From assembly GCA_902788315.1 (NCBI GenBank), contig CADAJS010000016.1, positions 1 to 64,000 of the forward strand: a stretch of 64,000 bases of DNA, in the 5' to 3' direction. Below, piece after piece: positions 1 through 64,000 of this stretch. Position 1 is the stretch's first letter. Every line of letters begins with the position of its first letter. Both the position numbers and the translations under genes were made by a program. A model generated the notes under the pieces. That model was not told the origin of the DNA and searched no databases. It was given only the letters and a program-made list of their open reading frames with translations. This DNA comes from an uncultured Bacteroidales bacterium. GTDB taxonomy: Bacteria > Bacteroidota > Bacteroidia > Bacteroidales > Bacteroidaceae.

Positions 1-582
1 GTGAAGCTATTTAGGGGTAACGCTTTTCAACAATTCTTCGCACTAAAAGGCGCGCTCGACCTTTGGTCGCTTCTGCCTGCCGCAGCAGGTGTTGAAGAAG
101 CCGAGCGAGAGATTCTTACTACTTTCAACTTCAGAACAGACTTTACACTATAAACATTAAACTTTAAATCATACACTTTACACTATTACTACTTTCAACT
201 TCAAAACTGACTTTACACTATAAACTATGAACATTAAACTTTAAATCATACACTTTACACTATTACTACTTTCAACTTCAGAACTGACTTTAAACTATAA
301 ACTATAAACATTAAACTTTAAATTTTTCCGCCCACGTGAGAGAAAATTTTTTCTCTGGTGTACGAGCAAAAAAACGCCTAAGTAATCGGATCTACCTGTT
401 TGACTCGACAAAGTAATCGGCTCGAAGCTTCGCTCGTCGAAGAATGACCGATTTGGTGTAAAGAAAAACTGTCTTCCATATCCTATTCCGCTTTACATGG
501 CCCATCTCCCCCCCACTCCTACCCGGCACACGCGTTTCCGATACTTTTTTCTACAAAAGCGACAAAAAGCAGGGGGCGGGGC
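1..582. other. AT-rich non-coding region with repeats
   Basis: I see no convincing gene in this left edge. It contains an AT-rich tandem repeat (121-321), a short hairpin with arms AGAGAAAA/TTTTCTCT (339-356), a direct repeat AAGTAATCGG (380-389 and 411-420), a small palindrome CGAAGCTTCG (423-432) and the word AATGACCGATT (443-453), which recurs in the hairpin at 10366-10399. Bases 1-120 could be the distal non-coding flank of a gene to the left, but nothing shows which one. Confidence 0.6.
121..321. repeat. Imperfect tandem repeat, 70-77 bp unit, about 2.7 copies
   Basis: The word ACTTTCAACTTC begins at 121, 191 and 268, so the unit lengths are 70 and 77 bp. The second unit is longer because of a 7-bp insertion around ACTATGA. 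Each unit continues with a CTTTACACTATAAA word and an ACATTAAACTTTAAA word, and the third copy is incomplete. The sequence is very AT-rich and non-coding. Confidence 0.85.
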
Positions 583-613
583 TTGGTCGTGCGGAAAACT
601 CTTTGTAACTTTG
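583..613 (+). promoter_or_regulatory. Bacteroidota-type promoter of sppA
   Basis: TTG at 583-585 is followed after 20 bp by TAACTTTG at 606-613. This matches the primary sigma factor consensus known for Bacteroidota (TTG, about 20 bp, TAnnTTTG). It places transcription start near 620 and supports the start codon at 685 rather than any upstream in-frame codon. Confidence 0.75.
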
Positions 614-684
614 CGTCCGAGACGGCATTATGCCGTAGGCATACGAGAAGAATCAGACAAACAATAACAAAACAAAACAAGAAA

Positions 685-2469
685 ATGAAAGATTTTATGA
701 AGTACACGCTGGCCACAGTAGTGGGCCTGCTGCTGTTCAGTATCATCGCGACGATCATCAGCATCGTATCCATCGCCGGCATGGTGGCCAGCGAAGGCGT
801 TGCCACCACGGTAGAGAAGAACTCCATCCTGCGCATCCCGCTGCGGGGCAGCCTGGTGGAGCGCTCGGAGGACGGCTCGCTCCCCTTCGACCCGACGACG
901 ATCCTCATGGGTGGCGAGACGGAAAACATCAGCCTGGAAGAGGCACTGACGGCCTTGGAGAAGGCTGCTGAGAACAAGAACGTCGTGGGCATCTATCTGG
1001 AGGCCGGTGCCTTTGGCGGCACGCCTGCTATGGTGGAGGAACTGCACGACGCACTGGTGAAGTTCAAGAAAGAGAGCGGCAAGTGGATTATGGCCTACGG
1101 CGACACGTACAGCAAGAGCGCCTACTACCTGAGCTCGGTGGCCGACACCATCATGCTCAACCCGCAGGGAGGCGTGGACTGGAGCGGTATGGCCTCGCAG
1201 CTGTACTTCCTCAAGGACATGCTGGAGAAGGTGGGCGTGAAGATGCAGGTGTTCAAGGTGGGCACGTACAAGAGTGCTGTGGAGCCCTTCATCTGCTCGG
1301 AGATGAGCGAGGCCAACCGCGAACAGGTGACCAGCTTCCTGACCGGCATCTGGAACAACATGCAGAAGGACGTGGCCGAGAGCCGCGGCATCAGCCAGGA
1401 GACGCTGAACACCATCGCTGACAGCCAGACACCGCTGGCCGAGGCACAGGCCACGATTGACAACAAGCTGGTGGACAAGTTGTGCTACATCAGCGAGGTG
1501 AAGGCCATGCTGAAGGAGAAGGCCGGAGTGGACGAGGATGATGACCTGCGCTTCACCACCCTGAAGGACGTGGCTGGCACGGAAACCGTGAAGAAGAAGA
1601 TTAAGGAGGAGGTGGCCGTCTATTATGCCTATGGCGACATCGTGGACGAGGCCGGCAACGGCATGTCGCAGGGCCACCAGATTACCGGCAAGGGCATGAC
1701 CGACGACCTGCAGAAGCTGCGTGAGGACGACAACGTGAAGGCAGTGGTCATCCGCGTGAACTCGGGCGGCGGCAGCGCCTACGCATCGGAGCAGATATGG
1801 CACGAGGTGATGCTGCTCAAGGAGAAGAAGCCCGTGGTGGTGTCCATGGGCGGCATGGCTGCCAGCGGCGGCTACTACATCTCCTGCGCCGCCAATAAGA
1901 TCATCGCAGAGCCCACCACGCTGACGGGCAGCATCGGCATCTTCGGCATGTTCCCCGACCCGAGCGAGCTGATCACGCAGAAAATCGGTGTGAAGTTCGA
2001 CGGCGTGAAGACTAACGCGCTGAGCGACTTCGGAGCCATGGGACGTCCGTTCAACGAGACCGAGAGCGCGCTCCTGCAGAGCTATATCGAGAAGGGCTAC
2101 GACCTGTTCACCGGCCGTGTGGCCGACGGACGCGGCATGGCACAGGACTCGGTGAAGGCCATTGCCGAGGGCCGCGTATGGACGGGCGAGCAGGCACTCG
2201 GCATCGGGCTGGTGGACCAGCTGGGCAACCTGGAGGACGCCATCAAGGTGGCCGCTGCCGAGGCTGACATCGAGAAATACAGCATCGGACGCTATCCCGC
2301 TCCCGAACCTTGGTTTGCCAACATCATGAACAAGAAGAAGAACGGCTATCTGGACAGCCAGATGCGCCAGATGCTGGGCGAGTACTACACGACCTTCAGC
2401 CTGCTGCGCACCCTGGACAAGCAGAACCCCATCCAGGCCCGCATGCCGTTCTACATGACGATACAGTAA
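685..2469 (+). CDS. sppA: Signal peptide peptidase SppA, long (67K) type
   Basis: This is a 594-residue membrane-anchored serine protease (peptidase family S49) expected to clear signal peptides and other membrane peptides. An N-terminal hydrophobic anchor lies at about residues 6-32. Two S49 repeats follow, as in the E. coli 67-kDa form. The catalytic Lys sits in GTYKSAVEPF (Lys196) and the nucleophile in MAASGGYYIS (Ser394), so both dyad residues are present. I chose the ATG at 685 because the promoter ends at 613 and the hydrophobic anchor follows directly; the reading frame stays open further upstream. It is the first gene of a run with lpxK, a purine phosphorylase and thiL. A strong hairpin directly after the stop may reduce readthrough. 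Confidence 0.96.
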   Translation: MKDFMKYTLATVVGLLLFSIIATIISIVSIAGMVASEGVATTVEKNSILRIPLRGSLVERSEDGSLPFDPTTILMGGETENISLEEALTALEKAAENKNVVGIYLEAGAFGGTPAMVEELHDALVKFKKESGKWIMAYGDTYSKSAYYLSSVADTIMLNPQGGVDWSGMASQLYFLKDMLEKVGVKMQVFKVGTYKSAVEPFICSEMSEANREQVTSFLTGIWNNMQKDVAESRGISQETLNTIADSQTPLAEAQATIDNKLVDKLCYISEVKAMLKEKAGVDEDDDLRFTTLKDVAGTETVKKKIKEEVAVYYAYGDIVDEAGNGMSQGHQITGKGMTDDLQKLREDDNVKAVVIRVNSGGGSAYASEQIWHEVMLLKEKKPVVVSMGGMAASGGYYISCAANKIIAEPTTLTGSIGIFGMFPDPSELITQKIGVKFDGVKTNALSDFGAMGRPFNETESALLQSYIEKGYDLFTGRVADGRGMAQDSVKAIAEGRVWTGEQALGIGLVDQLGNLEDAIKVAAAEADIEKYSIGRYPAPEPWFANIMNKKKNGYLDSQMRQMLGEYYTTFSLLRTLDKQNPIQARMPFYMTIQ

Positions 2470-2510
2470 TGGTTTGGGGCTTCCGGCAAGCACCGGGAGC
2501 CTCAAACCAT
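2469..2510 (+). terminator. 18-bp stem hairpin after sppA
   Basis: The left arm 2469-2486 and right arm 2493-2510 pair over 18 bp with two G-U wobbles and a CAAGCA loop. No T-run follows, so this may be a partial terminator or an RNA-processing or stability hairpin between sppA and lpxK, which begins only 20 bp further on. Confidence 0.6.
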
Positions 2511-2529
2511 GAACTTCAAACTATAAGCT

Positions 2530-3633
2530 ATGTGCTCGGCTTGCCACTTCGCCTTTAGCGCGAAGAACTACACTCATCCCCTCCTCCTCCCCCTGAGCTG
2601 GCTATACGGTGTGGGAGTGGAGATACGCAATCGGCTATATGACAAGGGCGTGCTGAAGACGACAAGCCCGAGTCTGCCCACCATCTGCGTGGGTAACCTG
2701 AGCGTAGGGGGGACGGGGAAGACGCCCCATGTGGAGTACCTCATCCGCCTGCTCAGCCCACGCTACCGCGTGGCCATGCTCAGCCGGGGGTACAGACGCA
2801 AGAGCAGGGGCTACCTGCTGGCCCACATGGACACGCCCATGGAGCAGATAGGCGACGAGCCGTGGCAGATGAAGCAGAAGTTCGGCGACGAAATTCATGT
2901 GGCGGTGGACGCCAATCGTCCCGAGGGCATACGCCGCCTGCAGGAGGACAAGGAGACAAGCGACACACAGGTGGTCCTGCTGGACGATGCATTCCAACAT
3001 CGCGCGATAAAAGCGGGACTGAACATCCTGCTCATGGACTGCCACCGTCTCATCTGCGACGACTGGCTGCTGCCTGCGGGACGACTGCGCGAACCGGCCA
3101 AAGGAGCCAACCGCGCCGACGTAGTGGTGGTGACCAAATGCCCGCCAGACATCACGCCGATGGACTGCCGGGTGATTCGGACCAAACTTCGCCTGAGACC
3201 TCACCAGCAGCTGTTCTTCAGCACGCTGCGCTATGACAGACTACAGGCCCTCTTCGGCAACGACACCCGCACCCTGGAGCAGATAGAGACGGAGAAGGCC
3301 AGCGTGCTGCTCGTCACAGGCATCGCCTCACCCCATCAGATGGAACAGGACCTCAGACCGTATGCCTCGCGCATCACTCCCCTGCCCTTCCCTGACCATC
3401 ACTACTATACGGCCCAGGATGTCCGGCACATCTGTCAGGCACTGGAGACACTGCCTACACCGCGCATCATCATCACCACCGAGAAGGACGCTACGCGACT
3501 GCAGGGGCTGCAGGGACTCACACCCGAGGCCAGGGAGAGCCTCTACGTCCTGCCCATACGCGTGGAGATAATGCAGGAAAGAAACACCAAGTTGAACCAA
3601 ATAATAGAAGATTATGTACGACAAAATTCTTGA
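2530..3633 (+). CDS. lpxK: Tetraacyldisaccharide 4'-kinase LpxK
   Basis: This 367-residue inner-membrane-associated kinase phosphorylates the 4' position of the lipid A disaccharide precursor, the step that forms lipid IVA. The N-terminal segment with PLSWLYG is the usual membrane-facing start. The P-loop is in VGNLSVGGTGKTP (about residues 55-67), followed by LSRGYRRKSRGY and the LLDDAFQHR motif typical of the family. Length is close to that of characterised LpxK. Its 3' end overlaps the next gene by 20 bp, which implies translational coupling. The presence of lipid A synthesis fits a Gram-negative envelope. Confidence 0.96.
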   Translation: MCSACHFAFSAKNYTHPLLLPLSWLYGVGVEIRNRLYDKGVLKTTSPSLPTICVGNLSVGGTGKTPHVEYLIRLLSPRYRVAMLSRGYRRKSRGYLLAHMDTPMEQIGDEPWQMKQKFGDEIHVAVDANRPEGIRRLQEDKETSDTQVVLLDDAFQHRAIKAGLNILLMDCHRLICDDWLLPAGRLREPAKGANRADVVVVTKCPPDITPMDCRVIRTKLRLRPHQQLFFSTLRYDRLQALFGNDTRTLEQIETEKASVLLVTGIASPHQMEQDLRPYASRITPLPFPDHHYYTAQDVRHICQALETLPTPRIIITTEKDATRLQGLQGLTPEARESLYVLPIRVEIMQERNTKLNQIIEDYVRQNS

Positions 3634-4423
3634 GACAGCCGCATGGCTGAAGGAGCGGATGCCCAACGCACCGCAGACGGCCATCATCCTGGGCACCGGA
3701 CTGGGCCACCTCGCAGAGAGAATTGAGAAGATACTGGCCATCCCATACGGCGACATACCAAACTTTCCCGTCTCCACCGTCGAGGGACACCACGGACAAC
3801 TGCTCTTCGGACGACTGGGCGGCAAGGACATCATGGCTATGGAGGGACGATTCCACTATTACGAGGGCTACTCGATGAAGGAGGTCACCTTCCCCATACG
3901 TGTGATGTACGAACTGGGCATCCAGACACTCTTCGTGAGCAATGCGGCCGGAGGTACGAACCCCAGCTTCCGCATCGGCGACATCATGATCATCACAGAC
4001 CACATCAACTTCATGCCCGAGAACCCACTGCACGGGCCCAACATCCCCACAGGACCGCGTTTCCCCGACATGAGCGAGGCATACAGCCACGAGCTGGTGG
4101 AGCTGGCCGACAGCATTGCTGCAGAAAAAGGCATAGAGGTGAAGCACGGTGTCTATCTGGGCACACAGGGACCCACCTTCGAGACACCCAGCGAGTACCG
4201 AATGTTCGGTCTCCTGGGCGGAGATGCCGTGGGCATGAGCACAGTGCCTGAGGTAATCGTGGCACGCCACTGCGGCATACGCTGCTTCGGAGTGAGCATC
4301 ATCACCGACCTGGGCGTGGGAGAGAAGATCGAGAAGGTAACCCACGAGGACGTGCAGAAGGCAGCCAATGCAGCACAGCCGCGCATGGCTGCCATCATGG
4401 AGGAGATGATCCGCCGCAGCTGA
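3614..4423 (+). CDS. Purine nucleoside phosphorylase, trimeric PNP/MTAP family
   Basis: This 269-residue cytoplasmic enzyme should cleave purine nucleosides with phosphate to free base and (deoxy)ribose-1-phosphate for salvage. Family motifs are clear: ILGTGLGHLAE near the N-terminus, VEGHHGQ, GRFHYYEGY, SNAAGGTNP and GTQGPTFETPSEYRM. The base-contacting position that is Asn243 in human PNP aligns with Asp232 here (SIITDLGVG). Asp at this place is typical of methylthioadenosine phosphorylases, so 6-aminopurines may be accepted as well as, or instead of, inosine and guanosine. For that reason I give no gene symbol. The start overlaps the lpxK end, and thiL follows after a GC-rich hairpin. Confidence 0.9.
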   Translation: MYDKILETAAWLKERMPNAPQTAIILGTGLGHLAERIEKILAIPYGDIPNFPVSTVEGHHGQLLFGRLGGKDIMAMEGRFHYYEGYSMKEVTFPIRVMYELGIQTLFVSNAAGGTNPSFRIGDIMIITDHINFMPENPLHGPNIPTGPRFPDMSEAYSHELVELADSIAAEKGIEVKHGVYLGTQGPTFETPSEYRMFGLLGGDAVGMSTVPEVIVARHCGIRCFGVSIITDLGVGEKIEKVTHEDVQKAANAAQPRMAAIMEEMIRRS

Positions 4424-4441
4424 ACAGTCCCCGACAGCCTC

Positions 4442-4490
4442 TCCGCCCCCCCCTCTTCTCCAAGAAGAGAGGTTAGGGGGGGGAGGCGGG
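4442..4490 (+). repeat. C-rich/G-rich intergenic hairpin
   Basis: A run of C with a TCTTCT arm is followed by an AGAAGA arm and a run of G, giving a long GC-rich hairpin between the phosphorylase gene and thiL. Similar hairpins occur at 19071-19100, 32189-32218 and 59597-59638. There is no T-run, so it is unlikely to be a full intrinsic terminator. Confidence 0.6.
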
Positions 4491-4508
4491 TAAAAGGTAA
4501 ATAACATT

Positions 4509-5585
4509 ATGAGTGAAATAGCAGAACTGGGCGAGTTTGGCCTCATCAGACACCTGACAGAGGACATCGAGCTCAAGAACGAGAGTTCACGCAAGGGGGT
4601 GGGCGACGATTGTGCCGTGCTGGCACCACAGGCGGGGATGCACACCCTGGTGACCACCGACATGCTGATGGAAGGCGTACACTTCGACCTCACGTATGTC
4701 CCCATGCACTATCTGGGCTACAAAGCCGTCATCGAAAACCTCAGCGACATCTACGCCATGAACGGGCGCCCACGGCAGATTACCGTGAGCCTGGCGTTGA
4801 GCAAACGATTCAGCGTGGAAGACATCGACCAGCTGTACACCGGCATGCGACAGGCATGCGAAGAACACGGAGTGGATATCGTGGGCGGAGACACCACCAG
4901 CAGCCTAACAGGACTGGCCATCAGCATCACCGCCATCGGAGAGGCACGACCGGAGGACATCGTATATCGCAACGGGGCCAAGGACACTGACCTCATCTGC
5001 GTGAGCGGCAATCTGGGAGCAGCCTACATGGGCCTGCAACTGCTCGAGAGAGAGAAGATGGTGTACAACCAGCAGCTGGCTGCCGCACAGCGCAGCGGAA
5101 ACAAGCGAGAGATGGAATACCTGAACACCATGCAGCCGGACTTTGCCGGACGCGAGTACATCCTGCAACGCCAGCTGAAACCACAGGCCCGACGCGACAT
5201 CGTGGAGGCCCTGGCACAGGCCGGCATCCACCCCACCAGCATGATGGACATCAGCGACGGACTGAGCAGCGAGCTGCTGCACATCTGCACACAGAGCCAC
5301 ACGGGGTGCCGCATCTACGAGGAACGTCTGCCGCTGGACTATCAGACAGCAGCCATGGCCGAGGAACTCAACATGAACGTGACCACCTGTGCCCTGAACG
5401 GCGGAGAGGACTATGAGCTGCTGTTCACCGTACCGCTCAGCGACAACGAACGCATACAGCAGATAGAGGATGTCCACCTCATCGGATATATCACCAAGGA
5501 GGAACTGGGGCATGCACTCATCTGCCGCGACGGTGTGGAGATGGAACTGAAAGCTCAGGGATGGAATCCACTGAAGAAGGATTAG
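4509..5585 (+). CDS. thiL: Thiamine-monophosphate kinase ThiL
   Basis: This 358-residue cytoplasmic kinase makes thiamine diphosphate from thiamine monophosphate and ATP. The AIRS-fold metal-binding segments are visible: GVGDDCAVL near residue 37, TTDMLMEGVHFD near residue 51, and IVGGDTTSS near residue 126. MDISDGLSSELLH and GGEDYELLF lie in the second half. It is about 30 residues longer than the E. coli enzyme, as is common in Bacteroidales. It is the last gene of the sppA-lpxK-phosphorylase-thiL run and converges on the barrel gene at 5760. Confidence 0.95.
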   Translation: MSEIAELGEFGLIRHLTEDIELKNESSRKGVGDDCAVLAPQAGMHTLVTTDMLMEGVHFDLTYVPMHYLGYKAVIENLSDIYAMNGRPRQITVSLALSKRFSVEDIDQLYTGMRQACEEHGVDIVGGDTTSSLTGLAISITAIGEARPEDIVYRNGAKDTDLICVSGNLGAAYMGLQLLEREKMVYNQQLAAAQRSGNKREMEYLNTMQPDFAGREYILQRQLKPQARRDIVEALAQAGIHPTSMMDISDGLSSELLHICTQSHTGCRIYEERLPLDYQTAAMAEELNMNVTTCALNGGEDYELLFTVPLSDNERIQQIEDVHLIGYITKEELGHALICRDGVEMELKAQGWNPLKKD

Positions 5586-5676
5586 GGGCTTTTCTTAATT
5601 CACTTAAGTTCCGTTAAACTACAGTCTGGGCCACCGGCACCCTCGAGTATATTTCCCATGACGTGTTCCTGGAGAC

Positions 5677-5716
5677 TTTATCACGCGTGATAAAAAGGTT
5701 TATCACGCGTGATAAA
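5677..5716. repeat. Two tandem perfect 18-bp palindromes, 22-bp pitch
   Basis: TTTATCACGCGTGATAAA occurs at 5677-5694 and again at 5699-5716, separated by AAGG. Each copy equals its own reverse complement, so each is either a 7-bp stem with a CGCG loop in RNA or a symmetric site for a dimeric protein. The 22-bp centre-to-centre distance is two helical turns. It lies in the 174-bp gap between the convergent thiL and barrel genes, so a bidirectional termination or a protein-binding role is possible. I see nothing else in that gap. Confidence 0.9.
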
Positions 5717-5759
5717 GCGCTGCGCGGCACGTTATGTAACTCGCAGATGGAATCGCTGC

Positions 5760-8700
5760 CTACCAACGGCCTCCTCCACCACGACCGCCCCAGCCGCCAC
5801 GGCCTCCCCAGCCGCCGCCACCGCCCCAGCCACCCTGGGCACGGGCTTGCTTGTTGCCCATAAGGTTCAGGCGGTACATGAAGCGAACCATCACATAGCT
5901 GTGGATGGCGTTCGACCAGGAGTCGGTACGTGAGATGGCCGAGATATTACGGCTGATATTGCTGCGCTCACGCAGGATGTCATACCACTGCACGCTGATG
6001 GTGGCAGCACGGTTCTTCAGGAAATTCTGGCTCAGCTGGGCATTCCAGATGAGTTCGTTCGTGTTCATCGATGCATCGTCATATCCCCGACGGCTCTGTT
6101 GCGAAATGTCGGTGCTGAAACTGGTGCCCCACGGAGCATTGAATATCAGGTTACCACCATAGTTGAACGACCAGGTGTCGAGATTGGCATTCTCCTGCAC
6201 GTCGTTGCGCGAGTGGGAATAGTTGAAACCGCCGTTCACACCCACTTCCATGAAGTCATTGCGGTAGTTCAGGCGGACCCACTCTCCCATATTGGTGCTG
6301 CGGGTAATCGACTTGTTCAACGGCGTGTTGCGGAAAATGGCCTCCATGTTTATCGAACCGTCGGGCTTATAGATGCTGCCCCACGAAGTGCCGTCGCTGT
6401 TGCTGCTCATGTAGCCCACACGGTGGTTGTGGCTCAGGTTGGTGTTCGTGTTAATGTTGAAGAACTTCTTGGGACCGAGCGCAGAAAAGAAGTTCACGTT
6501 ACCCCAAGTGTTCCAGTTTCCGTCGATATTCATCGGGCGCGAGTATCGGGCACCGGTGGAGGTATTGTATATCGTGGCGGTGGAGATGCTGTTCTTCGTC
6601 TGGTCGAACGAGGCGTTCACGTTCCATCCCATCTGCTTCTCGCTGCGAGAGTCGTTGTAGGAAACATTGAAGTCATTGTTCCAGCTGCTGCGCAGTCCCG
6701 AGTTACCCATGCTGATGTTCAGCGGGTCGCTGCTGTCCGTCACCTCGAGCAGGCTGGCGATGTCCGGCTGGCTCATACGCCCGTGGAAACGAATGCGAAG
6801 CTGACCGGCGTTCGAGAACTTCCAGCGGTAGTCGATACGCGGTGCCCAGTTGAACGTGTGGCGCACCACCGTGGTGTCCAGCAGATTCTTTTCATAGTCC
6901 ATGTGGGTGGTCTGCGGCTGGAAGCTGACGCCCACGTTGAGCCAATTCTCGCCCACATTATAGCGTAGCATGACGTTGGCTTCATGGTTGCTCTCCCGAT
7001 AAGTGGCATACTGGCTGTTCTCGAGATTGCGCACGTAGTCCAGACTGTCCAGTCCGGGCAGGTAGCCCAGATAAAGCTGCTCGGCCGTATAGGCACCGGG
7101 GTACTTTGTGAGCAGGCTGTCGATGCTGTACATCGAGCGGTCGCTGTCGCTGTATCGATACTGGTAGCGATAACTGAACTGCACGTTAAGGGCTCCGATG
7201 ATGGGCTCCGTATAGCTGAGGCGTCCGCTACCATTATAGTTGGTGCTGGGCGAGGGAATATACTGATTCGTGAAGTCGCTGCGGTGCTGCCGGAAATAGT
7301 TAATCTCGCTGCGGCTGAAGTTGGTGTTTTCGTTTTTCGAGTAGCTTGCCGAGCCATCGAAGGTCAGGTTGCGCCCAGGCTTGCCTAACCGACGGTTCAC
7401 CTGAAACCGTCCGTCCACGTTATTGCTGTTCGAACGACTCTTGCTCATGCGGTCGTTATCGTTCACGGCAATGCTGTCGCGCACAGCCTGGAACTCGGAC
7501 AGATTATACTGAGCCAGCGGGTCGGACATGAAGTCGTAGGGGTTGCTGTTGAACGTCACACTCTGGCTCTCGCTGTGGCCGTGCGACTCGTTGTGCGAGA
7601 AGTGGGGATGGAACATCAGGTTGGTCATCGAGTCGGGCATCCATTCGAAGCGCAGACGTGTATCGACATTGGCACTCTCGCTGACCGAATGGTTCATATT
7701 GTTGGAGAAGGTGGAGTTCACATTGCTGAGAAACATCTCGCTGTTTGAGGTAGAGAAAGCTGTGTTACGCCGGTGGTTGTAGAAGATATGACCGCCCGTC
7801 TTCAGCATGCCGGCTGTATATTCGGGCTTTCCATTGTCCCACGAGAAGTTGGCTCCGGCCATCTGGCTGCTGACGATACCGCCACCGCCGCCCCAACCGC
7901 CGCGGCCTCCACCGGGGAATCCCTGGTCGTTGGTATTGTTGCTGGAGCCGATGACGGCAAACTGGGCATGGTCAAGGAAACGTCCTATCATAAACTGGCC
8001 CGAGTAGCGGTCCTCGCTGCCATAGCCCACGTTGGTGTTTATCATCCATCCCTCCTTCATTCCGCTCTGCAGGGTGAGGTCGAGCACGGTCTGCTCCTCG
8101 CCGTCGTCAATACCGGTGATGCGCGAGTAGTCGCTCTTCTTGTCGTAGGCTTTCAGCTTCTTAATCATCTTGGCCGTCAGATTCTTCGTGGTCATCTTAT
8201 TGTCTCCCTCGAAGAAGTCCTTGCCCTCCACCATAATCTTACTCACGGTCTTCCCGTTGATCTTGATGTTGCCGTCGTCGTCAATTTCGGCTCCCGGAAG
8301 TTTCTTTATCAGTTCCTCCAGCGAGGAGCCCTCGGGCATACGGAAAGCATCCGCGTTATATATAAAGGTATCGGCCTTCATCTCCATCTGGGCGAGCTTG
8401 GCCACGACCTCTGCCTCGGAGAGCATCTTCGAGTCCTCGAGCAGTGAGACGGTTCCCACGTTCAGGGTGGTATTCTTCTTTGAAAGCGTCAGGTCCTTGT
8501 ACTGCGTCTGGTATCCCACGAAGCTGACACGCATAATGTAGCTTCCCGCCTTGACAGTGGGCAGGGTGAACTTGCCCTCCAGATCTGACGATGCACCCAC
8601 CACCTGGCTGCTATCTTTCTTGGTCAATAACACGACGGATGCTCCAGGCAGCGATTCCTCGCTGCTCGCATCCTTGACCGTTCCACTCACAGTTATCTTC

Positions 8701-8762
8701 TGCGCCCATATTATAGCGGGGCTCACACACATCCACAGCAGCAGGGCTAAGGTTTTCTTCAT
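5760..8762 (-). CDS. Outer-membrane beta-barrel protein, TonB-receptor-like, with Gly/Trp-rich tail
   Basis: This 1000-residue exported protein has a signal peptide (MKKTLALLLWMCVSPAIIWA). A carboxypeptidase-regulatory-like beta-sandwich domain follows (about 20-105, ITVSGTVKD to VGYQTQYKDLTL), then a plug-like segment (about 125-215, with SLEELIKKLPG and IMVEGKDFFEGD), then a long barrel rich in alternating aromatic and polar residues. The family is the outer membrane beta-barrel group related to SusC/TonB-dependent receptors. I see no SusD partner next to it. The last residues are a low-complexity Gly/Trp/Arg tail, and a similar Gly-rich patch occurs near residue 290. Start 8762 is chosen for its signal peptide. 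A weak TAACTTTA box lies at 8862-8869 on this strand. Confidence 0.88.
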   Translation of the reverse strand: MKKTLALLLWMCVSPAIIWAQKITVSGTVKDASSEESLPGASVVLLTKKDSSQVVGASSDLEGKFTLPTVKAGSYIMRVSFVGYQTQYKDLTLSKKNTTLNVGTVSLLEDSKMLSEAEVVAKLAQMEMKADTFIYNADAFRMPEGSSLEELIKKLPGAEIDDDGNIKINGKTVSKIMVEGKDFFEGDNKMTTKNLTAKMIKKLKAYDKKSDYSRITGIDDGEEQTVLDLTLQSGMKEGWMINTNVGYGSEDRYSGQFMIGRFLDHAQFAVIGSSNNTNDQGFPGGGRGGWGGGGGIVSSQMAGANFSWDNGKPEYTAGMLKTGGHIFYNHRRNTAFSTSNSEMFLSNVNSTFSNNMNHSVSESANVDTRLRFEWMPDSMTNLMFHPHFSHNESHGHSESQSVTFNSNPYDFMSDPLAQYNLSEFQAVRDSIAVNDNDRMSKSRSNSNNVDGRFQVNRRLGKPGRNLTFDGSASYSKNENTNFSRSEINYFRQHRSDFTNQYIPSPSTNYNGSGRLSYTEPIIGALNVQFSYRYQYRYSDSDRSMYSIDSLLTKYPGAYTAEQLYLGYLPGLDSLDYVRNLENSQYATYRESNHEANVMLRYNVGENWLNVGVSFQPQTTHMDYEKNLLDTTVVRHTFNWAPRIDYRWKFSNAGQLRIRFHGRMSQPDIASLLEVTDSSDPLNISMGNSGLRSSWNNDFNVSYNDSRSEKQMGWNVNASFDQTKNSISTATIYNTSTGARYSRPMNIDGNWNTWGNVNFFSALGPKKFFNINTNTNLSHNHRVGYMSSNSDGTSWGSIYKPDGSINMEAIFRNTPLNKSITRSTNMGEWVRLNYRNDFMEVGVNGGFNYSHSRNDVQENANLDTWSFNYGGNLIFNAPWGTSFSTDISQQSRRGYDDASMNTNELIWNAQLSQNFLKNRAATISVQWYDILRERSNISRNISAISRTDSWSNAIHSYVMVRFMYRLNLMGNKQARAQGGWGGGGGWGGRGGWGGRGGGGRW

Positions 8763-8900
8763 CGAATTATGCGTTGTATATAAGGATTCGGTTAATGTAT
8801 CTCGGTGACGCACACCTCTTTTTCTGATTCGATTTTGTGAGCAGGGTTTAATTTGCCTATGTAAAGTTACACTTTTTTTATCAGTTTTTAAGGATTTGCC

Positions 8901-8931
8901 TTGCTTAATCTACAGAATCGTCGTACCTTTG
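8901..8931 (+). promoter_or_regulatory. Promoter of aroB
   Basis: TTG at 8901-8903 and TACCTTTG at 8924-8931 are separated by 20 bp, a full match to the Bacteroidota promoter form. Transcription should begin near 8938. This rules out an upstream in-frame start at 8901 and supports the ATG at 8964. Confidence 0.8.
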
Positions 8932-8963
8932 ACCAGCAAATCTACAATCAGGGGTTACAAGCC

Positions 8964-10016
8964 ATGACACAGGAAGTCATCATCTGCCACAATCTGGAAT
9001 CCGACCTGGAACAAGCCGTCGAGAGATGTCCGCACGACCGTCTCTTCGTTCTGGCGGACACCACCACCCGCGAACTTTGCTGGCCCGTAGTCAGCCATTT
9101 TGCCTGCATGCAGGGAGCAAGGCTCATCACCATAGGAGCCACCGACGAGCACAAGACACTCGACACGCTCGCCCATGTGTGGACGGCTCTGCAAGAAGGG
9201 GGAGCCTCGCGGCACAGCCTGATGGTCAATCTGGGCGGCGGCATGGTCACAGACCTGGGCGGCTTTGCAGCCAGCACCTTCAAGCGCGGCATCGCCTACA
9301 TTAATATTCCCACCACACTGCTCAGCATGGTGGATGCCAGCGTGGGAGGCAAGACGGGCATCAATTTCGGAGGACTGAAGAACGAGATCGGTGTCTTCAA
9401 CTGTGCCCGTACGGTATTGCTCGACACAGACTTTCTCCACACGCTCGACGACAGGAACATCCTCTCGGGCTATGCCGAGATGCTCAAGCACGGCCTCATC
9501 AGCGACGTGGCACACTGGGCCGAACTGCTGCGTTTCCCACTCGAAGATATGGACTATGCAACCCTGCAGCAGATGGTGGCACAGAGCGTGGCCATCAAGG
9601 AGCGCATCGTCGAGCAAGACCCCACCGAACAGGGTATCCGCAAGGCTCTCAACCTGGGGCATACCGTCGGACACGCCTTCGAGAGCATGGCTCTGGACCA
9701 AGGCAAGCCTGTGCTCCACGGATATGCCGTGGCATGGGGCTTAGTGTGCGAACTGTATCTGAGTGCACGCATGGCAGGCTTTCCAAAGCAATATCTCACG
9801 CAGACCGTACAATTCATCCGCGAGCACTACGGCACGTTTGCCTTCGACTGCAAGCAATATGGCAAGATCTACGAACTGATGACGCACGACAAGAAGAACG
9901 AAGGAGGCATCATCAACTTCACCCTCCTGGCCGATATCGGCGACATACGTATCAACCAACACGCCACCAAGGAAGATATCATGGACATGCTCGACTTCTT
10001 CCGCGATGGATTCTGA
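8964..10016 (+). CDS. aroB: 3-dehydroquinate synthase AroB
   Basis: This 350-residue cytoplasmic enzyme converts DAHP to 3-dehydroquinate, the second step of the shikimate pathway. The NAD-binding stretch is NLGGGMVTDLGGFAAST, followed by IPTTLLSMVDASVGGKTGIN. The metal and active-site regions are SGYAEMLKHGLI and LNLGHTVGHAFE. Length is normal for the family. The start is set by the promoter at 8901-8931 and gives MTQEVIICHN. A small lipoprotein gene follows after 32 bp, probably in the same transcript. The gene is divergent from the barrel gene to its left. Confidence 0.95.
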   Translation: MTQEVIICHNLESDLEQAVERCPHDRLFVLADTTTRELCWPVVSHFACMQGARLITIGATDEHKTLDTLAHVWTALQEGGASRHSLMVNLGGGMVTDLGGFAASTFKRGIAYINIPTTLLSMVDASVGGKTGINFGGLKNEIGVFNCARTVLLDTDFLHTLDDRNILSGYAEMLKHGLISDVAHWAELLRFPLEDMDYATLQQMVAQSVAIKERIVEQDPTEQGIRKALNLGHTVGHAFESMALDQGKPVLHGYAVAWGLVCELYLSARMAGFPKQYLTQTVQFIREHYGTFAFDCKQYGKIYELMTHDKKNEGGIINFTLLADIGDIRINQHATKEDIMDMLDFFRDGF

Positions 10017-10048
10017 ATCACATTATTAACCCTCAAACATTACACAAA

Positions 10049-10348
10049 ATGAAAAAGAGAATCATGTCTGTCTCTGCAGCACTGGCGTTCGCGCTTTTCT
10101 CCCTGAGCAGCTGCATTACGATTAACAGCGGTGCCGCACTTGCCGAAAAATCCGTCATAGGACCGAAGATGGGCGAGGCCAAGTCCACCATTATCCTGGG
10201 CCTGTGGTCGTCCAAGGGCGAGGAGAACAACATCCAGCAGGCTGCCAAGAATGGTGGCATCAAGCAGGTTACTCAGGTAGAATACGTGGACAAGAGCATC
10301 TTACTGGGTATCGTTATTAAGCATACCACACGCGTTTACGGCGAATAA
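10049..10348 (+). CDS. TRL-like small lipoprotein
   Basis: This 99-residue protein has a lipoprotein signal ending in LSSC (Cys at about residue 24). The rest resembles the TRL-like family, with a GEA(K) segment, an ILGLWSSKGEENNIQQAAKNGGI stretch and a final conserved beta strand. Members are small secreted proteins of unknown function, so I give no role. It follows aroB by 32 bp and probably depends on that promoter. A strong hairpin follows the stop codon. Confidence 0.75.
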   Translation: MKKRIMSVSAALAFALFSLSSCITINSGAALAEKSVIGPKMGEAKSTIILGLWSSKGEENNIQQAAKNGGIKQVTQVEYVDKSILLGIVIKHTTRVYGE

Positions 10349-10365
10349 GCAGGACATATCGAGAA

Positions 10366-10399
10366 AATCGGTCATTAGCCAAACGGCTAATGACCGATT
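10366..10399. terminator. Perfect 15-bp hairpin between convergent genes
   Basis: AATCGGTCATTAGCC (10366-10380), loop AAAC, and its exact complement (10385-10399) form a 15-bp stem. It sits between the plus-strand lipoprotein gene and the minus-strand EnvC-like gene, so it probably ends transcription from both sides. The word AATGACCGATT is shared with 443-453. Confidence 0.75.
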
Positions 10400-10404
10400 C
10401 GGAA

Positions 10405-11760
10405 TTATCGCCCAATCCAAGCCTCGGGATTTAGCTTGGCCGTCTCCTTGCGCAGCTGGAAGTGGAGCACGCAGTTGCCATCAGCATCCGTGGCCACCGT
10501 GCCCAGCACATCACGCGCCTTCACCTTCTGCCCCTTCGTCACGATGACCGACGAGAGGTTGCAATACACGGAGATATAGCTGCCGTGGCGTACGAGGATA
10601 TTCTTCGTGCCGTCAAACTGGAATACCGCGGTTACCTCACCGTCAAACACCGCCCGGGCACGCGCCCCAGGATGTCCCACATAGTTGGTGCCCTTGTTGT
10701 CTAACTGCACGTTCTTCAGTCCCTTCACATTATACACGCCAAAGCGGTTGCCTATCATGTACTGTCCCGTGATGGGAACCGGCAGCCGGCCCTTGTTCTG
10801 CTCGAAGGAGCCGTTCAGCTGACGTTCGGCTGCCGTGAGCCAGCCGCCCTGTTTGCCGCCGTCAGCCTTTTCCGACTTGGCAGGCTTCGTCGATGTTTTG
10901 CCGGACGAGGTGCCCTTGGACGATGTCTTTCCCGTGGATTTTTTCTTTCGGGCAGCCTCCTCGGCCGCCTTCTTGCGCGCCGCCTCTTCGGCACGCTTGC
11001 GTGCCTGCTCTATTTCGTAGGCAATCAGGTCGTCAATCTTCTTGTTCAGCGCCGTCAGCTGTTTCTGCTGCTGAGCCACCTTGTCGGCCAGTCCCGACTC
11101 CTGCTGTTTGAGCCCTTCCACACGCTTCTGTTCACGTATCTGCTGTGTGTTCAGCTGTTTGCGCTGGCTCATCACCTCGCGCAGCAGGTCGTTCATCTCG
11201 CTCTTGGATGCCAGCAGGCGGTTCTCATCCTTGAGCAGCTCCACCTGCTTGCCCACAATCTGTTCGGTGAGTTGATACTGATAGAGTGCGTATTCACGGG
11301 CATAGCGTGCACGCCGGTACATTTGGGTGACATTACCGGAAGACAGGATAAAGATGAGCGGACTGTTCTGTGTGCGTCGTGTGCGGGCATAACGCACGGC
11401 CTGCTTCAGCTTTTCGCGCTTTGCACGCAACTCCTTCTCCCCCGACTTGATACGTTCCTGCAATTTGCCAATCTCGCCCTCCAGGCTGTTCATCTCCGAT
11501 TCGAGCTGGCGTATGTAGTTGAGGCGCGTGTCCATCTGCATGTCGAGAAAGCTGAGGCTCTGCTGCCCCGTGCGCACCTTCTGCTTTGTCTGATCCAGAT
11601 CGGCTTTGGCCTTGTTGAGCGTCTTCTGCAGTTCCGTCTTCTGCGCTTTCAGTGCCTGTACTTTCTTGCTGTTCTGGGCATACGAAGTCACAGCACAGAG
11701 CAAGACGAGCCATAGGCATAAAAACCTGCACTGCCTAAGAACCGATTCCGGCAACAGCAT
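10405..11760 (-). CDS. EnvC-like murein hydrolase activator (coiled coil plus degenerate LytM/M23)
   Basis: This 451-residue exported protein has a signal peptide ending at SYAQ and a long coiled coil (about residues 30-250, rich in Lys, Gln, Glu and Leu). A low-complexity Lys/Ala/Ser/Thr linker follows, then a C-terminal LytM/M23 domain (about 325-450). The zinc ligands of active M23 enzymes are missing: no HxxxD is visible, and the final HxH is HFQ. That is the pattern of EnvC/NlpD-type activators, which stimulate amidases at the septum instead of cutting peptidoglycan themselves. It is the last gene of the long minus operon. An alternative start at 11790 would add ten residues before the signal peptide. 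Confidence 0.88.
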   Translation of the reverse strand: MLLPESVLRQCRFLCLWLVLLCAVTSYAQNSKKVQALKAQKTELQKTLNKAKADLDQTKQKVRTGQQSLSFLDMQMDTRLNYIRQLESEMNSLEGEIGKLQERIKSGEKELRAKREKLKQAVRYARTRRTQNSPLIFILSSGNVTQMYRRARYAREYALYQYQLTEQIVGKQVELLKDENRLLASKSEMNDLLREVMSQRKQLNTQQIREQKRVEGLKQQESGLADKVAQQQKQLTALNKKIDDLIAYEIEQARKRAEEAARKKAAEEAARKKKSTGKTSSKGTSSGKTSTKPAKSEKADGGKQGGWLTAAERQLNGSFEQNKGRLPVPITGQYMIGNRFGVYNVKGLKNVQLDNKGTNYVGHPGARARAVFDGEVTAVFQFDGTKNILVRHGSYISVYCNLSSVIVTKGQKVKARDVLGTVATDADGNCVLHFQLRKETAKLNPEAWIGR

Positions 11761-11796
11761 GTATATATATAATATGGTACGCGCGCGCATGCGAAA

Positions 11797-12675
11797 TTAC
11801 TTTGCCATATTCATTATTCGTTTGAACACCGTCTCGGGTGACACCTGAGTAAACTTCTTATTGGGTGTCGTGCGTGTCTCCCACTTGCTATCGGTCTTTA
11901 TATTGCTCAGGTTGAACGTGGCCTTCACTGGCTTCGACGCACTGTTCAGCTGCACCTGCATGCACGTTGGGAAACTTTGGCGGCTTACCTCACCGTAGTC
12001 CAGATACTGCCAGTCGAGAGCCGGCGAATCCTCATTGCGGCCAGAGAACGAGGTGCGTCGCACCAAGCCGTTGGTCACGTCGGCAAGGAACGTGAGCACT
12101 ACCTGTCCGCCATCTCGGTTCACGAGTTTTACATCCTCTCCCTCCATGCTTTTCTGGAAATGCTTCGAGGCAGGAGCTTCGCCCTTGTCGCCCAGGATAA
12201 AGAGCTCGTCCCAGAAGAGCGACTGGAAGGTGTAGAAGTCGATACCGTTTCGCCGCATGAAGTCAATATCATCGAAGGAAGCCTTCACGTATTGCTGCCC
12301 CACGCGATCCACGACCATGAAGTAGTCGGGAGTGATTTCCATACGCCCCACCTCGAGCAGTCCCAAGGCCACCAACGAGACCTGTATCACATCGTCGCGC
12401 TTCATGCGCAGGTGGCCACCCACGTTCACCGACTTACCTCCAGCTTCGAGCGCCAGACTGAGGCGTGCCGTGACGTTCTCGACATTCACCCTGTGGTCAT
12501 TGACCTGCTGCACCACACGCTCCATGGCGCGTGCGGCATGTTCCACAGCGTCTCCGCCTGCCACACCAGCCTCAAGTGCTTTCTTCCGGCTGCCACAGGC
12601 AGCAAAGAGGAGGAGCAGAGACAAACTGAGGGCCAGACGGCTGAGATTGAAGGGATGTGTCGTATGTATCTTCAT
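11797..12675 (-). CDS. DUF4292 family lipoprotein (LolB-like fold)
   Basis: This 292-residue lipoprotein has its signal ending in FAAC (Cys about 27). The body matches the DUF4292 family of Bacteroidota, with GGHLRMKRDDVIQVSL, the LGLLEVGRMEITPDYFMVVDR stretch and a later DYGEV segment. The family is thought to share the LolA/LolB half-barrel, so a role in envelope lipoprotein or lipid handling is possible but unproven. It lies between the TPR gene (24 bp upstream) and the EnvC-like gene, an arrangement I believe is common in Bacteroidales. Confidence 0.85.
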   Translation of the reverse strand: MKIHTTHPFNLSRLALSLSLLLLFAACGSRKKALEAGVAGGDAVEHAARAMERVVQQVNDHRVNVENVTARLSLALEAGGKSVNVGGHLRMKRDDVIQVSLVALGLLEVGRMEITPDYFMVVDRVGQQYVKASFDDIDFMRRNGIDFYTFQSLFWDELFILGDKGEAPASKHFQKSMEGEDVKLVNRDGGQVVLTFLADVTNGLVRRTSFSGRNEDSPALDWQYLDYGEVSRQSFPTCMQVQLNSASKPVKATFNLSNIKTDSKWETRTTPNKKFTQVSPETVFKRIMNMAK

Positions 12676-12699
12676 CGTTTGAAAGATATTTGAGGAGGA

Positions 12700-14427
12700 T
12701 TATTTCACGTATTTCTTTTTCTTCAGTTTCTTGTGCAGCAGCGGAGTGCAACTCTCGTCGGCCTTCTGCACAGCCAGACGCCAATAGCGCAGGGCCACGT
12801 CGGACAGTCCGTTGAGCATATAGATGTCTCCGGCATGTTCGAGCAACACGCCTGTCACCTGTTCGTCGGTCATGAGCGTATCGTCCGTTGCGTCGGGAGG
12901 TACCACCTTGTCTATATAGATACGTGCCGCTGCGTAGTCCTTCTTCATGAAGAGAATCCAAGCATACGTGTCCAGGTAGTTCACATTGTCCGGCTCGGCT
13001 TTGATGGCCCGATAGCTCATCTCCTCGGCGCGGTCCAGCTGTTCGTCGCGCAGGCTCAGGTAGTAGGCATAGTTATTCAGCACGCTGGCGTTGTCATCCA
13101 TATAAACGAGTGCCGAGTCGTATGCGGCAAAGGTTTTCTCATAGGAATGCTCCTCGCTCTGCTTGGCATAGAGGTCGCCCAGGATGCTGAACATATCCGA
13201 CACCAGCTGTCCGTTCCCTTCGTCGCTCTTCGTGCGAAGCCCCTGTTCCAGGGCCTCGATGGCCTCCTGCGTCTTGTCCTGCTGGATGAGAGCCAGGGCG
13301 AGATAGTAGGGATATCCCAGTTCCTCGGGCCGATAGTTCACTCCGCGTCGGCAGATGTCCTCCATGCCGGCGAAATCGTTGCGCGAGGCATAATGCTTCA
13401 AGAGCTCGGAGAGAGCCAACTGGCTGCCAGGATCGACGTCAAGAATACGGAGGAGTGTGGAATCGACAGCCAGTTCGTCGGCTTTGACAAATGACTGGTA
13501 GGCAGCCTTCAGGATAAGTATCTGTGCGTTCTGCTGCGGCATGGCCAGCACGGCATCAAAGGCACGTTCGAGGGACGGACGCAGAGTGGAGTCGCGCCGG
13601 GTCTTCTCGATGTAGTCGCGCATCAGCATCACACGCAACGTATTCTCTGTGCCCTCGTCATAGAGCAGCGAGTCGCGCAGGTGGTCGAAGCGAGCCATGT
13701 CGTGAGCCGACTGGTAGTAGTCAAGCAAGGCCAGCTGCAGATAGGCGTTTGTAGGTTCTGTGCGCTGTACTTCCTGATATAGGCTGTCGGCGCGTTCCAG
13801 ATTGCCTGCCTTGCGATACTGGTTGCCTACGATGACCTTCGTGTTCATGTCGTGGGGAAATTCGTCGAGCAGCGCCTGCAGCTCGGCATCGGCCTTCTCT
13901 GCCTGTTCCATCTCCATATAATAGTCGGCCTTCTCGATACTCAGCTGTGCCGACTTTCCTTCGAGCAGCTCGATGCGGTCCAGGGTGGCCACTGCATCTG
14001 CGGTGCGTCCCACGGTATGGTATATTGTGGCCAGGCGCTCCAGAATGTCCGAGCGGCGTGTCTGTATCGCCGCCATGCGCTCCAGTACCGGGATGACGTT
14101 CTCCGTATCACGCTGGTCGAGATAGAGTGCAGCCAGCGTTTCCAGATACCAGGGATTATCCGGAGCCAGTTCGGTGGCTCGCTTCAGCAAGGGGAGTCCC
14201 AGCGTGTCCTCACGCATGTAGAGATGGATAAGGCCAAGGTTGTACATAGCCTCGGCTGCATCAGGGTTGATATCGAGACAGTGCTGGTAAAGCTCGGCAG
14301 CGGTCGTGAAGTCCTCGGCCAGACGGTACTTCTCTGCTTCGAGATAGAAATAGTCGAAGCGTGTCTGGGCAGATGCCGACAGCCAAGCCAGCAACAGCCA
14401 CTGCATTATAAGGAGGGCTCTTTTCAT
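12700..14427 (-). CDS. Secreted tetratricopeptide-repeat protein
   Basis: This 575-residue protein has a signal peptide (ending ASAQ, about residue 21) and about a dozen TPR-type helical hairpins over its whole length. Examples are AEAMYNLGLIHLYM, ELAPDNPWYLETLAALY, NNYAYYLSLRDEQLDRAEEM and NYLDTYAWILFMKKDYAAARIYI. There is no enzymatic domain. TPR proteins are periplasmic scaffolds for protein complexes. Its place between dut and the DUF4292 and EnvC-like genes suggests an envelope assembly role, but no partner can be named from sequence. Confidence 0.88.
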   Translation of the reverse strand: MKRALLIMQWLLLAWLSASAQTRFDYFYLEAEKYRLAEDFTTAAELYQHCLDINPDAAEAMYNLGLIHLYMREDTLGLPLLKRATELAPDNPWYLETLAALYLDQRDTENVIPVLERMAAIQTRRSDILERLATIYHTVGRTADAVATLDRIELLEGKSAQLSIEKADYYMEMEQAEKADAELQALLDEFPHDMNTKVIVGNQYRKAGNLERADSLYQEVQRTEPTNAYLQLALLDYYQSAHDMARFDHLRDSLLYDEGTENTLRVMLMRDYIEKTRRDSTLRPSLERAFDAVLAMPQQNAQILILKAAYQSFVKADELAVDSTLLRILDVDPGSQLALSELLKHYASRNDFAGMEDICRRGVNYRPEELGYPYYLALALIQQDKTQEAIEALEQGLRTKSDEGNGQLVSDMFSILGDLYAKQSEEHSYEKTFAAYDSALVYMDDNASVLNNYAYYLSLRDEQLDRAEEMSYRAIKAEPDNVNYLDTYAWILFMKKDYAAARIYIDKVVPPDATDDTLMTDEQVTGVLLEHAGDIYMLNGLSDVALRYWRLAVQKADESCTPLLHKKLKKKKYVK

Positions 14428-14443
14428 TCCTGCTGCTACCCTT

Positions 14444-14878
14444 TCACTTCACTCCCGAGTGTCCGAATCCACCTGCGCCACGCTCGGTCTCGTCCAGCAC
14501 GTCCACGGTCTCCCATTCGGCCTGCTCGTGGCGGGCAATCACCATCTGGGCGATACGCTCTCCATCGTTGATAACGAAGGAATCGTGCGACAGATTGACC
14601 AGGATGACACATATCTCGCCGCGATAGTCCGCGTCGATGGTGCCAGGCGAGTTTAGCACGGTGATGCCCTTCTTCAATGCGAGGCCGCTGCGAGGGCGCA
14701 CCTGTGCCTCCACGCCTGCGGGCAGCGAGATGAAGAGACCCGTGGGAACCAGACAACGCTCAAGGGGAGAGAGCGTGATGGGCGACTCCAGATTGGCACG
14801 CAGGTCGACACCGGCCGACTGTGCCGTAGCATATTCGGGCAGCGCATGATGGCTGCGATTGATGATTTTTACTTTCAT
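14444..14878 (-). CDS. dut: dUTP diphosphatase (trimeric dUTPase)
   Basis: This 144-residue enzyme hydrolyses dUTP to dUMP and pyrophosphate, keeping uracil out of DNA and supplying dTMP synthesis. The five family motifs are recognisable: [19 protein letters not shown], the region [25 protein letters not shown], and the C-terminal arm GAGGFGHSG that closes over the active site. Length is standard. The start codon overlaps the stop of the dGTPase gene by 4 bp (ATGA), so the two nucleotide-pool enzymes are translationally coupled. Confidence 0.97.
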
Positions 14879-16230
14879 ACGATAGGGAGGCTCATGCCAT
14901 TGATTTTACGATAGAGGTCGAGGGCATAGACATCTGTCATGCCGCTGATATAGTCCAGGACTGCCATGAGGCGTCCGTAGAGGGTGGCCGAACGTATGTC
15001 ATACTGCGGGCTCACGCGGTTGATGAGCAGCTTGGAGAAGGCGTGGTCCGTGTGTGTCACAGCCTTGACCATGAGGTCGGTCAGTGTGGAGATCACACGA
15101 TAGCCCGCTATCTCGATGTCCACCACGTCCTTGCAGTGATATATCTTGGCCTCGGCGGTGGCAGCGCATTGGCGGTAGGCCTGGCGCGGCACGTCGGAGA
15201 TGTGCTTGATGAGTGCGCCCTGGAAGGTGCCGGCCAGCAGTTCGGCCTCATGCTCCACAAAGACGCGCACGCACTCCTGTTCCAGACAATTGATGACGCA
15301 CGAGCGCAGATAGACCACCTGCTCATTGATATCATCGAGGCTCTGCATGCGAGTCTCGATGCGCGAACGCTGCTCTCCGTCGAAGAAGCCGAGCAGGAGC
15401 TGGCGGGTCTCGTCGGTGGTCAGGATCTTCAGCTTGTGGGCATCCTCGATATCCATAATCTCGTAGCAAATGTCATCGGCCGCCTCCACGAGGAATACCA
15501 GCGGATAGCGCACATAGCGGCAGCCGGCGTCCGTCGCCTCAAGGGGCAGGATGCCCAGTTCGCCGGCAATGCGGCAGAAGTCGGCAATCTCACTGCGGAA
15601 GAAGCCGAACTTGCCTTTCTCGCCTGCAAAGTTGGAGGTGAAGGGGTACTTGACGATACTGGCCAGCGTGCTGTAGGTCATCACGAATCCACCCTCGCGA
15701 CGACCCAGGAAGTGATGGGTGAGCAGGCGAAAAGCGTTGGCATTGCCCTCGAAATGTATGAGGTCTTGCCACTGCTCGGAAGTGAGCGAGTCGCCGGTCT
15801 CGGTGCAGAGATAGTCCTTGAGATAGGCTCCCTCGCCCTCGCGGAAGTAGGCTTGGATGGCGCGCTCACCGCTATGGCCAAAGGGAGGATTGCCCAGGTC
15901 GTGAGCCAGACAGGCGGCGCTGACGATATTGCCCATCTCGGAGAGGTGCGTGTCGCGCAGTTCGGGATGAAGTTCGAGCAGCTGGCGGCTGACATCATTG
16001 CCCAGACTGCGACCCACGCTGCTCACCTCCAGACTGTGCGTCAATCTGTTATGCACGAAGATACTGCCTGGCAGGGGGAACACCTGCGTCTTGTTCTGCA
16101 GGCGGCGGAATGGGGCCGAGAAGATGAGGCGGTCGTAGTCGCGCTGAAATTCGGTGCGGTCGTCCTTGCGGTGCGGAGCGTTCTCCTGCCCGAGTCGTTT
16201 GTTGGAGAGTAGCTGGCCCCAGTTCATCAT
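14875..16230 (-). CDS. dgt: Deoxyguanosinetriphosphate triphosphohydrolase (dGTPase, HD family)
   Basis: This 451-residue HD-superfamily enzyme should hydrolyse dGTP (possibly other dNTPs) to the deoxynucleoside and triphosphate. The metal-binding motif is complete: [18 protein letters not shown] (about residues 59-76) and [16 protein letters not shown] (about 110-125). [13 protein letters not shown] near residue 41 is typical of the family. It overlaps the upstream acyltransferase gene by 4 bp (ATGA) and dut downstream by 4 bp, so all three are coupled. Length fits the shorter, type-2-like dGTPases. Confidence 0.94.
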
Positions 16231-17258
16231 GTGGTCTTCGGCTTATAGAGGATGCGGTTGGCACCGCTCGTTATCTTGATCAGTTCCGGGTGCTCGGCAG
16301 CAAACGTATCGATGTGGCGCATGCGCTTCTCTTCCAGTATCTCGTCCACAGCGATGAGGATTCCCGTCTCCTCCACATCGCCAAAGCCATAGTTGATGGC
16401 CGTGCCGAAGAGTTTCATCGTAGGGCTGAGGCCCATGTAGGCGTTCACTAACGGCGGGATGTTATACCCCAGACGGCGCACCTCGCGGTTCAGTATGCGA
16501 TAGTCCTGCTTGAAATCGTCCTCGCAGAAGAGAGCCTCCAGCTGAGCCGGGTCGCTCTCGATTTGCAAGGGTTTCATCGGCTCGATGAGATGATCCTTGT
16601 CGGCAAAATGCTTGTGGAGGAAGAAGAGTATCATGTCGCGAGCCGTGCGGTCATAGCTGGGATACATCGTAAACTTGCCGAAGAAGTAGCGCACATCGGG
16701 CTGTACCACGGTGAGCGCACCCAGCCCGTCCCACAGGTTGTCCAGCGCGAAGAGTCCCTTGGTGCCCATGCGGCTGCTCTGGTACTCGTAGGTGACAAAA
16801 CTGCGGCCCAGTTCGATGGTGTAGGGCATATACTCCTTCATGAAGCGTTCCGAGAAGCGGAACATGTGACTGGTGGCCAGAATGGGCTGCCCATCGGGTG
16901 TCGTCCGCACTTCGTTGCCCAGCAGGTAGCGGTATCCGCCCAGAATTTCCTGTGCCTCGGGATCCCATACGAGCAGTTGCTTGTAGGGATTCTCCATCGT
17001 GTCAAACTCGTCCAGGTCGAGGCTCTTGCCCGTGCCGCCGCCAGCAGCACGGAAGGCTATTTCACGCAGACGACCCAGTTCGCGCACGACATTGGGCGAG
17101 TCCTGCCAGGTGACCACGTAGATTTCGTTGCCACTCTTGTTCGTCATCCTCAATTTCTTGTCTGGTGTCAGTTCGGCCAACAAGGCTTCACGCGGCACTT
17201 TTTCGATGATATCTTCCATATCTCTGTCTATAGTCTTTCCATTTATGTTGGCTTTCAT
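16227..17258 (-). CDS. GNAT-family N-acyltransferase, GlsB/OlsB-like (amino-acid lipid synthesis)
   Basis: This 343-residue protein resembles the acyl-ACP-dependent N-acyltransferases that attach a 3-hydroxy fatty acid to an amino acid. In Bacteroides the glycine-lipid enzyme GlsB belongs here, and it is often labelled a hemolysin-like protein. Supporting segments are REIAFRAAGGGTGKSLDLDEFD, ILGGYRYLLG, ELGRSFV and KGLFALDNLWDGLG. The PlsC-like gene 60 bp upstream would be the matching O-acyltransferase (GlsA-like), so the pair probably makes glycine or related aminolipids of the membrane. The amino acid used cannot be read from the sequence. The stop overlaps the dgt start. Confidence 0.8.
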   Translation of the reverse strand: MKANINGKTIDRDMEDIIEKVPREALLAELTPDKKLRMTNKSGNEIYVVTWQDSPNVVRELGRLREIAFRAAGGGTGKSLDLDEFDTMENPYKQLLVWDPEAQEILGGYRYLLGNEVRTTPDGQPILATSHMFRFSERFMKEYMPYTIELGRSFVTYEYQSSRMGTKGLFALDNLWDGLGALTVVQPDVRYFFGKFTMYPSYDRTARDMILFFLHKHFADKDHLIEPMKPLQIESDPAQLEALFCEDDFKQDYRILNREVRRLGYNIPPLVNAYMGLSPTMKLFGTAINYGFGDVEETGILIAVDEILEEKRMRHIDTFAAEHPELIKITSGANRILYKPKTT

Positions 17259-17317
17259 AGTTATACTATGCTCATGCCAGTACTAACTATTTCTTCTAAC
17301 CAGTTTTCTATCCTTAC

Positions 17318-18148
17318 TCAAATCTCGTACACGCGGTCTTGCACCCACATGCCCCACTGCTGCGGCGTGCGGCTCTTGTCGAACGTCTCGACAGGTATGG
17401 GACGCCCGATGCGTACCTCATAGTGCCGTCCACGGCTGCGGTACATCTCGTCGGGCAGGAGTGCCATAGCAAAGTTGGGCAGATGGAGACGCTTGCACCA
17501 GCGAGCCACGCTGTAGAAGCGCGAACTGTTCTGTCCGATGAAGTGCACCGGCACGATGTCGCGCCCATGCTGACGGCTTTTCACGACAAACGTCTTGTTC
17601 CAGGGCAGGTCACGAATCGTACCGTCGGCCTGACGCCGGCTGCACAGTCCGGCGGGAAACAGGATGACGTGATTCTCGCCGGCAAAGGCGGTCTCCACCA
17701 TCTCGGGCAGGTTGCGCGCCTGACGGCCTAACTTATTGATGGGCACACAGAGCGGAGCCAGTCCCTTGAGGTTCATCAGCAGGTCGTTCACCAGATAGCG
17801 GATATGGCCATCGTAGACTTCGCCCAGCACCCATCCCAGCGTGACACCGTCGATGGCACCCAGGGGATGATTGCTCACAAAGGTGCACCAGCGGCCGTCC
17901 TTAGGCAGATTCTCGCGCCCCACCACCGTCACCTCGACACCCAGATAGTCCAGCACGCCCTTGCAGAAGGGGACCCCCTCGAGCCCTTGACGCAGGTAAG
18001 CGTTGATGAAGTCCTGATGGATAAGGCGCTTCAGAGCGTTGATGCCCCACTGGGGTACGTAGCGAGCCTTACGTCCCATACGGGCACGTACGATGGCGTC
18101 TAAGTCGATTTCAGTGATTGCCTGCTGGGGTGTCTCGGACATACGCAT
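17318..18148 (-). CDS. PlsC-like acyltransferase, GlsA-like (O-acylation of amino-acid lipid)
   Basis: This 276-residue membrane-associated acyltransferase has the PlsC catalytic motif in the Bacteroidota form FVSNHPLGAIDG (His and Asp), followed by LCVPINKLG and LFPAGLCSRR, the second conserved block. Paired with the GNAT N-acyltransferase downstream, it most likely adds the second fatty acyl chain to an N-acylated amino acid, as GlsA does in Bacteroides. A role in phosphatidic acid synthesis is possible but less likely given the pairing. Its ATG abuts the TGA of the small upstream gene. Met3 (18142) is an alternative start. Confidence 0.8.
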   Translation of the reverse strand: MRMSETPQQAITEIDLDAIVRARMGRKARYVPQWGINALKRLIHQDFINAYLRQGLEGVPFCKGVLDYLGVEVTVVGRENLPKDGRWCTFVSNHPLGAIDGVTLGWVLGEVYDGHIRYLVNDLLMNLKGLAPLCVPINKLGRQARNLPEMVETAFAGENHVILFPAGLCSRRQADGTIRDLPWNKTFVVKSRQHGRDIVPVHFIGQNSSRFYSVARWCKRLHLPNFAMALLPDEMYRSRGRHYEVRIGRPIPVETFDKSRTPQQWGMWVQDRVYEI

Positions 18149-18529
18149 TCAGTTTATGGTAATAGGCTGGTTGTTGATGAAGTATTTCCCACGGGGAAGG
18201 CCGTTCAGCCAGTTAATACCTTTGGTGATGCGGACAGCCATATAGAGGGTGCCGGCCGACGTATAGATGGGCAATAGCTGGTCGTGCCCGCTGCGGATGC
18301 GCAGTGCGCGCCTCATCATCTTTATTTCCACAGGAAAGGGCGACATGCTCATCCGACGGTTTCGGAGGTCGAATTCGTGCAACGAACTGGCCGCCGCCAC
18401 AGTGTCGGAAGGCTGGGCCATGCGGGTGCGGAGGCCGTCGGCAACAGCCACAACAGGCAGGGCCATGGAACAGCACCACAGCAGCCAGCCACACAGCATC
18501 TTCGGTACAGACGATGTCTCTAATAGCAT
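18149..18529 (-). CDS. Small secreted protein resembling an isolated T9SS C-terminal tail
   Basis: This 126-residue protein has an N-terminal hydrophobic segment (about residues 8-28, ending VAVADG) compatible with a signal peptide. The last 45 residues read like a T9SS type A sorting domain, with LPIYTSAGTLYMAVRIT, LNGLPRGKYF and a final INNQPITIN, where typical tails end in a Gly-x-Tyr-Ile-x-Asn-Gly-Lys pattern. There is almost no room for a cargo domain. The start at 18529 is chosen because the promoter at 18551-18581 leaves a leader of only about 14 nt. It is the first gene of the long minus operon. The T9SS resemblance is my inference from pattern alone. Confidence 0.6.
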   Translation of the reverse strand: MLLETSSVPKMLCGWLLWCCSMALPVVAVADGLRTRMAQPSDTVAAASSLHEFDLRNRRMSMSPFPVEIKMMRRALRIRSGHDQLLPIYTSAGTLYMAVRITKGINWLNGLPRGKYFINNQPITIN

Positions 18530-18550
18530 GCAAACCCTTTTAACTAACCG

Positions 18551-18581
18551 CAAAGTTAGTGTAAATGCACGAAACAAGCAA
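18551..18581 (-). promoter_or_regulatory. Promoter of the 18529-10405 operon
   Basis: On the minus strand TTG (18579-18581) is followed after 20 bp by TAACTTTG (18558-18551). It fits the Bacteroidota consensus and would start transcription near 18543, just before the first ATG at 18529. No other promoter-like site or terminator is obvious until the hairpin at 10366-10399. Confidence 0.75.
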
Positions 18582-18680
18582 GCATTTGACGTAAAAAGTG
18601 AGAACACGGCACAATGTGGAACCCTAAGCAACATGCACCACCGTTTGTACAATTCGGAATCATACATGGCACGGGCTGCA

Positions 18681-18790
18681 TTCCATCCGACGGAGGAGCA
18701 CGTTCCATCCGACGGAGGAGCACGTTCCATCCGACGGAGGAGCACGTTCCATCTGACGGAGGAGCACGTTCCATCCGACGGAGGAGCACG
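18681..18790. repeat. Five-copy 22-bp tandem array (core GGAGCACGTTCC)
   Basis: Five head-to-tail 22-bp units run from 18681 to 18790. Copy 4 differs at one base (C to T) and the last core runs into non-repeat sequence. The core GGAGCACGTTCC repeats at 18695, 18717, 18739 and 18761, with a near-constant 10-bp linker. Shorter arrays with the same core and the same 22-bp period are at 36603-36658 and 54590-54645. It lies upstream of the promoter at 18551-18581. Confidence 0.92.
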
Positions 18791-18798
18791 CCATGGTC

Positions 18799-18812
18799 CG
18801 TGTCATGACACG
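18799..18812. repeat. Perfect 14-bp palindrome
   Basis: CGTGTCATGACACG equals its own reverse complement. It lies between the 22-bp array and the hairpin at 18813-18847. Confidence 0.7.
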
Positions 18813-18847
18813 CAGGAGGCCACGCCGAGATACGGCGTGGCCTCCTG
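18813..18847 (-). terminator. 15-bp GC-rich hairpin after the 51-residue gene
   Basis: The arms 18813-18827 and 18833-18847 pair perfectly around an AGATA loop (stem contains GGAGGCCACGCCG). On the minus strand it follows the stop codon at 18886 and probably ends that transcript, although no T-run follows. Confidence 0.65.
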
Positions 18848-18885
18848 ATATGAGTCGGGAACGACGTCCCGCTGGACGGCGAGGA

Positions 18886-19041
18886 TTATTCCTCGTCCCA
18901 GATGTCCCAGTCGTTCTTTTCAGGTGTGAGCACGGGTTCGTTGGGATCGGCACCCACGCCAGGCTGCAGCGAGAGGGCCAGCATCTCGGTGGCCTCGGCA
19001 GGAGCTGCCTGCATCTCGGGCCGGATATATGTCTTCTTCAT
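18886..19041 (-). CDS. 51-residue small protein, MKKTYIRPEM type
   Basis: This is a short intact frame of 51 residues. It begins MKKTYIRPEMQAAPAE, has a small central patch MLALSLQPGVG and ends in an acidic tail with NDWDIWDEE. There is no signal peptide or membrane segment. Short proteins with this layout (Lys-Lys-Thr-Tyr-Ile-x-Pro start, MLALS-like middle, acidic end) are, to my recollection, common in Prevotella and Bacteroides, but I know no function for them. It lies 70 bp downstream of the LamG/T9SS gene on the same strand and is followed by a hairpin. A peptide-precursor or small regulatory role is conceivable but unsupported. Confidence 0.65.
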   Translation of the reverse strand: MKKTYIRPEMQAAPAEATEMLALSLQPGVGADPNEPVLTPEKNDWDIWDEE

Positions 19042-19070
19042 AAGCTTTTTATTATTTCTGTTTGCTATCC

Positions 19071-19100
19071 CCCTCCACCCCGCGAAGGGGTGGGAGAGGG
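19071..19100. repeat. C-rich/G-rich hairpin
   Basis: CCACCCC (19075-19081), loop GCGAA and GGGGTGG (19087-19093) pair perfectly, with C-rich and G-rich flanks. It is one of four similar intergenic hairpins and lies between the T9SS gene and the 51-residue gene. Confidence 0.6.
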
Positions 19101-19111
19101 AGTCGGTTTCT

Positions 19112-21778
19112 TTACTTCAATACCTTCTTTCCGTTCACAATATAGATGCCCTTCACGGCCTTCCTTACGCGGCGACCTGCGAGGTCGAAGATCTCGTTCT
19201 CGACGGCAGCCTCCACGTTCTGGATGCACTCAACGCCCGTGGCGTCGCCGAAGGTGAGGGTCTTCACGCCGGCCGTGGGCACATCAAGCATCAGATAGCA
19301 CTTGCCAGGCTTCACAGTGGGCTGCTTGCCGTCCTCTACCTGATAGAAGGCCACCTGTCCGTTCAGGTTCTGCAGCACGTAGCTGCCTACAGGAGCCGGA
19401 GTGTCCTCATAGACACCCGTGAGCATGCCTTCGGTGGAGGTCACGCCCCTCATCTTTGTGCCGACAGTAGTGGCCGTAACGGCCTCCTTCGCATAAATGG
19501 CAACGGGAGTGTTGGCTGCAACGCTGTTGCCGAGCGACTGGAGAGCGAGCACGCCGTTGGCATCTGCGGAAATGACGACGCTGGCTTCCACTCCCTCGGG
19601 CAGAGTAACATTGAAGGGGCAGATGAACGTGGACCATCCCTCAGCAAACGAGAGAGTGACGGTCTCCTCCACCGCACTCACCTGGTCGGCAGCGAGCGGA
19701 GCAATCTCCACCGTGCTGTTGTACATCACCACCACACCGGTGATATCATAGTAGGCGTTCTCGGTGAAATCGGGCATGTCGGAGATCTTGAACGTATTGT
19801 ACGGCGTCACACTGGCTCCGTTGGCGTCGAAGAGCTTTCCGTCCGAATAGTAGAGGCCGGAGAGCGAGACGAGCGCACCCTGGTTGGCACCCGTGAGCTG
19901 GCCGGGAGCCGTGGTCACAGCAGGCACTTCCATACCGGGAGTGACCACGAGACCATCATTCGCAGCAGTGAGTTCGGTGAGTTCACCCAGGTTCTTGTAG
20001 AGCACCAGGTTGCAGAGCACTGTGCCAGAGAGACAGTCGCCCTGGTTGAAACCATGGCCCTTCTGATAGCCCACGATGCCCAGGCCATTGCCATCGGTCA
20101 GATAGAACTGGTTGCCGTTCACGCCGCTCACATACCAGTCCTTGATGGTCAGCTTCACCTCGGCATTGGTAGTGGTGGCAGCCTCCTGCAGTTCGGCAAT
20201 CGTGCTGTAGGTGGGAGTGGGATCAGGTTCCTCGAGCGAAACGAATTCGTAGCCTTCATACTTATACAGGCAAGGCAGCACGGCATTCGACTGCTCCGTA
20301 GCGTAGGAACCATAGGAACCGTAGCCCACACTGTACTGGATATACTTGTTCACGTTCAGGTTGATGATAGTCACGGTGCCGTCCTCATTGAACTGTGCGC
20401 CCCAGTCGAGACCCTCAGCGGTCTCGTCCGTCTCGACGTTGAAACTGTTATACGTGCCCTTCTGCTGCAGATAGCGTCCGAAGATGTCGGTGATGCGGGC
20501 GCCCGTCTGAGCGAGTGCAAGGGTAAAATCGCAGTCGCGCGAAGCGAGCTGGAGCGTGCCGTCCTTCTCGGTGGCATCGAGAGCCGGGAGGTATCCGTAG
20601 GTCTTCGTGGCATCGAGGGGCTGAGCCACCTTGACCGTACCGTCCACCATGGCTCCCATCACGTAGGCACCGCCCTGGGCTATCTGGTTCATGGTGGTCA
20701 CCTTCGTATAGTTGAAGACCTTCTTCGTCGTGAAGACGTACTCGGCAGAGGTCATCTCGCTGGGATTGTCATCGTCGTCATAGGCAATGGCCTTCAGGGT
20801 CGCAGAGGAGCTGATGGCGATGGGCTCTGTGTAGAGCGTACCCGTAGCATCGTTAGGCTCCGAGCCGTCCAGCGTATAGTAGATGGTACCGTAGCTCTTG
20901 CTGGTCAGCGTGACGGTCTGCTCGCCCTCGTATGTGCCCGAGGCCAGGGAAATCTTCGGACGGTTCTGGTAGGCCGGACTGTTGGCGCGCTCCGTCTGGG
21001 CTGCCACAGCCTGCCACAGGGCACCGGCCTCGGTGGCATCGAGGGCCTTGTCGTAGGCGCGGGCAATCACGAGGTCGCCCGTCCAGCCCTGGCCGCCGCC
21101 GTTGGGATCGGCATCACCACCCAGACAGAACCAGTTGCAGGTACCAGTAGCAAAGTTGAAGTTGCCAGCCACATCGATGGACTTCTTCAACTCACCATTC
21201 ACATAGATGTTGGCCTTGTTCTCCTCCTTGTTCCAAACGCCAATCACGTGATAATAGATGTCCGACTGGGGCACCACGCCACTGTTACACCAGTTCCACT
21301 TGCTCTTGCCATCAGTGCTCACATTGGGCAGGAAGGTGAGCTCATTCTGGCGCGCACCGCTTATCTTGGACACGAGGAAGCCCGTGCCACCGCCCTGCAT
21401 GGCACTGAAACACTTGGCCTCGGCATCGAGGATGGTGCCATCATAGTGCCCCATCAGCAGCATCTCCAAGCTGTGACCATCGGCCAGAGCAGCACGGATA
21501 GGGCTGTCTGCATCGTTATAGTCCACCTTGTACCAGCCGGTACAGGTTTTGCTCCAGGGATTGGTAAATGAAGCCACATAGCGACCGAAGGCATCATCGT
21601 AGGCAACGGTGATTCCTGAACCGTTTTTCTCCACCGGGTTCTTCATCGTGGAGAGGTCCACGGCGGTACCGTCGGCCTGGAACTGCACGTCCAGAATGTC
21701 GGCGGCGGGGATTCGCTGTGCCGAGGCAGTCATGCAGGCCACGGACAGGGCAAGGGTGTAAAAGAGTTTCTTTCTCAT
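19112..21778 (-). CDS. Secreted LamG-like/chitobiase-C-like protein with T9SS sorting tail
   Basis: This 888-residue protein has a signal peptide (MRKKLFYTLALSVACMTASA). An N-terminal LamG/concanavalin-like sandwich follows (about 25-245, with VIGVWNKEENKANIYVNGE and GDLVIARAYDKAL). Next is a CHB_HEX_C_1-type Ig fold (about 265-340, TIYYTLDGSEPNDATGTLY), then several beta-rich regions, including an OB-fold-like stretch around 530-660. The C-terminal tail IFDLAGRRVRKAVKG to VNGKKVLK is a T9SS type A sorting signal, so it should be exported across the outer membrane and anchored to the surface. LamG and chitobiase-C modules suggest glycan or protein binding; no catalytic domain is recognised. 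Neighbours are the AraC-type membrane regulator upstream and the 51-residue gene downstream. Confidence 0.88.
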   Translation of the reverse strand: MRKKLFYTLALSVACMTASAQRIPAADILDVQFQADGTAVDLSTMKNPVEKNGSGITVAYDDAFGRYVASFTNPWSKTCTGWYKVDYNDADSPIRAALADGHSLEMLLMGHYDGTILDAEAKCFSAMQGGGTGFLVSKISGARQNELTFLPNVSTDGKSKWNWCNSGVVPQSDIYYHVIGVWNKEENKANIYVNGELKKSIDVAGNFNFATGTCNWFCLGGDADPNGGGQGWTGDLVIARAYDKALDATEAGALWQAVAAQTERANSPAYQNRPKISLASGTYEGEQTVTLTSKSYGTIYYTLDGSEPNDATGTLYTEPIAISSSATLKAIAYDDDDNPSEMTSAEYVFTTKKVFNYTKVTTMNQIAQGGAYVMGAMVDGTVKVAQPLDATKTYGYLPALDATEKDGTLQLASRDCDFTLALAQTGARITDIFGRYLQQKGTYNSFNVETDETAEGLDWGAQFNEDGTVTIINLNVNKYIQYSVGYGSYGSYATEQSNAVLPCLYKYEGYEFVSLEEPDPTPTYSTIAELQEAATTTNAEVKLTIKDWYVSGVNGNQFYLTDGNGLGIVGYQKGHGFNQGDCLSGTVLCNLVLYKNLGELTELTAANDGLVVTPGMEVPAVTTAPGQLTGANQGALVSLSGLYYSDGKLFDANGASVTPYNTFKISDMPDFTENAYYDITGVVVMYNSTVEIAPLAADQVSAVEETVTLSFAEGWSTFICPFNVTLPEGVEASVVISADANGVLALQSLGNSVAANTPVAIYAKEAVTATTVGTKMRGVTSTEGMLTGVYEDTPAPVGSYVLQNLNGQVAFYQVEDGKQPTVKPGKCYLMLDVPTAGVKTLTFGDATGVECIQNVEAAVENEIFDLAGRRVRKAVKGIYIVNGKKVLK

Positions 21779-21845
21779 ACGATTTTGTTTAAGGGTTAAT
21801 ACTGTTGTTCGTGTTTTCTTTATTCTATTTAAGGAAATGTTGGAA

Positions 21846-22967
21846 TTATTGGAGGTGCGCCCGCTGACGGGCCACATTGCGTTCGAGATATTCGTCGAGG
21901 GTGATGCCCTCCGACTTGTAGAAGCAGGAACGGGCAGTCTTCACAGTGCCCAGCCCGGTGAGTACGGCATCGGGCACGGTGGTCACCTCGCCTCGGCGGA
22001 TGCGCTGCTTCAGTTCCTCGAGCCGATAACGATTGATGTATTCGTGTACGTTATTGTATCCCTGACTGCGCAGGCATTGCAACATCAGGTGACGGTTGAT
22101 GCCCACCTCGCGGCACAGGCGGTCGCGCCCGAAGGAACTCTCCATCCAGGCCTCGGGATGGTGCTGCATCCAGTATTCGGTACGGTGGAATCGTTGCAGA
22201 TTGGCTTCGTTGAAGTCGTCTTCCTCACTCTCGGAGTCCGGTGCTGGTGCAGGCTCCTCCTCGACAATCTTGATAGAGGGCTGAGGGAGCTCGAGCGCAA
22301 TGGTCTCCAGCGTGCGAAACACCAGATAGAGATTCAGTATGGTGAAGATGAGATGATAGACCATCAGAAGTGTGATGTCATAGAAGAGCACCACGTAAAA
22401 ATAGAATACCACAGAAAGGCCAAGTGCCGTACAGTAGGCCAGAAGATAGCGGGGCACATCGGCATGACGGGCCAACTGACGAGGCAGACGGAAGATATTG
22501 ATGATATAATACAGGCTAAGCCCCACTGCTGCCAGACGGCACATGACATCGACCGAGAGCAGATGGTCCATCACCTCGCCCCACGACATCAGGAAGACAA
22601 TGCCGTGATTATATGGCAACGTAAGTGCATAGATGCCATAGAGGATGATGATGGGCAGAGCATAGCCCCACATACGTTCCCACTGGAGAAAGCCAGGCAT
22701 GGGAATGCTCAGCGGATAAATACTCTGAAGGAAGATACCGGCCAGGAAGGCAAGCAGCACCACTGGGTTCAGAATACCCGGAGGAAAGGTGGCAATGGTA
22801 TCGGAGAAGAGGGCCTCGCCCAGGAGAATAAAACCGAAGATGCCGTTTACCCACGCCAACGTAAGGTATTGCACGCGGTGACGTGCATACAGTGCCATCA
22901 CACTGGCCGCCAACAACTGGGCTGTAGCACAGCATGAGAAGATTACCAAAATCGCGCGTAACGACAT
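21846..22967 (-). CDS. Membrane-anchored AraC-type transcriptional regulator
   Basis: This 373-residue protein has about seven transmembrane segments in residues 1-225 and a charged linker (about 235-255, rich in Glu, Pro and Asp). A C-terminal AraC/XylS-like helix-turn-helix region follows (about 265-370, with LCREVGINRHLMLQCLRSQGY, YRLEELKQRI and FYKSEGITLDEYLERN). DNA binding directly from an inner-membrane sensor is unusual and is known in Bacteroidota. It is a monocistronic gene on the same strand as the LamG/T9SS gene, 67 bp upstream of it, so that gene is the likeliest target; the DUF4493 locus is also possible. Confidence 0.85.
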   Translation of the reverse strand: MSLRAILVIFSCCATAQLLAASVMALYARHRVQYLTLAWVNGIFGFILLGEALFSDTIATFPPGILNPVVLLAFLAGIFLQSIYPLSIPMPGFLQWERMWGYALPIIILYGIYALTLPYNHGIVFLMSWGEVMDHLLSVDVMCRLAAVGLSLYYIINIFRLPRQLARHADVPRYLLAYCTALGLSVVFYFYVVLFYDITLLMVYHLIFTILNLYLVFRTLETIALELPQPSIKIVEEEPAPAPDSESEEDDFNEANLQRFHRTEYWMQHHPEAWMESSFGRDRLCREVGINRHLMLQCLRSQGYNNVHEYINRYRLEELKQRIRRGEVTTVPDAVLTGLGTVKTARSCFYKSEGITLDEYLERNVARQRAHLQ

Positions 22968-22986
22968 TCTCTTACGTTTTCCGCAG

Positions 22987-22994
22987 CAAAATTA
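22987..22994 (-). promoter_or_regulatory. Probable -7 box of the AraC-type regulator gene
   Basis: The minus strand reads TAATTTTG here, matching TAnnTTTG, and would start transcription about 10 bp before the ATG at 22967. No TTG lies at the usual distance, so the assignment is tentative. Confidence 0.45.
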
Positions 22995-23111
22995 CAAAAA
23001 CATATTCAAATGTCACACCACTTACTGCATATTTTATCGTAAAAAGTGCAATAAGAGGTAAATACGACAAGAGGATCCGACCATCAGAAACGCAGGACGC
23101 CTTATCGGAAA

Positions 23112-24860
23112 TCAGAAGACCACCTTGCGGCAGCGGCCGTCGGCATCACGAACAATATGGACACCCTTGGAGGGACGGGAGAGGCGCTGGCCACCGAGGC
23201 TGTACACCTCCTCTTGTCCAGGCGATTGCGGTAGGTCGATATCGTGGACATACGTGGTGTTGCCCCAATCATCGATAAAGGCCGACCGCACCTTGACTCC
23301 TGCCACGCCTGCCGGTGGCGTGATGTAGGCGGTGAAAGCGTTGAGGGTGGCTGAGGCAGCGCCCAGCTGGAGAGCGCCAATGGAATTAACGATGCCATAC
23401 AGGCCGCTCATGGAGAATCCGGCGGTAAAGTTAGAGGTCATCTGCCAGTCGGCATAGCTGTCGCCATGGGGGGAGGCGGCGGTGCCATATCCCGAGGCGG
23501 GCGTGATGGTCTGGGATTCGGCAGCAGGGAGGTCGATATCGGTCCACGACGGGTCGGTCACCGGCTGTCCGAGATGGAGGATATAGGGCTGGAAGGCCTG
23601 AATACGCCCGGTCGTAATCTGTCGGAAGAAGAGTGTATAACCGTCCTTCGCATTATAGGTGACGGAGGATAGCTGCGCCACCCAGTCGTCCTCGGACGAA
23701 CGGCCCGTCAGCGCCTGAACCGTGGTGGCAAAGGGGAGGGCCAGGGTGCTGTACCCCTGCAGGAAGGTGCGGTGCAGGGTGACAGTCTCATAGAGGTCGA
23801 CATCATACTGGGAACTGGTGGGCTCCAGGGTGATGACGTTGGGTTTCTGCTCAAACACGGCGTAATAGGTGACGACGGTGGGACTGCTGGAACTCTCAGA
23901 GTCGTATGTGTAGGCGGGCGTTTGGAAGTCGGGGTCGGTGCTGACGTATGTAGCATCAGAGAGGTCGCGCTTCCAGCCGACGAAGGCATATCGCTTGTTG
24001 GGAACGGCACGATAGTAGGCTGTGGCGCTGGCATTAGAAGCCGTGGTAACACCGCTGTTCTTCGTGTCGGACGTCGCCGTGGCTGCATCAAAGGAGGTGA
24101 AGCTCACGTAGGCCGAACCGCCGTCGGTGGCACCGGCCGTCGCACGAGTGTAATAAGTAGTCTGGCCCACGCCAGTAACCTGGAACGTGACGGTCTTGCC
24201 ATTCATGGTCAGCGTCACGGTGCCGGTGTGTGTGCCTGCACTGGTGGGGGTGAAGGTGACAGGGATAGCCTGGTTCTCGCCCGTGGCTCCCACGGTGGTC
24301 GGGGTAACGGTGAAGTTCGGGTCGGTGCATGTGCCCGTCACCTGCTGATTGTAGGTAGTGTTATTATAGTTAATCTGCGCGTTGAGGCTGGAACTGCGGC
24401 GGTTGGTGACGGTACCGAAGTCAAGCGTAGTGGTCGAAGTGGAAAGGGTGGTGGCGCGGGTTACCTTGACGTTACTATAAAATTTCCTTAATGTAGCACC
24501 GGTTTTTGTTATAAAACGGATGTGAGTAACATCTGTGGTAATACTGTGAGTCTTTGTTGTATTGCTCGTCGAGACATCATCATGTGCCAAGTCGGACCAA
24601 TTGCTACCGCCATCCGTAGATGTCTGAACATAAATACCGCCCAAACCAGGTATCCCCAAAAAGGTGTTAGTATATACTTGGTATGTTAAAGTTGCTCCTG
24701 GCCCTGAAAGTGCCATAGCGGGACCATCAGCAATAGTATTTAATTCACCACCGGCATTTTCCAGCACATAGCTGGTGGTTTCTCCCCAGGCACGTGCATT
24801 TATGCTCGCCATGCCGAGGGCAAGTATCAATAGGATTCTATGTAGTATATGATGTCTCAT
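23112..24860 (-). CDS. Secreted beta-rich protein with Ig-like domains and T9SS-type tail
   Basis: This 582-residue protein has a signal peptide (ending NARA, about residue 24). The N-terminal region (25-135) looks like a discoidin/jelly-roll type domain (TSTDGGSNWSDLAHDD, HIRFITKTGATLRKFYSNVKV). An ASPM/DUF1573-like Ig domain follows (about 140-235, TLDFGTVTNRRSSSLNAQI, IPVTFTPTSAGTHTGTVTL), then a repeat-type segment with YAFVGWKRDLSDATY. It ends in VYSLGGQRLSRPSKGVHIV and a basic tail, a T9SS type A pattern. It is the last gene of the DUF4493/PCMD array, 7 bp after the previous one, and is probably its surface-exported member. Coding DNA at 24470-24840 is clearly more AT-rich than the rest. 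Confidence 0.8.
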   Translation of the reverse strand: MRHHILHRILLILALGMASINARAWGETTSYVLENAGGELNTIADGPAMALSGPGATLTYQVYTNTFLGIPGLGGIYVQTSTDGGSNWSDLAHDDVSTSNTTKTHSITTDVTHIRFITKTGATLRKFYSNVKVTRATTLSTSTTTLDFGTVTNRRSSSLNAQINYNNTTYNQQVTGTCTDPNFTVTPTTVGATGENQAIPVTFTPTSAGTHTGTVTLTMNGKTVTFQVTGVGQTTYYTRATAGATDGGSAYVSFTSFDAATATSDTKNSGVTTASNASATAYYRAVPNKRYAFVGWKRDLSDATYVSTDPDFQTPAYTYDSESSSSPTVVTYYAVFEQKPNVITLEPTSSQYDVDLYETVTLHRTFLQGYSTLALPFATTVQALTGRSSEDDWVAQLSSVTYNAKDGYTLFFRQITTGRIQAFQPYILHLGQPVTDPSWTDIDLPAAESQTITPASGYGTAASPHGDSYADWQMTSNFTAGFSMSGLYGIVNSIGALQLGAASATLNAFTAYITPPAGVAGVKVRSAFIDDWGNTTYVHDIDLPQSPGQEEVYSLGGQRLSRPSKGVHIVRDADGRCRKVVF

Positions 24861-24867
24861 TACTGTC

Positions 24868-25611
24868 TTAATCGAATGTTCCGCTATAGTTGCCGTCGGC
24901 CACTGGGATGATTACGCCTGTGGCTGGGTTTGCCTTGAGTGTGATGGTGGTGTTATAGCCAGCCTGGACATCCACGTAGCCGGTGGAATGTGGCATATCT
25001 GTGGCATGACTGCCTGCAAGTGCGCTGGCCGTGATGGTGTAGGCCAAGGCTCCACTGGCAGGAATGACGAAGTAGCAATCCTCCTCGGTCGAGTGAAGAG
25101 TAATAGAGCGCTCGCCATCGGAAAGCGTGAGGACTGGACTCTCATAAAGACTGCTGAACGACTCATCGACAGCCATCGTCAGGCGAGCATTCTTGGGCTT
25201 CCCCAGGGTGATTGCCACGGACTGAGTCTCGTTGACATCGATGGAGAAAGCCTCGGAGGTACCGCGGTACCAGGGACGTCCATTGCCACGGTTGGCTTCC
25301 TCATGGTTGTCTGCCGTCAGCGTATAGGTGCCGGCATTCACCTGGGCAGTGCCATCGGCAGCAACATCCAACACGAGGTCTGTGACCACCGCGCCACTGA
25401 TTGTCGTTCCGCTGAGGGTGAAGGAATATTTCGAGAGGTCGGCAACGGGGGCCTCGGCTCTCGTATGGAGTTCCGTGAAGACCTGGGCATCGTCAAGCGA
25501 CAGGACAATCGTAGCAGGGCCGTCGGCCACGGGCTGTTCATCGCGGTCGTGCTGGCAAGCACACAGGCTGAGTGCTGCAAGGCTGAGGATTATGGTGGTG
25601 AGTCTTTTCAA
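24868..25611 (-). CDS. DUF4493-type surface lipoprotein (paralogue 6)
   Basis: This 247-residue lipoprotein has its signal ending LSLCAC (Cys19), followed by acidic residues (QHDRDEQP), a pattern that sends lipoproteins to the surface in Bacteroidota. Two beta-sandwich domains are inferred. The first runs to about residue 130 and includes the repeated motif AGTYTLTADNHEEANRGNG. The second begins near KNARLTMAVDESF and ends with GYNTTITLKANPATG. It belongs with the DUF4493 group because the paralogues in this operon share the order lipobox, basic TRA segment, GTYT strand and FxxxY strand. Function unknown. Confidence 0.72.
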   Translation of the reverse strand: MKRLTTIILSLAALSLCACQHDRDEQPVADGPATIVLSLDDAQVFTELHTRAEAPVADLSKYSFTLSGTTISGAVVTDLVLDVAADGTAQVNAGTYTLTADNHEEANRGNGRPWYRGTSEAFSIDVNETQSVAITLGKPKNARLTMAVDESFSSLYESPVLTLSDGERSITLHSTEEDCYFVIPASGALAYTITASALAGSHATDMPHSTGYVDVQAGYNTTITLKANPATGVIIPVADGNYSGTFD

Positions 25612-25639
25612 TGTTCTATGAACTTATAGGATAAATGGT

Positions 25640-26398
25640 TCATGTGCCACTGGTGGCATCAATGGTTATATCGGACTCGGCATCCCCCTCGAACTCGTTA
25701 TCGCAGGTGAGGCTGACTGAGAGTATGCCATAAATGTCCGACTTGATCTTCAGTGTGGAGACGGTAGCGGCATCACCCAAGGTTAGCGTCGCAGGAGCGG
25801 TGGTCTTGGTCTCTTCGCCAATGGTGTAAGTAATCGCATAGGTGAGGCTGCTTCTGGGGGAGAAGAAGGCTTCATTGGCCAGTGTGCCGTCGTCATATGC
25901 AAAGGTAAGCGTCTTGGGCGACGTGATGGTCAGGGCATTGATGATGCCGGAGAACTCGGAGTAGTCCAGACGAAACTTGGCATTGAATGCCCGGCCACAA
26001 GCTACATGTACGTAAGCAGTGCCGCCCGCAGAAACCTCGATGCCCGAAGTCGAACCCATGTGGTAGGCATCACCCCAACCGTCCTTTGCGGCATTGGCTG
26101 CATTGATATCGTCGTAGTTGCGAACAGTGACGGAGTATGTGCCGGGGTTGAACGCACGGGTGCCCAGCTCGCTCCCTATCTGCTGGTCGTACAGAGTCTC
26201 TGTACCATCGGAGACCACAGCATACCATGTTTCAATATCAGCCACATCCCGTACGGCACGTGTGCTCGCATCATCATCTGCCGTGAGCCGCACCTGGATA
26301 TAGCCCTTGTCGGCAGGGGCAAGGCTGGTGTCTTGCTGGCAGTTCTCCAGAAAGAGGACTGTAACGAAGCAGAGCAATATGGTCGTAATCTTTTTCAA
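25640..26398 (-). CDS. DUF4493-type surface lipoprotein (paralogue 5)
   Basis: This 252-residue lipoprotein has its signal ending FLENC (Cys20), then QQDTS. It carries the family segments GYIQVRLTADDDASTRAV, NPGTYSVTVRNYDDINAAN and AYVHVACGRAFNAKFRLDYSEF, the last being the start of the second beta-sandwich. The C-terminal strands contain KSDIYGILSVSL. It sits 13 bp after paralogue 4 and 28 bp before paralogue 6, all co-directional. Its role in the surface complex cannot be named. Confidence 0.75.
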   Translation of the reverse strand: MKKITTILLCFVTVLFLENCQQDTSLAPADKGYIQVRLTADDDASTRAVRDVADIETWYAVVSDGTETLYDQQIGSELGTRAFNPGTYSVTVRNYDDINAANAAKDGWGDAYHMGSTSGIEVSAGGTAYVHVACGRAFNAKFRLDYSEFSGIINALTITSPKTLTFAYDDGTLANEAFFSPRSSLTYAITYTIGEETKTTAPATLTLGDAATVSTLKIKSDIYGILSVSLTCDNEFEGDAESDITIDATSGT

Positions 26399-26411
26399 TT
26401 GTTCAGGATAT

Positions 26412-27167
26412 TTAGTAGAGTGTTACTTCGCTGACTATCTCTTCATACGTATCATCATAGCTGATGCCTATCACCAGCTTCGTGGGATCGTCATCGCTGG
26501 AGAATGTATAGGTGACGTTATAGAGGAGTCCCGCCTTAGGGCTCTCGTATGTCTGGGTTTCGAGGTCATAGACTTCGCCATCCGTATTCACCAGATGAAG
26601 CGAGAAACTGAAGCCTTCTGCGTTGGAGGGGTCGAAATAGGCTGCTTGGTCGGGGGTGATTTGACAGCTGCGCCCATCACCGGAGACGGTGAACTCGCAA
26701 GTGGGGAACCACTCAGAGAACCTCTCAGGTACAGAGTACGTGACGCCATAGTTAATCATCGGTACCTGCACATTAAGGTAGGTGACCCAATCGGGCTGTA
26801 CGCTGAATGCCTCGCGCACCTCATAGACGGCGGCTCCACGCCCGTCATTTTCGGTCTGCCATGTGGCGGCATTCTCAGAATACGCGTGTAGTGTATAATC
26901 TGCAGGAATGAGAGAGAACTTGTCGGGCAGAGCCTCTCCTGCAGCATATTTATAGCCACGATAGACATTGCCGTCTGAGGCAAGAATCTCTACGGCCAGG
27001 TCGGGATCGACAGCATTGCGTGTCATCACAGAGGACCTGGCTGCCCTCTGCAGACTGAGGTCGCTGACCACGAGTGTCCCCTCACCTTGGAGAACATCCA
27101 AGCGCTCCTCGTTGCTGCATGCAGCGAGAATGGATAACAGGATGAATATATAGAGAATCTGCTTCAT
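26412..27167 (-). CDS. DUF4493-type surface lipoprotein (paralogue 4)
   Basis: This 251-residue lipoprotein has its signal ending LAAC (Cys17) followed by SNEERLD, an acidic surface-export pattern. EGTLVVSDLSLQRAARS is the usual first strand with basic residues. PADYTLHAYSENAATW is the GTYT-type motif, and INYGVTYSVPERFSEWFP opens the second domain. The last strands are KLVIGISYDDTYEEI. The gene is separated from the 606-residue paralogue by only 3 bp, so the two are translated in sequence from one mRNA. Confidence 0.75.
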   Translation of the reverse strand: MKQILYIFILLSILAACSNEERLDVLQGEGTLVVSDLSLQRAARSSVMTRNAVDPDLAVEILASDGNVYRGYKYAAGEALPDKFSLIPADYTLHAYSENAATWQTENDGRGAAVYEVREAFSVQPDWVTYLNVQVPMINYGVTYSVPERFSEWFPTCEFTVSGDGRSCQITPDQAAYFDPSNAEGFSFSLHLVNTDGEVYDLETQTYESPKAGLLYNVTYTFSSDDDPTKLVIGISYDDTYEEIVSEVTLY

Positions 27168-27170
27168 GAC

Positions 27171-28991
27171 TTATTGCCCGTATTTGAAGGTGAGGGATGA
27201 GATGTAGGTACACGTGGCACCGGCTCCATAGTCGTTGTAGCATCTCAGGGAGGTGATGTCGTTGTTCGCAGCCAGGACAATCGTGGTGCCCGAACTGTTG
27301 TGGTCCGTGCCTACGAGGAAGGTGCCACCCGATTCCTTGATCGAGAGGATAACCTGAGTGCCGGCTGTGATGGAGAACGTGGTGCCGACAGTTCCCGTAT
27401 GTACATTGACATTGTAGTCAGCACAGTATTTGGTTCCCCGGGGAATATAGACAGAGGTCGTAGTGGTGATGCTCTGGTCGCCAGTGGAATAGTAGCCAAG
27501 GCGTACATTGCCAGCATCCCATGTAACGCTGCCATCCTCGCTCCATTCACTATGTGAACTGAGGTTAAGCGAATAGGGCAGCCCCGTAATGCGCACTTGC
27601 TTTGTGCCGCTGACGTTTTGTCCTGCAAAGTTCCCTACAACCTGGAATGTGTACAGGTTTCCGCTGACAGGCACGCCTGTAATATTATCAAAGGTCATCT
27701 GCTGCCGAGTGGCTGCAGTGGTAAAGCTCTGCCCTCCGATGCTGTATGTAAACGTCTTGGTATAGTTCGCATTGGAAAGCAGGGAGGCAGCCACATTCCA
27801 CTCTGCCGAAGGACTGTACACCGTCAGGCGTTCGCAGGCGTTCGCAGCCTCAATATCCCCTTCCTCATATTTAGTATAAGAGGTATAAGCATTTGCCGTC
27901 AGCGTCAAGTTGGCATTCGGCACTGTGAACGTGGTCGTCTTGCTGAAGTTGTACCACTTCCCTTGCTTGCTGCGATATCGGTAGGTGGCAACATACGTGC
28001 CTGGCGGCAGGTATGGCCAGTCGCTCTCGTCAGCATAAGAGGAGCTGAGGGCACCCTCGCCAGTAAGGGTTCGCACGACATTGCCCGATGCCGAGCCTTG
28101 GTGTATCCGAGCCTCCCAAGTTGCATCAGGGAACGAGGCACCTATATGGAGGTCGGTACCCACAAGGTCACCACGTAGATATTTGTGCTCTGTGCTTACA
28201 GCAGGGCGAGGCAACCAGTCATACGACACCTTCTCCTCCACATCGGCCTTCGTCAGTTCAGCCTTCGTCACGGTGACAATGGCACTCTCCGACTCATCAT
28301 TCAACACAAGGGTGAGGATGAGATGATCGGCAGCACCGAGTGTGTACGATACGTCCTCGGGCAACGTGATGTTCATGGACATTTCGCGCTCCAAGGGCTT
28401 ATAGTATCCGGAAAAGGTGAGCGTAACGGTGCTTCCTGCCCGCACATAGACGCTTTTGCCAGGAGCCTCGTTGGTGATGGACGCACTGCTGGTGCCCACG
28501 CCGACGTTCACCGCATAGCTCTCGTAGAAGTGGTCAAAGCGTGCAGCCTCTTCCTCGTTTGTGCCAAAGACAGCCGATACGAGGGCATTGCCCACACCGA
28601 CAGACACCGTGACCGGCGTAGGCTCGGTGGTAGATTCGACAGTGGCAGTGGCCGTACCCAGATAGTATGGTGTATCCAGACCGACGATGGGATTGGTGCC
28701 GTAGTCCACCGTGATGGCATAGTCATCAGGAGCCGCATTTATCTTCTCGGTGGTGAATGGCCCGTCATATTGGACAGCCCCGTTACTCTCTCTCACAATG
28801 TGGAGGTGGAAGTCGGAGGGCTGAGGCTTGCCTATCTCTGCGGGTGTGCTACGAGTGCCCGACACGTCAACCGACACGCCTTCGATAGACAGCTGCAGGC
28901 CCCCAACAGGCTGAGGCTCGAAGGAGTTCTCCGAGCAAGCTGCCATCAGGATGAGCAGTACGAGGCTGTATATCGCAGTGTGTCTATTCAT
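27171..28991 (-). CDS. Long DUF4493 lipoprotein with extra beta-rich domains (paralogue 3)
   Basis: This 606-residue lipoprotein has its signal ending LMAAC (Cys19), then SENSFEP. Residues 25-250 are two DUF4493-like sandwiches (GLQLSIEGVSVDVSGTR, PDDYAITVDYG, ALVSAVFGTNEEEAARFDHFYESY). Residues 270-480 add Ig-like modules with DATWEARIHQGS, PPGTYVATYRYRSKQGKWY and a NAYTSYTKYEEGD region. The end (485-606) resembles a jelly-roll, with AGNVRLGYYSTGDQ and TCTYISSLTFKYG. Its start overlaps the end of the PCMD gene by 8 bp, so the pair is coupled. The multi-domain layout suggests a large surface adhesin or binding subunit. Confidence 0.75.
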   Translation of the reverse strand: MNRHTAIYSLVLLILMAACSENSFEPQPVGGLQLSIEGVSVDVSGTRSTPAEIGKPQPSDFHLHIVRESNGAVQYDGPFTTEKINAAPDDYAITVDYGTNPIVGLDTPYYLGTATATVESTTEPTPVTVSVGVGNALVSAVFGTNEEEAARFDHFYESYAVNVGVGTSSASITNEAPGKSVYVRAGSTVTLTFSGYYKPLEREMSMNITLPEDVSYTLGAADHLILTLVLNDESESAIVTVTKAELTKADVEEKVSYDWLPRPAVSTEHKYLRGDLVGTDLHIGASFPDATWEARIHQGSASGNVVRTLTGEGALSSSYADESDWPYLPPGTYVATYRYRSKQGKWYNFSKTTTFTVPNANLTLTANAYTSYTKYEEGDIEAANACERLTVYSPSAEWNVAASLLSNANYTKTFTYSIGGQSFTTAATRQQMTFDNITGVPVSGNLYTFQVVGNFAGQNVSGTKQVRITGLPYSLNLSSHSEWSEDGSVTWDAGNVRLGYYSTGDQSITTTTSVYIPRGTKYCADYNVNVHTGTVGTTFSITAGTQVILSIKESGGTFLVGTDHNSSGTTIVLAANNDITSLRCYNDYGAGATCTYISSLTFKYGQ

Positions 28992-30717
28992 ATATCAGTT
29001 TGAAGTCATCCACCTTCAGCTGCGATCCCTCACCGCCGGTGAAATAGTCTCCATATTTCGACGAAGCCGCCACCACGATGATGGTGGTCGGAGTTCGGTC
29101 GTTGTAGTAGTGTATGTCAATAGTCTCTGTGGTCCACGAGCTGACGTCGTCGCCACACGTCATCTGTCCATAGCCAATGAGATTGGGGCTGTGCATATCC
29201 ATAAGGCTCAGCGCGCTGGGACGCGTACGTATAAGGTATGGACAGGTGTAGGTGACTCCGCGCGAGGTGTAGGTGACCGGTTCCCAGTCGCCCAGTGCGA
29301 TATAGACGCTGCACGAGTCTGGCTGTCCCTTCATGCCCTCGTACATCTCTCGTGGGATATACTGCCCCCACGGCTCCTTCCAGTCGCCTCCGGTACGAGT
29401 GACGGGAGCCGTCTTGTACTGGAAGTCAAACTGCATCTTTGCAGGTCGCGAGCTGAAGGGACGTCCAAAGGACAGCACTCCGTTGGTACCGTCAGTCTCG
29501 ATATACTTGCCCGTAAAGATGTTGCCGGCCGCAAACTTGATGACAATGTACTTCGACTGCAGGTTGGCATATCGGCGTCCGTCTTCGTCCACATAGGTAC
29601 TGTTGCTCGCCCCCACCGTGGTGGCGCCATGATTTCCTGTATCCCAGTATTCATCACCTCCTTCGGCCCAAGGGCAGTAGAGTGCCTTCGTCCCCTCGCC
29701 TTCGATGTGCCAGTCGTTGAAACTGGCATTCTTCAGCTGTTCACCCTGAAAGTAGAAGGGCTCGCCTTCAATCGTCTTACCTCCAAATGTCACACGGCAG
29801 AGGTACTTTACATCTGAACGAAGTGCAGAAAGCACCACCTCGTAGGACGTGGAAGAGGGGTATCTGACATCACTCTGGGCCACAGTGGTCCAGACAGAGG
29901 TACTCTCCTCACGATATTCCACGACGGGGGTCACTCCGTTGGGTCTCATGCCGGAGATGACGGTGGCCCCTTTGTCGTTAGCCGAGACAGTTACAGTAGG
30001 CTCTACGGACGCTTCGGTGGGGAAGACATAGACCTTCCATTCGTAGGACAGCTCGCTCCAGCCCTCCTGCACATAGAATATACATTCGTCAGAGAAATCG
30101 TATGTGGGTCGCGCCGTGGGATCGGGCACCACCTTGCCGTGCTCGCCACCCAGGTTGAACTTTGTCACCTTCAAGGCGCGCAGATCCTTCTTGTCGCTCA
30201 CGTAGATGATGGCCACGCGGTTGCCTGCATCGACAACGGCATTGCCCACCTGCCCCTCGACCTCGACATCGCGATGTATGATTTGCTCCACCGTCACGGT
30301 CCAGTCATATTCCTGATAGGTCTTCAAGGTGAATATGGCATCCTGGGTGAAGTCCACCCGTGTGTTCGCCGTGGCAGGAGCCGATGCAAAGCCCTTCTTT
30401 GGGAAGGCCGAGGCATCGACACACGTCACGCCTCCGGTCAGGATCTCGGCATCGTTGCTCACCTCCATGCGCGTAATCTTCAGCGCCGCCGGGTTCACCA
30501 TGTCATTGACATAGGCCTTCACCGTACGCGAGGCGTTATCTATTTCGGCAGCAGCCATGCCTGTACCGGTGGCATCACACTGTCCCTCCACTTCGAAGGC
30601 CGTGATGGCCGAATCGACGATGGGATAGGGGATGTCATCCTTGATGGCACAGCCACAGAGGCACAACAGAGTTGTGCCATACAGTACATATCGGATAGTC
30701 TTATTCTTCTTCATCAT
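28984..30717 (-). CDS. PCMD-domain surface lipoprotein (copy 2)
   Basis: This 577-residue lipoprotein has its signal ending CLCGC (Cys23), followed by AIKDDIPYP. The N-terminal half holds several Ig-like repeats (DYDWTV-type strands; VEGQVGNAVVDAGNRVAIIYV; SVEPTVTVSANDKGATVISG). The C-terminal 260 residues are a PCMD (putative carbohydrate metabolism domain) jelly-roll: KYIVIKFAAGNIFTGKYI, PFSSRPAKMQFDFQY and the end SKYGDYFTGG with VDDFKLIYE. The matching stretches are shared with the DUF4493/PCMD gene at 32242-34065. It overlaps the barrel gene at its start (ATGA), which couples barrel and PCMD expression. PCMD domains bind or process glycans by inference only. Confidence 0.82.
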   Translation of the reverse strand: MMKKNKTIRYVLYGTTLLCLCGCAIKDDIPYPIVDSAITAFEVEGQCDATGTGMAAAEIDNASRTVKAYVNDMVNPAALKITRMEVSNDAEILTGGVTCVDASAFPKKGFASAPATANTRVDFTQDAIFTLKTYQEYDWTVTVEQIIHRDVEVEGQVGNAVVDAGNRVAIIYVSDKKDLRALKVTKFNLGGEHGKVVPDPTARPTYDFSDECIFYVQEGWSELSYEWKVYVFPTEASVEPTVTVSANDKGATVISGMRPNGVTPVVEYREESTSVWTTVAQSDVRYPSSTSYEVVLSALRSDVKYLCRVTFGGKTIEGEPFYFQGEQLKNASFNDWHIEGEGTKALYCPWAEGGDEYWDTGNHGATTVGASNSTYVDEDGRRYANLQSKYIVIKFAAGNIFTGKYIETDGTNGVLSFGRPFSSRPAKMQFDFQYKTAPVTRTGGDWKEPWGQYIPREMYEGMKGQPDSCSVYIALGDWEPVTYTSRGVTYTCPYLIRTRPSALSLMDMHSPNLIGYGQMTCGDDVSSWTTETIDIHYYNDRTPTTIIVVAASSKYGDYFTGGEGSQLKVDDFKLIYE

Positions 30718-32099
30718 AAATAGAACGTCATACCCAGGTTCACGCTGAACAGGTTTATCTTGAAGTTAGCGCCGCCCGAGCGGTTGCGTCCTGTCTCCAC
30801 ACGGTTTGTCTCCTGATCCACCCACTTGTACTTCAGTCCCATCACGCCCACCGAGCACTCCACAGCCATGAAGTTGGTGGCAAAGGCCGTCAGACCCGGG
30901 CAGAATCCCAGCTGGATGGAGTTCACATGCTCCATGGTTCCGTCGAATTCGACGCCCGTGCCGGTGGTGTACTTGCCCTTCGAGTAGCCGTAGGTGAGGC
31001 GCACCTCGTTGAAGAAGCCGAACACCTTGCTCCGGCCCAGCGGCATGTAGGTGCGCACGAAGGCCGAGGCATCATAGTTGTGCTCCAACAGGTAGAGGTC
31101 CTTGAGGCTTATGTTGAAGTCCTCGCCCAGGTTGAGGTCGAAGTTGCCCAGGTTGAAGTAGTATCGGCTATAGTTGAACCGACCGCCCACGGCGATGTTG
31201 TTCGCCACGAAGTATCCCACGTAGGGGCTTGCCGAGAAGGTGTGTCCCTTGCAGTTGATGTCCTTCAGCACGAGGTAGTTCAGGTTGTCGCCGTCCCACT
31301 CGTTGTAGGAGATGCTTCCGCCGAAGAGCCACTGTCCCTTGGGGATGAAAAGGGCGGTGAGTTCCTCTCGCGAGACACGCTCGATCCGTCGCCCTTTCTG
31401 CTCCTGCTTGGTCATGTAGCGGTTGTAGATGCTTCCAGGGCCATCCTTCAGTGGTCGCTGCCTGCTGCCTACAGTCGGCTGATTGCCCACGGGCATTTGA
31501 TGGTACACGCCGGTTGTTTCTTCCGCCGCACTGTTCACAGCCTCCTGAGGGGCATTCACTGCCGTCTGCGCCACGCTGGCAACCTGCTGCGGCTCGTCCA
31601 CCTCATTCTTTGTTTCGCGGGCAGCCATCTGCGACTTTCGGGCAGCGCCCTTCGATTCAGCGATTACCAAGCCCTGCAGCGGAACGCTTTCATGTCCGTT
31701 CTTCGTAGCCTTCAGGGTGATGCGGTTCCTACCTATATTATAATAACGCACGAGCCGGTTGTACACGTCCTGTGCCCGATCCTTCTCGCCAAGGATGGTC
31801 ACGGTGGCCTTGGGATGATTCCTCAGGTAGGTGGCCACGTCGGCGAGTTGAGCTGTTCCGCCATCAGCTTGCACTACGAGGTCGCTCCCATCGCGTTCGC
31901 CGAGTGCCCTGCGCACTCCTTCCTCCACGGCTCGGGCTATCACATCGCTGGTCAGCTCTCCCTTCTGGGAACGCTCCTCCTTTACGTTGATTCTCACCTC
32001 AACGTCCGTAGGCGTGGCCGACTGCGGCGTCTGTGCTCCCAGCATGGCGGGGCAGAGCCACAGGAAAAGGGTTGCTGTCAGGAGATTGTTTCTGTTCAT
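30714..32099 (-). CDS. Outer-membrane beta-barrel protein with OmpA-like N-terminal segment
   Basis: This 461-residue protein has a signal peptide (MNRNNLLTATLFLWLCPAMLGA). The N-terminal 30-160 stretch contains LADVATYLRNHPKATVTILG and DVYNRLVRYYNIGRNRITLKA, the arrangement of an OmpA-type peptidoglycan-binding fold. A Gln/Ala-rich linker with charged patches (160-245) follows, then an eight-strand-like barrel (about 265-461) ending KINLFSVNLGMTFYL, with the terminal aromatic expected for barrel assembly. It is the only barrel in the DUF4493/PCMD array and overlaps the PCMD lipoprotein gene by 4 bp. I infer it is the outer-membrane anchor of the surface complex. Confidence 0.82.
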   Translation of the reverse strand: MNRNNLLTATLFLWLCPAMLGAQTPQSATPTDVEVRINVKEERSQKGELTSDVIARAVEEGVRRALGERDGSDLVVQADGGTAQLADVATYLRNHPKATVTILGEKDRAQDVYNRLVRYYNIGRNRITLKATKNGHESVPLQGLVIAESKGAARKSQMAARETKNEVDEPQQVASVAQTAVNAPQEAVNSAAEETTGVYHQMPVGNQPTVGSRQRPLKDGPGSIYNRYMTKQEQKGRRIERVSREELTALFIPKGQWLFGGSISYNEWDGDNLNYLVLKDINCKGHTFSASPYVGYFVANNIAVGGRFNYSRYYFNLGNFDLNLGEDFNISLKDLYLLEHNYDASAFVRTYMPLGRSKVFGFFNEVRLTYGYSKGKYTTGTGVEFDGTMEHVNSIQLGFCPGLTAFATNFMAVECSVGVMGLKYKWVDQETNRVETGRNRSGGANFKINLFSVNLGMTFYL

Positions 32100-32120
32100 A
32101 TTCTTCTTTCTGCCGTCCGA

Positions 32121-32135
32121 TGCAGCCAGGCTGCA
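32121..32135. repeat. Perfect 7+1+7 palindrome
   Basis: TGCAGCC-A-GGCTGCA is symmetric around one base and lies just upstream of the barrel gene start at 32099. A C-rich hairpin follows at 32189-32218. No promoter motif is visible in this 142-bp gap, so the barrel gene may depend on readthrough. Confidence 0.55.
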
Positions 32136-32188
32136 GCAGAGGACGTTCTCTTCTCCGCGGTTGTCCGCGTGCTATTAAGCGCAAGGCA

Positions 32189-32218
32189 TTCCCCCCGCCA
32201 CCTTTTGGGCGAGGGGAA
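32189..32218. repeat. C-rich/G-rich hairpin between PCMD and barrel genes
   Basis: TTCCCC with CGCC on the left can pair with GGGCG and GGGGAA on the right around an ACCTTTT loop. It is one of four such hairpins in the window and could attenuate transcription from the upstream PCMD gene into the barrel gene. Confidence 0.55.
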
Positions 32219-32241
32219 CGTCTCACATCACTGTTTGTTGT

Positions 32242-34065
32242 TTAGTTCTTCACTGTCGGCGTATCGCCATATACCAGCTCGAAGTCATCGAGATAGAGCG
32301 TGGATGAATCGCTTCCGTAGAAGTAATCGCCATAGCGACTTGACGAGCAGACAATGATAAGATGCGTAGGCTTCTTGGTAAGGCTGTGGTACTCCAGAGG
32401 AATATCAAACTCCTTCCACTCTCCGTTCGAGTTCACACACTGTTCTGCAGGCAGTGTACCATAAGCAACTACTCGGGAATCCGTCTGCCAGTTGGGGAAG
32501 TTGTCCATATTCGTATTGTCAATGGAAACCATCGCCGTGGTCAGCACGCAATAAATCTGACATTGGTCAGGTTGTCCCTTGGCAGGAGCACCCGAAGGTG
32601 CCGTACCGCGATTAATGTTACCTGGTTCATACTGCAGGAAGCCGTGAAGGCTCGTCGGACGACTGCTAAAGGGAACACCCCAGTCGAGGACAGCACCCTT
32701 CGTACCTACAAGATGGTTGAACTTACCTGTGAAGATACTTGCAGCAGCAAACTTGATAATCACATACGTTGATGACAATTTAGCCGCATACGATCCGCTA
32801 TGTACTACGGATTGTGTACCCGTCGTAACGTTATAGCTGTCGCCCATGCTGGCCGAACCCGGATTACTGGAACTCCAATAGTATGTGGTAGCATTAGCTT
32901 CATCATCAGAACCTGTCCGATTGGGAATACCGCTTTCGTTGGGATACCATACGCTTCCGGCCTTATACCAATTTTCGAAGCCGCCATTGTAGAGAGCCGT
33001 CTGTGCCTCCGTCGTGAAGTTGGACTCCTGGCTGTACACCTCGTCATCGCCTGTGACATAAGCCAGACGATAGGTGTACTGCGTGGCAGGCGTCAGGCCC
33101 TTCACGGTGTATGTCACATCGTCGCCGCTGATGGTGAGTGCAGCGTTGTCCACCGTGGTCCAGCTGTCGGCACCAGTGATCTTATACTGCAGTTGCAGCT
33201 TCGTCTGGTCGAAGTCGCTCTTCTTCGAAGCCACCTTACCCGAGAGGTCGGCAAACGTGCTCCATGCATTGGCGGTGTACACGTCGAGCTGCGTACCGCT
33301 CTTGCGTGGCACCTCGAAGGTATAGGTGTAGGTGTTCGTGGTGGGGTCCACCTTCACCGTCACGTCGCCCTGATAGCCGCTGGGAGCCACCGTATAGTTC
33401 AGGATGTAATGGTCGCGTGCCTGCACTCCGGTGATGTCAGTGTTCATGCTGTGGCCCTCATTGCTCTTGTTGAAGACGCTGAGGATGGCCTTCAAGTCGC
33501 CCACGGGGAAGTAGGAGGAACCCTTGGTCTCGCCCATCGTATATGTCTGCGAAGCCACGCCTGCGATGGTGGACTGGATAGTCGATGTGGCGCTGGCAAA
33601 GCTCTCCTGGAATTCAGTGGAGAACTTCACGGTTACCTTCACATTGGCCAGCGTACAGATCACGTTGGCGGTGCTGAGCACTTTGGTATGGATGTTCACC
33701 GTCGTAGTACCATAATAATAGGGAGCGTCCACGCCCGAGCCGCTGCCGTCCCATCCGTTGGAATGAGCCGTCACGGTGTACTGGCCGGGAGCCAGACGGA
33801 GCACCTGGCCTTTCAACTGCGTATCGTTGTCCCAGTCGGTGGTGCTGGCCACAATCTCACCTGCGGCATTGGTCACCTCCACATAGAGTTGCTTGGGTGC
33901 ATAGCCTGCGGGCACATTCGTCACACGTGTCTTAGCCACAGTGTTGGTCTCCACGCCAAGTGTCAGATAGCCTACCTGGCTGTCGTTCTCCTCCATCTCA
34001 CTGGAGCAACCGGTCAGGCAAGCTGTGAGGAGGAGTGCGGAAAGAATTGAATATATCTTTTTCAT
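32242..34065 (-). CDS. DUF4493 plus PCMD surface lipoprotein (copy 1)
   Basis: This 607-residue lipoprotein has its signal ending CLTGC (Cys20), followed by SSEMEEND. Residues 30-255 are DUF4493 (GYLTLGVETNTVAKTRVT, PGQYTVTAHSNGWDG, KVTVKFSTEFQESF). A fibronectin-like region (265-345) with TVKGLTPATQYTYRLAYV follows. The C-terminal 250 residues are a PCMD domain sharing STYVIIKFAAASIFTGKFN, PFSSRPTSLHGFLQY and SSRYGDYFYGSDSSTLYLDD with copy 2. DNA of the PCMD part (32280-32960) is visibly more AT-rich than the DUF4493 part. It lies 20 bp before the next paralogue and 142 bp from the barrel gene. Confidence 0.84.
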   Translation of the reverse strand: MKKIYSILSALLLTACLTGCSSEMEENDSQVGYLTLGVETNTVAKTRVTNVPAGYAPKQLYVEVTNAAGEIVASTTDWDNDTQLKGQVLRLAPGQYTVTAHSNGWDGSGSGVDAPYYYGTTTVNIHTKVLSTANVICTLANVKVTVKFSTEFQESFASATSTIQSTIAGVASQTYTMGETKGSSYFPVGDLKAILSVFNKSNEGHSMNTDITGVQARDHYILNYTVAPSGYQGDVTVKVDPTTNTYTYTFEVPRKSGTQLDVYTANAWSTFADLSGKVASKKSDFDQTKLQLQYKITGADSWTTVDNAALTISGDDVTYTVKGLTPATQYTYRLAYVTGDDEVYSQESNFTTEAQTALYNGGFENWYKAGSVWYPNESGIPNRTGSDDEANATTYYWSSSNPGSASMGDSYNVTTGTQSVVHSGSYAAKLSSTYVIIKFAAASIFTGKFNHLVGTKGAVLDWGVPFSSRPTSLHGFLQYEPGNINRGTAPSGAPAKGQPDQCQIYCVLTTAMVSIDNTNMDNFPNWQTDSRVVAYGTLPAEQCVNSNGEWKEFDIPLEYHSLTKKPTHLIIVCSSSRYGDYFYGSDSSTLYLDDFELVYGDTPTVKN

Positions 34066-34085
34066 ATTCGGTATGCCTTTTACTA

Positions 34086-35354
34086 TTAATCAACGGTCAA
34101 TATCAGTTTACCACTCTTCTTGTTGCCATCCATGTCTTCCACAACAAGATTGAACGTATGTTCACCTGAAAGGAAGCCGAGCAGGCCAAAGAAGTTTCCA
34201 ATGGGGAATGTGTAATCAATGTCGCCTTGTGAGGGCACGGAAAGCGGCTGATTCAAATCTGCAAACAACTGAACCACATCCGAGTTATCCACGATTTCAG
34301 CACCGCCAATAAAGTCCACTCCATAGTTCGTATTAAGGTCACTAAGGGATTCTATCATCTCGTCACTGGTGGACTGGATGGATACGGAGATGCTCTTAAT
34401 ACCCTTTTCACACTTGATGTACGTGTCGCCAAGGCTCTTATCTGTCGCGGCACTAACCGTCATGTTGTTCGGCAGATTCAGTGTGATGGCATCGTCGCCG
34501 CCCGGTGTGGGATCATCGGGAGTCTGGGGATCATCGGGATTCTCAGGGGTGAGTGTGCCGTTGTCCACCACGCTGATGGTCACGGTCTCGCTGGTCTCGG
34601 TGAAGACGATATTAGCCGAGATGCTGATGGTCACCTTGCCGGTCGTAGCCTCCACAGGCGTGAAGTTCACCACTACAGCGTCGCCGCCACCGAAGTTGGT
34701 GGTCTCGCCGTCGTAGGTCTCCGTGGCCTGGTCCTTCGTGAGCAGCTTCGAGGCAGTGATGGTGTTGCCGTCGGCCGTGGTGCCACGGAAGTTCACCGTC
34801 AGCTTGTCCACATTCTCTCCGAAAGCCCAATAAACGGCAGCGGGGTCGTTGCCATTCGTATTCTTGATGGAGAGTGCCTGGTCGCCACCGTCGTCGAAGG
34901 TGATGGTCCATGCAGTAAAGAGCGCGAGGAAGTCCTCGTCGTAGTTCACCTCGATGCTACCGTTCTGCTGCTTGCAGACGATGGTGGTCTGGGTGGTCAC
35001 GTCCTTGAGAATCTCCGACGTGGCAGTGCCCTTATAGTACGGATAAGTCATCTGGCGCTGCATGGTGCCGGGCGTATGTGCCTCGAGCACGTAGGTGCCC
35101 ACGTCGAGACGAATCTTTTCGGGCATGGCGTCCACCGCGTCGTAGCTCTCCACGCGAGTGGTGCCGTCTTCTTTGTAAATAGTCACAGGGAAGTCCGTCA
35201 CCTCGTACTCGCCGGCACGGGTGGCAGTCGGTTGGCGTGTGCTGACGTCGAGCGAGAGAACGCCCTTGTCGGACGAGCCTGTCATATCTTCGCTCACACA
35301 GCCTGTCATTGCGAGCAGGGCTGCGCATCCAAGAAGCAATTTATAGGATTTCAT
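34086..35354 (-). CDS. DUF4493-type surface lipoprotein (paralogue 2)
   Basis: This 422-residue lipoprotein has its signal ending MTGC (Cys19), followed by VSEDMTG. Segments DKGVLSLDVSTRQPTATRAG, LDVGTYVLEAHTPGTMQ and IEVNYDEDFLALFTAW are diagnostic of the DUF4493 layout. A Pro/Asp/Thr linker (NPDDPQTPDDPTPGG) separates residues 1-275 from a C-terminal domain (290-422) that ends with HTFNLVVEDMDGNKKSGKL, an Ig-like or DUF4493-terminal module. The C-terminal domain (34086-34460) is lower in GC than the rest. It is separated by 20 bp and 39 bp from its neighbours in the operon. Confidence 0.82.
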   Translation of the reverse strand: MKSYKLLLGCAALLAMTGCVSEDMTGSSDKGVLSLDVSTRQPTATRAGEYEVTDFPVTIYKEDGTTRVESYDAVDAMPEKIRLDVGTYVLEAHTPGTMQRQMTYPYYKGTATSEILKDVTTQTTIVCKQQNGSIEVNYDEDFLALFTAWTITFDDGGDQALSIKNTNGNDPAAVYWAFGENVDKLTVNFRGTTADGNTITASKLLTKDQATETYDGETTNFGGGDAVVVNFTPVEATTGKVTISISANIVFTETSETVTISVVDNGTLTPENPDDPQTPDDPTPGGDDAITLNLPNNMTVSAATDKSLGDTYIKCEKGIKSISVSIQSTSDEMIESLSDLNTNYGVDFIGGAEIVDNSDVVQLFADLNQPLSVPSQGDIDYTFPIGNFFGLLGFLSGEHTFNLVVEDMDGNKKSGKLILTVD

Positions 35355-35393
35355 AGTTTTCCTTATATTCTATTATGTTAAACAATCTGCGCA

Positions 35394-36218
35394 TCAGATC
35401 CAGCTGATGGGCACTTCGATATCAATCTGCTTGTCGTTGGTGGTCTCGTCGATAGTGATCTGGATGCTCAGGCCACCCTCTGTGGACGGAGTGTAGTTGG
35501 GGCTAATCTTCAGCTTGTATGCCTTGTTGCGCTCCAGCGTGAAGGTGCCCGTCACCTCTCCGTCGGTCTTCTTGGTGCCGTCGGCAAGCTGTGTGGCATA
35601 GTCTTCCTTGGCGGTGAGATGGATGGTGTAGGTCAGGGTCTCGCCGGAGGGATCGAGCGTAACGTAGTAGGGAGCTGTGTCCTCGCTGTTCCATGCAGCA
35701 TTTCCGGTGCCCATTGCAGCCGAGCCCGAGAAGTTCACATAGTACTGGCTGTAATAGGTGGCCATCGAAGCGTCAAACTGTACCGAGAGTTTTCCACACG
35801 TGGGGACACATGTCACGTTGGCGGTGATGTCCTTCCCAGCCTCGATGGAGAATGTGCTCTGGCCCGTCACCATGAACTCTTCGCGCGAAGCAGCGTGCTC
35901 GGCACCATAGGATGCCGTGATGGTGTAGCTGCCCAGGTCGAGTTCCATGGGCATACGGTCACGCAGCTGGGCATACGTGCCGCTGAACTTGGAGTTGCCG
36001 CGTGAATCGGCCACGTTCACCGTGTAGTTGTCATAGTTCTGATACGAAGACTCGTCCACTGCACGAGTCCCGGCCTCGAACTTCACGCCGGAGTTGAGGT
36101 CCAGCGTCAGCGTTCCCTTCTTTCCGCCGGTGCTTGGCTCGGTCGTGTCAGAGGAGCACGATGCAAGCATCCCAGCCATGCCAAGGGAAAGGCAAACGAA
36201 GATTGTTTTTGTTCTCAT
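35394..36218 (-). CDS. DUF4493-type surface lipoprotein (paralogue 1, first gene of array)
   Basis: This 274-residue lipoprotein has its signal ending LASC (Cys21), followed by SSDTTEP. GTLTLDLNSGVKFEAGTRAV, DLGSYTITASYGAEHAAS and KLSVQFDASMATYY define the two-domain DUF4493 layout. The start at 36218 is chosen because the signal peptide begins there; longer in-frame starts have no signal. It is the first gene of the ten-gene array. A -7 box lies at 36302-36309 and an inverted repeat at 36353-36391. It is the simplest paralogue and could be the minimal subunit. Confidence 0.84.
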   Translation of the reverse strand: MRTKTIFVCLSLGMAGMLASCSSDTTEPSTGGKKGTLTLDLNSGVKFEAGTRAVDESSYQNYDNYTVNVADSRGNSKFSGTYAQLRDRMPMELDLGSYTITASYGAEHAASREEFMVTGQSTFSIEAGKDITANVTCVPTCGKLSVQFDASMATYYSQYYVNFSGSAAMGTGNAAWNSEDTAPYYVTLDPSGETLTYTIHLTAKEDYATQLADGTKKTDGEVTGTFTLERNKAYKLKISPNYTPSTEGGLSIQITIDETTNDKQIDIEVPISWI

Positions 36219-36301
36219 ACACTTAAAGAATTTATAATTATTACTCATTTTCCACTCACATTCTATCCTCGCATTACTGCGCATGTACGCAAAATATGGC
36301 G

Positions 36302-36309
36302 CAAAGGTA
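36302..36309 (-). promoter_or_regulatory. Probable -7 box of the DUF4493 array
   Basis: The minus strand reads TACCTTTG, an exact match to the Bacteroidota -7 element. The predicted start near 36295 gives a leader of about 77 nt before the ATG at 36218. No TTG is found 19-21 bp further upstream, so another factor may be needed. Confidence 0.6.
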
Positions 36310-36352
36310 GCGCGCAAAAAAGGTACGCGCGGGAAAATGGGGTAGAACATTC

Positions 36353-36391
36353 GGAAATATCGGTTATTTTGCAAATATTACCGAAATTTCC
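36353..36391. promoter_or_regulatory. 12-bp inverted repeat upstream of the DUF4493 array
   Basis: GGAAATATCGGT (36353-36364) and ACCGAAATTTCC (36380-36391) are reverse complements with one mismatch, separated by 15 bp of AT-rich sequence. The pair lies 45-80 bp upstream of the -7 box on the minus strand, the usual place for an activator or repressor dimer site. No regulator is identified. Confidence 0.5.
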
Positions 36392-36602
36392 CAGAATGGG
36401 GAGAAACTCGATGAAATGGGCTATATTAGCTGATAAAAGGACTTAAAGGGAGCAATCCGACAAGCGAGAGAAGGTTCATTTTTTGCCAGCGAAACGTTTC
36501 ACGAACAGACATGAAATACGACATCGCAAGGGGACGAGGCGAGACGTGCCGAGGGGGGGCAAAACGCCACGCCAAAGAGTGCGGAACACCTCACCGCACG
36601 GA

Positions 36603-36658
36603 GGAGCGTGCTCCATCGGCGGGAAGAGCGTGCTCCGTTGACCGATGGAGCACGCTCC
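36603..36658. repeat. Three-copy 22-bp array (core GGAGC/GCTCC)
   Basis: Cores at 36603-36614 (GGAGCGTGCTCC), 36625-36636 (AGAGCGTGCTCC) and 36647-36658 (GGAGCACGCTCC) are exactly 22 bp apart. The third is in the opposite orientation to the first two. Linkers are 10 bp and not conserved. This is the second member of the family seen at 18681-18790 and 54590-54645. The rest of the 36219-36679 gap holds no gene. Confidence 0.88.
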
Positions 36659-36679
36659 GCCAGAAGGCGGAGCTGGAGG

Positions 36680-37396
36680 TCACTTAGCCTGCCGAGATTT
36701 CTGGGCCGCTTCGCTCAGCTGCTCCACCTCCATGTGCTGGATGACAATGTCCTCGCGCGGACGGTCGTTGGCATCCGTGGGAGCAAGTTGAATCGCACGA
36801 ACGACCTTCAATCCCTCGATGACTTCGCCGAAAACGGTGTATTCTCCGTCGAGATGAGGCGTGCCGCCCTTCATGATGTAGTCATCGACCATCTTCCCCG
36901 TCATCTCATATCCACGCGACCTCAGGAGCTCGCGTTTCTCGCGGATGGAGGTGTCCGAGAACTTCTTGCCCCAGACGATATAGAACTGGCAGCCGCTGCT
37001 CCGCTTCTCGGGATTGACGTCGTCGGGGTCGCGGGCTGCAGCCAGAGCACCCCGCACATGATAGAGATATGGCAGCTGGATTTCGGGCAAGAGCGTATAG
37101 CCCGTGTCACCCTCACCCAGGACTGCGCCCGGCGCAGCACCGCGCGAGTCGGGATCGCCCCCCTGAATCATGAAGTCCTGGATGCAGCGATGGAAGAGGG
37201 TGCCGTCATAGAACCCCTCGGAGGACAGTTTCAGGAAGTTATCGCGGTGTACGGGTGTGTCGTCCGAGAGCGCCACACGGATGATACCCTCGGAGGTCTC
37301 TATGCGAACGACGGAACGTTTCTCTCTCTTCTTCCCCTGCAAGGAAAATGACATGCAGAAGATAGAAACAAGCAGAATGATGACTCTATATTTCAT
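36680..37396 (-). CDS. Secreted cyclophilin-type peptidyl-prolyl isomerase
   Basis: This 238-residue protein has an N-terminal hydrophobic segment (MKYRVIILLVSIFCMSFS) that exports it to the periplasm. The rest is a cyclophilin fold: NFLKLSSEGFYDGTLFHR, FMIQGGDP and FGEVIEGLKVV, with a typical catalytic Arg in LFHRCIQDFMIQGG. A small insertion (about 110-175) lies in the middle. It should assist folding of envelope proteins by cis-trans prolyl isomerisation. The start at 37396 is supported by the divergent promoter at 37417-37446. It is divergent from mraZ. Confidence 0.9.
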   Translation of the reverse strand: MKYRVIILLVSIFCMSFSLQGKKREKRSVVRIETSEGIIRVALSDDTPVHRDNFLKLSSEGFYDGTLFHRCIQDFMIQGGDPDSRGAAPGAVLGEGDTGYTLLPEIQLPYLYHVRGALAAARDPDDVNPEKRSSGCQFYIVWGKKFSDTSIREKRELLRSRGYEMTGKMVDDYIMKGGTPHLDGEYTVFGEVIEGLKVVRAIQLAPTDANDRPREDIVIQHMEVEQLSEAAQKSRQAK

Positions 37397-37416
37397 GTCA
37401 AAAGCATTGTTTTCTG

Positions 37417-37446
37417 CAAAAGTACGGAAAAATTCCCCACCAACAA
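37417..37446 (-). promoter_or_regulatory. Promoter of the cyclophilin gene
   Basis: On the minus strand TTG at 37446-37444 and TACTTTTG at 37424-37417 are separated by 19 bp. Transcription should start near 37410, leaving a leader of about 14 nt. Confidence 0.65.
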
Positions 37447-37604
37447 AATATAGAGGCAAAAAAGTTATCAACATAGCAACGCATCATGCAAAATATGAGC
37501 TGTAATAGCGCTATTTAGCGAGAAAACGCTTCCACTGCAGAGCATGAGAAGAAACGGAATGAAAGAGTTATCAACAAAACGTTGAAAAAAATATTTGGAA
37601 AAAG

Positions 37605-37637
37605 TTGTGGGGAATTGTGGGGAATTTCGTACCTTTG
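37605..37637 (+). promoter_or_regulatory. Promoter of the mraZ/dcw cluster
   Basis: TTG at 37605-37607 is followed after 22 bp by TACCTTTG at 37630-37637. Transcription would start near 37644, 25 nt before mraZ. Two MraZ-box-like repeats lie between the two elements. Confidence 0.65.
37608..37622 (+). promoter_or_regulatory. Two TGGGG repeats on a 10-bp pitch: candidate MraZ operator
   Basis: TGGGG at 37608-37612 and again at 37618-37622, separated by AATTG, lie inside the mraZ promoter spacer. In E. coli, MraZ binds direct TGGGN repeats with 5-bp spacers upstream of its own gene. The same spacing here suggests autorepression of the cluster. Binding by this MraZ is an inference. Confidence 0.6.
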
Positions 37638-37668
37638 ACCGCAGAAAGTAATAAAACAGAGAAAAGTG

Positions 37669-38124
37669 ATGAGATTTACAGGCAATATTGATGCGAAAGT
37701 GGACGAAAAAGGGCGCGTTTTCGTGCCCAGCAGCTTCCGCAAAATCCTGCAACGCGAGGAGTCGCAGGGCCTCATCCTTCGTCGCGACGTCTTCCAGCAG
37801 TGCCTGGTGCTCTACCCACAGGAAGTGTGGAATGCCCAGGTGGACGCCATCACGGCCCGCACCAACATGTTCGACCGCAAGGGGCGCGACTCGCTGCGCC
37901 GATTCGTGGCCGGTGCCGAATCCATCACACTCGACAGCGGCGGACGCATGCTCATCCCGCGTCGCTACCTGGAAGAGGCAGGCATCACCACCGAGGTGCG
38001 CTTTATCGGCGTGGACAATACCATCGAGGTATGGTCGCGCCAGGCTGCCGAAGCACTGCTCAGCGAGCCTGACACACTGGCCGACAACCTGGAGGAAATG
38101 ATGAACCGGGAAACAAACCCATAG
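37669..38124 (+). CDS. mraZ: Transcriptional regulator MraZ
   Basis: This 151-residue DNA-binding protein has two SpoVT/AbrB-type domains, each with the DxxxR motif: Asp12-Arg16 in VDEKGRVFVP and Asp89-Arg93 in LDSGGRMLIP. In other bacteria MraZ forms a ring-shaped oligomer that binds TGGGN repeats at its own promoter and represses the dcw cluster. Such repeats are present at 37608-37622. The ATG at 37669 directly follows an in-frame GTG at 37666. It is the first gene of the 13-gene division cluster. Confidence 0.95.
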   Translation: MRFTGNIDAKVDEKGRVFVPSSFRKILQREESQGLILRRDVFQQCLVLYPQEVWNAQVDAITARTNMFDRKGRDSLRRFVAGAESITLDSGGRMLIPRRYLEEAGITTEVRFIGVDNTIEVWSRQAAEALLSEPDTLADNLEEMMNRETNP

Positions 38125-38166
38125 GAGAACCTGGGACAGCTTAGGAGAATCTGGAAAGCTATAGAG

Positions 38167-39084
38167 ATGAACGATACCTACCACACCCCCGTCATGTTGC
38201 ATGAGTGCATCGAAGGGCTGGCCATACGCCCCGACGGAATCTACGTGGACATGACGTTCGGAGGCGGCGGACACAGCCGCGAGATAATGAAACACCTGGG
38301 GCCGGACGGACATCTCTACGCCTTCGACCAGGACGCAGACGCACAGCAGGGAGCCATCGATGACGAACGATTCACCTTCGTGCAGAGCAACTTCCGCTTC
38401 CTCAGGAACTGGATGCAGTACTACGGAGTGGAACAGGTGGACGGAATACTGGCCGACCTGGGCGTGAGCAGCCACCACCTGGACGAGGGGACGCGCGGAT
38501 TCAGCTTCCGCTACGACGCACCCTTAGACATGCGCATGAACCAGAAGGCTCCGCTCACAGCGATGAAGGTGGTGAGGGAATACAGCGAGCAGCAGCTGGC
38601 CGACATCTTCTACCTATACGGCGAACTGAAGAACAGCCGCCGCCTGGCAGCCACTCTCGTAAAGGCACGCACCCAGGCGCCAATCGAGACCACCGGCCAG
38701 CTGGCCGAAGCCATGAAGCCGCTCCTGCGCTACGACCACGAGAAGAAAGACCTGGCCCGCCTGTTCCAGGCGCTGCGCATCGAGGTGAACGGCGAGATGC
38801 GAGCCCTGCGCCAGATGCTGGAGGCGGCCACGGAACTCCTGAGACCCGGAGGGCGAATGGTGGTGCTCACCTATCACTCCTTGGAGGACCGCATCGTCAA
38901 GAACGTCATGCGCACGGGCAACGCCGAGGGCACTCGGCAGGAGGATATCTACGGACAGCTACCCTCGCCGCTGAGCAGCGTGGGACGAAACGTGGCAACA
39001 CCCTCGGCAGAGGAACAGGCAGCGAACCCGCGCAGCCGCTCCGCCAAACTGAGAATCGCAGAAAAAACAGATAACACACAATGA
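38167..39084 (+). CDS. rsmH: 16S rRNA (cytosine1402-N4)-methyltransferase RsmH
   Basis: This 305-residue S-adenosylmethionine-dependent enzyme methylates C1402 in the ribosomal P site. The SAM-binding motif FGGGGHS (about residue 28) and the family signatures GILADLGVSSHHLDE and PLDMRMNQKAPL are present. YHSLEDRIVKNVM is the C-terminal conserved segment. The position directly after mraZ is conserved in most bacteria. The stop overlaps the next gene by 4 bp. Confidence 0.96.
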   Translation: MNDTYHTPVMLHECIEGLAIRPDGIYVDMTFGGGGHSREIMKHLGPDGHLYAFDQDADAQQGAIDDERFTFVQSNFRFLRNWMQYYGVEQVDGILADLGVSSHHLDEGTRGFSFRYDAPLDMRMNQKAPLTAMKVVREYSEQQLADIFYLYGELKNSRRLAATLVKARTQAPIETTGQLAEAMKPLLRYDHEKKDLARLFQALRIEVNGEMRALRQMLEAATELLRPGGRMVVLTYHSLEDRIVKNVMRTGNAEGTRQEDIYGQLPSPLSSVGRNVATPSAEEQAANPRSRSAKLRIAEKTDNTQ

Positions 39085-39548
39085 GCAAGAAGAACCAGCA
39101 GACACCCGACACCGACATCCTGCGCGACGAAGCCATCATGCCAGAGGCAGCAAAGGAGGCACCCGAAGCGAAGAGCAGCCGCATCCGCCTCTTCTCCTCG
39201 CTGCTGAGCGAGGACGAGGAGAAGCAGCCCGAAGTGAGACGACTGCGCGACGCACTGCGGGCACTGAGCATCAACGGGCACTGGTTCAAGCAGCAGATTG
39301 GCGTAATCTGCCTCATCGTGTTGGGAGTAATCATATACATCACCAACCGCTACAAGGCACAGCAGGAGATGATGGAGGAAGACCGGCTAAGACGCGAGCT
39401 GCTCGACTGGAAGTACCGCAGCATCACCCGACGCAGCGAGCTGACCTTCCGCACACGACAGACCAAACTGGAGGACATGCTCAACGAACGCGGCGACAGC
39501 ACGCTGAAGCCCGGAAAAACGGCTCCCTTCATCCTTATAAATAAATAA
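39081..39548 (+). CDS. FtsL-like bitopic division protein
   Basis: This 155-residue protein has a polar cytoplasmic N-terminus (about 1-72), one transmembrane helix (QIGVICLIVLGVIIYITNRY, about 74-94) and a periplasmic segment with a short amphipathic coil. FtsL sequences are poorly conserved, but the gene always sits between rsmH and ftsI, and the topology fits. It probably forms the FtsQLB-type link to the septal synthase. The start overlaps rsmH by 4 bp. I give no symbol because homology cannot be shown by eye. Confidence 0.8.
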   Translation: MSKKNQQTPDTDILRDEAIMPEAAKEAPEAKSSRIRLFSSLLSEDEEKQPEVRRLRDALRALSINGHWFKQQIGVICLIVLGVIIYITNRYKAQQEMMEEDRLRRELLDWKYRSITRRSELTFRTRQTKLEDMLNERGDSTLKPGKTAPFILINK

Positions 39549-39561
39549 TGTACACGCGCGC

Positions 39562-41691
39562 ATGAAAGCCGACAAGAATAATTCCACCGGACGCTATCGC
39601 ATCATCATCGGGCTGATGACGCTGCTGGGCTTGTATATCATGGGCACAGCACTGCGCACCATGCTGCCGCCGCAGAAGGAGTACTGGGAGGAGGTGAGCA
39701 AACGCTTCACAAAGGCCAACATCCCCGAACCGGCAGCACGCGGCAACCTGCTGGGCTGCGACGGGCAGATTCTCGTGGGCACACTGCCCCGCTATCGTCT
39801 GCTGATGGACTTCCGTGTGGCCGACCCCGACAGCACCTCGAAACGACGTACCGAGGAGTGGCGCGAGGAAGCCTATCGTACACACTTTGACAGCCTGGCC
39901 ATCGGGCTGGCACGCATATTCCCCGACTACAGCGTAAAATGGTTCCGCGAACGACTGGAGAAAGGGCGCAAGAGCAAGCGCTTCTCCTATCGCATCTATC
40001 CGGGATATGCCAACTACATCCAGTATCAGGAATGCCTGAAGCTGCCCATCCTGTGCGAGTCGTCGCTCAAGAGCGGCTTCCACGTCGAGGAGATATTGCA
40101 GCGACACAAGCCCTACGGGCCACTGGCGTCGCGCACACTGGGCGACCTGTACCGCGACTCGGACCGCGCCAAGTGCGGACTGGAACTGAGCTTCGACAGC
40201 ATCCTGCGTGGAACGCCAGGCAGCAGCCACCGAACAAAGCTACGCTCCGAATGGCACAAGTACATCGACCAGAAACCCATCGACGGGCATGACCTGATGA
40301 CCACCATCGACATCAACCTGCAGGACATGGTGGACCGCACACTGCGCAACAAGCTCATGGAGCCCACAGTGAACGGAGAACTGGGCATCGCCGTAGTCAT
40401 GGAGGTAAAGACGGGCGACATCAAGGCCATTGCCAACCTGACCCGTGCCGGCGACGGACAGTACTATGAAATGAAGAACAACGCCGTGAGCGACCTGATG
40501 GAACCCGGCTCGACATTCAAGACGGCCAGCATCATGGTGGCACTCGAAGACGGAAAAATCACGAAGAACACGACCGTGGACACCGGCTCGGGCATCTATA
40601 ACATGCACGGCAGCAAGATGAAGGACCACAACTGGAACCGCGGCGGATATGGCGTGCTGGACGTGAGCGGCGTGCTGGAATACAGCTCGAACATCGGCGT
40701 CAGCCGACTCATCGACCAGGCTTACCACGACGACCCCGATGCCTTCGTGCGCGGACTGAACCGCGAGGGTGTGGGCCGACCACTGCACCTGCCCTTCGTG
40801 GGTGCGGGCGAACCGTGGGTGCGCCATCCTGAGAAGCAGGGACGCTACTGGAAGAACTGGAGCAAGACGGCTCTGGCATGGATGAGCATCGGCTACGAGA
40901 CCATGCTGCCACCCATCAGCACGCTGACATTCTATAACGCCATTGCCAACAACGGGCGCATGGTGAAGCCGCGTTTCGTGACGGCCGAACTGGAAGAAGG
41001 GCGCGTGGTGCGCGAGTTCCCCGTCGAGGAAATCATGCCGAGTATCTGCAAACCAAGCACGCTGGCCGACATACAAGAGATACTGGAGAAGGTGGTGAGC
41101 AAGGGATTGGGTAAGAAGGCTGGCAACGGCGGGAAATACTTCCGCGTGAGCGGCAAGACGGGCACGGCAATGATAGCCTCCGGTTCGGGAGGCGGCTACC
41201 GCAGCGGCACACCGCGATACATGGTAAGCTTCTGCGGATACTTCCCTTCCGAGGCGCCCAAATACAGCTGCATCGTGTGCATCGTCAAGCGAGGACTTCC
41301 GGCATCGGGAGGCGGACAATGCGGTCCCGTCTTCAGCGAGATTTCCCAATACATCATGTCCAAGGGTATGTACCGCGATGCTGAGGAAGCAGCCGACTCG
41401 ACCTCGGTCTTCGTGCCCGACGTGGCACAAAGCAATGCACAGCAGACACGCGAGCTCGCCAAGGAGCTGGGACTGGACATCAGGGACATCAACGAATGTG
41501 CAGCCGACACAGTGGCAATGGGCATCGTACCCGACGTAAAGGGCATGGGCGCACGCGATGCTGTATATGAAATGCAACGGCGAGGACTGAAAGTGAAACT
41601 GCATGGAAGCGGACGCGTGAAGGAGCAGAACATGCCACCCGGCACACACGTCGTGAAAGGAAAGACCATCACACTGACACTGAAAGAGTAG
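39562..41691 (+). CDS. ftsI: Septal penicillin-binding protein (FtsI/PBP3 type) with PASTA domain
   Basis: This 709-residue bitopic transpeptidase cross-links septal peptidoglycan together with FtsW. After a short N-terminal membrane helix (about 11-28) comes the pedestal domain (about 50-290). The transpeptidase domain has all three catalytic motifs: STFK (Ser317, Lys320), SSN (Ser375-Asn377) and KTG (Lys532-Gly534). The last 60 residues (GIVPDVKGMGARDAVYEM onward) form a PASTA domain, which is common in Bacteroidota PBP3. Start and order match the cluster. The gene precedes murE by 44 bp. Confidence 0.96.
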   Translation: MKADKNNSTGRYRIIIGLMTLLGLYIMGTALRTMLPPQKEYWEEVSKRFTKANIPEPAARGNLLGCDGQILVGTLPRYRLLMDFRVADPDSTSKRRTEEWREEAYRTHFDSLAIGLARIFPDYSVKWFRERLEKGRKSKRFSYRIYPGYANYIQYQECLKLPILCESSLKSGFHVEEILQRHKPYGPLASRTLGDLYRDSDRAKCGLELSFDSILRGTPGSSHRTKLRSEWHKYIDQKPIDGHDLMTTIDINLQDMVDRTLRNKLMEPTVNGELGIAVVMEVKTGDIKAIANLTRAGDGQYYEMKNNAVSDLMEPGSTFKTASIMVALEDGKITKNTTVDTGSGIYNMHGSKMKDHNWNRGGYGVLDVSGVLEYSSNIGVSRLIDQAYHDDPDAFVRGLNREGVGRPLHLPFVGAGEPWVRHPEKQGRYWKNWSKTALAWMSIGYETMLPPISTLTFYNAIANNGRMVKPRFVTAELEEGRVVREFPVEEIMPSICKPSTLADIQEILEKVVSKGLGKKAGNGGKYFRVSGKTGTAMIASGSGGGYRSGTPRYMVSFCGYFPSEAPKYSCIVCIVKRGLPASGGGQCGPVFSEISQYIMSKGMYRDAEEAADSTSVFVPDVAQSNAQQTRELAKELGLDIRDINECAADTVAMGIVPDVKGMGARDAVYEMQRRGLKVKLHGSGRVKEQNMPPGTHVVKGKTITLTLKE

Positions 41692-41735
41692 AAGATTCAA
41701 ATTACAACGTTTAAAGTCCAAGGTTCAAGAATAAT

Positions 41736-43190
41736 ATGATGAAACTGAAAACACTGATAGAGGCTTGCAGACCTGCACGCGTGGTAGGACCCACGACGGG
41801 CGAAGTGACGGGCATTGAGATAGACTCACGCAAGATAGAGGCAGGCAACCTGTTCATCGCCATGCGCGGCACACAGGTGGACGGGCATGCCTATATCGCC
41901 AAGGCACAGGAGATGGGAGCCAACGCCGTGGCATGCGAGTCACTGCCCGAGAAGCCTGCTTCGGACGTCACCTATCTGCTCTATCCAAACACGGAGGAGG
42001 TGGCAGGCGTGCTGGCCACTCAGTTCTATGGCAATCCCACAAGCCGGCTGAAGCTGGTGGGAGTCACCGGCACAAACGGCAAGACCACTATCGCCACCCT
42101 GCTCTATCACATGTTTCGCCGAATGGGCTACAAGTGCGGCCTGTGCAGCACCGTGTGCAACTATATCGACGGCAGGCCTGTACCTACAGAGGTGACTACA
42201 CCAGACCCCATCACGCTCAACCGACTCCTGGGACAGATGGCCGACGAGGGCTGCCAGTATGCATTCATGGAGGTGAGCAGCCACAGCGTGGCACAGAAGC
42301 GCATCGCCGGACTGACGTTTGCCGGAGGCATCTTCACCAATCTGACACGCGACCACATGGACTATCACAAGACCTTCGAGAACTACCGCGACGCCAAGAA
42401 GGCCTTCTTCGATGCACTGCCCAAGCACGCCTTTGCCATCACGAACGCCGATGACAAGAACGGCATGATCATGGTGCAGAACACACGGGCCACGGTGAAG
42501 ACCTACTCGCTACGCTCCGCTGCCGACTACAAGGCACGCATCCTGGAGGAAAGCTTCGAGGGAATGAATCTGGAAATGGACGGACGCGAAGTGAGCGTAC
42601 AATTCGTGGGCCGCTTCAACGTAAGTAACCTGCTGGCCGTATATGCCACCGCACTCATGTTGGGCGTGGGACAGGAAGAGGCCCTCATCTTGCTGAGTGT
42701 CATGAAACCCGTCAACGGACGCTTCGAGACCATCCGCTCTCGCGAGGGAGTCACTGCCATCGTGGACTATGCCCATACACCCGACGCCCTGGCCAACGTG
42801 CTGAGCACCATCAATGAGGTGCTACGACACCGCGGACAGTGCTGGACCGTATGTGGCGCCGGGGGGAACCGCGACAAGGGAAAGCGACCGCTCATGGCAC
42901 AGGAAGCCGTCAGGAACAGCGACCGCGTGATTATCACAAGCGACAATCCACGCAACGAGGACCCGCAGGAAATCATCAATGACATGCTGGCCGGACTCAG
43001 CGAGGACGAGCGACGCCACGTACTGAGCATCGTGGACCGCCGCAAGGCCATCCGCACAGCATGCATGATGGCACAGCCCGGCGACGTCATCCTGGTGGCA
43101 GGCAAAGGGCACGAGGACTATCAGATCATACAGGGAGTGAAACATCACTTCGACGACCACGAAATAATTAAAGAAGCCTTCGGAATATAG
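41736..43190 (+). CDS. murE: UDP-MurNAc-L-Ala-D-Glu:meso-diaminopimelate ligase MurE
   Basis: This 484-residue cytoplasmic Mur ligase adds the third amino acid of the peptide stem. It has the three Mur domains: the N-terminal UDP-binding domain, the ATP-binding domain with [10 protein letters not shown] (about 109-118), and the C-terminal domain. The motif DNPRNEDP (Asp403 onward) is the signature for meso-diaminopimelate specificity, which fits a Gram-negative wall. It is separated by 3 bp from mraY and is translated with it. Confidence 0.97.
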
Positions 43191-43193
43191 AAT

Positions 43194-44459
43194 ATGCTGT
43201 ACTATCTCTTCAGATATCTGGGACAATATGGAGTAACGGGAGCCAACCTCTGGCACTACATCTCCTTCCGCGCCATTCTCACGTTGGTGCTCAGCTTGCT
43301 CATCTCTATGTGGTTCGGTGAACACTTCATCCGCTGGATGAAGAAACACCACGGCAACGAAGCACAGCGCGATGCAAGCATCGACCCCTATGGAGTGGAA
43401 AAGAAAGACGTACCGACAATGGGCGGCATCATCATCATTGTGGCCATCATCGTCCCCTGCCTATTACTGGGACGACTGCGCAACATCTACATGCTGCTGA
43501 TGCTGGCCACCACACTGTGGCTGGGCGCGCTGGGCTTTGCCGACGACTACATCAAGCTGAAGGTGTCAAAGGACGGGCTGCGGCCCATCTACAAGCTGAT
43601 CGGCCAGGCCATTCTCGGGCTGGGCATCGGCCTGACACTATGGCTGAGTCCCGATGCTGTCATCCGCGAGAACGTTAGCATCGAGGGACGGAACAGCGAA
43701 AAAATCATTATACATAAGAGCGAGGCCGTCAAGAGCACCATCACAACCATTCCATTTGTGAAGAACAACAACCTGAACTATGCCGAGGCCATGTCCTTCT
43801 GCGGCAAGTACAAGCGAGCTGCAGGATGGTTTGTCTTCGTGCTCGTAACTATCTTCGTCGTGATGGCCGTCAGCAACGGAAGTAACCTGAACGACGGCAT
43901 GGACGGCCTATGTGCCGGAAACTCGGCAATCATGAGTGTCGCACTGGGCGTACTGGCCTACGTAAGCAGCCATATCGAGATGGCCAGCTACCTGAACATC
44001 ATGTACGTGCCAGGCAGCGAGGAACTGGTCATCTTCATCTGCGCCTTCATCGGTGCACTGATAGGCTTCCTCTGGTACAACGCCTATCCGGCCCAGGTGT
44101 TCATGGGCGACACTGGGAGCCTGGCCATCGGCGGCATCATCGCCGTGCTGGCCATCATCATCCACAAGGAACTGCTGCTGCCGCTGCTGTGCTTCGTATT
44201 CCTGCTGGAGAGCGTCAGCGTAATGCTACAGACACAGTATGCCAAGATGGGAAACCGTCGCGGGCTGAAGTGGCGAGTATTCAAGCGCGCTCCCATCCAC
44301 GATGCATTCCGCGTGAAGCCCGGTCAGATTCCGGCCGACTTCCGCGTGTTGATTAACTGGCCCAAAGGATGCTGGCTGGAGTCAAAGATAACCGCCCGAT
44401 TCTGGATTGTGACCATCATCCTGTCGGCACTTACGATAGTAACCTTGAAGATTAGATAA
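43194..44459 (+). CDS. mraY: Phospho-MurNAc-pentapeptide-transferase MraY
   Basis: This 421-residue polytopic membrane enzyme transfers phospho-MurNAc-pentapeptide to undecaprenyl phosphate to make lipid I. Ten or so transmembrane helices are visible. The catalytic Asp motifs are FADDYIKL and NDGMDGL, and TIPFVKNNN is a known periplasmic-side segment. It is about 60 residues longer than the E. coli enzyme because of an insertion (about residues 145-205, with SIEGRNSEKI), usual for Bacteroidales. The stop overlaps the murD start by 1 bp. Confidence 0.96.
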   Translation: MLYYLFRYLGQYGVTGANLWHYISFRAILTLVLSLLISMWFGEHFIRWMKKHHGNEAQRDASIDPYGVEKKDVPTMGGIIIIVAIIVPCLLLGRLRNIYMLLMLATTLWLGALGFADDYIKLKVSKDGLRPIYKLIGQAILGLGIGLTLWLSPDAVIRENVSIEGRNSEKIIIHKSEAVKSTITTIPFVKNNNLNYAEAMSFCGKYKRAAGWFVFVLVTIFVVMAVSNGSNLNDGMDGLCAGNSAIMSVALGVLAYVSSHIEMASYLNIMYVPGSEELVIFICAFIGALIGFLWYNAYPAQVFMGDTGSLAIGGIIAVLAIIIHKELLLPLLCFVFLLESVSVMLQTQYAKMGNRRGLKWRVFKRAPIHDAFRVKPGQIPADFRVLINWPKGCWLESKITARFWIVTIILSALTIVTLKIR

Positions 44460-45802
44460 TGGAGAAGATGAAGCGAATAGTTGTTCTGGGCGCCGCCGAA
44501 AGCGGAGTAGGCGCCGCCGCACTGGCCAAGGTGAAGGGCTTCGATGTCTTTGTCAGCGACATGGGAACCATCAAAGACCGCTATAAGGAGACGTTGCAGC
44601 AATACGGCGTCACATGGGAAGAGGGACGACACACGGAGGAACTCATCCTAAACGCCGACGAGGTAATCAAGAGTCCCGGCATTCCCGACGATGCCCCCAT
44701 GCCACTGAAAGTACGAGAAGCAGGCATCCCCATCATCAGCGAGATCGAGTTTGCCGGACGCTATACGAATGCCAAGATGATTTGCGTTACCGGCTCCAAC
44801 GGCAAGACCACGACCACAAGCCTCATATACCATATATTCAAGGAGGCGGGCTACAACGTGGGACTGGCTGGCAACATCGGACGAAGCCTGGCATTACAAA
44901 TTGCCGAGGGAAAACGGTTCGACTACTACATCATCGAGCTAAGCAGTTTCCAGTTAGACAACATGTATGACTTTCATGCCAACATCGCTGTGCTGCTGAA
45001 CATCACGCCCGACCATCTGGACCGCTACCACAATTCGATGCAGGACTACACCGACGCCAAGATGCGCATCGTGCAGAACCAGACGGAGGATGACGCCTTC
45101 GTGTACTGGGCTGACGACCCCATCATCAAGCGCGAACTGACAAAGTACGGCATACGCGCCAAGATGTGTCCCTTCAGCATCCTAAAGAAGAATGGAATGA
45201 TCGGCTATATCGCAGACGGGCAATACGTCATCGAGCGCCCCACACCATTCAATATGGAGCAGGAGTCGCTGAGCCTGAGCGGCAAGCACAACATGTACAA
45301 CAGCCTGGCCGCAGGCATTGCTGCCCACCTGAGCGGCATCAAGGACGAGAACCTGCGCAAGAGCCTGAGCGACTTCGAGGGGGTGGAGCATCGACTGGAG
45401 AAAGTAGCACGAGTGGGAGGCGTACAATATATCAATGACTCGAAGGCCACCAACGTGGATGCATGCTGGTATGCACTGGAAAGCATGACCACGCCCACCA
45501 TCCTCATCCTGGGCGGCAAGGATAAGGGCAACGACTATAATGCCATCAAGGAGTTGGTACAGAAGAAGTGTGTCGGGCTGGTCTATCTCGGTGCCGACAA
45601 CACGAAGCTCCATCAGTTCTTCGACCCGCTGGGCATTCCTGTAGCCGACACTCACAACATGAAGGACTGCGTGAATGCCTGTGCCAAAATGGCCAAGCCG
45701 GGCGACACCGTGCTGCTCAGCCCCTGCTGTGCAAGCTTCGACCTGTTCAAGAATATGGAAGACCGCGGCGAGCAATTCAAGGCTCTCGTGCGCGCGTTAT
45801 AA
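44459..45802 (+). CDS. murD: UDP-MurNAc-L-alanine:D-glutamate ligase MurD
   Basis: This 447-residue cytoplasmic Mur ligase adds D-glutamate to UDP-MurNAc-L-alanine. The N-terminal Rossmann segment is RIVVLGAAESGVGAAAL, the ATP motif is CVTGSNGKTTTTSLI (about 110-124), and INDSKATNVDACWYAL is the family's C-terminal domain signature. The order after mraY is standard. It is translationally coupled to mraY by a 1-bp overlap (TAATG). Confidence 0.97.
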   Translation: MEKMKRIVVLGAAESGVGAAALAKVKGFDVFVSDMGTIKDRYKETLQQYGVTWEEGRHTEELILNADEVIKSPGIPDDAPMPLKVREAGIPIISEIEFAGRYTNAKMICVTGSNGKTTTTSLIYHIFKEAGYNVGLAGNIGRSLALQIAEGKRFDYYIIELSSFQLDNMYDFHANIAVLLNITPDHLDRYHNSMQDYTDAKMRIVQNQTEDDAFVYWADDPIIKRELTKYGIRAKMCPFSILKKNGMIGYIADGQYVIERPTPFNMEQESLSLSGKHNMYNSLAAGIAAHLSGIKDENLRKSLSDFEGVEHRLEKVARVGGVQYINDSKATNVDACWYALESMTTPTILILGGKDKGNDYNAIKELVQKKCVGLVYLGADNTKLHQFFDPLGIPVADTHNMKDCVNACAKMAKPGDTVLLSPCCASFDLFKNMEDRGEQFKALVRAL

Positions 45803-45822
45803 TATAATAAGGTATACAAGAG

Positions 45823-47085
45823 ATGACACTCAACAAAGGAATCGTCAAGAAAGGGTTGCTCCAGGGCGACTTGGTGGTGTGGATGGTCTTCATACTGCTC
45901 TGCATGATATCCATCATCGAGGTGTACAGTGCCAGCAGCAGCATGACCTACAAGCGAGGCCAGTTCTGGGATCCCATCATCGAACACGGCACGTACGTAT
46001 TGGTGGGCATCGGCATCACGTGGATTATCCATCTCTTCCCGTGCAACATATTCAAGGCCATCAGCACCTTCTCGCTCCATCTGATAGCCTATCCGTTGCT
46101 CATCATTGCCTTGCTTTCGGCTGCGACCAACGAAGCATCCCGCTGGATACACATTGGCGGCAAGACCATCCAGCCCAGCGAGATTGCCAAGATATGTCTG
46201 GTGGGATTCGTCGCATTCATCCTCGCCACACTGCGCGACGAGAAGGGTGCATCGAAGACGGCCTTTAAGATAGTCTGCATCGAGGTGGGCCTGACACTGG
46301 CGCTCATCGTTACCGAGAACGCCTCCACGGCAATCATAATTGGTGTCGTGATGTTTGGCATCTGCTTTTTTGCCCAAGTGCGTGCCAAGTATCTGGCATG
46401 GGTGGCAGGATTAGGCGCCAGCGTAGCCATCATTGGCCTCTCGGTGGCACTTTCCATTCCGAAAGCCACGTTACAGAAGTGGGGCGAGAGCGACGGACCG
46501 CTTCATCGAGTACCGGTCTGGGTCGGGCGCATCACCGATCATGAGAAAAACCCGGCCGACCCTGCCGAATATAAGATGACACCAAAGAATATCCAGACCA
46601 CCCATGCCCGCATCGCCGTGGCATCGTGCAACATTGTGGGCAAAGGACCAGGCAACTCCACCCAGCGCGACTTCCTACCTTTGGCATTCTCCGACTTCAT
46701 CTATGCTATCATCATCGAGGAAGGCGGCCTGGCCAGCGGTGCATTCGTAATGTTCCTATACCTGTTGCTCATGTGGAGGGCGATGAAGATAGCCAGCAAA
46801 TGCAAGGCACTCTTCCCAGCCTATCTCGTCATGGGACTGGCTTTGATGATGGTAGTGCAGGCCATGGTGAACATGGCTGTGGCCGTCGGAGCCTTCCCCG
46901 TCACAGGGCAGACACTGCCACTCATCAGCAAGGGAGGCACCAGCACGTTCGTAAACTGTGCCTACATCGGCATGATACTCAGCGTCAGCCGGTCGGCCAA
47001 GAAGAAAGTAAAGAGGGTGGAACCTGAGCTGGAAATTGTGGATACGACTAACAATATAGAAGAAGTAGAAGGAGAGAAACAGTGA
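45823..47085 (+). CDS. ftsW: Septal peptidoglycan polymerase FtsW
   Basis: This 420-residue SEDS-family protein with 9-10 transmembrane helices polymerises septal glycan strands with FtsI. Characteristic segments are ASRWIHIGGKTIQPSEIAK (about 104-122), GNSTQRDFLPLAFSDFIYAII in the large periplasmic loop, and ALPLISKGGTS-like ending TLPLISKGGTSTFV near residue 375. An acidic cytoplasmic tail follows the last helix. The gene ends in a 4-bp overlap with murG, whose start is GTG. Confidence 0.95.
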   Translation: MTLNKGIVKKGLLQGDLVVWMVFILLCMISIIEVYSASSSMTYKRGQFWDPIIEHGTYVLVGIGITWIIHLFPCNIFKAISTFSLHLIAYPLLIIALLSAATNEASRWIHIGGKTIQPSEIAKICLVGFVAFILATLRDEKGASKTAFKIVCIEVGLTLALIVTENASTAIIIGVVMFGICFFAQVRAKYLAWVAGLGASVAIIGLSVALSIPKATLQKWGESDGPLHRVPVWVGRITDHEKNPADPAEYKMTPKNIQTTHARIAVASCNIVGKGPGNSTQRDFLPLAFSDFIYAIIIEEGGLASGAFVMFLYLLLMWRAMKIASKCKALFPAYLVMGLALMMVVQAMVNMAVAVGAFPVTGQTLPLISKGGTSTFVNCAYIGMILSVSRSAKKKVKRVEPELEIVDTTNNIEEVEGEKQ

Positions 47086-48200
47086 AACCAATGAAGATAG
47101 TTATTAGCGGCGGCGGGACCGGCGGACATATCTTTCCCGCTATCAGCATAGCCAACGCGCTGCGTGAGATAATACCCGATGCCGAGATTCTCTTTGTCGG
47201 TGCCGAGGGAAAGATGGAAATGAAGCGTGTGCCCGCAGCGGGTTACGAGATTATCGGACTGCCGCTGCGCGGCTTGCTGCGTCCCTTCTGGAAGCCCGGC
47301 AACATCCGCGTTGCCATCAACTACCTGTACAGCAAGTGGAAGATTAAGAAAGTCCTGCGCAAGTTCAATCCACAGGTCGCTGTCGGTGTGGGCGGCTATG
47401 CCAGCTCGGCCACGTTGGATGCGGCCTACGAACTCGGAATCCCATGCCTCATTCAGGAGCAGAACAGTTTTGCGGGACTCACGAACAAGAAACTGGCCGA
47501 CAAGGCACAGAAGATATGTGTAGCCTACGAGGGCATGGAACGTTTCTTTCCCGCTGAGAAGATTATGCTCACCGGCAACCCCGTCCGACAAGACCTCACA
47601 GACCCGAGCATCACCCGAGAAACGGCTGCTGCCACCTTCGGCCTCAGCCCCAGCATACCCACCATTCTGCTGGTAGGAGGCAGCCTGGGAGCCCGCACGC
47701 TAAATCAGAGTGTACTCAAGAATCTCAATGCAATAGCCCAGGCACCCATCCAGTTCATCTGGCAGACGGGAGGCTACTACAGCGCTCACATCAAGGAGGA
47801 ACTCTCACGCAAAGGAAAGCCCGACAATCTCTACGTCACCGACTTCATCAGCCGCATGGACCATGCCTATCGGGCTGCCGACCTCGTCATCAGCCGTGCC
47901 GGTGCCGGAAGCATCAGCGAACTGTGCCTGTTGGGAAAGCCCGCTATCCTGGTGCCCAGCCCCAACGTGGCAGAGGACCATCAGACACACAACGCCATGG
48001 CACTCACAGAACGGGGAGCCGCCCTCATGGTACGCGATGCCGATGCCGTCGAGACGCTCATCACACTGGCAATCAAGACCGTCGGCGATGCCGCCACACT
48101 GAAGTCGCTGGGCGAGCAGGCCTATCAGATGGCCTTCAAGGATTCGGCACGCGTGATTGCCGAAGAAGTTCTTAAATTAGCAAAGCCTGCACAGTCATGA
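47082..48200 (+). CDS. murG: UDP-GlcNAc:undecaprenyl-PP-MurNAc-pentapeptide transferase MurG
   Basis: This 372-residue peripheral membrane GT28 enzyme converts lipid I to lipid II. The glycine-rich GGGTGGHIFPA near the N-terminus, GVGGYASSATLDAA, and the UDP-GlcNAc site with SRAGAGSISELCLLGKPAILVPSP (written here in two adjoining parts, SRAGAGSISEL and LGKPAILVPSP) are typical. The start used is GTG at 47082, which overlaps the ftsW stop. An ATG three codons later (47091) is a valid alternative. Confidence 0.96.
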   Translation: MKPMKIVISGGGTGGHIFPAISIANALREIIPDAEILFVGAEGKMEMKRVPAAGYEIIGLPLRGLLRPFWKPGNIRVAINYLYSKWKIKKVLRKFNPQVAVGVGGYASSATLDAAYELGIPCLIQEQNSFAGLTNKKLADKAQKICVAYEGMERFFPAEKIMLTGNPVRQDLTDPSITRETAAATFGLSPSIPTILLVGGSLGARTLNQSVLKNLNAIAQAPIQFIWQTGGYYSAHIKEELSRKGKPDNLYVTDFISRMDHAYRAADLVISRAGAGSISELCLLGKPAILVPSPNVAEDHQTHNAMALTERGAALMVRDADAVETLITLAIKTVGDAATLKSLGEQAYQMAFKDSARVIAEEVLKLAKPAQS

Positions 48201-49576
48201 TAACACTCTCAGACATACACGCCGTCTATTTTGTCGGTATCGGAGGCATCGGCATGAGCGCCATCGCGCGATACTTTCTCCACCGCGGAGCCGCCGTGGC
48301 GGGATACGACCGTACGCCCAGCGACCTCACGGAGCGACTGCGCGAGGAAGGCGCCAGCATACATTACGAGGAAAACGTCTCGTTGATTCCCGCGTCCTGT
48401 CAAGACCGAGAGCACACGCTGGTCATCTACACCCCCGCCATTCCTGCTACACACCTCGAACTGGCATTCTTCCGTGCCGAGGGATACGAGATAATGAAGC
48501 GCGCTCAGGTGTTGGGAATGCTCACCCGTTCGCTACGAGGACTTTGCGTAGCCGGCACACACGGCAAGACGACAACCAGTAGCATGGTGGCTCACATGCT
48601 CCATCAGAGCCATGTAGACTGCAATGCCTTCTTGGGAGGCATCACGAAGAACTACGACACCAACTTCATCCTGAGTGAACGTAGTCCCTATGTCGTTATC
48701 GAAGCCGATGAATTTGACCGTTCCTTCCACTGGCTGTCGCCCTTCGCCACTGTCATCACAGCCACAGACGCCGACCATCTGGACATCTACGGCACAGAGG
48801 AGGCCTACCTGGAGAGTTTCCGCCACTACACCACCCTCATTCAGCCGGGAGGCTATCTGATACTTCACACAGGGCTGAAGATGCAGGCAGCCACGCCTGA
48901 GGGCGTGACCACATATACCTACAGCCAAGACAGCGGTGACTTCCATGCCGCAGACATCCGCATCGGAGGCGGAGAGATAGTGTTCGACCTGATCTCCCCA
49001 TTAGGCAATATCAGCGACATCCGCCTGGGCGTTCCTGTCATGGTGAATATTGAAAATGGCATCGCCGCCATGGCGCTGGCACAGATCGCCGGCCTCACAC
49101 CGGAGGAGATACGCACGGCCATGGCCAGTTTCCGCGGTGTGGACCGCCGGTTCGACTTCCGCGTCAAGACGAAAGAGATGGTCTATCTGAGCGACTATGC
49201 CCACCATCCCGCAGAGATCCGCCAGAGCCTGCTCAGCATCAAGGCGCTGTACGAGGGGCGCCACATCAAGGTAATCTTCCAGCCTCATCTATATACCCGC
49301 ACACGCGACTTCTACCGCGAATTTGCCGATGCGCTGTCTTTAGTGGACGACGTAGTCATCGTCGATATATACCCTGCCCGCGAGGAACCCATCCCGGGTG
49401 TGACCAGCCGTCTCATCTATGACAACCTGCGTCCCGGCATCGCCCGCCGCATGTGCCACAAGGAAGAGATATGCGACATCGTGCGCGAGGGAGGGTTCGA
49501 CGTGCTGGTAACCCTCGGCGCCGGCGACATTGAGAACTATGCCAAGGACATCACCGCAATACTAAGCCCCGAATGA
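48197..49576 (+). CDS. murC: UDP-N-acetylmuramate:L-alanine ligase MurC
   Basis: This 459-residue cytoplasmic Mur ligase adds L-alanine to UDP-MurNAc, the first step of stem peptide synthesis. FVGIGGIGMSAIARYFLH is the N-terminal Rossmann signature, GTHGKTTTSSMVAH (about 120-133) is the ATP-binding motif, and DYAHHPAEIR plus FQPHLYTRTRDF are C-terminal MurC signatures. It overlaps murG and ftsQ by 4 bp each, so the three are coupled. ddl, often next to it in other phyla, is not in this cluster. Confidence 0.97.
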   Translation: MITLSDIHAVYFVGIGGIGMSAIARYFLHRGAAVAGYDRTPSDLTERLREEGASIHYEENVSLIPASCQDREHTLVIYTPAIPATHLELAFFRAEGYEIMKRAQVLGMLTRSLRGLCVAGTHGKTTTSSMVAHMLHQSHVDCNAFLGGITKNYDTNFILSERSPYVVIEADEFDRSFHWLSPFATVITATDADHLDIYGTEEAYLESFRHYTTLIQPGGYLILHTGLKMQAATPEGVTTYTYSQDSGDFHAADIRIGGGEIVFDLISPLGNISDIRLGVPVMVNIENGIAAMALAQIAGLTPEEIRTAMASFRGVDRRFDFRVKTKEMVYLSDYAHHPAEIRQSLLSIKALYEGRHIKVIFQPHLYTRTRDFYREFADALSLVDDVVIVDIYPAREEPIPGVTSRLIYDNLRPGIARRMCHKEEICDIVREGGFDVLVTLGAGDIENYAKDITAILSPE

Positions 49577-50298
49577 AGACCGCGATAAAGATACTTCTGC
49601 TCATCGGCGTGATTGGCTATATCGTATTTGCCATCACACAGCTGGCTCATCCCACCGAGGATGTGACATGCGAGGCCGTGACGGTGTCCATCAACGACAG
49701 CGTGCCGTCGGACTTCATCACGGAGAACGATGTCTATAACATCCTCTACAAGCACAAGATTCATGCTGAAGGCAAGAAACTAAGCGAAATCGACCTGCCC
49801 ATGATAGATTCAATCATCATGGAAAGTCCCTACATTGACCAGGCACGCAGCTACTACACGGGCAGCGGAACGCTGTGCATCCAGGTGACGCCCCAGCACC
49901 CCATCCTGCACGTCATGGCTCAGAACGGCGAGGACTATTATCTGGACAGCAAGGGAGTGACCATGCCTGTGGACACCGTCAAGGCCGACCTCTGTGTGGC
50001 CACGGGGACCATCAGCAAGGACTTTGCACGCAAGCGTCTCATCCCGCTGGCACAATACATCTACGAAAACAACTTCTGGAACCGCCAGATAGAGCAGATA
50101 CATGTGGCCTCGCCCTATGACATCAAGATGATTCCGCGCGTGGGCAACCACGTCATCCTTCTGGGCGACGCACACAACTATCCCGACCAGTTGCAACGCC
50201 TGCTCCTCTTCTACCGAAAAGGGTTGCCAGTAGTGGGATGGAATAAATACAAGGCCATCAACCTGGCCTTCGACGGGCAAATCGTTGGTATAAAATAA
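49573..50298 (+). CDS. ftsQ: Cell division protein FtsQ
   Basis: This 241-residue bitopic protein has a short cytoplasmic part, one transmembrane helix (about residues 5-22, with LLLIGVIGYIVFAI), a POTRA-like domain (about 35-105) and a FtsQ beta domain (110-230, with EDYYLDSKGVTMPVD and VVGWNKYKAINLAFDGQIV). FtsQ links FtsL/FtsB to FtsA and other divisome proteins. Sequence identity in this family is low, so position between murC and ftsA is part of the evidence. It overlaps the murC stop by 4 bp. Confidence 0.88.
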   Translation: MKTAIKILLLIGVIGYIVFAITQLAHPTEDVTCEAVTVSINDSVPSDFITENDVYNILYKHKIHAEGKKLSEIDLPMIDSIIMESPYIDQARSYYTGSGTLCIQVTPQHPILHVMAQNGEDYYLDSKGVTMPVDTVKADLCVATGTISKDFARKRLIPLAQYIYENNFWNRQIEQIHVASPYDIKMIPRVGNHVILLGDAHNYPDQLQRLLLFYRKGLPVVGWNKYKAINLAFDGQIVGIK

Positions 50299-50316
50299 AT
50301 AAAAAGGAATAAAGAT

Positions 50317-51687
50317 ATGGGAGTAGAGAAGGACATCATCGTGGCCGTGGAGCTGGCCTCCACCGCTATCCGCGCCATTGCGGGCAAGAAAGAACCCGAC
50401 GGCACCATGCAGATCCTGGCCGTAGCACAGGACGAGGCAATCAACACCATCCACAAGGGAGTGGTGGACAACATTGACAAGACCACACAGGCCATACGCC
50501 AAGTGGTGCGACAGATTGACGAACGCTTGAATGTCCATACAAAGAAGATTTATGTGGGACTCTCAGGACAGTCACTGCACAGCATCCGCAACAGTGTTTC
50601 GCGCCAGTTCCCCGAGAAGACCCAGATCAGCCATGCCATCGTGGACGAAATGAAGGATACCAACCTGGGTCTCGTCTACCCCAATGCCGTGATACTGGAT
50701 GTCATCCCGCAGGAATACCGCATGGGCAACCGTCAGGTGACCGAGCCCGTGGGCATGCAAAGCGATCAGATCGAGGCCTCTTTTCTAAACATCGTGGCAC
50801 GCACCAGCCTGAAGGAGAACATCGAGAAGTGTGTGCAGGAAGCTGGATTCGAACTGGCCGAGTTGCTCATCTCTCCAATCTGTCTGGCCGATAGCCTGCT
50901 AACGCCCGGCGAGAAACGATCGGGCTGTGCGCTGGTGGACATGGGAGCCGAGACCACCACTGTCTCCGTATTCCATGCCGGCATCCTGCGCCATCTGGCT
51001 GTCATCCCTCTGGGAGGTGCCAATGTCACAGCCGACATCGCTGCCAACAACATCGAAACCGAGGAGGCCGAGGCACTGAAACTGAAGTATGCTACCACAT
51101 ACCGCAACGAAGTGGAGGGGACCACCGCTAAGAGCATCACACTAAGCCACAACCGCACCATCGACGAGCTGGTGCTGCAGGAAATCATCGAAGCCCGCTA
51201 CGAGGAGCTCTTTGCCAACATCTGGTATCACATCAACGAGCGCAGTGAGCGGTTGCTCTCAGGCATCATCCTCACGGGAGGTGCAGCTCGTGTGAGCGAC
51301 ATCGTGGACGGATTCTGCAAGCATGTACGTTACGACAAGCAGATACGCCTGGCCAAGGGGCTGCCCGTGAATATCACCACAGCACCAGGCGTTCACATTG
51401 ACACGCCCGACACGCTCTACACGCTGATGGCCCTGCTCCAGAAAGGCGACCAGCCCTGCGTGGGCGAAATGCCCACCGAGAGCACTGCCGTACAGGAGGA
51501 ACTCCGCTTCGAACCAGAGGGCGAGCTCAAGCCCGAGGAGAAGCCAGCCGAACCTGCTGTAGAGGAAAAGCCGGAAGAAGCCGAGCCCGCAAACAAGGAA
51601 CCCAAGAAACCCCGCGAAAGTTTCGGAAAGAAGCTGAGAGGGCTTTGGGAGAAGGTGAGCGACGTGTTTGAGGAACCGGAAGATTAG
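50317..51687 (+). CDS. ftsA: Cell division protein FtsA
   Basis: This 456-residue actin-like ATPase tethers FtsZ to the membrane. The phosphate-binding and adenosine regions are recognisable (VELASTAIRAIAG near the N-terminus; ALVDMGAETTTVSVF; GIILTGGAARVSDI). The 1C domain lies around 80-170. A long acidic Pro/Glu linker (about 390-430) precedes the C-terminal amphipathic helix SFGKKLRGLWEKVSDVF, which should insert in the membrane. This long acidic tail is a Bacteroidota trait. It precedes ftsZ by 27 bp. Confidence 0.95.
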   Translation: MGVEKDIIVAVELASTAIRAIAGKKEPDGTMQILAVAQDEAINTIHKGVVDNIDKTTQAIRQVVRQIDERLNVHTKKIYVGLSGQSLHSIRNSVSRQFPEKTQISHAIVDEMKDTNLGLVYPNAVILDVIPQEYRMGNRQVTEPVGMQSDQIEASFLNIVARTSLKENIEKCVQEAGFELAELLISPICLADSLLTPGEKRSGCALVDMGAETTTVSVFHAGILRHLAVIPLGGANVTADIAANNIETEEAEALKLKYATTYRNEVEGTTAKSITLSHNRTIDELVLQEIIEARYEELFANIWYHINERSERLLSGIILTGGAARVSDIVDGFCKHVRYDKQIRLAKGLPVNITTAPGVHIDTPDTLYTLMALLQKGDQPCVGEMPTESTAVQEELRFEPEGELKPEEKPAEPAVEEKPEEAEPANKEPKKPRESFGKKLRGLWEKVSDVFEEPED

Positions 51688-51714
51688 TCAAAAACCAGAA
51701 TAAACACCAATACT

Positions 51715-53049
51715 ATGCAAGATTCCATATTCAATAGCGGAGGGCTTGATTTCAACCTGCCCACCGGCTCCTCCAGCCAGCCGAAGGCGGAGAGCAGCAT
51801 GCCCCAAACCGGCGGTATCGCATTCAACATCCCGGACAAGAGCGCTTCGCCCTGCATCATCAAGGTAGTGGGTGTGGGAGGTGGAGGTGGCAACGCCGTG
51901 AACCACATGTATCGCGAAGGAATCCACGACGTGACATACGTCGTCTGCAACACCGATAAGAAGGCACTGCAGGACTCGCCCGTACCCAATCATCTGCAGC
52001 TTGGCAAGGACGGCCTCGGAGCAGGCAACGTACCCGAGAAGGCACGCGCCGCAGCAATGGAAAGCCTCGAGGACATCAAACAGATGCTCAACGATGGCAC
52101 ACGCATGGTCTTCATAACCGCCGGAATGGGTGGTGGCACAGGCACCGGTGCGGCACCCATCATCGCTCAGTGTGCCAAGGATGCAGGCATCCTCACCGTG
52201 GGTATCGTCACCATCCCCTTCAAGTTCGAGGGATACAAGAAAATCAATCAGGCGCTCGATGGCGTCGAGGAGATAGCCAAGCATGTGGATGCCCTGCTAG
52301 TCATCAACAACGAACGTCTGCGTGAGATCTACCCCGAGCTGACGGTCATCAATGCCTTTGCCAAGGCCGACGACACCCTGAGCATCGCAGCCAAGAGCAT
52401 CGCCGAGATTATCACCATGCACGGCATCATCAACCTGGACTTCCAGGACGTGACCACTGTGCTCAAGGACGGCGGCGTAGCCATCATGAGCACGGGTTAC
52501 GGCGAGGGCGAGAACCGCGTCACCAAGGCCATCCAGGAGGCGCTCAACAGTCCCCTCCTCAACAACAACGACATCTTCAACTCACGCAAGGTGCTGCTCA
52601 ACATCAACTTCTGCAGCGAGAAGGAAAGCGGCAGCCTGATGATGGAGGAGATGAATGAGGTGAACGACTTCATGAGCAAATTCCGCAAGGATGTGGAGAC
52701 AAAATGGGGACTGGCCACCGACAGCTCGCTCGGCGGGAAAGTGAAGATCACTCTGCTTGCCACCGGATTCGGACTGGAGAACGTGCCGGGCATGCCGGGA
52801 ATCCTTGAAATAAAGAACCAGGAGAAGGAGGACGAAGACGAGGAGAAGACCCGCCAGCGCGAAGAGACCATCGGGAAATACTACAATGAGACCGTTTCGT
52901 CCACCATCCGCCATCAGCACAACACCTATATCTTCCAAGACGACGAACTGGACAACGACAACATCATCACGATGGTCGAGACACTGCCCACATACCGGCG
53001 CACGAAGGAGGAGGTGAAGAAAATCCACCAACCCGATAGCGGAGAATGA
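51715..53049 (+). CDS. ftsZ: Cell division protein FtsZ
   Basis: This 444-residue tubulin-like GTPase builds the division ring. The phosphate-binding start KVVGVGGGGGNAVNHM follows an N-terminal extension of about 40 residues. The tubulin signature GGGTGTGAAPII (about 140-151) and the T7 loop with NLDFQDVTTVL are intact. The C-terminal linker is acidic and ends in TLPTYRRTKEEVKK, which is probably the FtsA-binding peptide in this phylum. It is the last gene of the cluster; an inverted repeat follows. Confidence 0.98.
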   Translation: MQDSIFNSGGLDFNLPTGSSSQPKAESSMPQTGGIAFNIPDKSASPCIIKVVGVGGGGGNAVNHMYREGIHDVTYVVCNTDKKALQDSPVPNHLQLGKDGLGAGNVPEKARAAAMESLEDIKQMLNDGTRMVFITAGMGGGTGTGAAPIIAQCAKDAGILTVGIVTIPFKFEGYKKINQALDGVEEIAKHVDALLVINNERLREIYPELTVINAFAKADDTLSIAAKSIAEIITMHGIINLDFQDVTTVLKDGGVAIMSTGYGEGENRVTKAIQEALNSPLLNNNDIFNSRKVLLNINFCSEKESGSLMMEEMNEVNDFMSKFRKDVETKWGLATDSSLGGKVKITLLATGFGLENVPGMPGILEIKNQEKEDEDEEKTRQREETIGKYYNETVSSTIRHQHNTYIFQDDELDNDNIITMVETLPTYRRTKEEVKKIHQPDSGE

Positions 53050-53067
53050 ATTCTTAGTCCATAGTAG

Positions 53068-53157
53068 ATAGTTCACAGTGCATGGAACCGAAAGCGAGGC
53101 TGGGATGAATTATCCTTCAAAGCGTAAGCCAACTATGGACTGTGCACTATGAACTAT
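53068..53157. terminator. Inverted repeat between ftsZ and recO
   Basis: ATAGTTCACAGTGCA (53068-53082) and TGCACTATGAACTAT (53143-53157) are reverse complements with one mismatch, 60 bp apart. They lie between convergent ftsZ and recO, and the right arm overlaps the recO stop codon. A long-stem bidirectional terminator is the simplest reading, but the loop is large. Confidence 0.45.
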
Positions 53158-53891
53158 GTGAGCATATCGTGCAAGACAGCTACCGACTTCATCTCCGGAA
53201 TCTCCGGAACATGAAGCCGGTAGTATTCTATTATGACTTCGAGCACGCGATTGCGCTGACTACGGCTCATCGTCAGGCGGTGCATCGTCCCGTAGTCCAA
53301 GTGCAGGAAGAGTGGCACGAGCCGAGCCTCATCACGCCGCAAATAGTCGCTGTGCATCGGCACTGTACGGGAGAGCACTCCCTCGCGCAGGTCAAAGACA
53401 CACGTACCGGAGGCCACGCCTGCCGCCTCGTCCACATTGGGCCAGAAACCCATGAAACGCGACATGCGCATGAGGAAGACCAAATGAAAGTTGGACAACC
53501 CCTCGCTTGCCTCGTCCAGCCAGCGCAGGCCAAAGGTAATGTAATGGAACAACGGCGGATTGGCCCCCTCGTTACGCAGCGAATAGTGCAGGAACTCGGC
53601 CAGGAACAGCGCCAGGGCACACTTCACCGGATGATAGGGCAGCGAGGCATACGGCATGGCCACACGCATCTCGCGGATGCGCTGCAAGCCATGCTGGGGG
53701 CGATAATCAAAGTCGAGTTCCAGAATGTTCAGCGGGCGTAACAGTACCGAGCGCACCTTGCTGCGATGCGAGCGTGGCATACGCACCAGGAAAGAGACAC
53801 TCCCCCGGCTTTCCGTGAATATGTCGGCGATTATATGATCGTCGTCATATCTGAGCATGTGCAGCACGATGCCGCGAGTCCTTTCTAACAT
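53154..53891 (-). CDS. recO: DNA repair and recombination mediator RecO
   Basis: This 245-residue protein helps load RecA on SSB-covered single-stranded DNA with RecR. It has the N-terminal OB-fold of RecO (RGIVLHMLRYDDDHIIADIFTE, about 6-27; SVSFLVRMPRSHRSK) and the C-terminal helical region ending HDMLT. The long in-frame extension upstream to 54056 has no features and overlaps the tRNA promoter, so the start at 53891 (MLERTRGIV) is preferred. It converges on ftsZ. Confidence 0.9.
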   Translation of the reverse strand: MLERTRGIVLHMLRYDDDHIIADIFTESRGSVSFLVRMPRSHRSKVRSVLLRPLNILELDFDYRPQHGLQRIREMRVAMPYASLPYHPVKCALALFLAEFLHYSLRNEGANPPLFHYITFGLRWLDEASEGLSNFHLVFLMRMSRFMGFWPNVDEAAGVASGTCVFDLREGVLSRTVPMHSDYLRRDEARLVPLFLHLDYGTMHRLTMSRSQRNRVLEVIIEYYRLHVPEIPEMKSVAVLHDMLT

Positions 53892-53994
53892 AAAAACACA
53901 GCTAACGGAGTGTAAAGATACAAATATTCGGGCAATTCTGACACCATAATCGCCCAATTTCGTGCACATAGGCACATTTTTTCTCGAAATTATT

Positions 53995-54024
53995 TTGCCA
54001 GTCGCGGGAAAACATTTACCTTTG
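53995..54024 (+). promoter_or_regulatory. Promoter of tRNA-Glu and rpsT
   Basis: TTG at 53995-53997 is followed after 19 bp by TACCTTTG at 54017-54024, an excellent match to the Bacteroidota consensus. The predicted start near 54031 gives a tRNA precursor leader of about 50 nt. Confidence 0.8.
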
Positions 54025-54079
54025 CATCCGCAATTGGGCAAACTGCCTCTTTGCACTGGCTCGCAAGAGCCGAAGGATT

Positions 54080-54151
54080 GGTCCCTTCGTCTATCGGTTA
54101 GGACGAGAGATTTTCATTCTCTAAAGAGGAGTTCGACTCTCCTAGGGACTA
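54080..54151 (+). tRNA. tRNA-Glu (anticodon TTC)
   Basis: A full cloverleaf folds by eye. The acceptor arm is GGTCCCT with AGGGACT (terminal G-U), the D arm is GTCT/GGAC, and the anticodon arm AGAGA/TCTCT has loop TTTTCAT giving anticodon TTC. The T arm is AGGAG with TTCGACT and CTCCT. The discriminator is A at 54151, and CCA is not encoded. It is co-transcribed with rpsT, 54 bp downstream. Confidence 0.93.
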
Positions 54152-54204
54152 CAAGCGCAAAAGCACTGAACAAAGAGAAAAAAGATTAAAAGATAAAAAT
54201 AACA

Positions 54205-54459
54205 ATGGCAAACCACAAATCATCCTTAAAGAGAATCCGCCAGACGGAGAAGAGAAGGTTGCACAACAGGTATTACGCCAAGACGATGCGTAACGCTGTG
54301 CGCAAACTGCGTGCCACCACGGACAAGGCCGCAGCCATCGAGATGTTCCCCAGCGTACAGAAGATTCTGGACAAGCTGGCCAAGACCAACATTATCCACA
54401 AGAACAAGGCTTCGAACCTGAAGTCCAAGTTGGCTGCACACATCAACAAGCTGGCCTAA
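54205..54459 (+). CDS. rpsT: 30S ribosomal protein S20
   Basis: This 84-residue basic protein of the small ribosomal subunit starts [19 protein letters not shown] and has the expected all-helical pattern with ANxKSSLKR and a C-terminal AAHINKLA. It binds 16S rRNA early in assembly. It follows tRNA-Glu in the same transcript and is followed by a strong terminator. Confidence 0.98.
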
Positions 54460-54490
54460 GCCCTGCAACATTCTCAGAGCATCCCTATAG

Positions 54491-54541
54491 CAGAAGGGTA
54501 ACCATGCCGTAATCGGCCCGTGGTTGTCCTTCTGTTTTTTT
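54491..54541 (+). terminator. Intrinsic terminator of rpsT
   Basis: CAGAAGG (from 54491) pairs with CCTTCTG (to 54534), with an inner AACCATG/CGTGGTT pairing, followed by seven T (54535-54541). This is the clearest rho-independent terminator in the window. Confidence 0.88.
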
Positions 54542-54589
54542 ATTCTCCACAGCCCCCTCCATTTCAGGTGCCACACCTCACCCGTTCAC

Positions 54590-54645
54590 GGAGCACGCTC
54601 CACCCGCCCACGGAGCACGCTCCGTCCGCTCATGGAGCACGCTCC
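54590..54645. repeat. Three-copy 22-bp array (core GGAGCACGCTCC)
   Basis: The core GGAGCACGCTCC is identical at 54590-54601, 54612-54623 and 54634-54645, exactly 22 bp apart, with different 10-bp linkers. This is the third locus of the family. The rest of the 54542-54812 gap has only two small perfect hairpins (54686-54707 with arms GCAAGCAG/CTGCTTGC; 54733-54748 with arms AGCACT/AGTGCT) and no gene. Confidence 0.92.
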
Positions 54646-54812
54646 GTGGACAGGCGAAGTGTAATCGGGGGAAAAAGGGGGTACGGCAAGCAGACACTCC
54701 TGCTTGCTGTAATTCTGAGGCGAGCCACGTGTAGCACTGCTGAGTGCTGCGTTTAAAAAAGAAGGCGATGGCGTGCCGATGATACAATTTTACCAAAAAG
54801 ATGAGATATTTC

Positions 54813-54844
54813 TTGCACTACATGAAATAAATTTCATATCTTTG
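54813..54844 (+). promoter_or_regulatory. Promoter of the oxidoreductase gene
   Basis: TTG at 54813-54815 and TATCTTTG at 54837-54844 are separated by 21 bp. Transcription should start near 54851. A near-palindrome around 54822-54836 (TGAAATAAATTTCA) overlaps the spacer and may be an operator. Confidence 0.65.
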
Positions 54845-54909
54845 CAGATGAAACGTATAAATATCAGTTGCAAGCGTACTAATTTTAACAAAAAAATATC
54901 ATTAGTGTT

Positions 54910-56331
54910 ATGTCAACAAGAAGAGAATTTCTGAAGGGCGTGGGTCTGGCCACCGCAGGCTTGTCCATGAATCCCGCCAGCGTGTTCGCCATGACCTCGG
55001 GCGAGACGAAGCAGGCCAAGAGCGAGAAAGTAAAGATTGCCTACATCGGCATCGGTAACCGCGGACAGCAGAACATCGACGAGTTTGCCAAGACCAACAT
55101 GGTGGACGTCGTGGCCCTGTGCGACGTGGATATCAAGGGAAAGCAGTGTGAGAAGGCTCTCAGTATGTATCCCAATGCCAAGCGCTTCACCGATTTCCGC
55201 AAGCTTTTCGAGGAGTATTCAGACCACTTCGACGCCGTGGCTGCCAGCGTACCCGACCACATTCACTTCTTCGTAGCCATGATGGCACTGAAGTATGGCA
55301 AGCACATCTATCTGGAGAAACCCATGGTGCGCACATTCCAGGAGGCCGAGCTGCTCATCGAGATGGCAAAGCGCCATCCCGAGATAGCCACACAGGTGGG
55401 CAACCAGGGCCACTCGGAGGCCAACTACTTCCAGTTCAAGGCATGGCAAGAGGCTGGCATCATCAAGGACGTCACCGCCGTCACCGCCCACATGAACAAC
55501 GACCGCCGCTGGCACAAGTATGACCCCGATATGATCAAGATGCCCGAGGGCGACCCCATCCCCGACGGCATGGACTGGGATACGTGGCACGGCGGAGTGC
55601 GCTATCATAACTACAGCGCCAAGTTCCACCAGGGCGACTGGCGCAGCTGGTACGACTTCGGTATGGGCGCACTGGGCGACTGGGGTGCTCACATTCTGGA
55701 CACCGTCCACGAGTTCCTCAACCTGGGCCTGCCCTACGAGATCAACCTGCTCTACTCGAAGTGTCACAACGAGTTCTTCTATCCCTACTCGAGCACCATC
55801 CTCTTCCGCTTCGGCGCTCGCGGCAACATGCCTCCCTGCGACGTCACGTGGTACGACGGTGTGGAGAACCTGCCGCCCCTGCCTGCCGGCTACGGAAAGA
55901 GCGAGCTGGCCGCCGGCATCCCCACGACAAACCAGGGCGTGTATAAGGAGGAGAAGCTCAATCCGGGCAAGATCATCTACTCGCGCGACCTTATCTTCAA
56001 GGGCGGAAGCCACGGCAGCACACTGAAGATCATCCCCGAGGAGAAGGCCAAGGAGATGGCCGACAAGCTGCCCGAGGTGCCCAAGAGCCCGAGCAACCAC
56101 TATGTGAACTTCCTGCGCGCATGTCAGGGTACGGAGAAGACCCGCTCGCCGTTCGAAATCAACGGCGTGCTGAGCCAGGTGTTCTGCCTTGGCGTCATCG
56201 CCCAGCGCCTGAACACGCAGCTCTTCTTCGACCCACGTACGAAGCAGTTCACCAACAATGCCTTCGCCAACGCCATGCTCTCCGGCATGCCGCCCCGCCG
56301 CGGATGGGAAGACTTCTACAAGATCGACTGA
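54910..56331 (+). CDS. Tat-exported Gfo/Idh/MocA-family oxidoreductase
   Basis: This 473-residue NAD(P)-dependent sugar oxidoreductase has a twin-arginine signal with RREFLK (Arg4-Lys9) and a hydrophobic stretch to about residue 27, so it is folded with its cofactor before export to the periplasm. The Rossmann segment AYIGIGNRGQQNIDEF lies at about 44-59, and the EKP motif is IYLEKPMV. The C-terminal alpha/beta domain contains the expected GALGDWGAHILD and a long insertion typical of the periplasmic GFO subgroup. Its next gene is a DUF1080 lipoprotein. In Bacteroides such pairs act on 3-keto-glycosides (oxidation and cleavage), which is my inferred role. The substrate is unknown. Confidence 0.88.
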   Translation: MSTRREFLKGVGLATAGLSMNPASVFAMTSGETKQAKSEKVKIAYIGIGNRGQQNIDEFAKTNMVDVVALCDVDIKGKQCEKALSMYPNAKRFTDFRKLFEEYSDHFDAVAASVPDHIHFFVAMMALKYGKHIYLEKPMVRTFQEAELLIEMAKRHPEIATQVGNQGHSEANYFQFKAWQEAGIIKDVTAVTAHMNNDRRWHKYDPDMIKMPEGDPIPDGMDWDTWHGGVRYHNYSAKFHQGDWRSWYDFGMGALGDWGAHILDTVHEFLNLGLPYEINLLYSKCHNEFFYPYSSTILFRFGARGNMPPCDVTWYDGVENLPPLPAGYGKSELAAGIPTTNQGVYKEEKLNPGKIIYSRDLIFKGGSHGSTLKIIPEEKAKEMADKLPEVPKSPSNHYVNFLRACQGTEKTRSPFEINGVLSQVFCLGVIAQRLNTQLFFDPRTKQFTNNAFANAMLSGMPPRRGWEDFYKID

Positions 56332-56373
56332 GAAAGAACGGCGTTTTAAAGTTTAAAGTTTAAAGTCAGACAT

Positions 56374-57159
56374 ATGAAGAAGACATCAATCATCCGCATG
56401 GCACTGGCAGCTATGGCCATCGGAATCATTACCCCCTCGTGTGCCTCCGCTCCGAAGGATGAGGTGGCCGAGGCGCTCGCTATCAAGACCAGCGGCCAGG
56501 ACAACGTGCTGTCGAAACAGGAAAAGAAGGCCGGATGGGCATTGCTCTGGGACGGCGAGACCACCAACGGATGGCGCGGAGCCAAGATTCAGAACTTCCC
56601 CGACCACGGATGGAATATCGAGGACGGCGTGCTCAAGGTGGAGAAGGCCAACGGTGCCGAGAGCGGCAACGGCGGCGACATCGTCACCGAGCGCAACTAC
56701 CAGAACTTCATCCTGAAGGTGGACTTCAAGATTACCGAGGGTGCCAACAGCGGCATCAAGTACTTTGTGGACCCCGACATGAACCTGGGCGAGGGCAGTG
56801 CCATCGGCTGCGAGTTCCAGATCCTGGACGACCTGCGCCACCCCGATGCCAAGCTGGGCGTGAAGGGCAACCGCAAGCTGGGCTCCCTCTACGACCTGAT
56901 CCCTGCACCGGAGGACAAGCCCTTCGACATCACCACGTGGAACACCGCCCTCGTCTATGTCTGCGGCAACCATGTGGAGCATTGGCTCAATGGCGTGAAG
57001 ATGCTCGAGTATGAGCGCGGCACACAGGAGTGGGACGCTCTGGTGGCCTACAGCAAGTACAAGAACTGGCCCAACTTCGGCAACCGCGACGGACGCATCC
57101 TCCTGCAGGACCACGGCGACGAGGTCTGGTTCAAGAACGTGAAGATCAAGGAACTCTGA
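56374..57159 (+). CDS. DUF1080 (3-keto-disaccharide hydrolase-like) lipoprotein
   Basis: This 261-residue lipoprotein has its signal ending ITPSC (Cys about 25). The body is a DUF1080 concanavalin-like domain: [62 protein letters not shown] and [25 protein letters not shown]. Some members hydrolyse 3-keto-glycosides formed by a Gfo/Idh/MocA partner, and the partner gene is 42 bp upstream. A strong hairpin follows. The catalytic residues cannot be checked by eye. Confidence 0.85.
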
Positions 57160-57182
57160 TTCCTTCCATACCATCCGCAGCA

Positions 57183-57217
57183 AGGGCATGCATGGAGCCC
57201 GCCTCCGTGCATGCCCT
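57183..57217 (+). terminator. 15-bp hairpin terminator after the DUF1080 gene
   Basis: AGGGCATGCATGGAG (57183-57197) pairs with CTCCGTGCATGCCCT (57203-57217) around CCCGC, with one wobble, followed by a short T-rich stretch. It separates the oxidoreductase/DUF1080 pair from the GH92 gene. Confidence 0.75.
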
Positions 57218-57269
57218 CGTTTTCCTATACGATACATAAATAAATCATACACACATAACACAGCGACAC

Positions 57270-59594
57270 GTGAAAAAGTATATCCTCAGCCTCATGGCCC
57301 TGCTCTCCGTAGCGGGGCTGCGTGCTATTGACGACCCCGTACAGTATGTCAATCCCCTCGTGGGCTCCCACTCGAAACCCAGCCTCTCTACGGGCAACAC
57401 CTATCCCGCCATTGCCGTGCCCTGGGGCATGAACTTCTGGACACCGCAGACAGGCAAAATGGGCGACGGATGGGCCTATACCTACGATGCCGAGAAGATT
57501 CGCGGCTTCAAGCAGACCCACCAGCCCAGCCCCTGGATCAACGACTACGGACAGTTCTCCCTGATGCCTGTGGTGGCCGATGCCCCTGTCTTTGACCAAG
57601 ACCAGCGTGCCAGCTGGTTCTCCCACAAGTCTGAGGTGGCCAAGCCTTATTATTACAAGGTGTATCTGGCCGAGTATGACATCACCACCGAAATCTCTCC
57701 CACCAGCCGGGCAGCCCTCTTCCGCATCAAGTACGATGCCAGCCCGAAGCAGAAGTATCTGGTGGTGGACGCCTTCGACCGCGGCTCTTATGTGAAGATC
57801 ATTCCCGAGAAGAATCAGGTGGTGGGCTACACCACGCGTAACAGCGGCGGCGTCACCGATAATTTCCGCAACTACTTCATCCTCCAGTTCGACCGCCCCT
57901 TCACCTACACCGCCACCGTCGATGAGGGCAATATCAAGGCCGGCACCCTCGAGATGGCGAGCAAGCATGCCGGAGCCATCGTATCCTTCGACACCAAGAG
58001 CAACTGTAACGTGCAGGTACGCGTGGCCAGCTCGTTCATAAGCCCTGAGCAGGCCGAGCAGAACCTGAAGGAGCTGGGCCAGCTCTCCATGGAGCAGCTC
58101 ACCGAGCTGGGACGCACCGAGTGGAATCGCATCCTCTCGCGCATAGACGTCCAGGATCAGACGGATGTCGATCGCCTGCGCACGTTCTACAGCTGTCTCT
58201 ACCGTTCCGTCCTCTTCCCCCGCACTCTGCACGAAGTGAACGCCCAGGGACAGATCATCCATTACAGCCCCTACAACGGCCAGGTGCTCCCCGGTCCGCT
58301 CTATGGCGACACGGGCTTCTGGGACACCTTCCGCGCCCTCTTCCCGCTGGTCAACCTCGTCTATCCCGAGATGAGCAAGCAGATGCAGGAGGGCTGGGCC
58401 AATGCCTACAAGGAGAGCGGCTTCCTGCCCGAATGGAGCTCGCCCGGACACCGCGACTGCATGGTGGGCAACAACTCGGCATCCGTCGTGGCCGACGCCT
58501 ATCTGAAGGGCATCCGCGGCTATGACATCGAGACGCTATGGGAAGCCGTTGTCCACGGAGCCAATGCACAGCTCGACCGCACGGCCAGCGGACGCCGCTG
58601 CTGGGAGGAGTACAACCGTCTGGGCTACGTCCCCTACGACAAGATCCGGGAGAGCGCTGCCCGCACGCTGGAGTATGCCTTCGACGACTGGAGCATCTAC
58701 AAGCTGGGCCAGGCACTGGGCAAGCCCGAGAAGGAGATTGCCGTCTATGCCGAGCGCGCCATGAACTACCGTAACCTCTTCGACCCCGAGCACAACCTGA
58801 TGCGCGGCAAGATGGAGAATGGCGAATGGGTCCCCGACTTCAACCCCTTCAAGTGGGGCGACGCCTTCACCGAGGGCAATAGCCTCCACTATACCTGGAG
58901 CGTGTTCCACGACCCGAAGGGACTCATCAACCTGATGGGCGGACGCGACACCTTCAACCACATGCTCGACACCGTCTTTGTCCTGCCGCCCATCTTCGAT
59001 GAGAGCTATTACGGCAGCGTCATCCACGAGATTCGCGAGATGCAGATTATGAACATGGGCAACTACGCCCACGGCAACCAGCCCATCCAGCACATGATCT
59101 ATCTCTACGACTGGAGTGGACAGCCCTGGAAGACCCAGTACTGGCTGCGCGAGACGATGAACCGCATGTACAACGCGAACTTCGACGGATACTGCGGCGA
59201 CGAGGACAACGGCCAGACCTCGGCCTGGTACATCTTCACCGCCATGGGCTTCTATCCCGTCTGCCCCGGTTCGGGCGAATATGCACTGGGGGCCCCATAC
59301 TTCCAGAAGCTTACGCTGCACCTGCCCGGCGGCAAGGACGTAGTCATCAACGCACCGCAGAACAGCGATGCGAACCGCTACGTACAGCGCCTCACAGTGA
59401 ACGGCACGTCCTATGAGAAGAACTACGTCCGCCACACCGACCTGCTCCAGGGCATGACGATGGACTACAGCATGACAGACACTCCTAACACCACACGCGG
59501 CACGGATGTAGAGGCTGCGCCCTACTCTTTCTCCGACGAGTATGTGCCGGCAAAGAAGAGCAAGAGTAAGAGCAAGAAAAACAAGAAGAAATAA
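57270..59594 (+). CDS. GH92 alpha-mannosidase
   Basis: This 774-residue exported glycoside hydrolase has a signal peptide (MKKYILSLMALLSVAGLRA). The N-terminal beta-sandwich (about 20-260, with YVNPLVGSHSKPSLSTGNTYPAIAVPWGMNFWTPQ in adjoining parts) and the C-terminal (alpha/alpha)6 barrel are those of GH92. GYCGDEDNGQTSAW holds the catalytic acid/base pair Asp644 and Asp646, and GSPGHRD-like SSPGHRDCMVG lies near 390. GH92 are calcium-dependent exo-mannosidases with alpha-1,2, -1,3, -1,4 or -1,6 specificity. The start is GTG. The tail is a Lys/Ser-rich KSKSKSKKNKKK. The next gene is a GH76, which points to alpha-mannan breakdown. Confidence 0.95.
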   Translation: MKKYILSLMALLSVAGLRAIDDPVQYVNPLVGSHSKPSLSTGNTYPAIAVPWGMNFWTPQTGKMGDGWAYTYDAEKIRGFKQTHQPSPWINDYGQFSLMPVVADAPVFDQDQRASWFSHKSEVAKPYYYKVYLAEYDITTEISPTSRAALFRIKYDASPKQKYLVVDAFDRGSYVKIIPEKNQVVGYTTRNSGGVTDNFRNYFILQFDRPFTYTATVDEGNIKAGTLEMASKHAGAIVSFDTKSNCNVQVRVASSFISPEQAEQNLKELGQLSMEQLTELGRTEWNRILSRIDVQDQTDVDRLRTFYSCLYRSVLFPRTLHEVNAQGQIIHYSPYNGQVLPGPLYGDTGFWDTFRALFPLVNLVYPEMSKQMQEGWANAYKESGFLPEWSSPGHRDCMVGNNSASVVADAYLKGIRGYDIETLWEAVVHGANAQLDRTASGRRCWEEYNRLGYVPYDKIRESAARTLEYAFDDWSIYKLGQALGKPEKEIAVYAERAMNYRNLFDPEHNLMRGKMENGEWVPDFNPFKWGDAFTEGNSLHYTWSVFHDPKGLINLMGGRDTFNHMLDTVFVLPPIFDESYYGSVIHEIREMQIMNMGNYAHGNQPIQHMIYLYDWSGQPWKTQYWLRETMNRMYNANFDGYCGDEDNGQTSAWYIFTAMGFYPVCPGSGEYALGAPYFQKLTLHLPGGKDVVINAPQNSDANRYVQRLTVNGTSYEKNYVRHTDLLQGMTMDYSMTDTPNTTRGTDVEAAPYSFSDEYVPAKKSKSKSKKNKKK

Positions 59595-59596
59595 AG

Positions 59597-59638
59597 TCCC
59601 CACTCCCCCTCCCCCTTCCTCAGGGGGGGGGAGGAAGG
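59597..59638 (+). repeat. C-rich/G-rich hairpin between GH92 and GH76 genes
   Basis: CCTTCCTC (59614-59621) and GAGGAAGG (59631-59638) are perfect complements around a G-rich loop, with a C-rich left flank. It is the fourth member of the hairpin family also seen at 4442, 19071 and 32189. Confidence 0.55.
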
Positions 59639-59654
59639 TATTAGTTCAGATACA

Positions 59655-61055
59655 ATGACACGATTCCTCTTATGGTTTGCAGGGGTGGTCTGTGCCGGAC
59701 AACTGTCGGCGCAGACCATCTCCTATACCGACGCCGACGAGTGGCAGGCCTATGACGATTTCAACCGCGTCTTTCTCGACACCCGTAAGTACATCTATCG
59801 CGACTATTCCGACCGCCCCAATGCCGTGGACCGCTGGGGCGGCGCAGCCGCCATCTGGTGCCAGGCCATCTATTACGACATGGCCGTGAATGCCTATCGG
59901 CGCGCCCTCCAGGAGAACGACGCCACCCGCATGGCCAAGTACCGCCTGCTGGCACAGCGCATCTACAATGGCGAGAAGACCCAGTACTGCAACTTCGACT
60001 TCGACAACTGCAATACGAACACCGGCTGGTTCGTCTATGACGACATCATGTGGTGGACCTGCGCCCTGGCCCGCGCCTACGAACTGTTCGGCACGTCGGC
60101 CTATCTCGCCTATTCCGAGAAGAGCTTCTGCCGCGTATGGTACGGGTCGAAGAAGGTGGGCGACGACGGCTCCTATGCCGACCCCGCCCGCTTCGAGGGC
60201 CGATACGCCGGAGGTATGTTCTGGGAGTGGCAGCCCATCGACAGCCCCAAGCCCCACCAGCCTGGCGACTTCCGCTCGGCATGCATCAACTTCCCCACCG
60301 TCATTGCCGCCTGCACCCTATATAATCTGGTGCCCGACGGACGTACCGCCCCCACCACGGACTACCCCACACGCCAGACACGCGAGTGGTATCTGGAGAA
60401 GGCACGCGAGGTTTATGACTGGGCCCACTCCACACTGGTCTCGAACGGGCGAGTGGCCGACGGCATCCACGGCGGCGGCCCCGAGTGGAAAGACCACCTC
60501 TACAACCAGGCCACCTACATCGGCGCCAGCTGCCTGCTCTATAAGATTACGGGCGAAGCCAAGTATCTCGCCAATGCCCGGCGGGCAGCCGACTACGTCT
60601 TCACCTCCATGTGCTCCAGCTACATCCTGCCCTTAGAGACGGGCGTGGAGCAGGGCATCTACTGCGCCATCTTCGCCCAGTACCTCCACATGCTGGTCTA
60701 TGACTGCGGCCAGACACGCTATCTCACCCACGTCAGGCGCAACATCGAGCGTGGATGGACCCGGCGCGACACCGAGCGCGGAATCTCCAACTGTAACTTC
60801 AACGTCACCACGAAAGCCGACGAGCGCGTGGAGAGCTATACGGCCAGCGGCCTGCCCGCCCTGATGCTCCTGTTCCCCGTGGGCGACAGCCAGACGGCAG
60901 TGGAGCCTCAGCCCGCCCGCGACGAGGCTGCCGCCTCACGTCCCGTCTATAGTCTCGACGGATGCCTGGTGAGAGCCTCTGCCCTGCCCTCCGACGTGAG
61001 CAGCCTCCCCCGAGGCATGTATATCTCCGGCAGGCACAAGATGCTGGTTAAGTGA
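59655..61055 (+). CDS. GH76 alpha-1,6-mannanase with T9SS sorting tail
   Basis: This 466-residue exported protein has a signal peptide (ending QLSAQ). The (alpha/alpha)6 barrel carries the GH76 catalytic pair in VYDDIMWWT (Asp129, Asp130). Other motifs are GGAAAIWCQAIYYDMAVNAYRR, GGMFWEWQP and LYNQATYIGASCLLYKI. It should cleave alpha-1,6-mannan backbones internally, for instance of fungal cell walls. The C-terminal 60 residues (VYSLDGCLVRAS to GMYISGRHKMLVK) are a T9SS type A tail, so the enzyme is placed on the cell surface. DNA of the tail end is repeated downstream. Confidence 0.93.
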   Translation: MTRFLLWFAGVVCAGQLSAQTISYTDADEWQAYDDFNRVFLDTRKYIYRDYSDRPNAVDRWGGAAAIWCQAIYYDMAVNAYRRALQENDATRMAKYRLLAQRIYNGEKTQYCNFDFDNCNTNTGWFVYDDIMWWTCALARAYELFGTSAYLAYSEKSFCRVWYGSKKVGDDGSYADPARFEGRYAGGMFWEWQPIDSPKPHQPGDFRSACINFPTVIAACTLYNLVPDGRTAPTTDYPTRQTREWYLEKAREVYDWAHSTLVSNGRVADGIHGGGPEWKDHLYNQATYIGASCLLYKITGEAKYLANARRAADYVFTSMCSSYILPLETGVEQGIYCAIFAQYLHMLVYDCGQTRYLTHVRRNIERGWTRRDTERGISNCNFNVTTKADERVESYTASGLPALMLLFPVGDSQTAVEPQPARDEAAASRPVYSLDGCLVRASALPSDVSSLPRGMYISGRHKMLVK

Positions 61056-61220
61056 GCGCCAAGAGTCAAGTCCTGCTTGAACTCTTGACCGAGCGCGAAG
61101 CATCTCGAACAAAGTTCAAGATGTTGGTTAAGTGAGCGCCAAGAGTCAAGTCTTGCTTTGGCTCTTAGACAAATGTGACGCATCTCGCTCGCGTCAAGAT
61201 GCTGGTGCGATAGTCGCTCC
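61036..61220 (+). repeat. Direct repeats at the 3' end of the GH76 gene, about 80-bp period
   Basis: The word CAAGATGCTGGTTAAGTGAG, which encodes the last residues and stop of the GH76 protein, begins at 61036. It recurs with one change at 61117 and in part at 61195, giving periods of 81 and 78 bp. Each unit holds AGAGTCAAG and a nearby near-complement, so each can form a small hairpin. The gap 61056-61315 contains no other gene. Confidence 0.75.
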
Positions 61221-61315
61221 GGCATCTTCTCGCTTCAGGTAAAAAGAAAGAGAAGGAGAAGAACGTTCAAGTCCCACCAGCATCCAGTTGCAGTAAAACA
61301 GGCATCACGGCCGCT

Positions 61316-64000
61316 CTATCTTACCTGCAATGTGTATTGGCCGGCAGGCAGCTGGAGGCGCCCGCCCGCCTCTTCCACGTCTATCCGGGGCGAGACGGTG
61401 AGCTGGGTGTGGCTGGGCAGGAGAACTTCGGCAGACGTATTAGCCGGAACGGTAAGGTGCCAGACGAGGGCGCCGCGCTCCTTGCGCCACCGGCTGGAGG
61501 CCAGGCCGTAAGGCGTATGCACGCTGGCCTGGGCGTGCCGAAGGTCGGTCTCGGCCGCTGAGGCGAAGAGTATCTTCTTGTAGGCGGGTGCCAGGGGGCG
61601 TATGCCGCCAATGTCCTCGATGAGGTACTGGTCATAGACGCCCTGCATGGGATGATTGAGCGAGGCGCCCCGCAGCGTGAGCTCCATGCTGCTGCGGCAG
61701 ACGGGCAGCGTCTCCCAGCAGGTGGTGGCATCCGCCTCGGCGAACATATAGTCGAAGCTGTACTCGCCTCTCTTCGTGAAGAGGCGCAGGGCATCGGCGG
61801 CGTGTCCGTTGCGGCTGAGCGCCTGTCCCACACTGCCCAGCCCGAAGATGCCGACGTTGAAGAAGTCGTGATGCTCGGCATGGGCGCGCTGCACGATGGC
61901 CCGGGCCAGCGCCTCGCGGTCGGCCTCGGGGGCGAAGCCAAACTCCAGCGCCATCGCATCGGCCGTCTGGCTCCCGAAGGAGTGGGTGCTGTCGCAATAG
62001 AACGAATCGACCAGCGCCTGCCCCACCAGCCGTCGCCTTGCGGCATATTCGCGGGCGTCGTCAGGGAATCCCAGGAGGCCGGCTATCTGTTCCAGCTCGA
62101 CGAGGTCGCGATAGTGGAAGGCCGTGGAGCTGAGGGGGACGGGACACGGCGGATGGGGCAGGCTGTCGTTGGCGCAGGGGCACCAGTCGCCCAGTCCCGT
62201 ATGAACGATGTGATGCTCCGAGATGTCGGTGACGTGGCGTTCCCACACCTTCATGTAGTCGTACATCATTGCCAGAGCCTCCCGGTTGCCATAGTACCAC
62301 CAGAGGCACCAGGGAATGTGCACCTGCGCTGTGCCCCAATCGGGCGAGGCCACGCCACACTGCCTGCGCCCCGGAGCTATCATGAAGCAGAGTCCCTCGG
62401 GCTTGTCCGTGAAATAGAAGAGGCTGTTGTAGAGCTTGTGGAAGAGGGTGTTCTCCACGGGATAGCTGGCGCTCGAGCGCACGTCGGCCAGATACTTCAT
62501 GAAGAAGTTTTCCATATCATAGTTGATGGACTCGAAGGGGCAGACGGCATGTGCATCGCCCAGCCAGCCGCAGCGCTCGCGATGGGGGCAGTCGGTGGGA
62601 ATGCCGTGACTGTTGCTCAGGAACGTGCGTATGGCCATCTCGTGCATGCGGTTGAGCAAGGTGTCCGAACAGGAGAAGGAGGCCAGCTGCTGCAGGTCGG
62701 TATTTACCTGCACGGCCTCGAGGAAGTCGCCTCGGGGCAGCTGGTCCAGCCCCGTCAGCTCCAGATAGCGGAAGCCATGATAGGTGAAGCGCGGCGTCCA
62801 CGTCTGGGGGCCGCCCTTGCTCGTATAGACATCGGTCTGCACGACGCCCGTTGCGCCGACGCCCGTCGTCTTGTAGTCGATGCTGTCGCCACTGAGCACC
62901 TCGCCCATCCGCATCGTCAGGGTGGTGCCCGCAGGGAGGTCTATCTTGAGACGCGGCACGGCAGCAAAGTTTATGCCGAAATCGAATATCCACTTGCCGC
63001 CGGCCTGCCACGCCCTGACGGGCTTCACTGCCCTGAGCAGCCGGATGGGCTCCATCAACTGGGGGTATAGCGTGGGAGGCAGGTTCTCCTTCGTCTCCAC
63101 CACGCCCCGCCACCCCTCGGACGGCTGGCCCGGCTGGCACCAGCGGTCTATCTCGCCTCGGGCATCGTACGTCTCGCCGGCATAGATATTGCTGGCCAGG
63201 GCAGGCCCGTCGTGCCACGTCCATCCGGAATCGGAATAGAGCGTCTGGCGTTCGCCGTCGGCATATTCAACCACCAGCGCGCACTTCATCTTCGGGCTCC
63301 CGTAGTCGCCCAGCGTGGTGCCCCAGACGCGGTTCTGATGGTACCATCCGTCGCCCAGCATGACGCCCATGCAGTTGTCGCCGCCCCGCAGCAGCGGCGT
63401 GACGTCATAGCCCACGTAGAGGGCATATTGCTCATAGTTGGTCTGAGCGGGATTGAGGATGGCCGTCTCGTCCACACGCTTCCCGTTCATCCACAGGTCG
63501 CCGCAGCCGAGCGTGCAGACGTAGGCCAGCGCCTGCCGTGGCTTCTCCCGCAACACGAACTGCCGCCGCAGGTAGGGCTGCGTTCGGCACTCGCGCCAGT
63601 CGGGGGCTATCCAGTGGTCGGCACTCCCGGCCCATGAGTGGAAGCCTGTGGCGAAGGGCTGCGGCTCGGTCCACGCCGTCTGACGGCCTTCCTGATTGGT
63701 GAGGCGCACCCGCCACCAGTATGCAGTGGCCTCCTTCAGCCTGGCTCCCTCGGCCTTTACGTGCAGCTGCTCGTCGGTCTGCTGCAGGCCCGATGTCCAT
63801 ACGTCTGCCCTCCCCTGCCTGAGCAGTTCGGGCGTGCTGGCTATCTGCAGCTCATAGGCCGTCTGAGCAGCACCTATCGACCCGTCCCTCAGCTGCCAGC
63901 TGAATTCAGGCTCGGCCACGCCCACCGGGCAGGCCAGGTTACAACAACGTGGATTGGCTACCTCAATGCCTTTCTGGCAAGCACCGAAGAGGATGCACAG
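61316..64000 (-). CDS. GH78 alpha-L-rhamnosidase lipoprotein, 5' end outside window
   Basis: This is the C-terminal 895 residues of a large GH78 enzyme; the true start is beyond the right edge. The frame stays open to 64000 and reads LCILFGACQKGIEV, so a lipoprotein signal with lipobox FGAC precedes the mature protein. An N-terminal rhamnosidase beta-sandwich region (VGVAEPEFSWQLRDGSI, YWWRVRLTN) follows, then the family domains (RRQFVLREKPRQALAYVCTLG; GDGWYHQNRVWG). The catalytic barrel contains the GH78 signature PTDCPHRERCGWLGDA and later WGTAQVHIPWCLWWYYGNREA. It should release L-rhamnose from plant or bacterial glycans. It converges on the GH76 gene. Confidence 0.9.
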   Translation of the reverse strand: MCILFGACQKGIEVANPRCCNLACPVGVAEPEFSWQLRDGSIGAAQTAYELQIASTPELLRQGRADVWTSGLQQTDEQLHVKAEGARLKEATAYWWRVRLTNQEGRQTAWTEPQPFATGFHSWAGSADHWIAPDWRECRTQPYLRRQFVLREKPRQALAYVCTLGCGDLWMNGKRVDETAILNPAQTNYEQYALYVGYDVTPLLRGGDNCMGVMLGDGWYHQNRVWGTTLGDYGSPKMKCALVVEYADGERQTLYSDSGWTWHDGPALASNIYAGETYDARGEIDRWCQPGQPSEGWRGVVETKENLPPTLYPQLMEPIRLLRAVKPVRAWQAGGKWIFDFGINFAAVPRLKIDLPAGTTLTMRMGEVLSGDSIDYKTTGVGATGVVQTDVYTSKGGPQTWTPRFTYHGFRYLELTGLDQLPRGDFLEAVQVNTDLQQLASFSCSDTLLNRMHEMAIRTFLSNSHGIPTDCPHRERCGWLGDAHAVCPFESINYDMENFFMKYLADVRSSASYPVENTLFHKLYNSLFYFTDKPEGLCFMIAPGRRQCGVASPDWGTAQVHIPWCLWWYYGNREALAMMYDYMKVWERHVTDISEHHIVHTGLGDWCPCANDSLPHPPCPVPLSSTAFHYRDLVELEQIAGLLGFPDDAREYAARRRLVGQALVDSFYCDSTHSFGSQTADAMALEFGFAPEADREALARAIVQRAHAEHHDFFNVGIFGLGSVGQALSRNGHAADALRLFTKRGEYSFDYMFAEADATTCWETLPVCRSSMELTLRGASLNHPMQGVYDQYLIEDIGGIRPLAPAYKKILFASAAETDLRHAQASVHTPYGLASSRWRKERGALVWHLTVPANTSAEVLLPSHTQLTVSPRIDVEEAGGRLQLPAGQYTLQVR

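Follow-up and report, generated by a model that had tools for sequence, protein, structure and literature searches.

A conserved DUF4493/PCMD lipoprotein and outer-membrane barrel array of Bacteroidales, possibly encoding a divergent type V pilus-like surface assembly

The described systems closest to the locus reported here include the type V pili. In those of P. gingivalis, cleavage occurs at Arg49 in the subunit Mfa1, at Arg43 in Mfa3 and at Arg54 in Mfa4, while the anchor Mfa2 stays uncut (PMC5789003). Clostripains cut type V pilins and also release surface lipoproteins in Bacteroides, including B. fragilis (PMC12632263). BT1927 is a surface lipoprotein with BT1926 as its putative 8-stranded barrel partner (PMC12578637), and for the PCMD family the structure of BT2081 (PDB 3hbz) exhibits a putative carbohydrate pocket (PMC2954218). 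No paper on DUF4493 was found in the open library searched.

The window, i.e. the whole stretch of 64,000 nucleotides that was analysed, contains ten adjacent ORFs, all located on the minus strand and spanning positions 36218-23112. Successive genes, from 1 to 10, are spaced by 39, 20, 142, -4, -8, 3, 13, 28 and 7 bp, and the ORF coordinates thus agree with the initial annotation, which had described one array with short gaps or overlaps except for the 142 bp preceding the barrel gene. The features are as follows:

36302..36309, minus strand: TACCTTTG, fits the Bacteroidales -7 box TAnnTTTG, 84 bp upstream of gene 1
35394..36218, minus strand: gene 1, DUF4493 lipoprotein, 274 aa, Cys21, T51-R52-A53 site
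34086..35354, minus strand: gene 2, DUF4493 lipoprotein with C-terminal extension, 422 aa, TR at residues 45-46
32242..34065, minus strand: gene 3, DUF4493 - Fn3-like - PCMD fusion lipoprotein, 607 aa; candidate glycan-binding tip
32100..32241, minus strand: gap before gene 4, 142 bp, strong hairpins (z -4.5); hairpin kept in relatives
30714..32099, minus strand: gene 4, predicted 8-stranded outer-membrane barrel (about residues 257-460) with N-terminal OmpA-like beta-alpha module and low-confidence linker
28984..30717, minus strand: gene 5, PCMD lipoprotein, 577 aa, without conserved TR site, CAIKDD export-type start; candidate uncut anchor
27171..28991, minus strand: gene 6, DUF4493 lipoprotein, 606 aa; C-terminal part lineage-specific (PCMD in other genera)
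26412..27167, minus strand: gene 7, DUF4493 lipoprotein, 251 aa
25640..26398, minus strand: gene 8, divergent DUF4493 lipoprotein, 252 aa, TTG start, T-R-A site present
24868..25611, minus strand: gene 9, DUF4493 lipoprotein, 247 aa, TTG start
23112..24860, minus strand: gene 10, secreted protein, 582 aa, sub-threshold ASH/choice-of-anchor-D-like Ig domain, T9SS-like tail by eye; accessory

DUF4493 was detected above the Pfam cut-off in the products of genes 1, 2, 3, 6, 7 and 9. The gene 8 product had no Pfam match, but joined DUF4493 in an iterated profile (E 3.7e-28). The earlier count of six DUF4493 lipoproteins, one of them fused to PCMD, agrees with the number above the Pfam cut-off, with gene 3 as the fusion, and the divergent gene 8 brings the DUF4493-type proteins of the array to seven. 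PCMD was found by Pfam in gene 3, fused to DUF4493, and in gene 5, which is the second PCMD lipoprotein that had been proposed. All eight lipoproteins of the array carry Asp or Glu within nine residues of the lipid Cys, as the earlier reading had it. The DUF4493 paralogues diverge strongly, with pairwise identities of about 14-25%, and comparison with PHROGs gave no link to a phage family.

Upstream of gene 1, no clear -33 box accompanies TACCTTTG. An invertible promoter was considered and rejected: the one strong inverted repeat upstream, near 36600-36661, forms a hairpin located behind the PPIase gene and does not frame the -7 box, and all else upstream of the -7 box region is a weak 13-nt inverted pair (85%). 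The palindrome GGAGCACGCTCC occurs five times in the window, at 36603, 36647 and within 54590-54645, where none would be expected by chance; three of the copies form a 22-bp tandem. Just downstream of the array, positions 21846-22967 encode an AraC-type regulator with a probable membrane domain, which was dismissed as a conserved regulator of the array since it was present in only one other locus.

Next to the gene content, we addressed the constancy of its order. Out of 75 named Bacteroidales loci, 68 have the complete core in order, i.e. DUF4493, DUF4493 with C-terminal extension, DUF4493-Fn3-PCMD, barrel and PCMD, and the seven loci lacking the full core are all interrupted by contig ends. 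Counted were loci of at least 8 kb that had been located via the barrel, so this number measures the constancy of the neighbours rather than the frequency of the locus. A scan with one genome per species yielded 80 loci; it used a closer set of 13 barrels, as the profile built from 35 barrels was too divergent for scanning the collection. Loci are found in isolates of Phocaeicola barnesiae, Mediterranea massiliensis, Bacteroides ndongoniae, B. ilei and Parabacteroides distasonis and in a Proteiniphilum MAG, and barrel relatives are present in 39 of 251 genomes of the family. Within the relatives' loci, 445 of 535 gaps between array genes measure at most 50 bp. Of the genes that follow the core, 37 bear PCMD and 33 have a different C-terminal domain; in Bacteroides and Parabacteroides, the C-terminal part of gene 6 is PCMD. 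In loci L038-L040, L093, L094 and L096, a second, divergent barrel gene lies further downstream with DUF4493 genes on its flanks, which suggests a partial duplication of the array.

The distribution of DUF4493 was also assessed without the barrel as query and hence independently of it. All six Pfam-level matches of the host genome fall within the array. Matches above the cut-off occur in 16 of 61 sampled genomes of the genus (host genome included), and in the 15 congeners, which have at least four copies each, these copies are located on a single contig in all cases but one, where two contigs are involved. Taken together, the array is conserved far beyond chance. The earlier proposal of a multi-subunit surface system had been held to fail if the genes were scattered and independently expressed in related genomes; they are not scattered, as the copies share one contig in 14 of 15 congeners and the core order is intact. 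Since gene order is kept across genera and families and the DUF4493 genes nearly always form one cluster per genome, the interpretation of the array as one conserved, uncharacterised multi-subunit surface system is well supported. As the locus occurs in cultured gut genera, i.e. Bacteroides, Phocaeicola, Mediterranea and Parabacteroides, it should be amenable to genetics.

The gene 4 product has no Pfam match of its own. In line with the previous description of an outer-membrane barrel with an OmpA-like part, it models as an OmpA-type beta-barrel (about residues 257-460) preceded by a beta-alpha module and a low-confidence linker; the nearest folds in the PDB are the OmpA transmembrane domain, NspA and OmpW. 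The N-terminal extension is mostly missing in relatives. Among 43 relatives in which the gap in front of the barrel gene measures 60 to 260 bp, this gap folds far better than shuffled sequences in 42. In a matched count, z fell below -2 for 37 of 39 pre-barrel gaps; among other within-array gaps this held for 4 of 21, and among gaps outside arrays for 20 of 57. The stems have a median of 19 pairs and are followed by a T-rich stretch in only 5 of 43 cases, and most of these hairpins are therefore unlike intrinsic terminators. No match was obtained in Rfam. Possibly the hairpin acts in RNA processing or stability and so sets expression of the barrel apart.

Gene 10, taken by the initial annotation as a T9SS-tailed part of the system, fared differently. 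A T9SS-like tail motif is visible by eye in gene 10 and its homologues, but the tail has no Pfam or NCBIfam match at E<=1. Among the named loci, all gene-10 matches stem from MAGs, mostly of ruminant sampling series, and none from named Bacteroides, Phocaeicola or Parabacteroides isolates. Gene 10 thus counts as accessory to the system and does not belong to its core. A search for SprA found none in the host genome, whereas 12 of 16 tested congeners possess it; the host does encode a peptidase C25 protein the size of PorU. In all seven tested genomes of the genera coded g3 and g13, which by contig match include Bacteroides and Phocaeicola isolates, SprA is absent and the core array is present. 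Export of gene 10 by T9SS is accordingly uncertain. A tail similar to that of gene 10 is carried by a 921-aa protein encoded at window positions 19112-21877, which has laminin-G-like, Fn3-associated and chitobiase C-terminal domains.

How might the lipoproteins work together? A [TS]R pair is present at mature residues 13-62 in 173 of 184 DUF4493 lipoproteins (median position 31), as compared to 115 of 546 (21%) control segments, and the residue that follows is Ala, Ser or Thr in 157 of these 173, mostly Ala. In an alignment of 105 DUF4493 sequences, Arg52 (gene 1 numbering) is conserved in 99, second only to the lipid Cys when the start Met is set aside. The G-x-L-x-L strand preceding it is conserved as well, and the T-R-A motif sits just behind this first beta-strand. 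TRA or TRT is likewise found behind a first strand in Mfa_like_1 (fimbrillin-type) lipoproteins that this genome encodes. The Arg of DUF4493 thereby matches in position the protease-cut site of type V pilins, where by analogy it may be cleaved. Gene 5, which does not belong to DUF4493, lacks an aligned TR site ([TS]R occurs somewhere in this stretch in 13 of 28 orthologues) and hence could represent an uncut anchor, as does Mfa2.

The AlphaFold model of gene 1, based on the 105-sequence alignment, reached a pLDDT of 86. It places the first strand at residues 34-43 and Arg52 in the subsequent loop, and comprises two beta-sandwich-like halves as judged by strand count. When compared to the PDB by Foldseek, nearly all matches at E <1e-3 were to fimbrial or adhesin proteins of Bacteroidales, among them Mfa2, BT2657 and BDI_3522, with probabilities near 1, yet with TM-scores of merely 0.28-0.44. 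The predicted fold therefore looks fimbrillin-like, with the doubt that such TM-scores leave. Profile comparison detected no sequence homology between DUF4493 and fimbrillins outside the signal region, to which the hhalign alignment is confined. Pfam assigned only DUF4493 to these proteins, apart from weak Fimbrillin_C matches in 2 of 105, and weak matches of the DUF4493 profile to PDB sequences were discarded as lying in the signal region or arising by chance.

Two clostripain-family (C11) genes are present in the genome, one of which encodes a predicted lipoprotein and adjoins an Mfa-like gene: in L167 (own genome, C33; 2008-4820), it is located next to an Mfa_like_1 fimbrillin gene with an STRTA site. 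In L168 (own genome, C17; 635-6772), five lipoprotein genes lie in a row, at least two of them Mfa_like_1 and each with TRA; this is probably an ordinary type V pilus locus.

The type V-like Arg site and the pilin-like fold, both missed by the earlier reading although it recognised one system, suggest a likely mechanism. On the most likely reading, to which we give even chances, the array is an operon whose products form a divergent surface assembly resembling type V pili. The computed features behind this reading are the conserved set of genes, the lipoprotein signals, an Arg behind the first strand, the model of gene 1 with its fimbrillin-like fold, and the barrel. The DUF4493 lipoproteins would reach the cell surface, where an Arg-specific protease, probably of the clostripain C11 family, would cut after T-R and remove the lipidated first strand, allowing the cut subunits to join by strand exchange. 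The product would probably be a short fibre or a complex of defined composition, because there are several distinct subunits per cell and no single major pilin. It would be held by the barrel and the gene 5 PCMD lipoprotein, which is without aligned TR site, while the PCMD domains of gene 3 and, in Bacteroides and Parabacteroides, of gene 6 would act as tips with a glycan as presumed ligand. However, the long C-terminal parts of genes 2, 3 and 6 would block a C-terminal donor strand, and a dedicated 8-stranded barrel is absent from the published type V pilus descriptions that were compared. Because the fold is uncertain at these TM-scores, no membership by sequence was found, and polymer, cleavage and donor strand are deduced from genes and models, we do not file the array as a type V pilus. 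More tentatively, and with doubt prevailing, it might represent a separate class of Bacteroidales surface fibres, in which distinct DUF4493 subunits encoded in fixed order form clostripain-cut hetero-oligomers on a barrel base, with exchangeable PCMD or other tips and barrel expression set by the hairpin.

Alternatively, the proteins could form a surface glycan-capture complex, in which lipidated monomers or a static complex surround the barrel, PCMD binds polysaccharide and the TR site merely serves protease release to the medium or to vesicles. The PCMD jelly-rolls do resemble carbohydrate-binding modules, clostripain frees surface lipoproteins in B. fragilis, and long C-terminal domains are ill-suited to shaft pilins. 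However, no glycoside hydrolase, SusC or SusD is recognisable by Pfam among the array proteins, and such a complex has no need for a fimbrillin-like fold or an Arg site at the first strand. We regard it as unlikely. The pairing of a barrel with lipoproteins would also fit a surface layer or coat of the BT1926/BT1927 kind, with the barrel anchoring a lipoprotein lattice, possibly for protection from phages. This is quite improbable: the array lacks a single lattice protein of large size (100 kDa), its promoter is not framed by strong inverted repeats, and seven or so diverse paralogues are unlike a lattice. The view that unrelated lipoproteins merely share a transcription unit or regulator, to which the low identity (about 14-25%) of the DUF4493 copies would lend itself, is already disfavoured by the core kept intact in 68/75 loci across genera and families and by 445/535 gaps of at most 50 bp, leaving it very improbable. 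Should the type V pilus-like reading be true, DUF4493 and part of PCMD would gain a function, together with an assembly mechanism open to testing. That lineages differ by exchange of the C-terminal domain of gene 6 suggests adhesion adapted to host or diet glycans.

With type V pili, i.e. Fim and Mfa of P. gingivalis and the Bacteroides pilins of Xu et al. 2016, the array shares lipoprotein precursors with acidic residues after the Cys, a conserved Arg following the first strand, two beta-sandwich-like halves in the gene 1 model, and a clustered arrangement in which one subunit may be an uncut anchor and others, bearing C-terminal domains, are tip-like. One member of the Mfa cluster, Mfa5, is exported by T9SS, and gene 10 may be likened to it. 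In contrast to these pili, the array proteins belong to a separate Pfam family without detectable sequence similarity, there is no obvious single shaft pilin, and a dedicated outer-membrane barrel, PCMD domains and a conserved pre-barrel hairpin are present. The phase-variable S-layer locus BT1926-BT1927, likened here by description only, shares the combination of surface lipoprotein and putative 8-stranded barrel, but differs by its 100-kDa lattice protein and invertible promoter, neither of which was seen in the array with its many subunits. The PCMD family, represented by BT2081, is related through the PCMD domain of genes 3 and 5; BT2081 is a two-domain protein, whereas in the array the PCMD domain is joined to DUF4493 or a different N-terminal region, within a putatively pilus-like operon.
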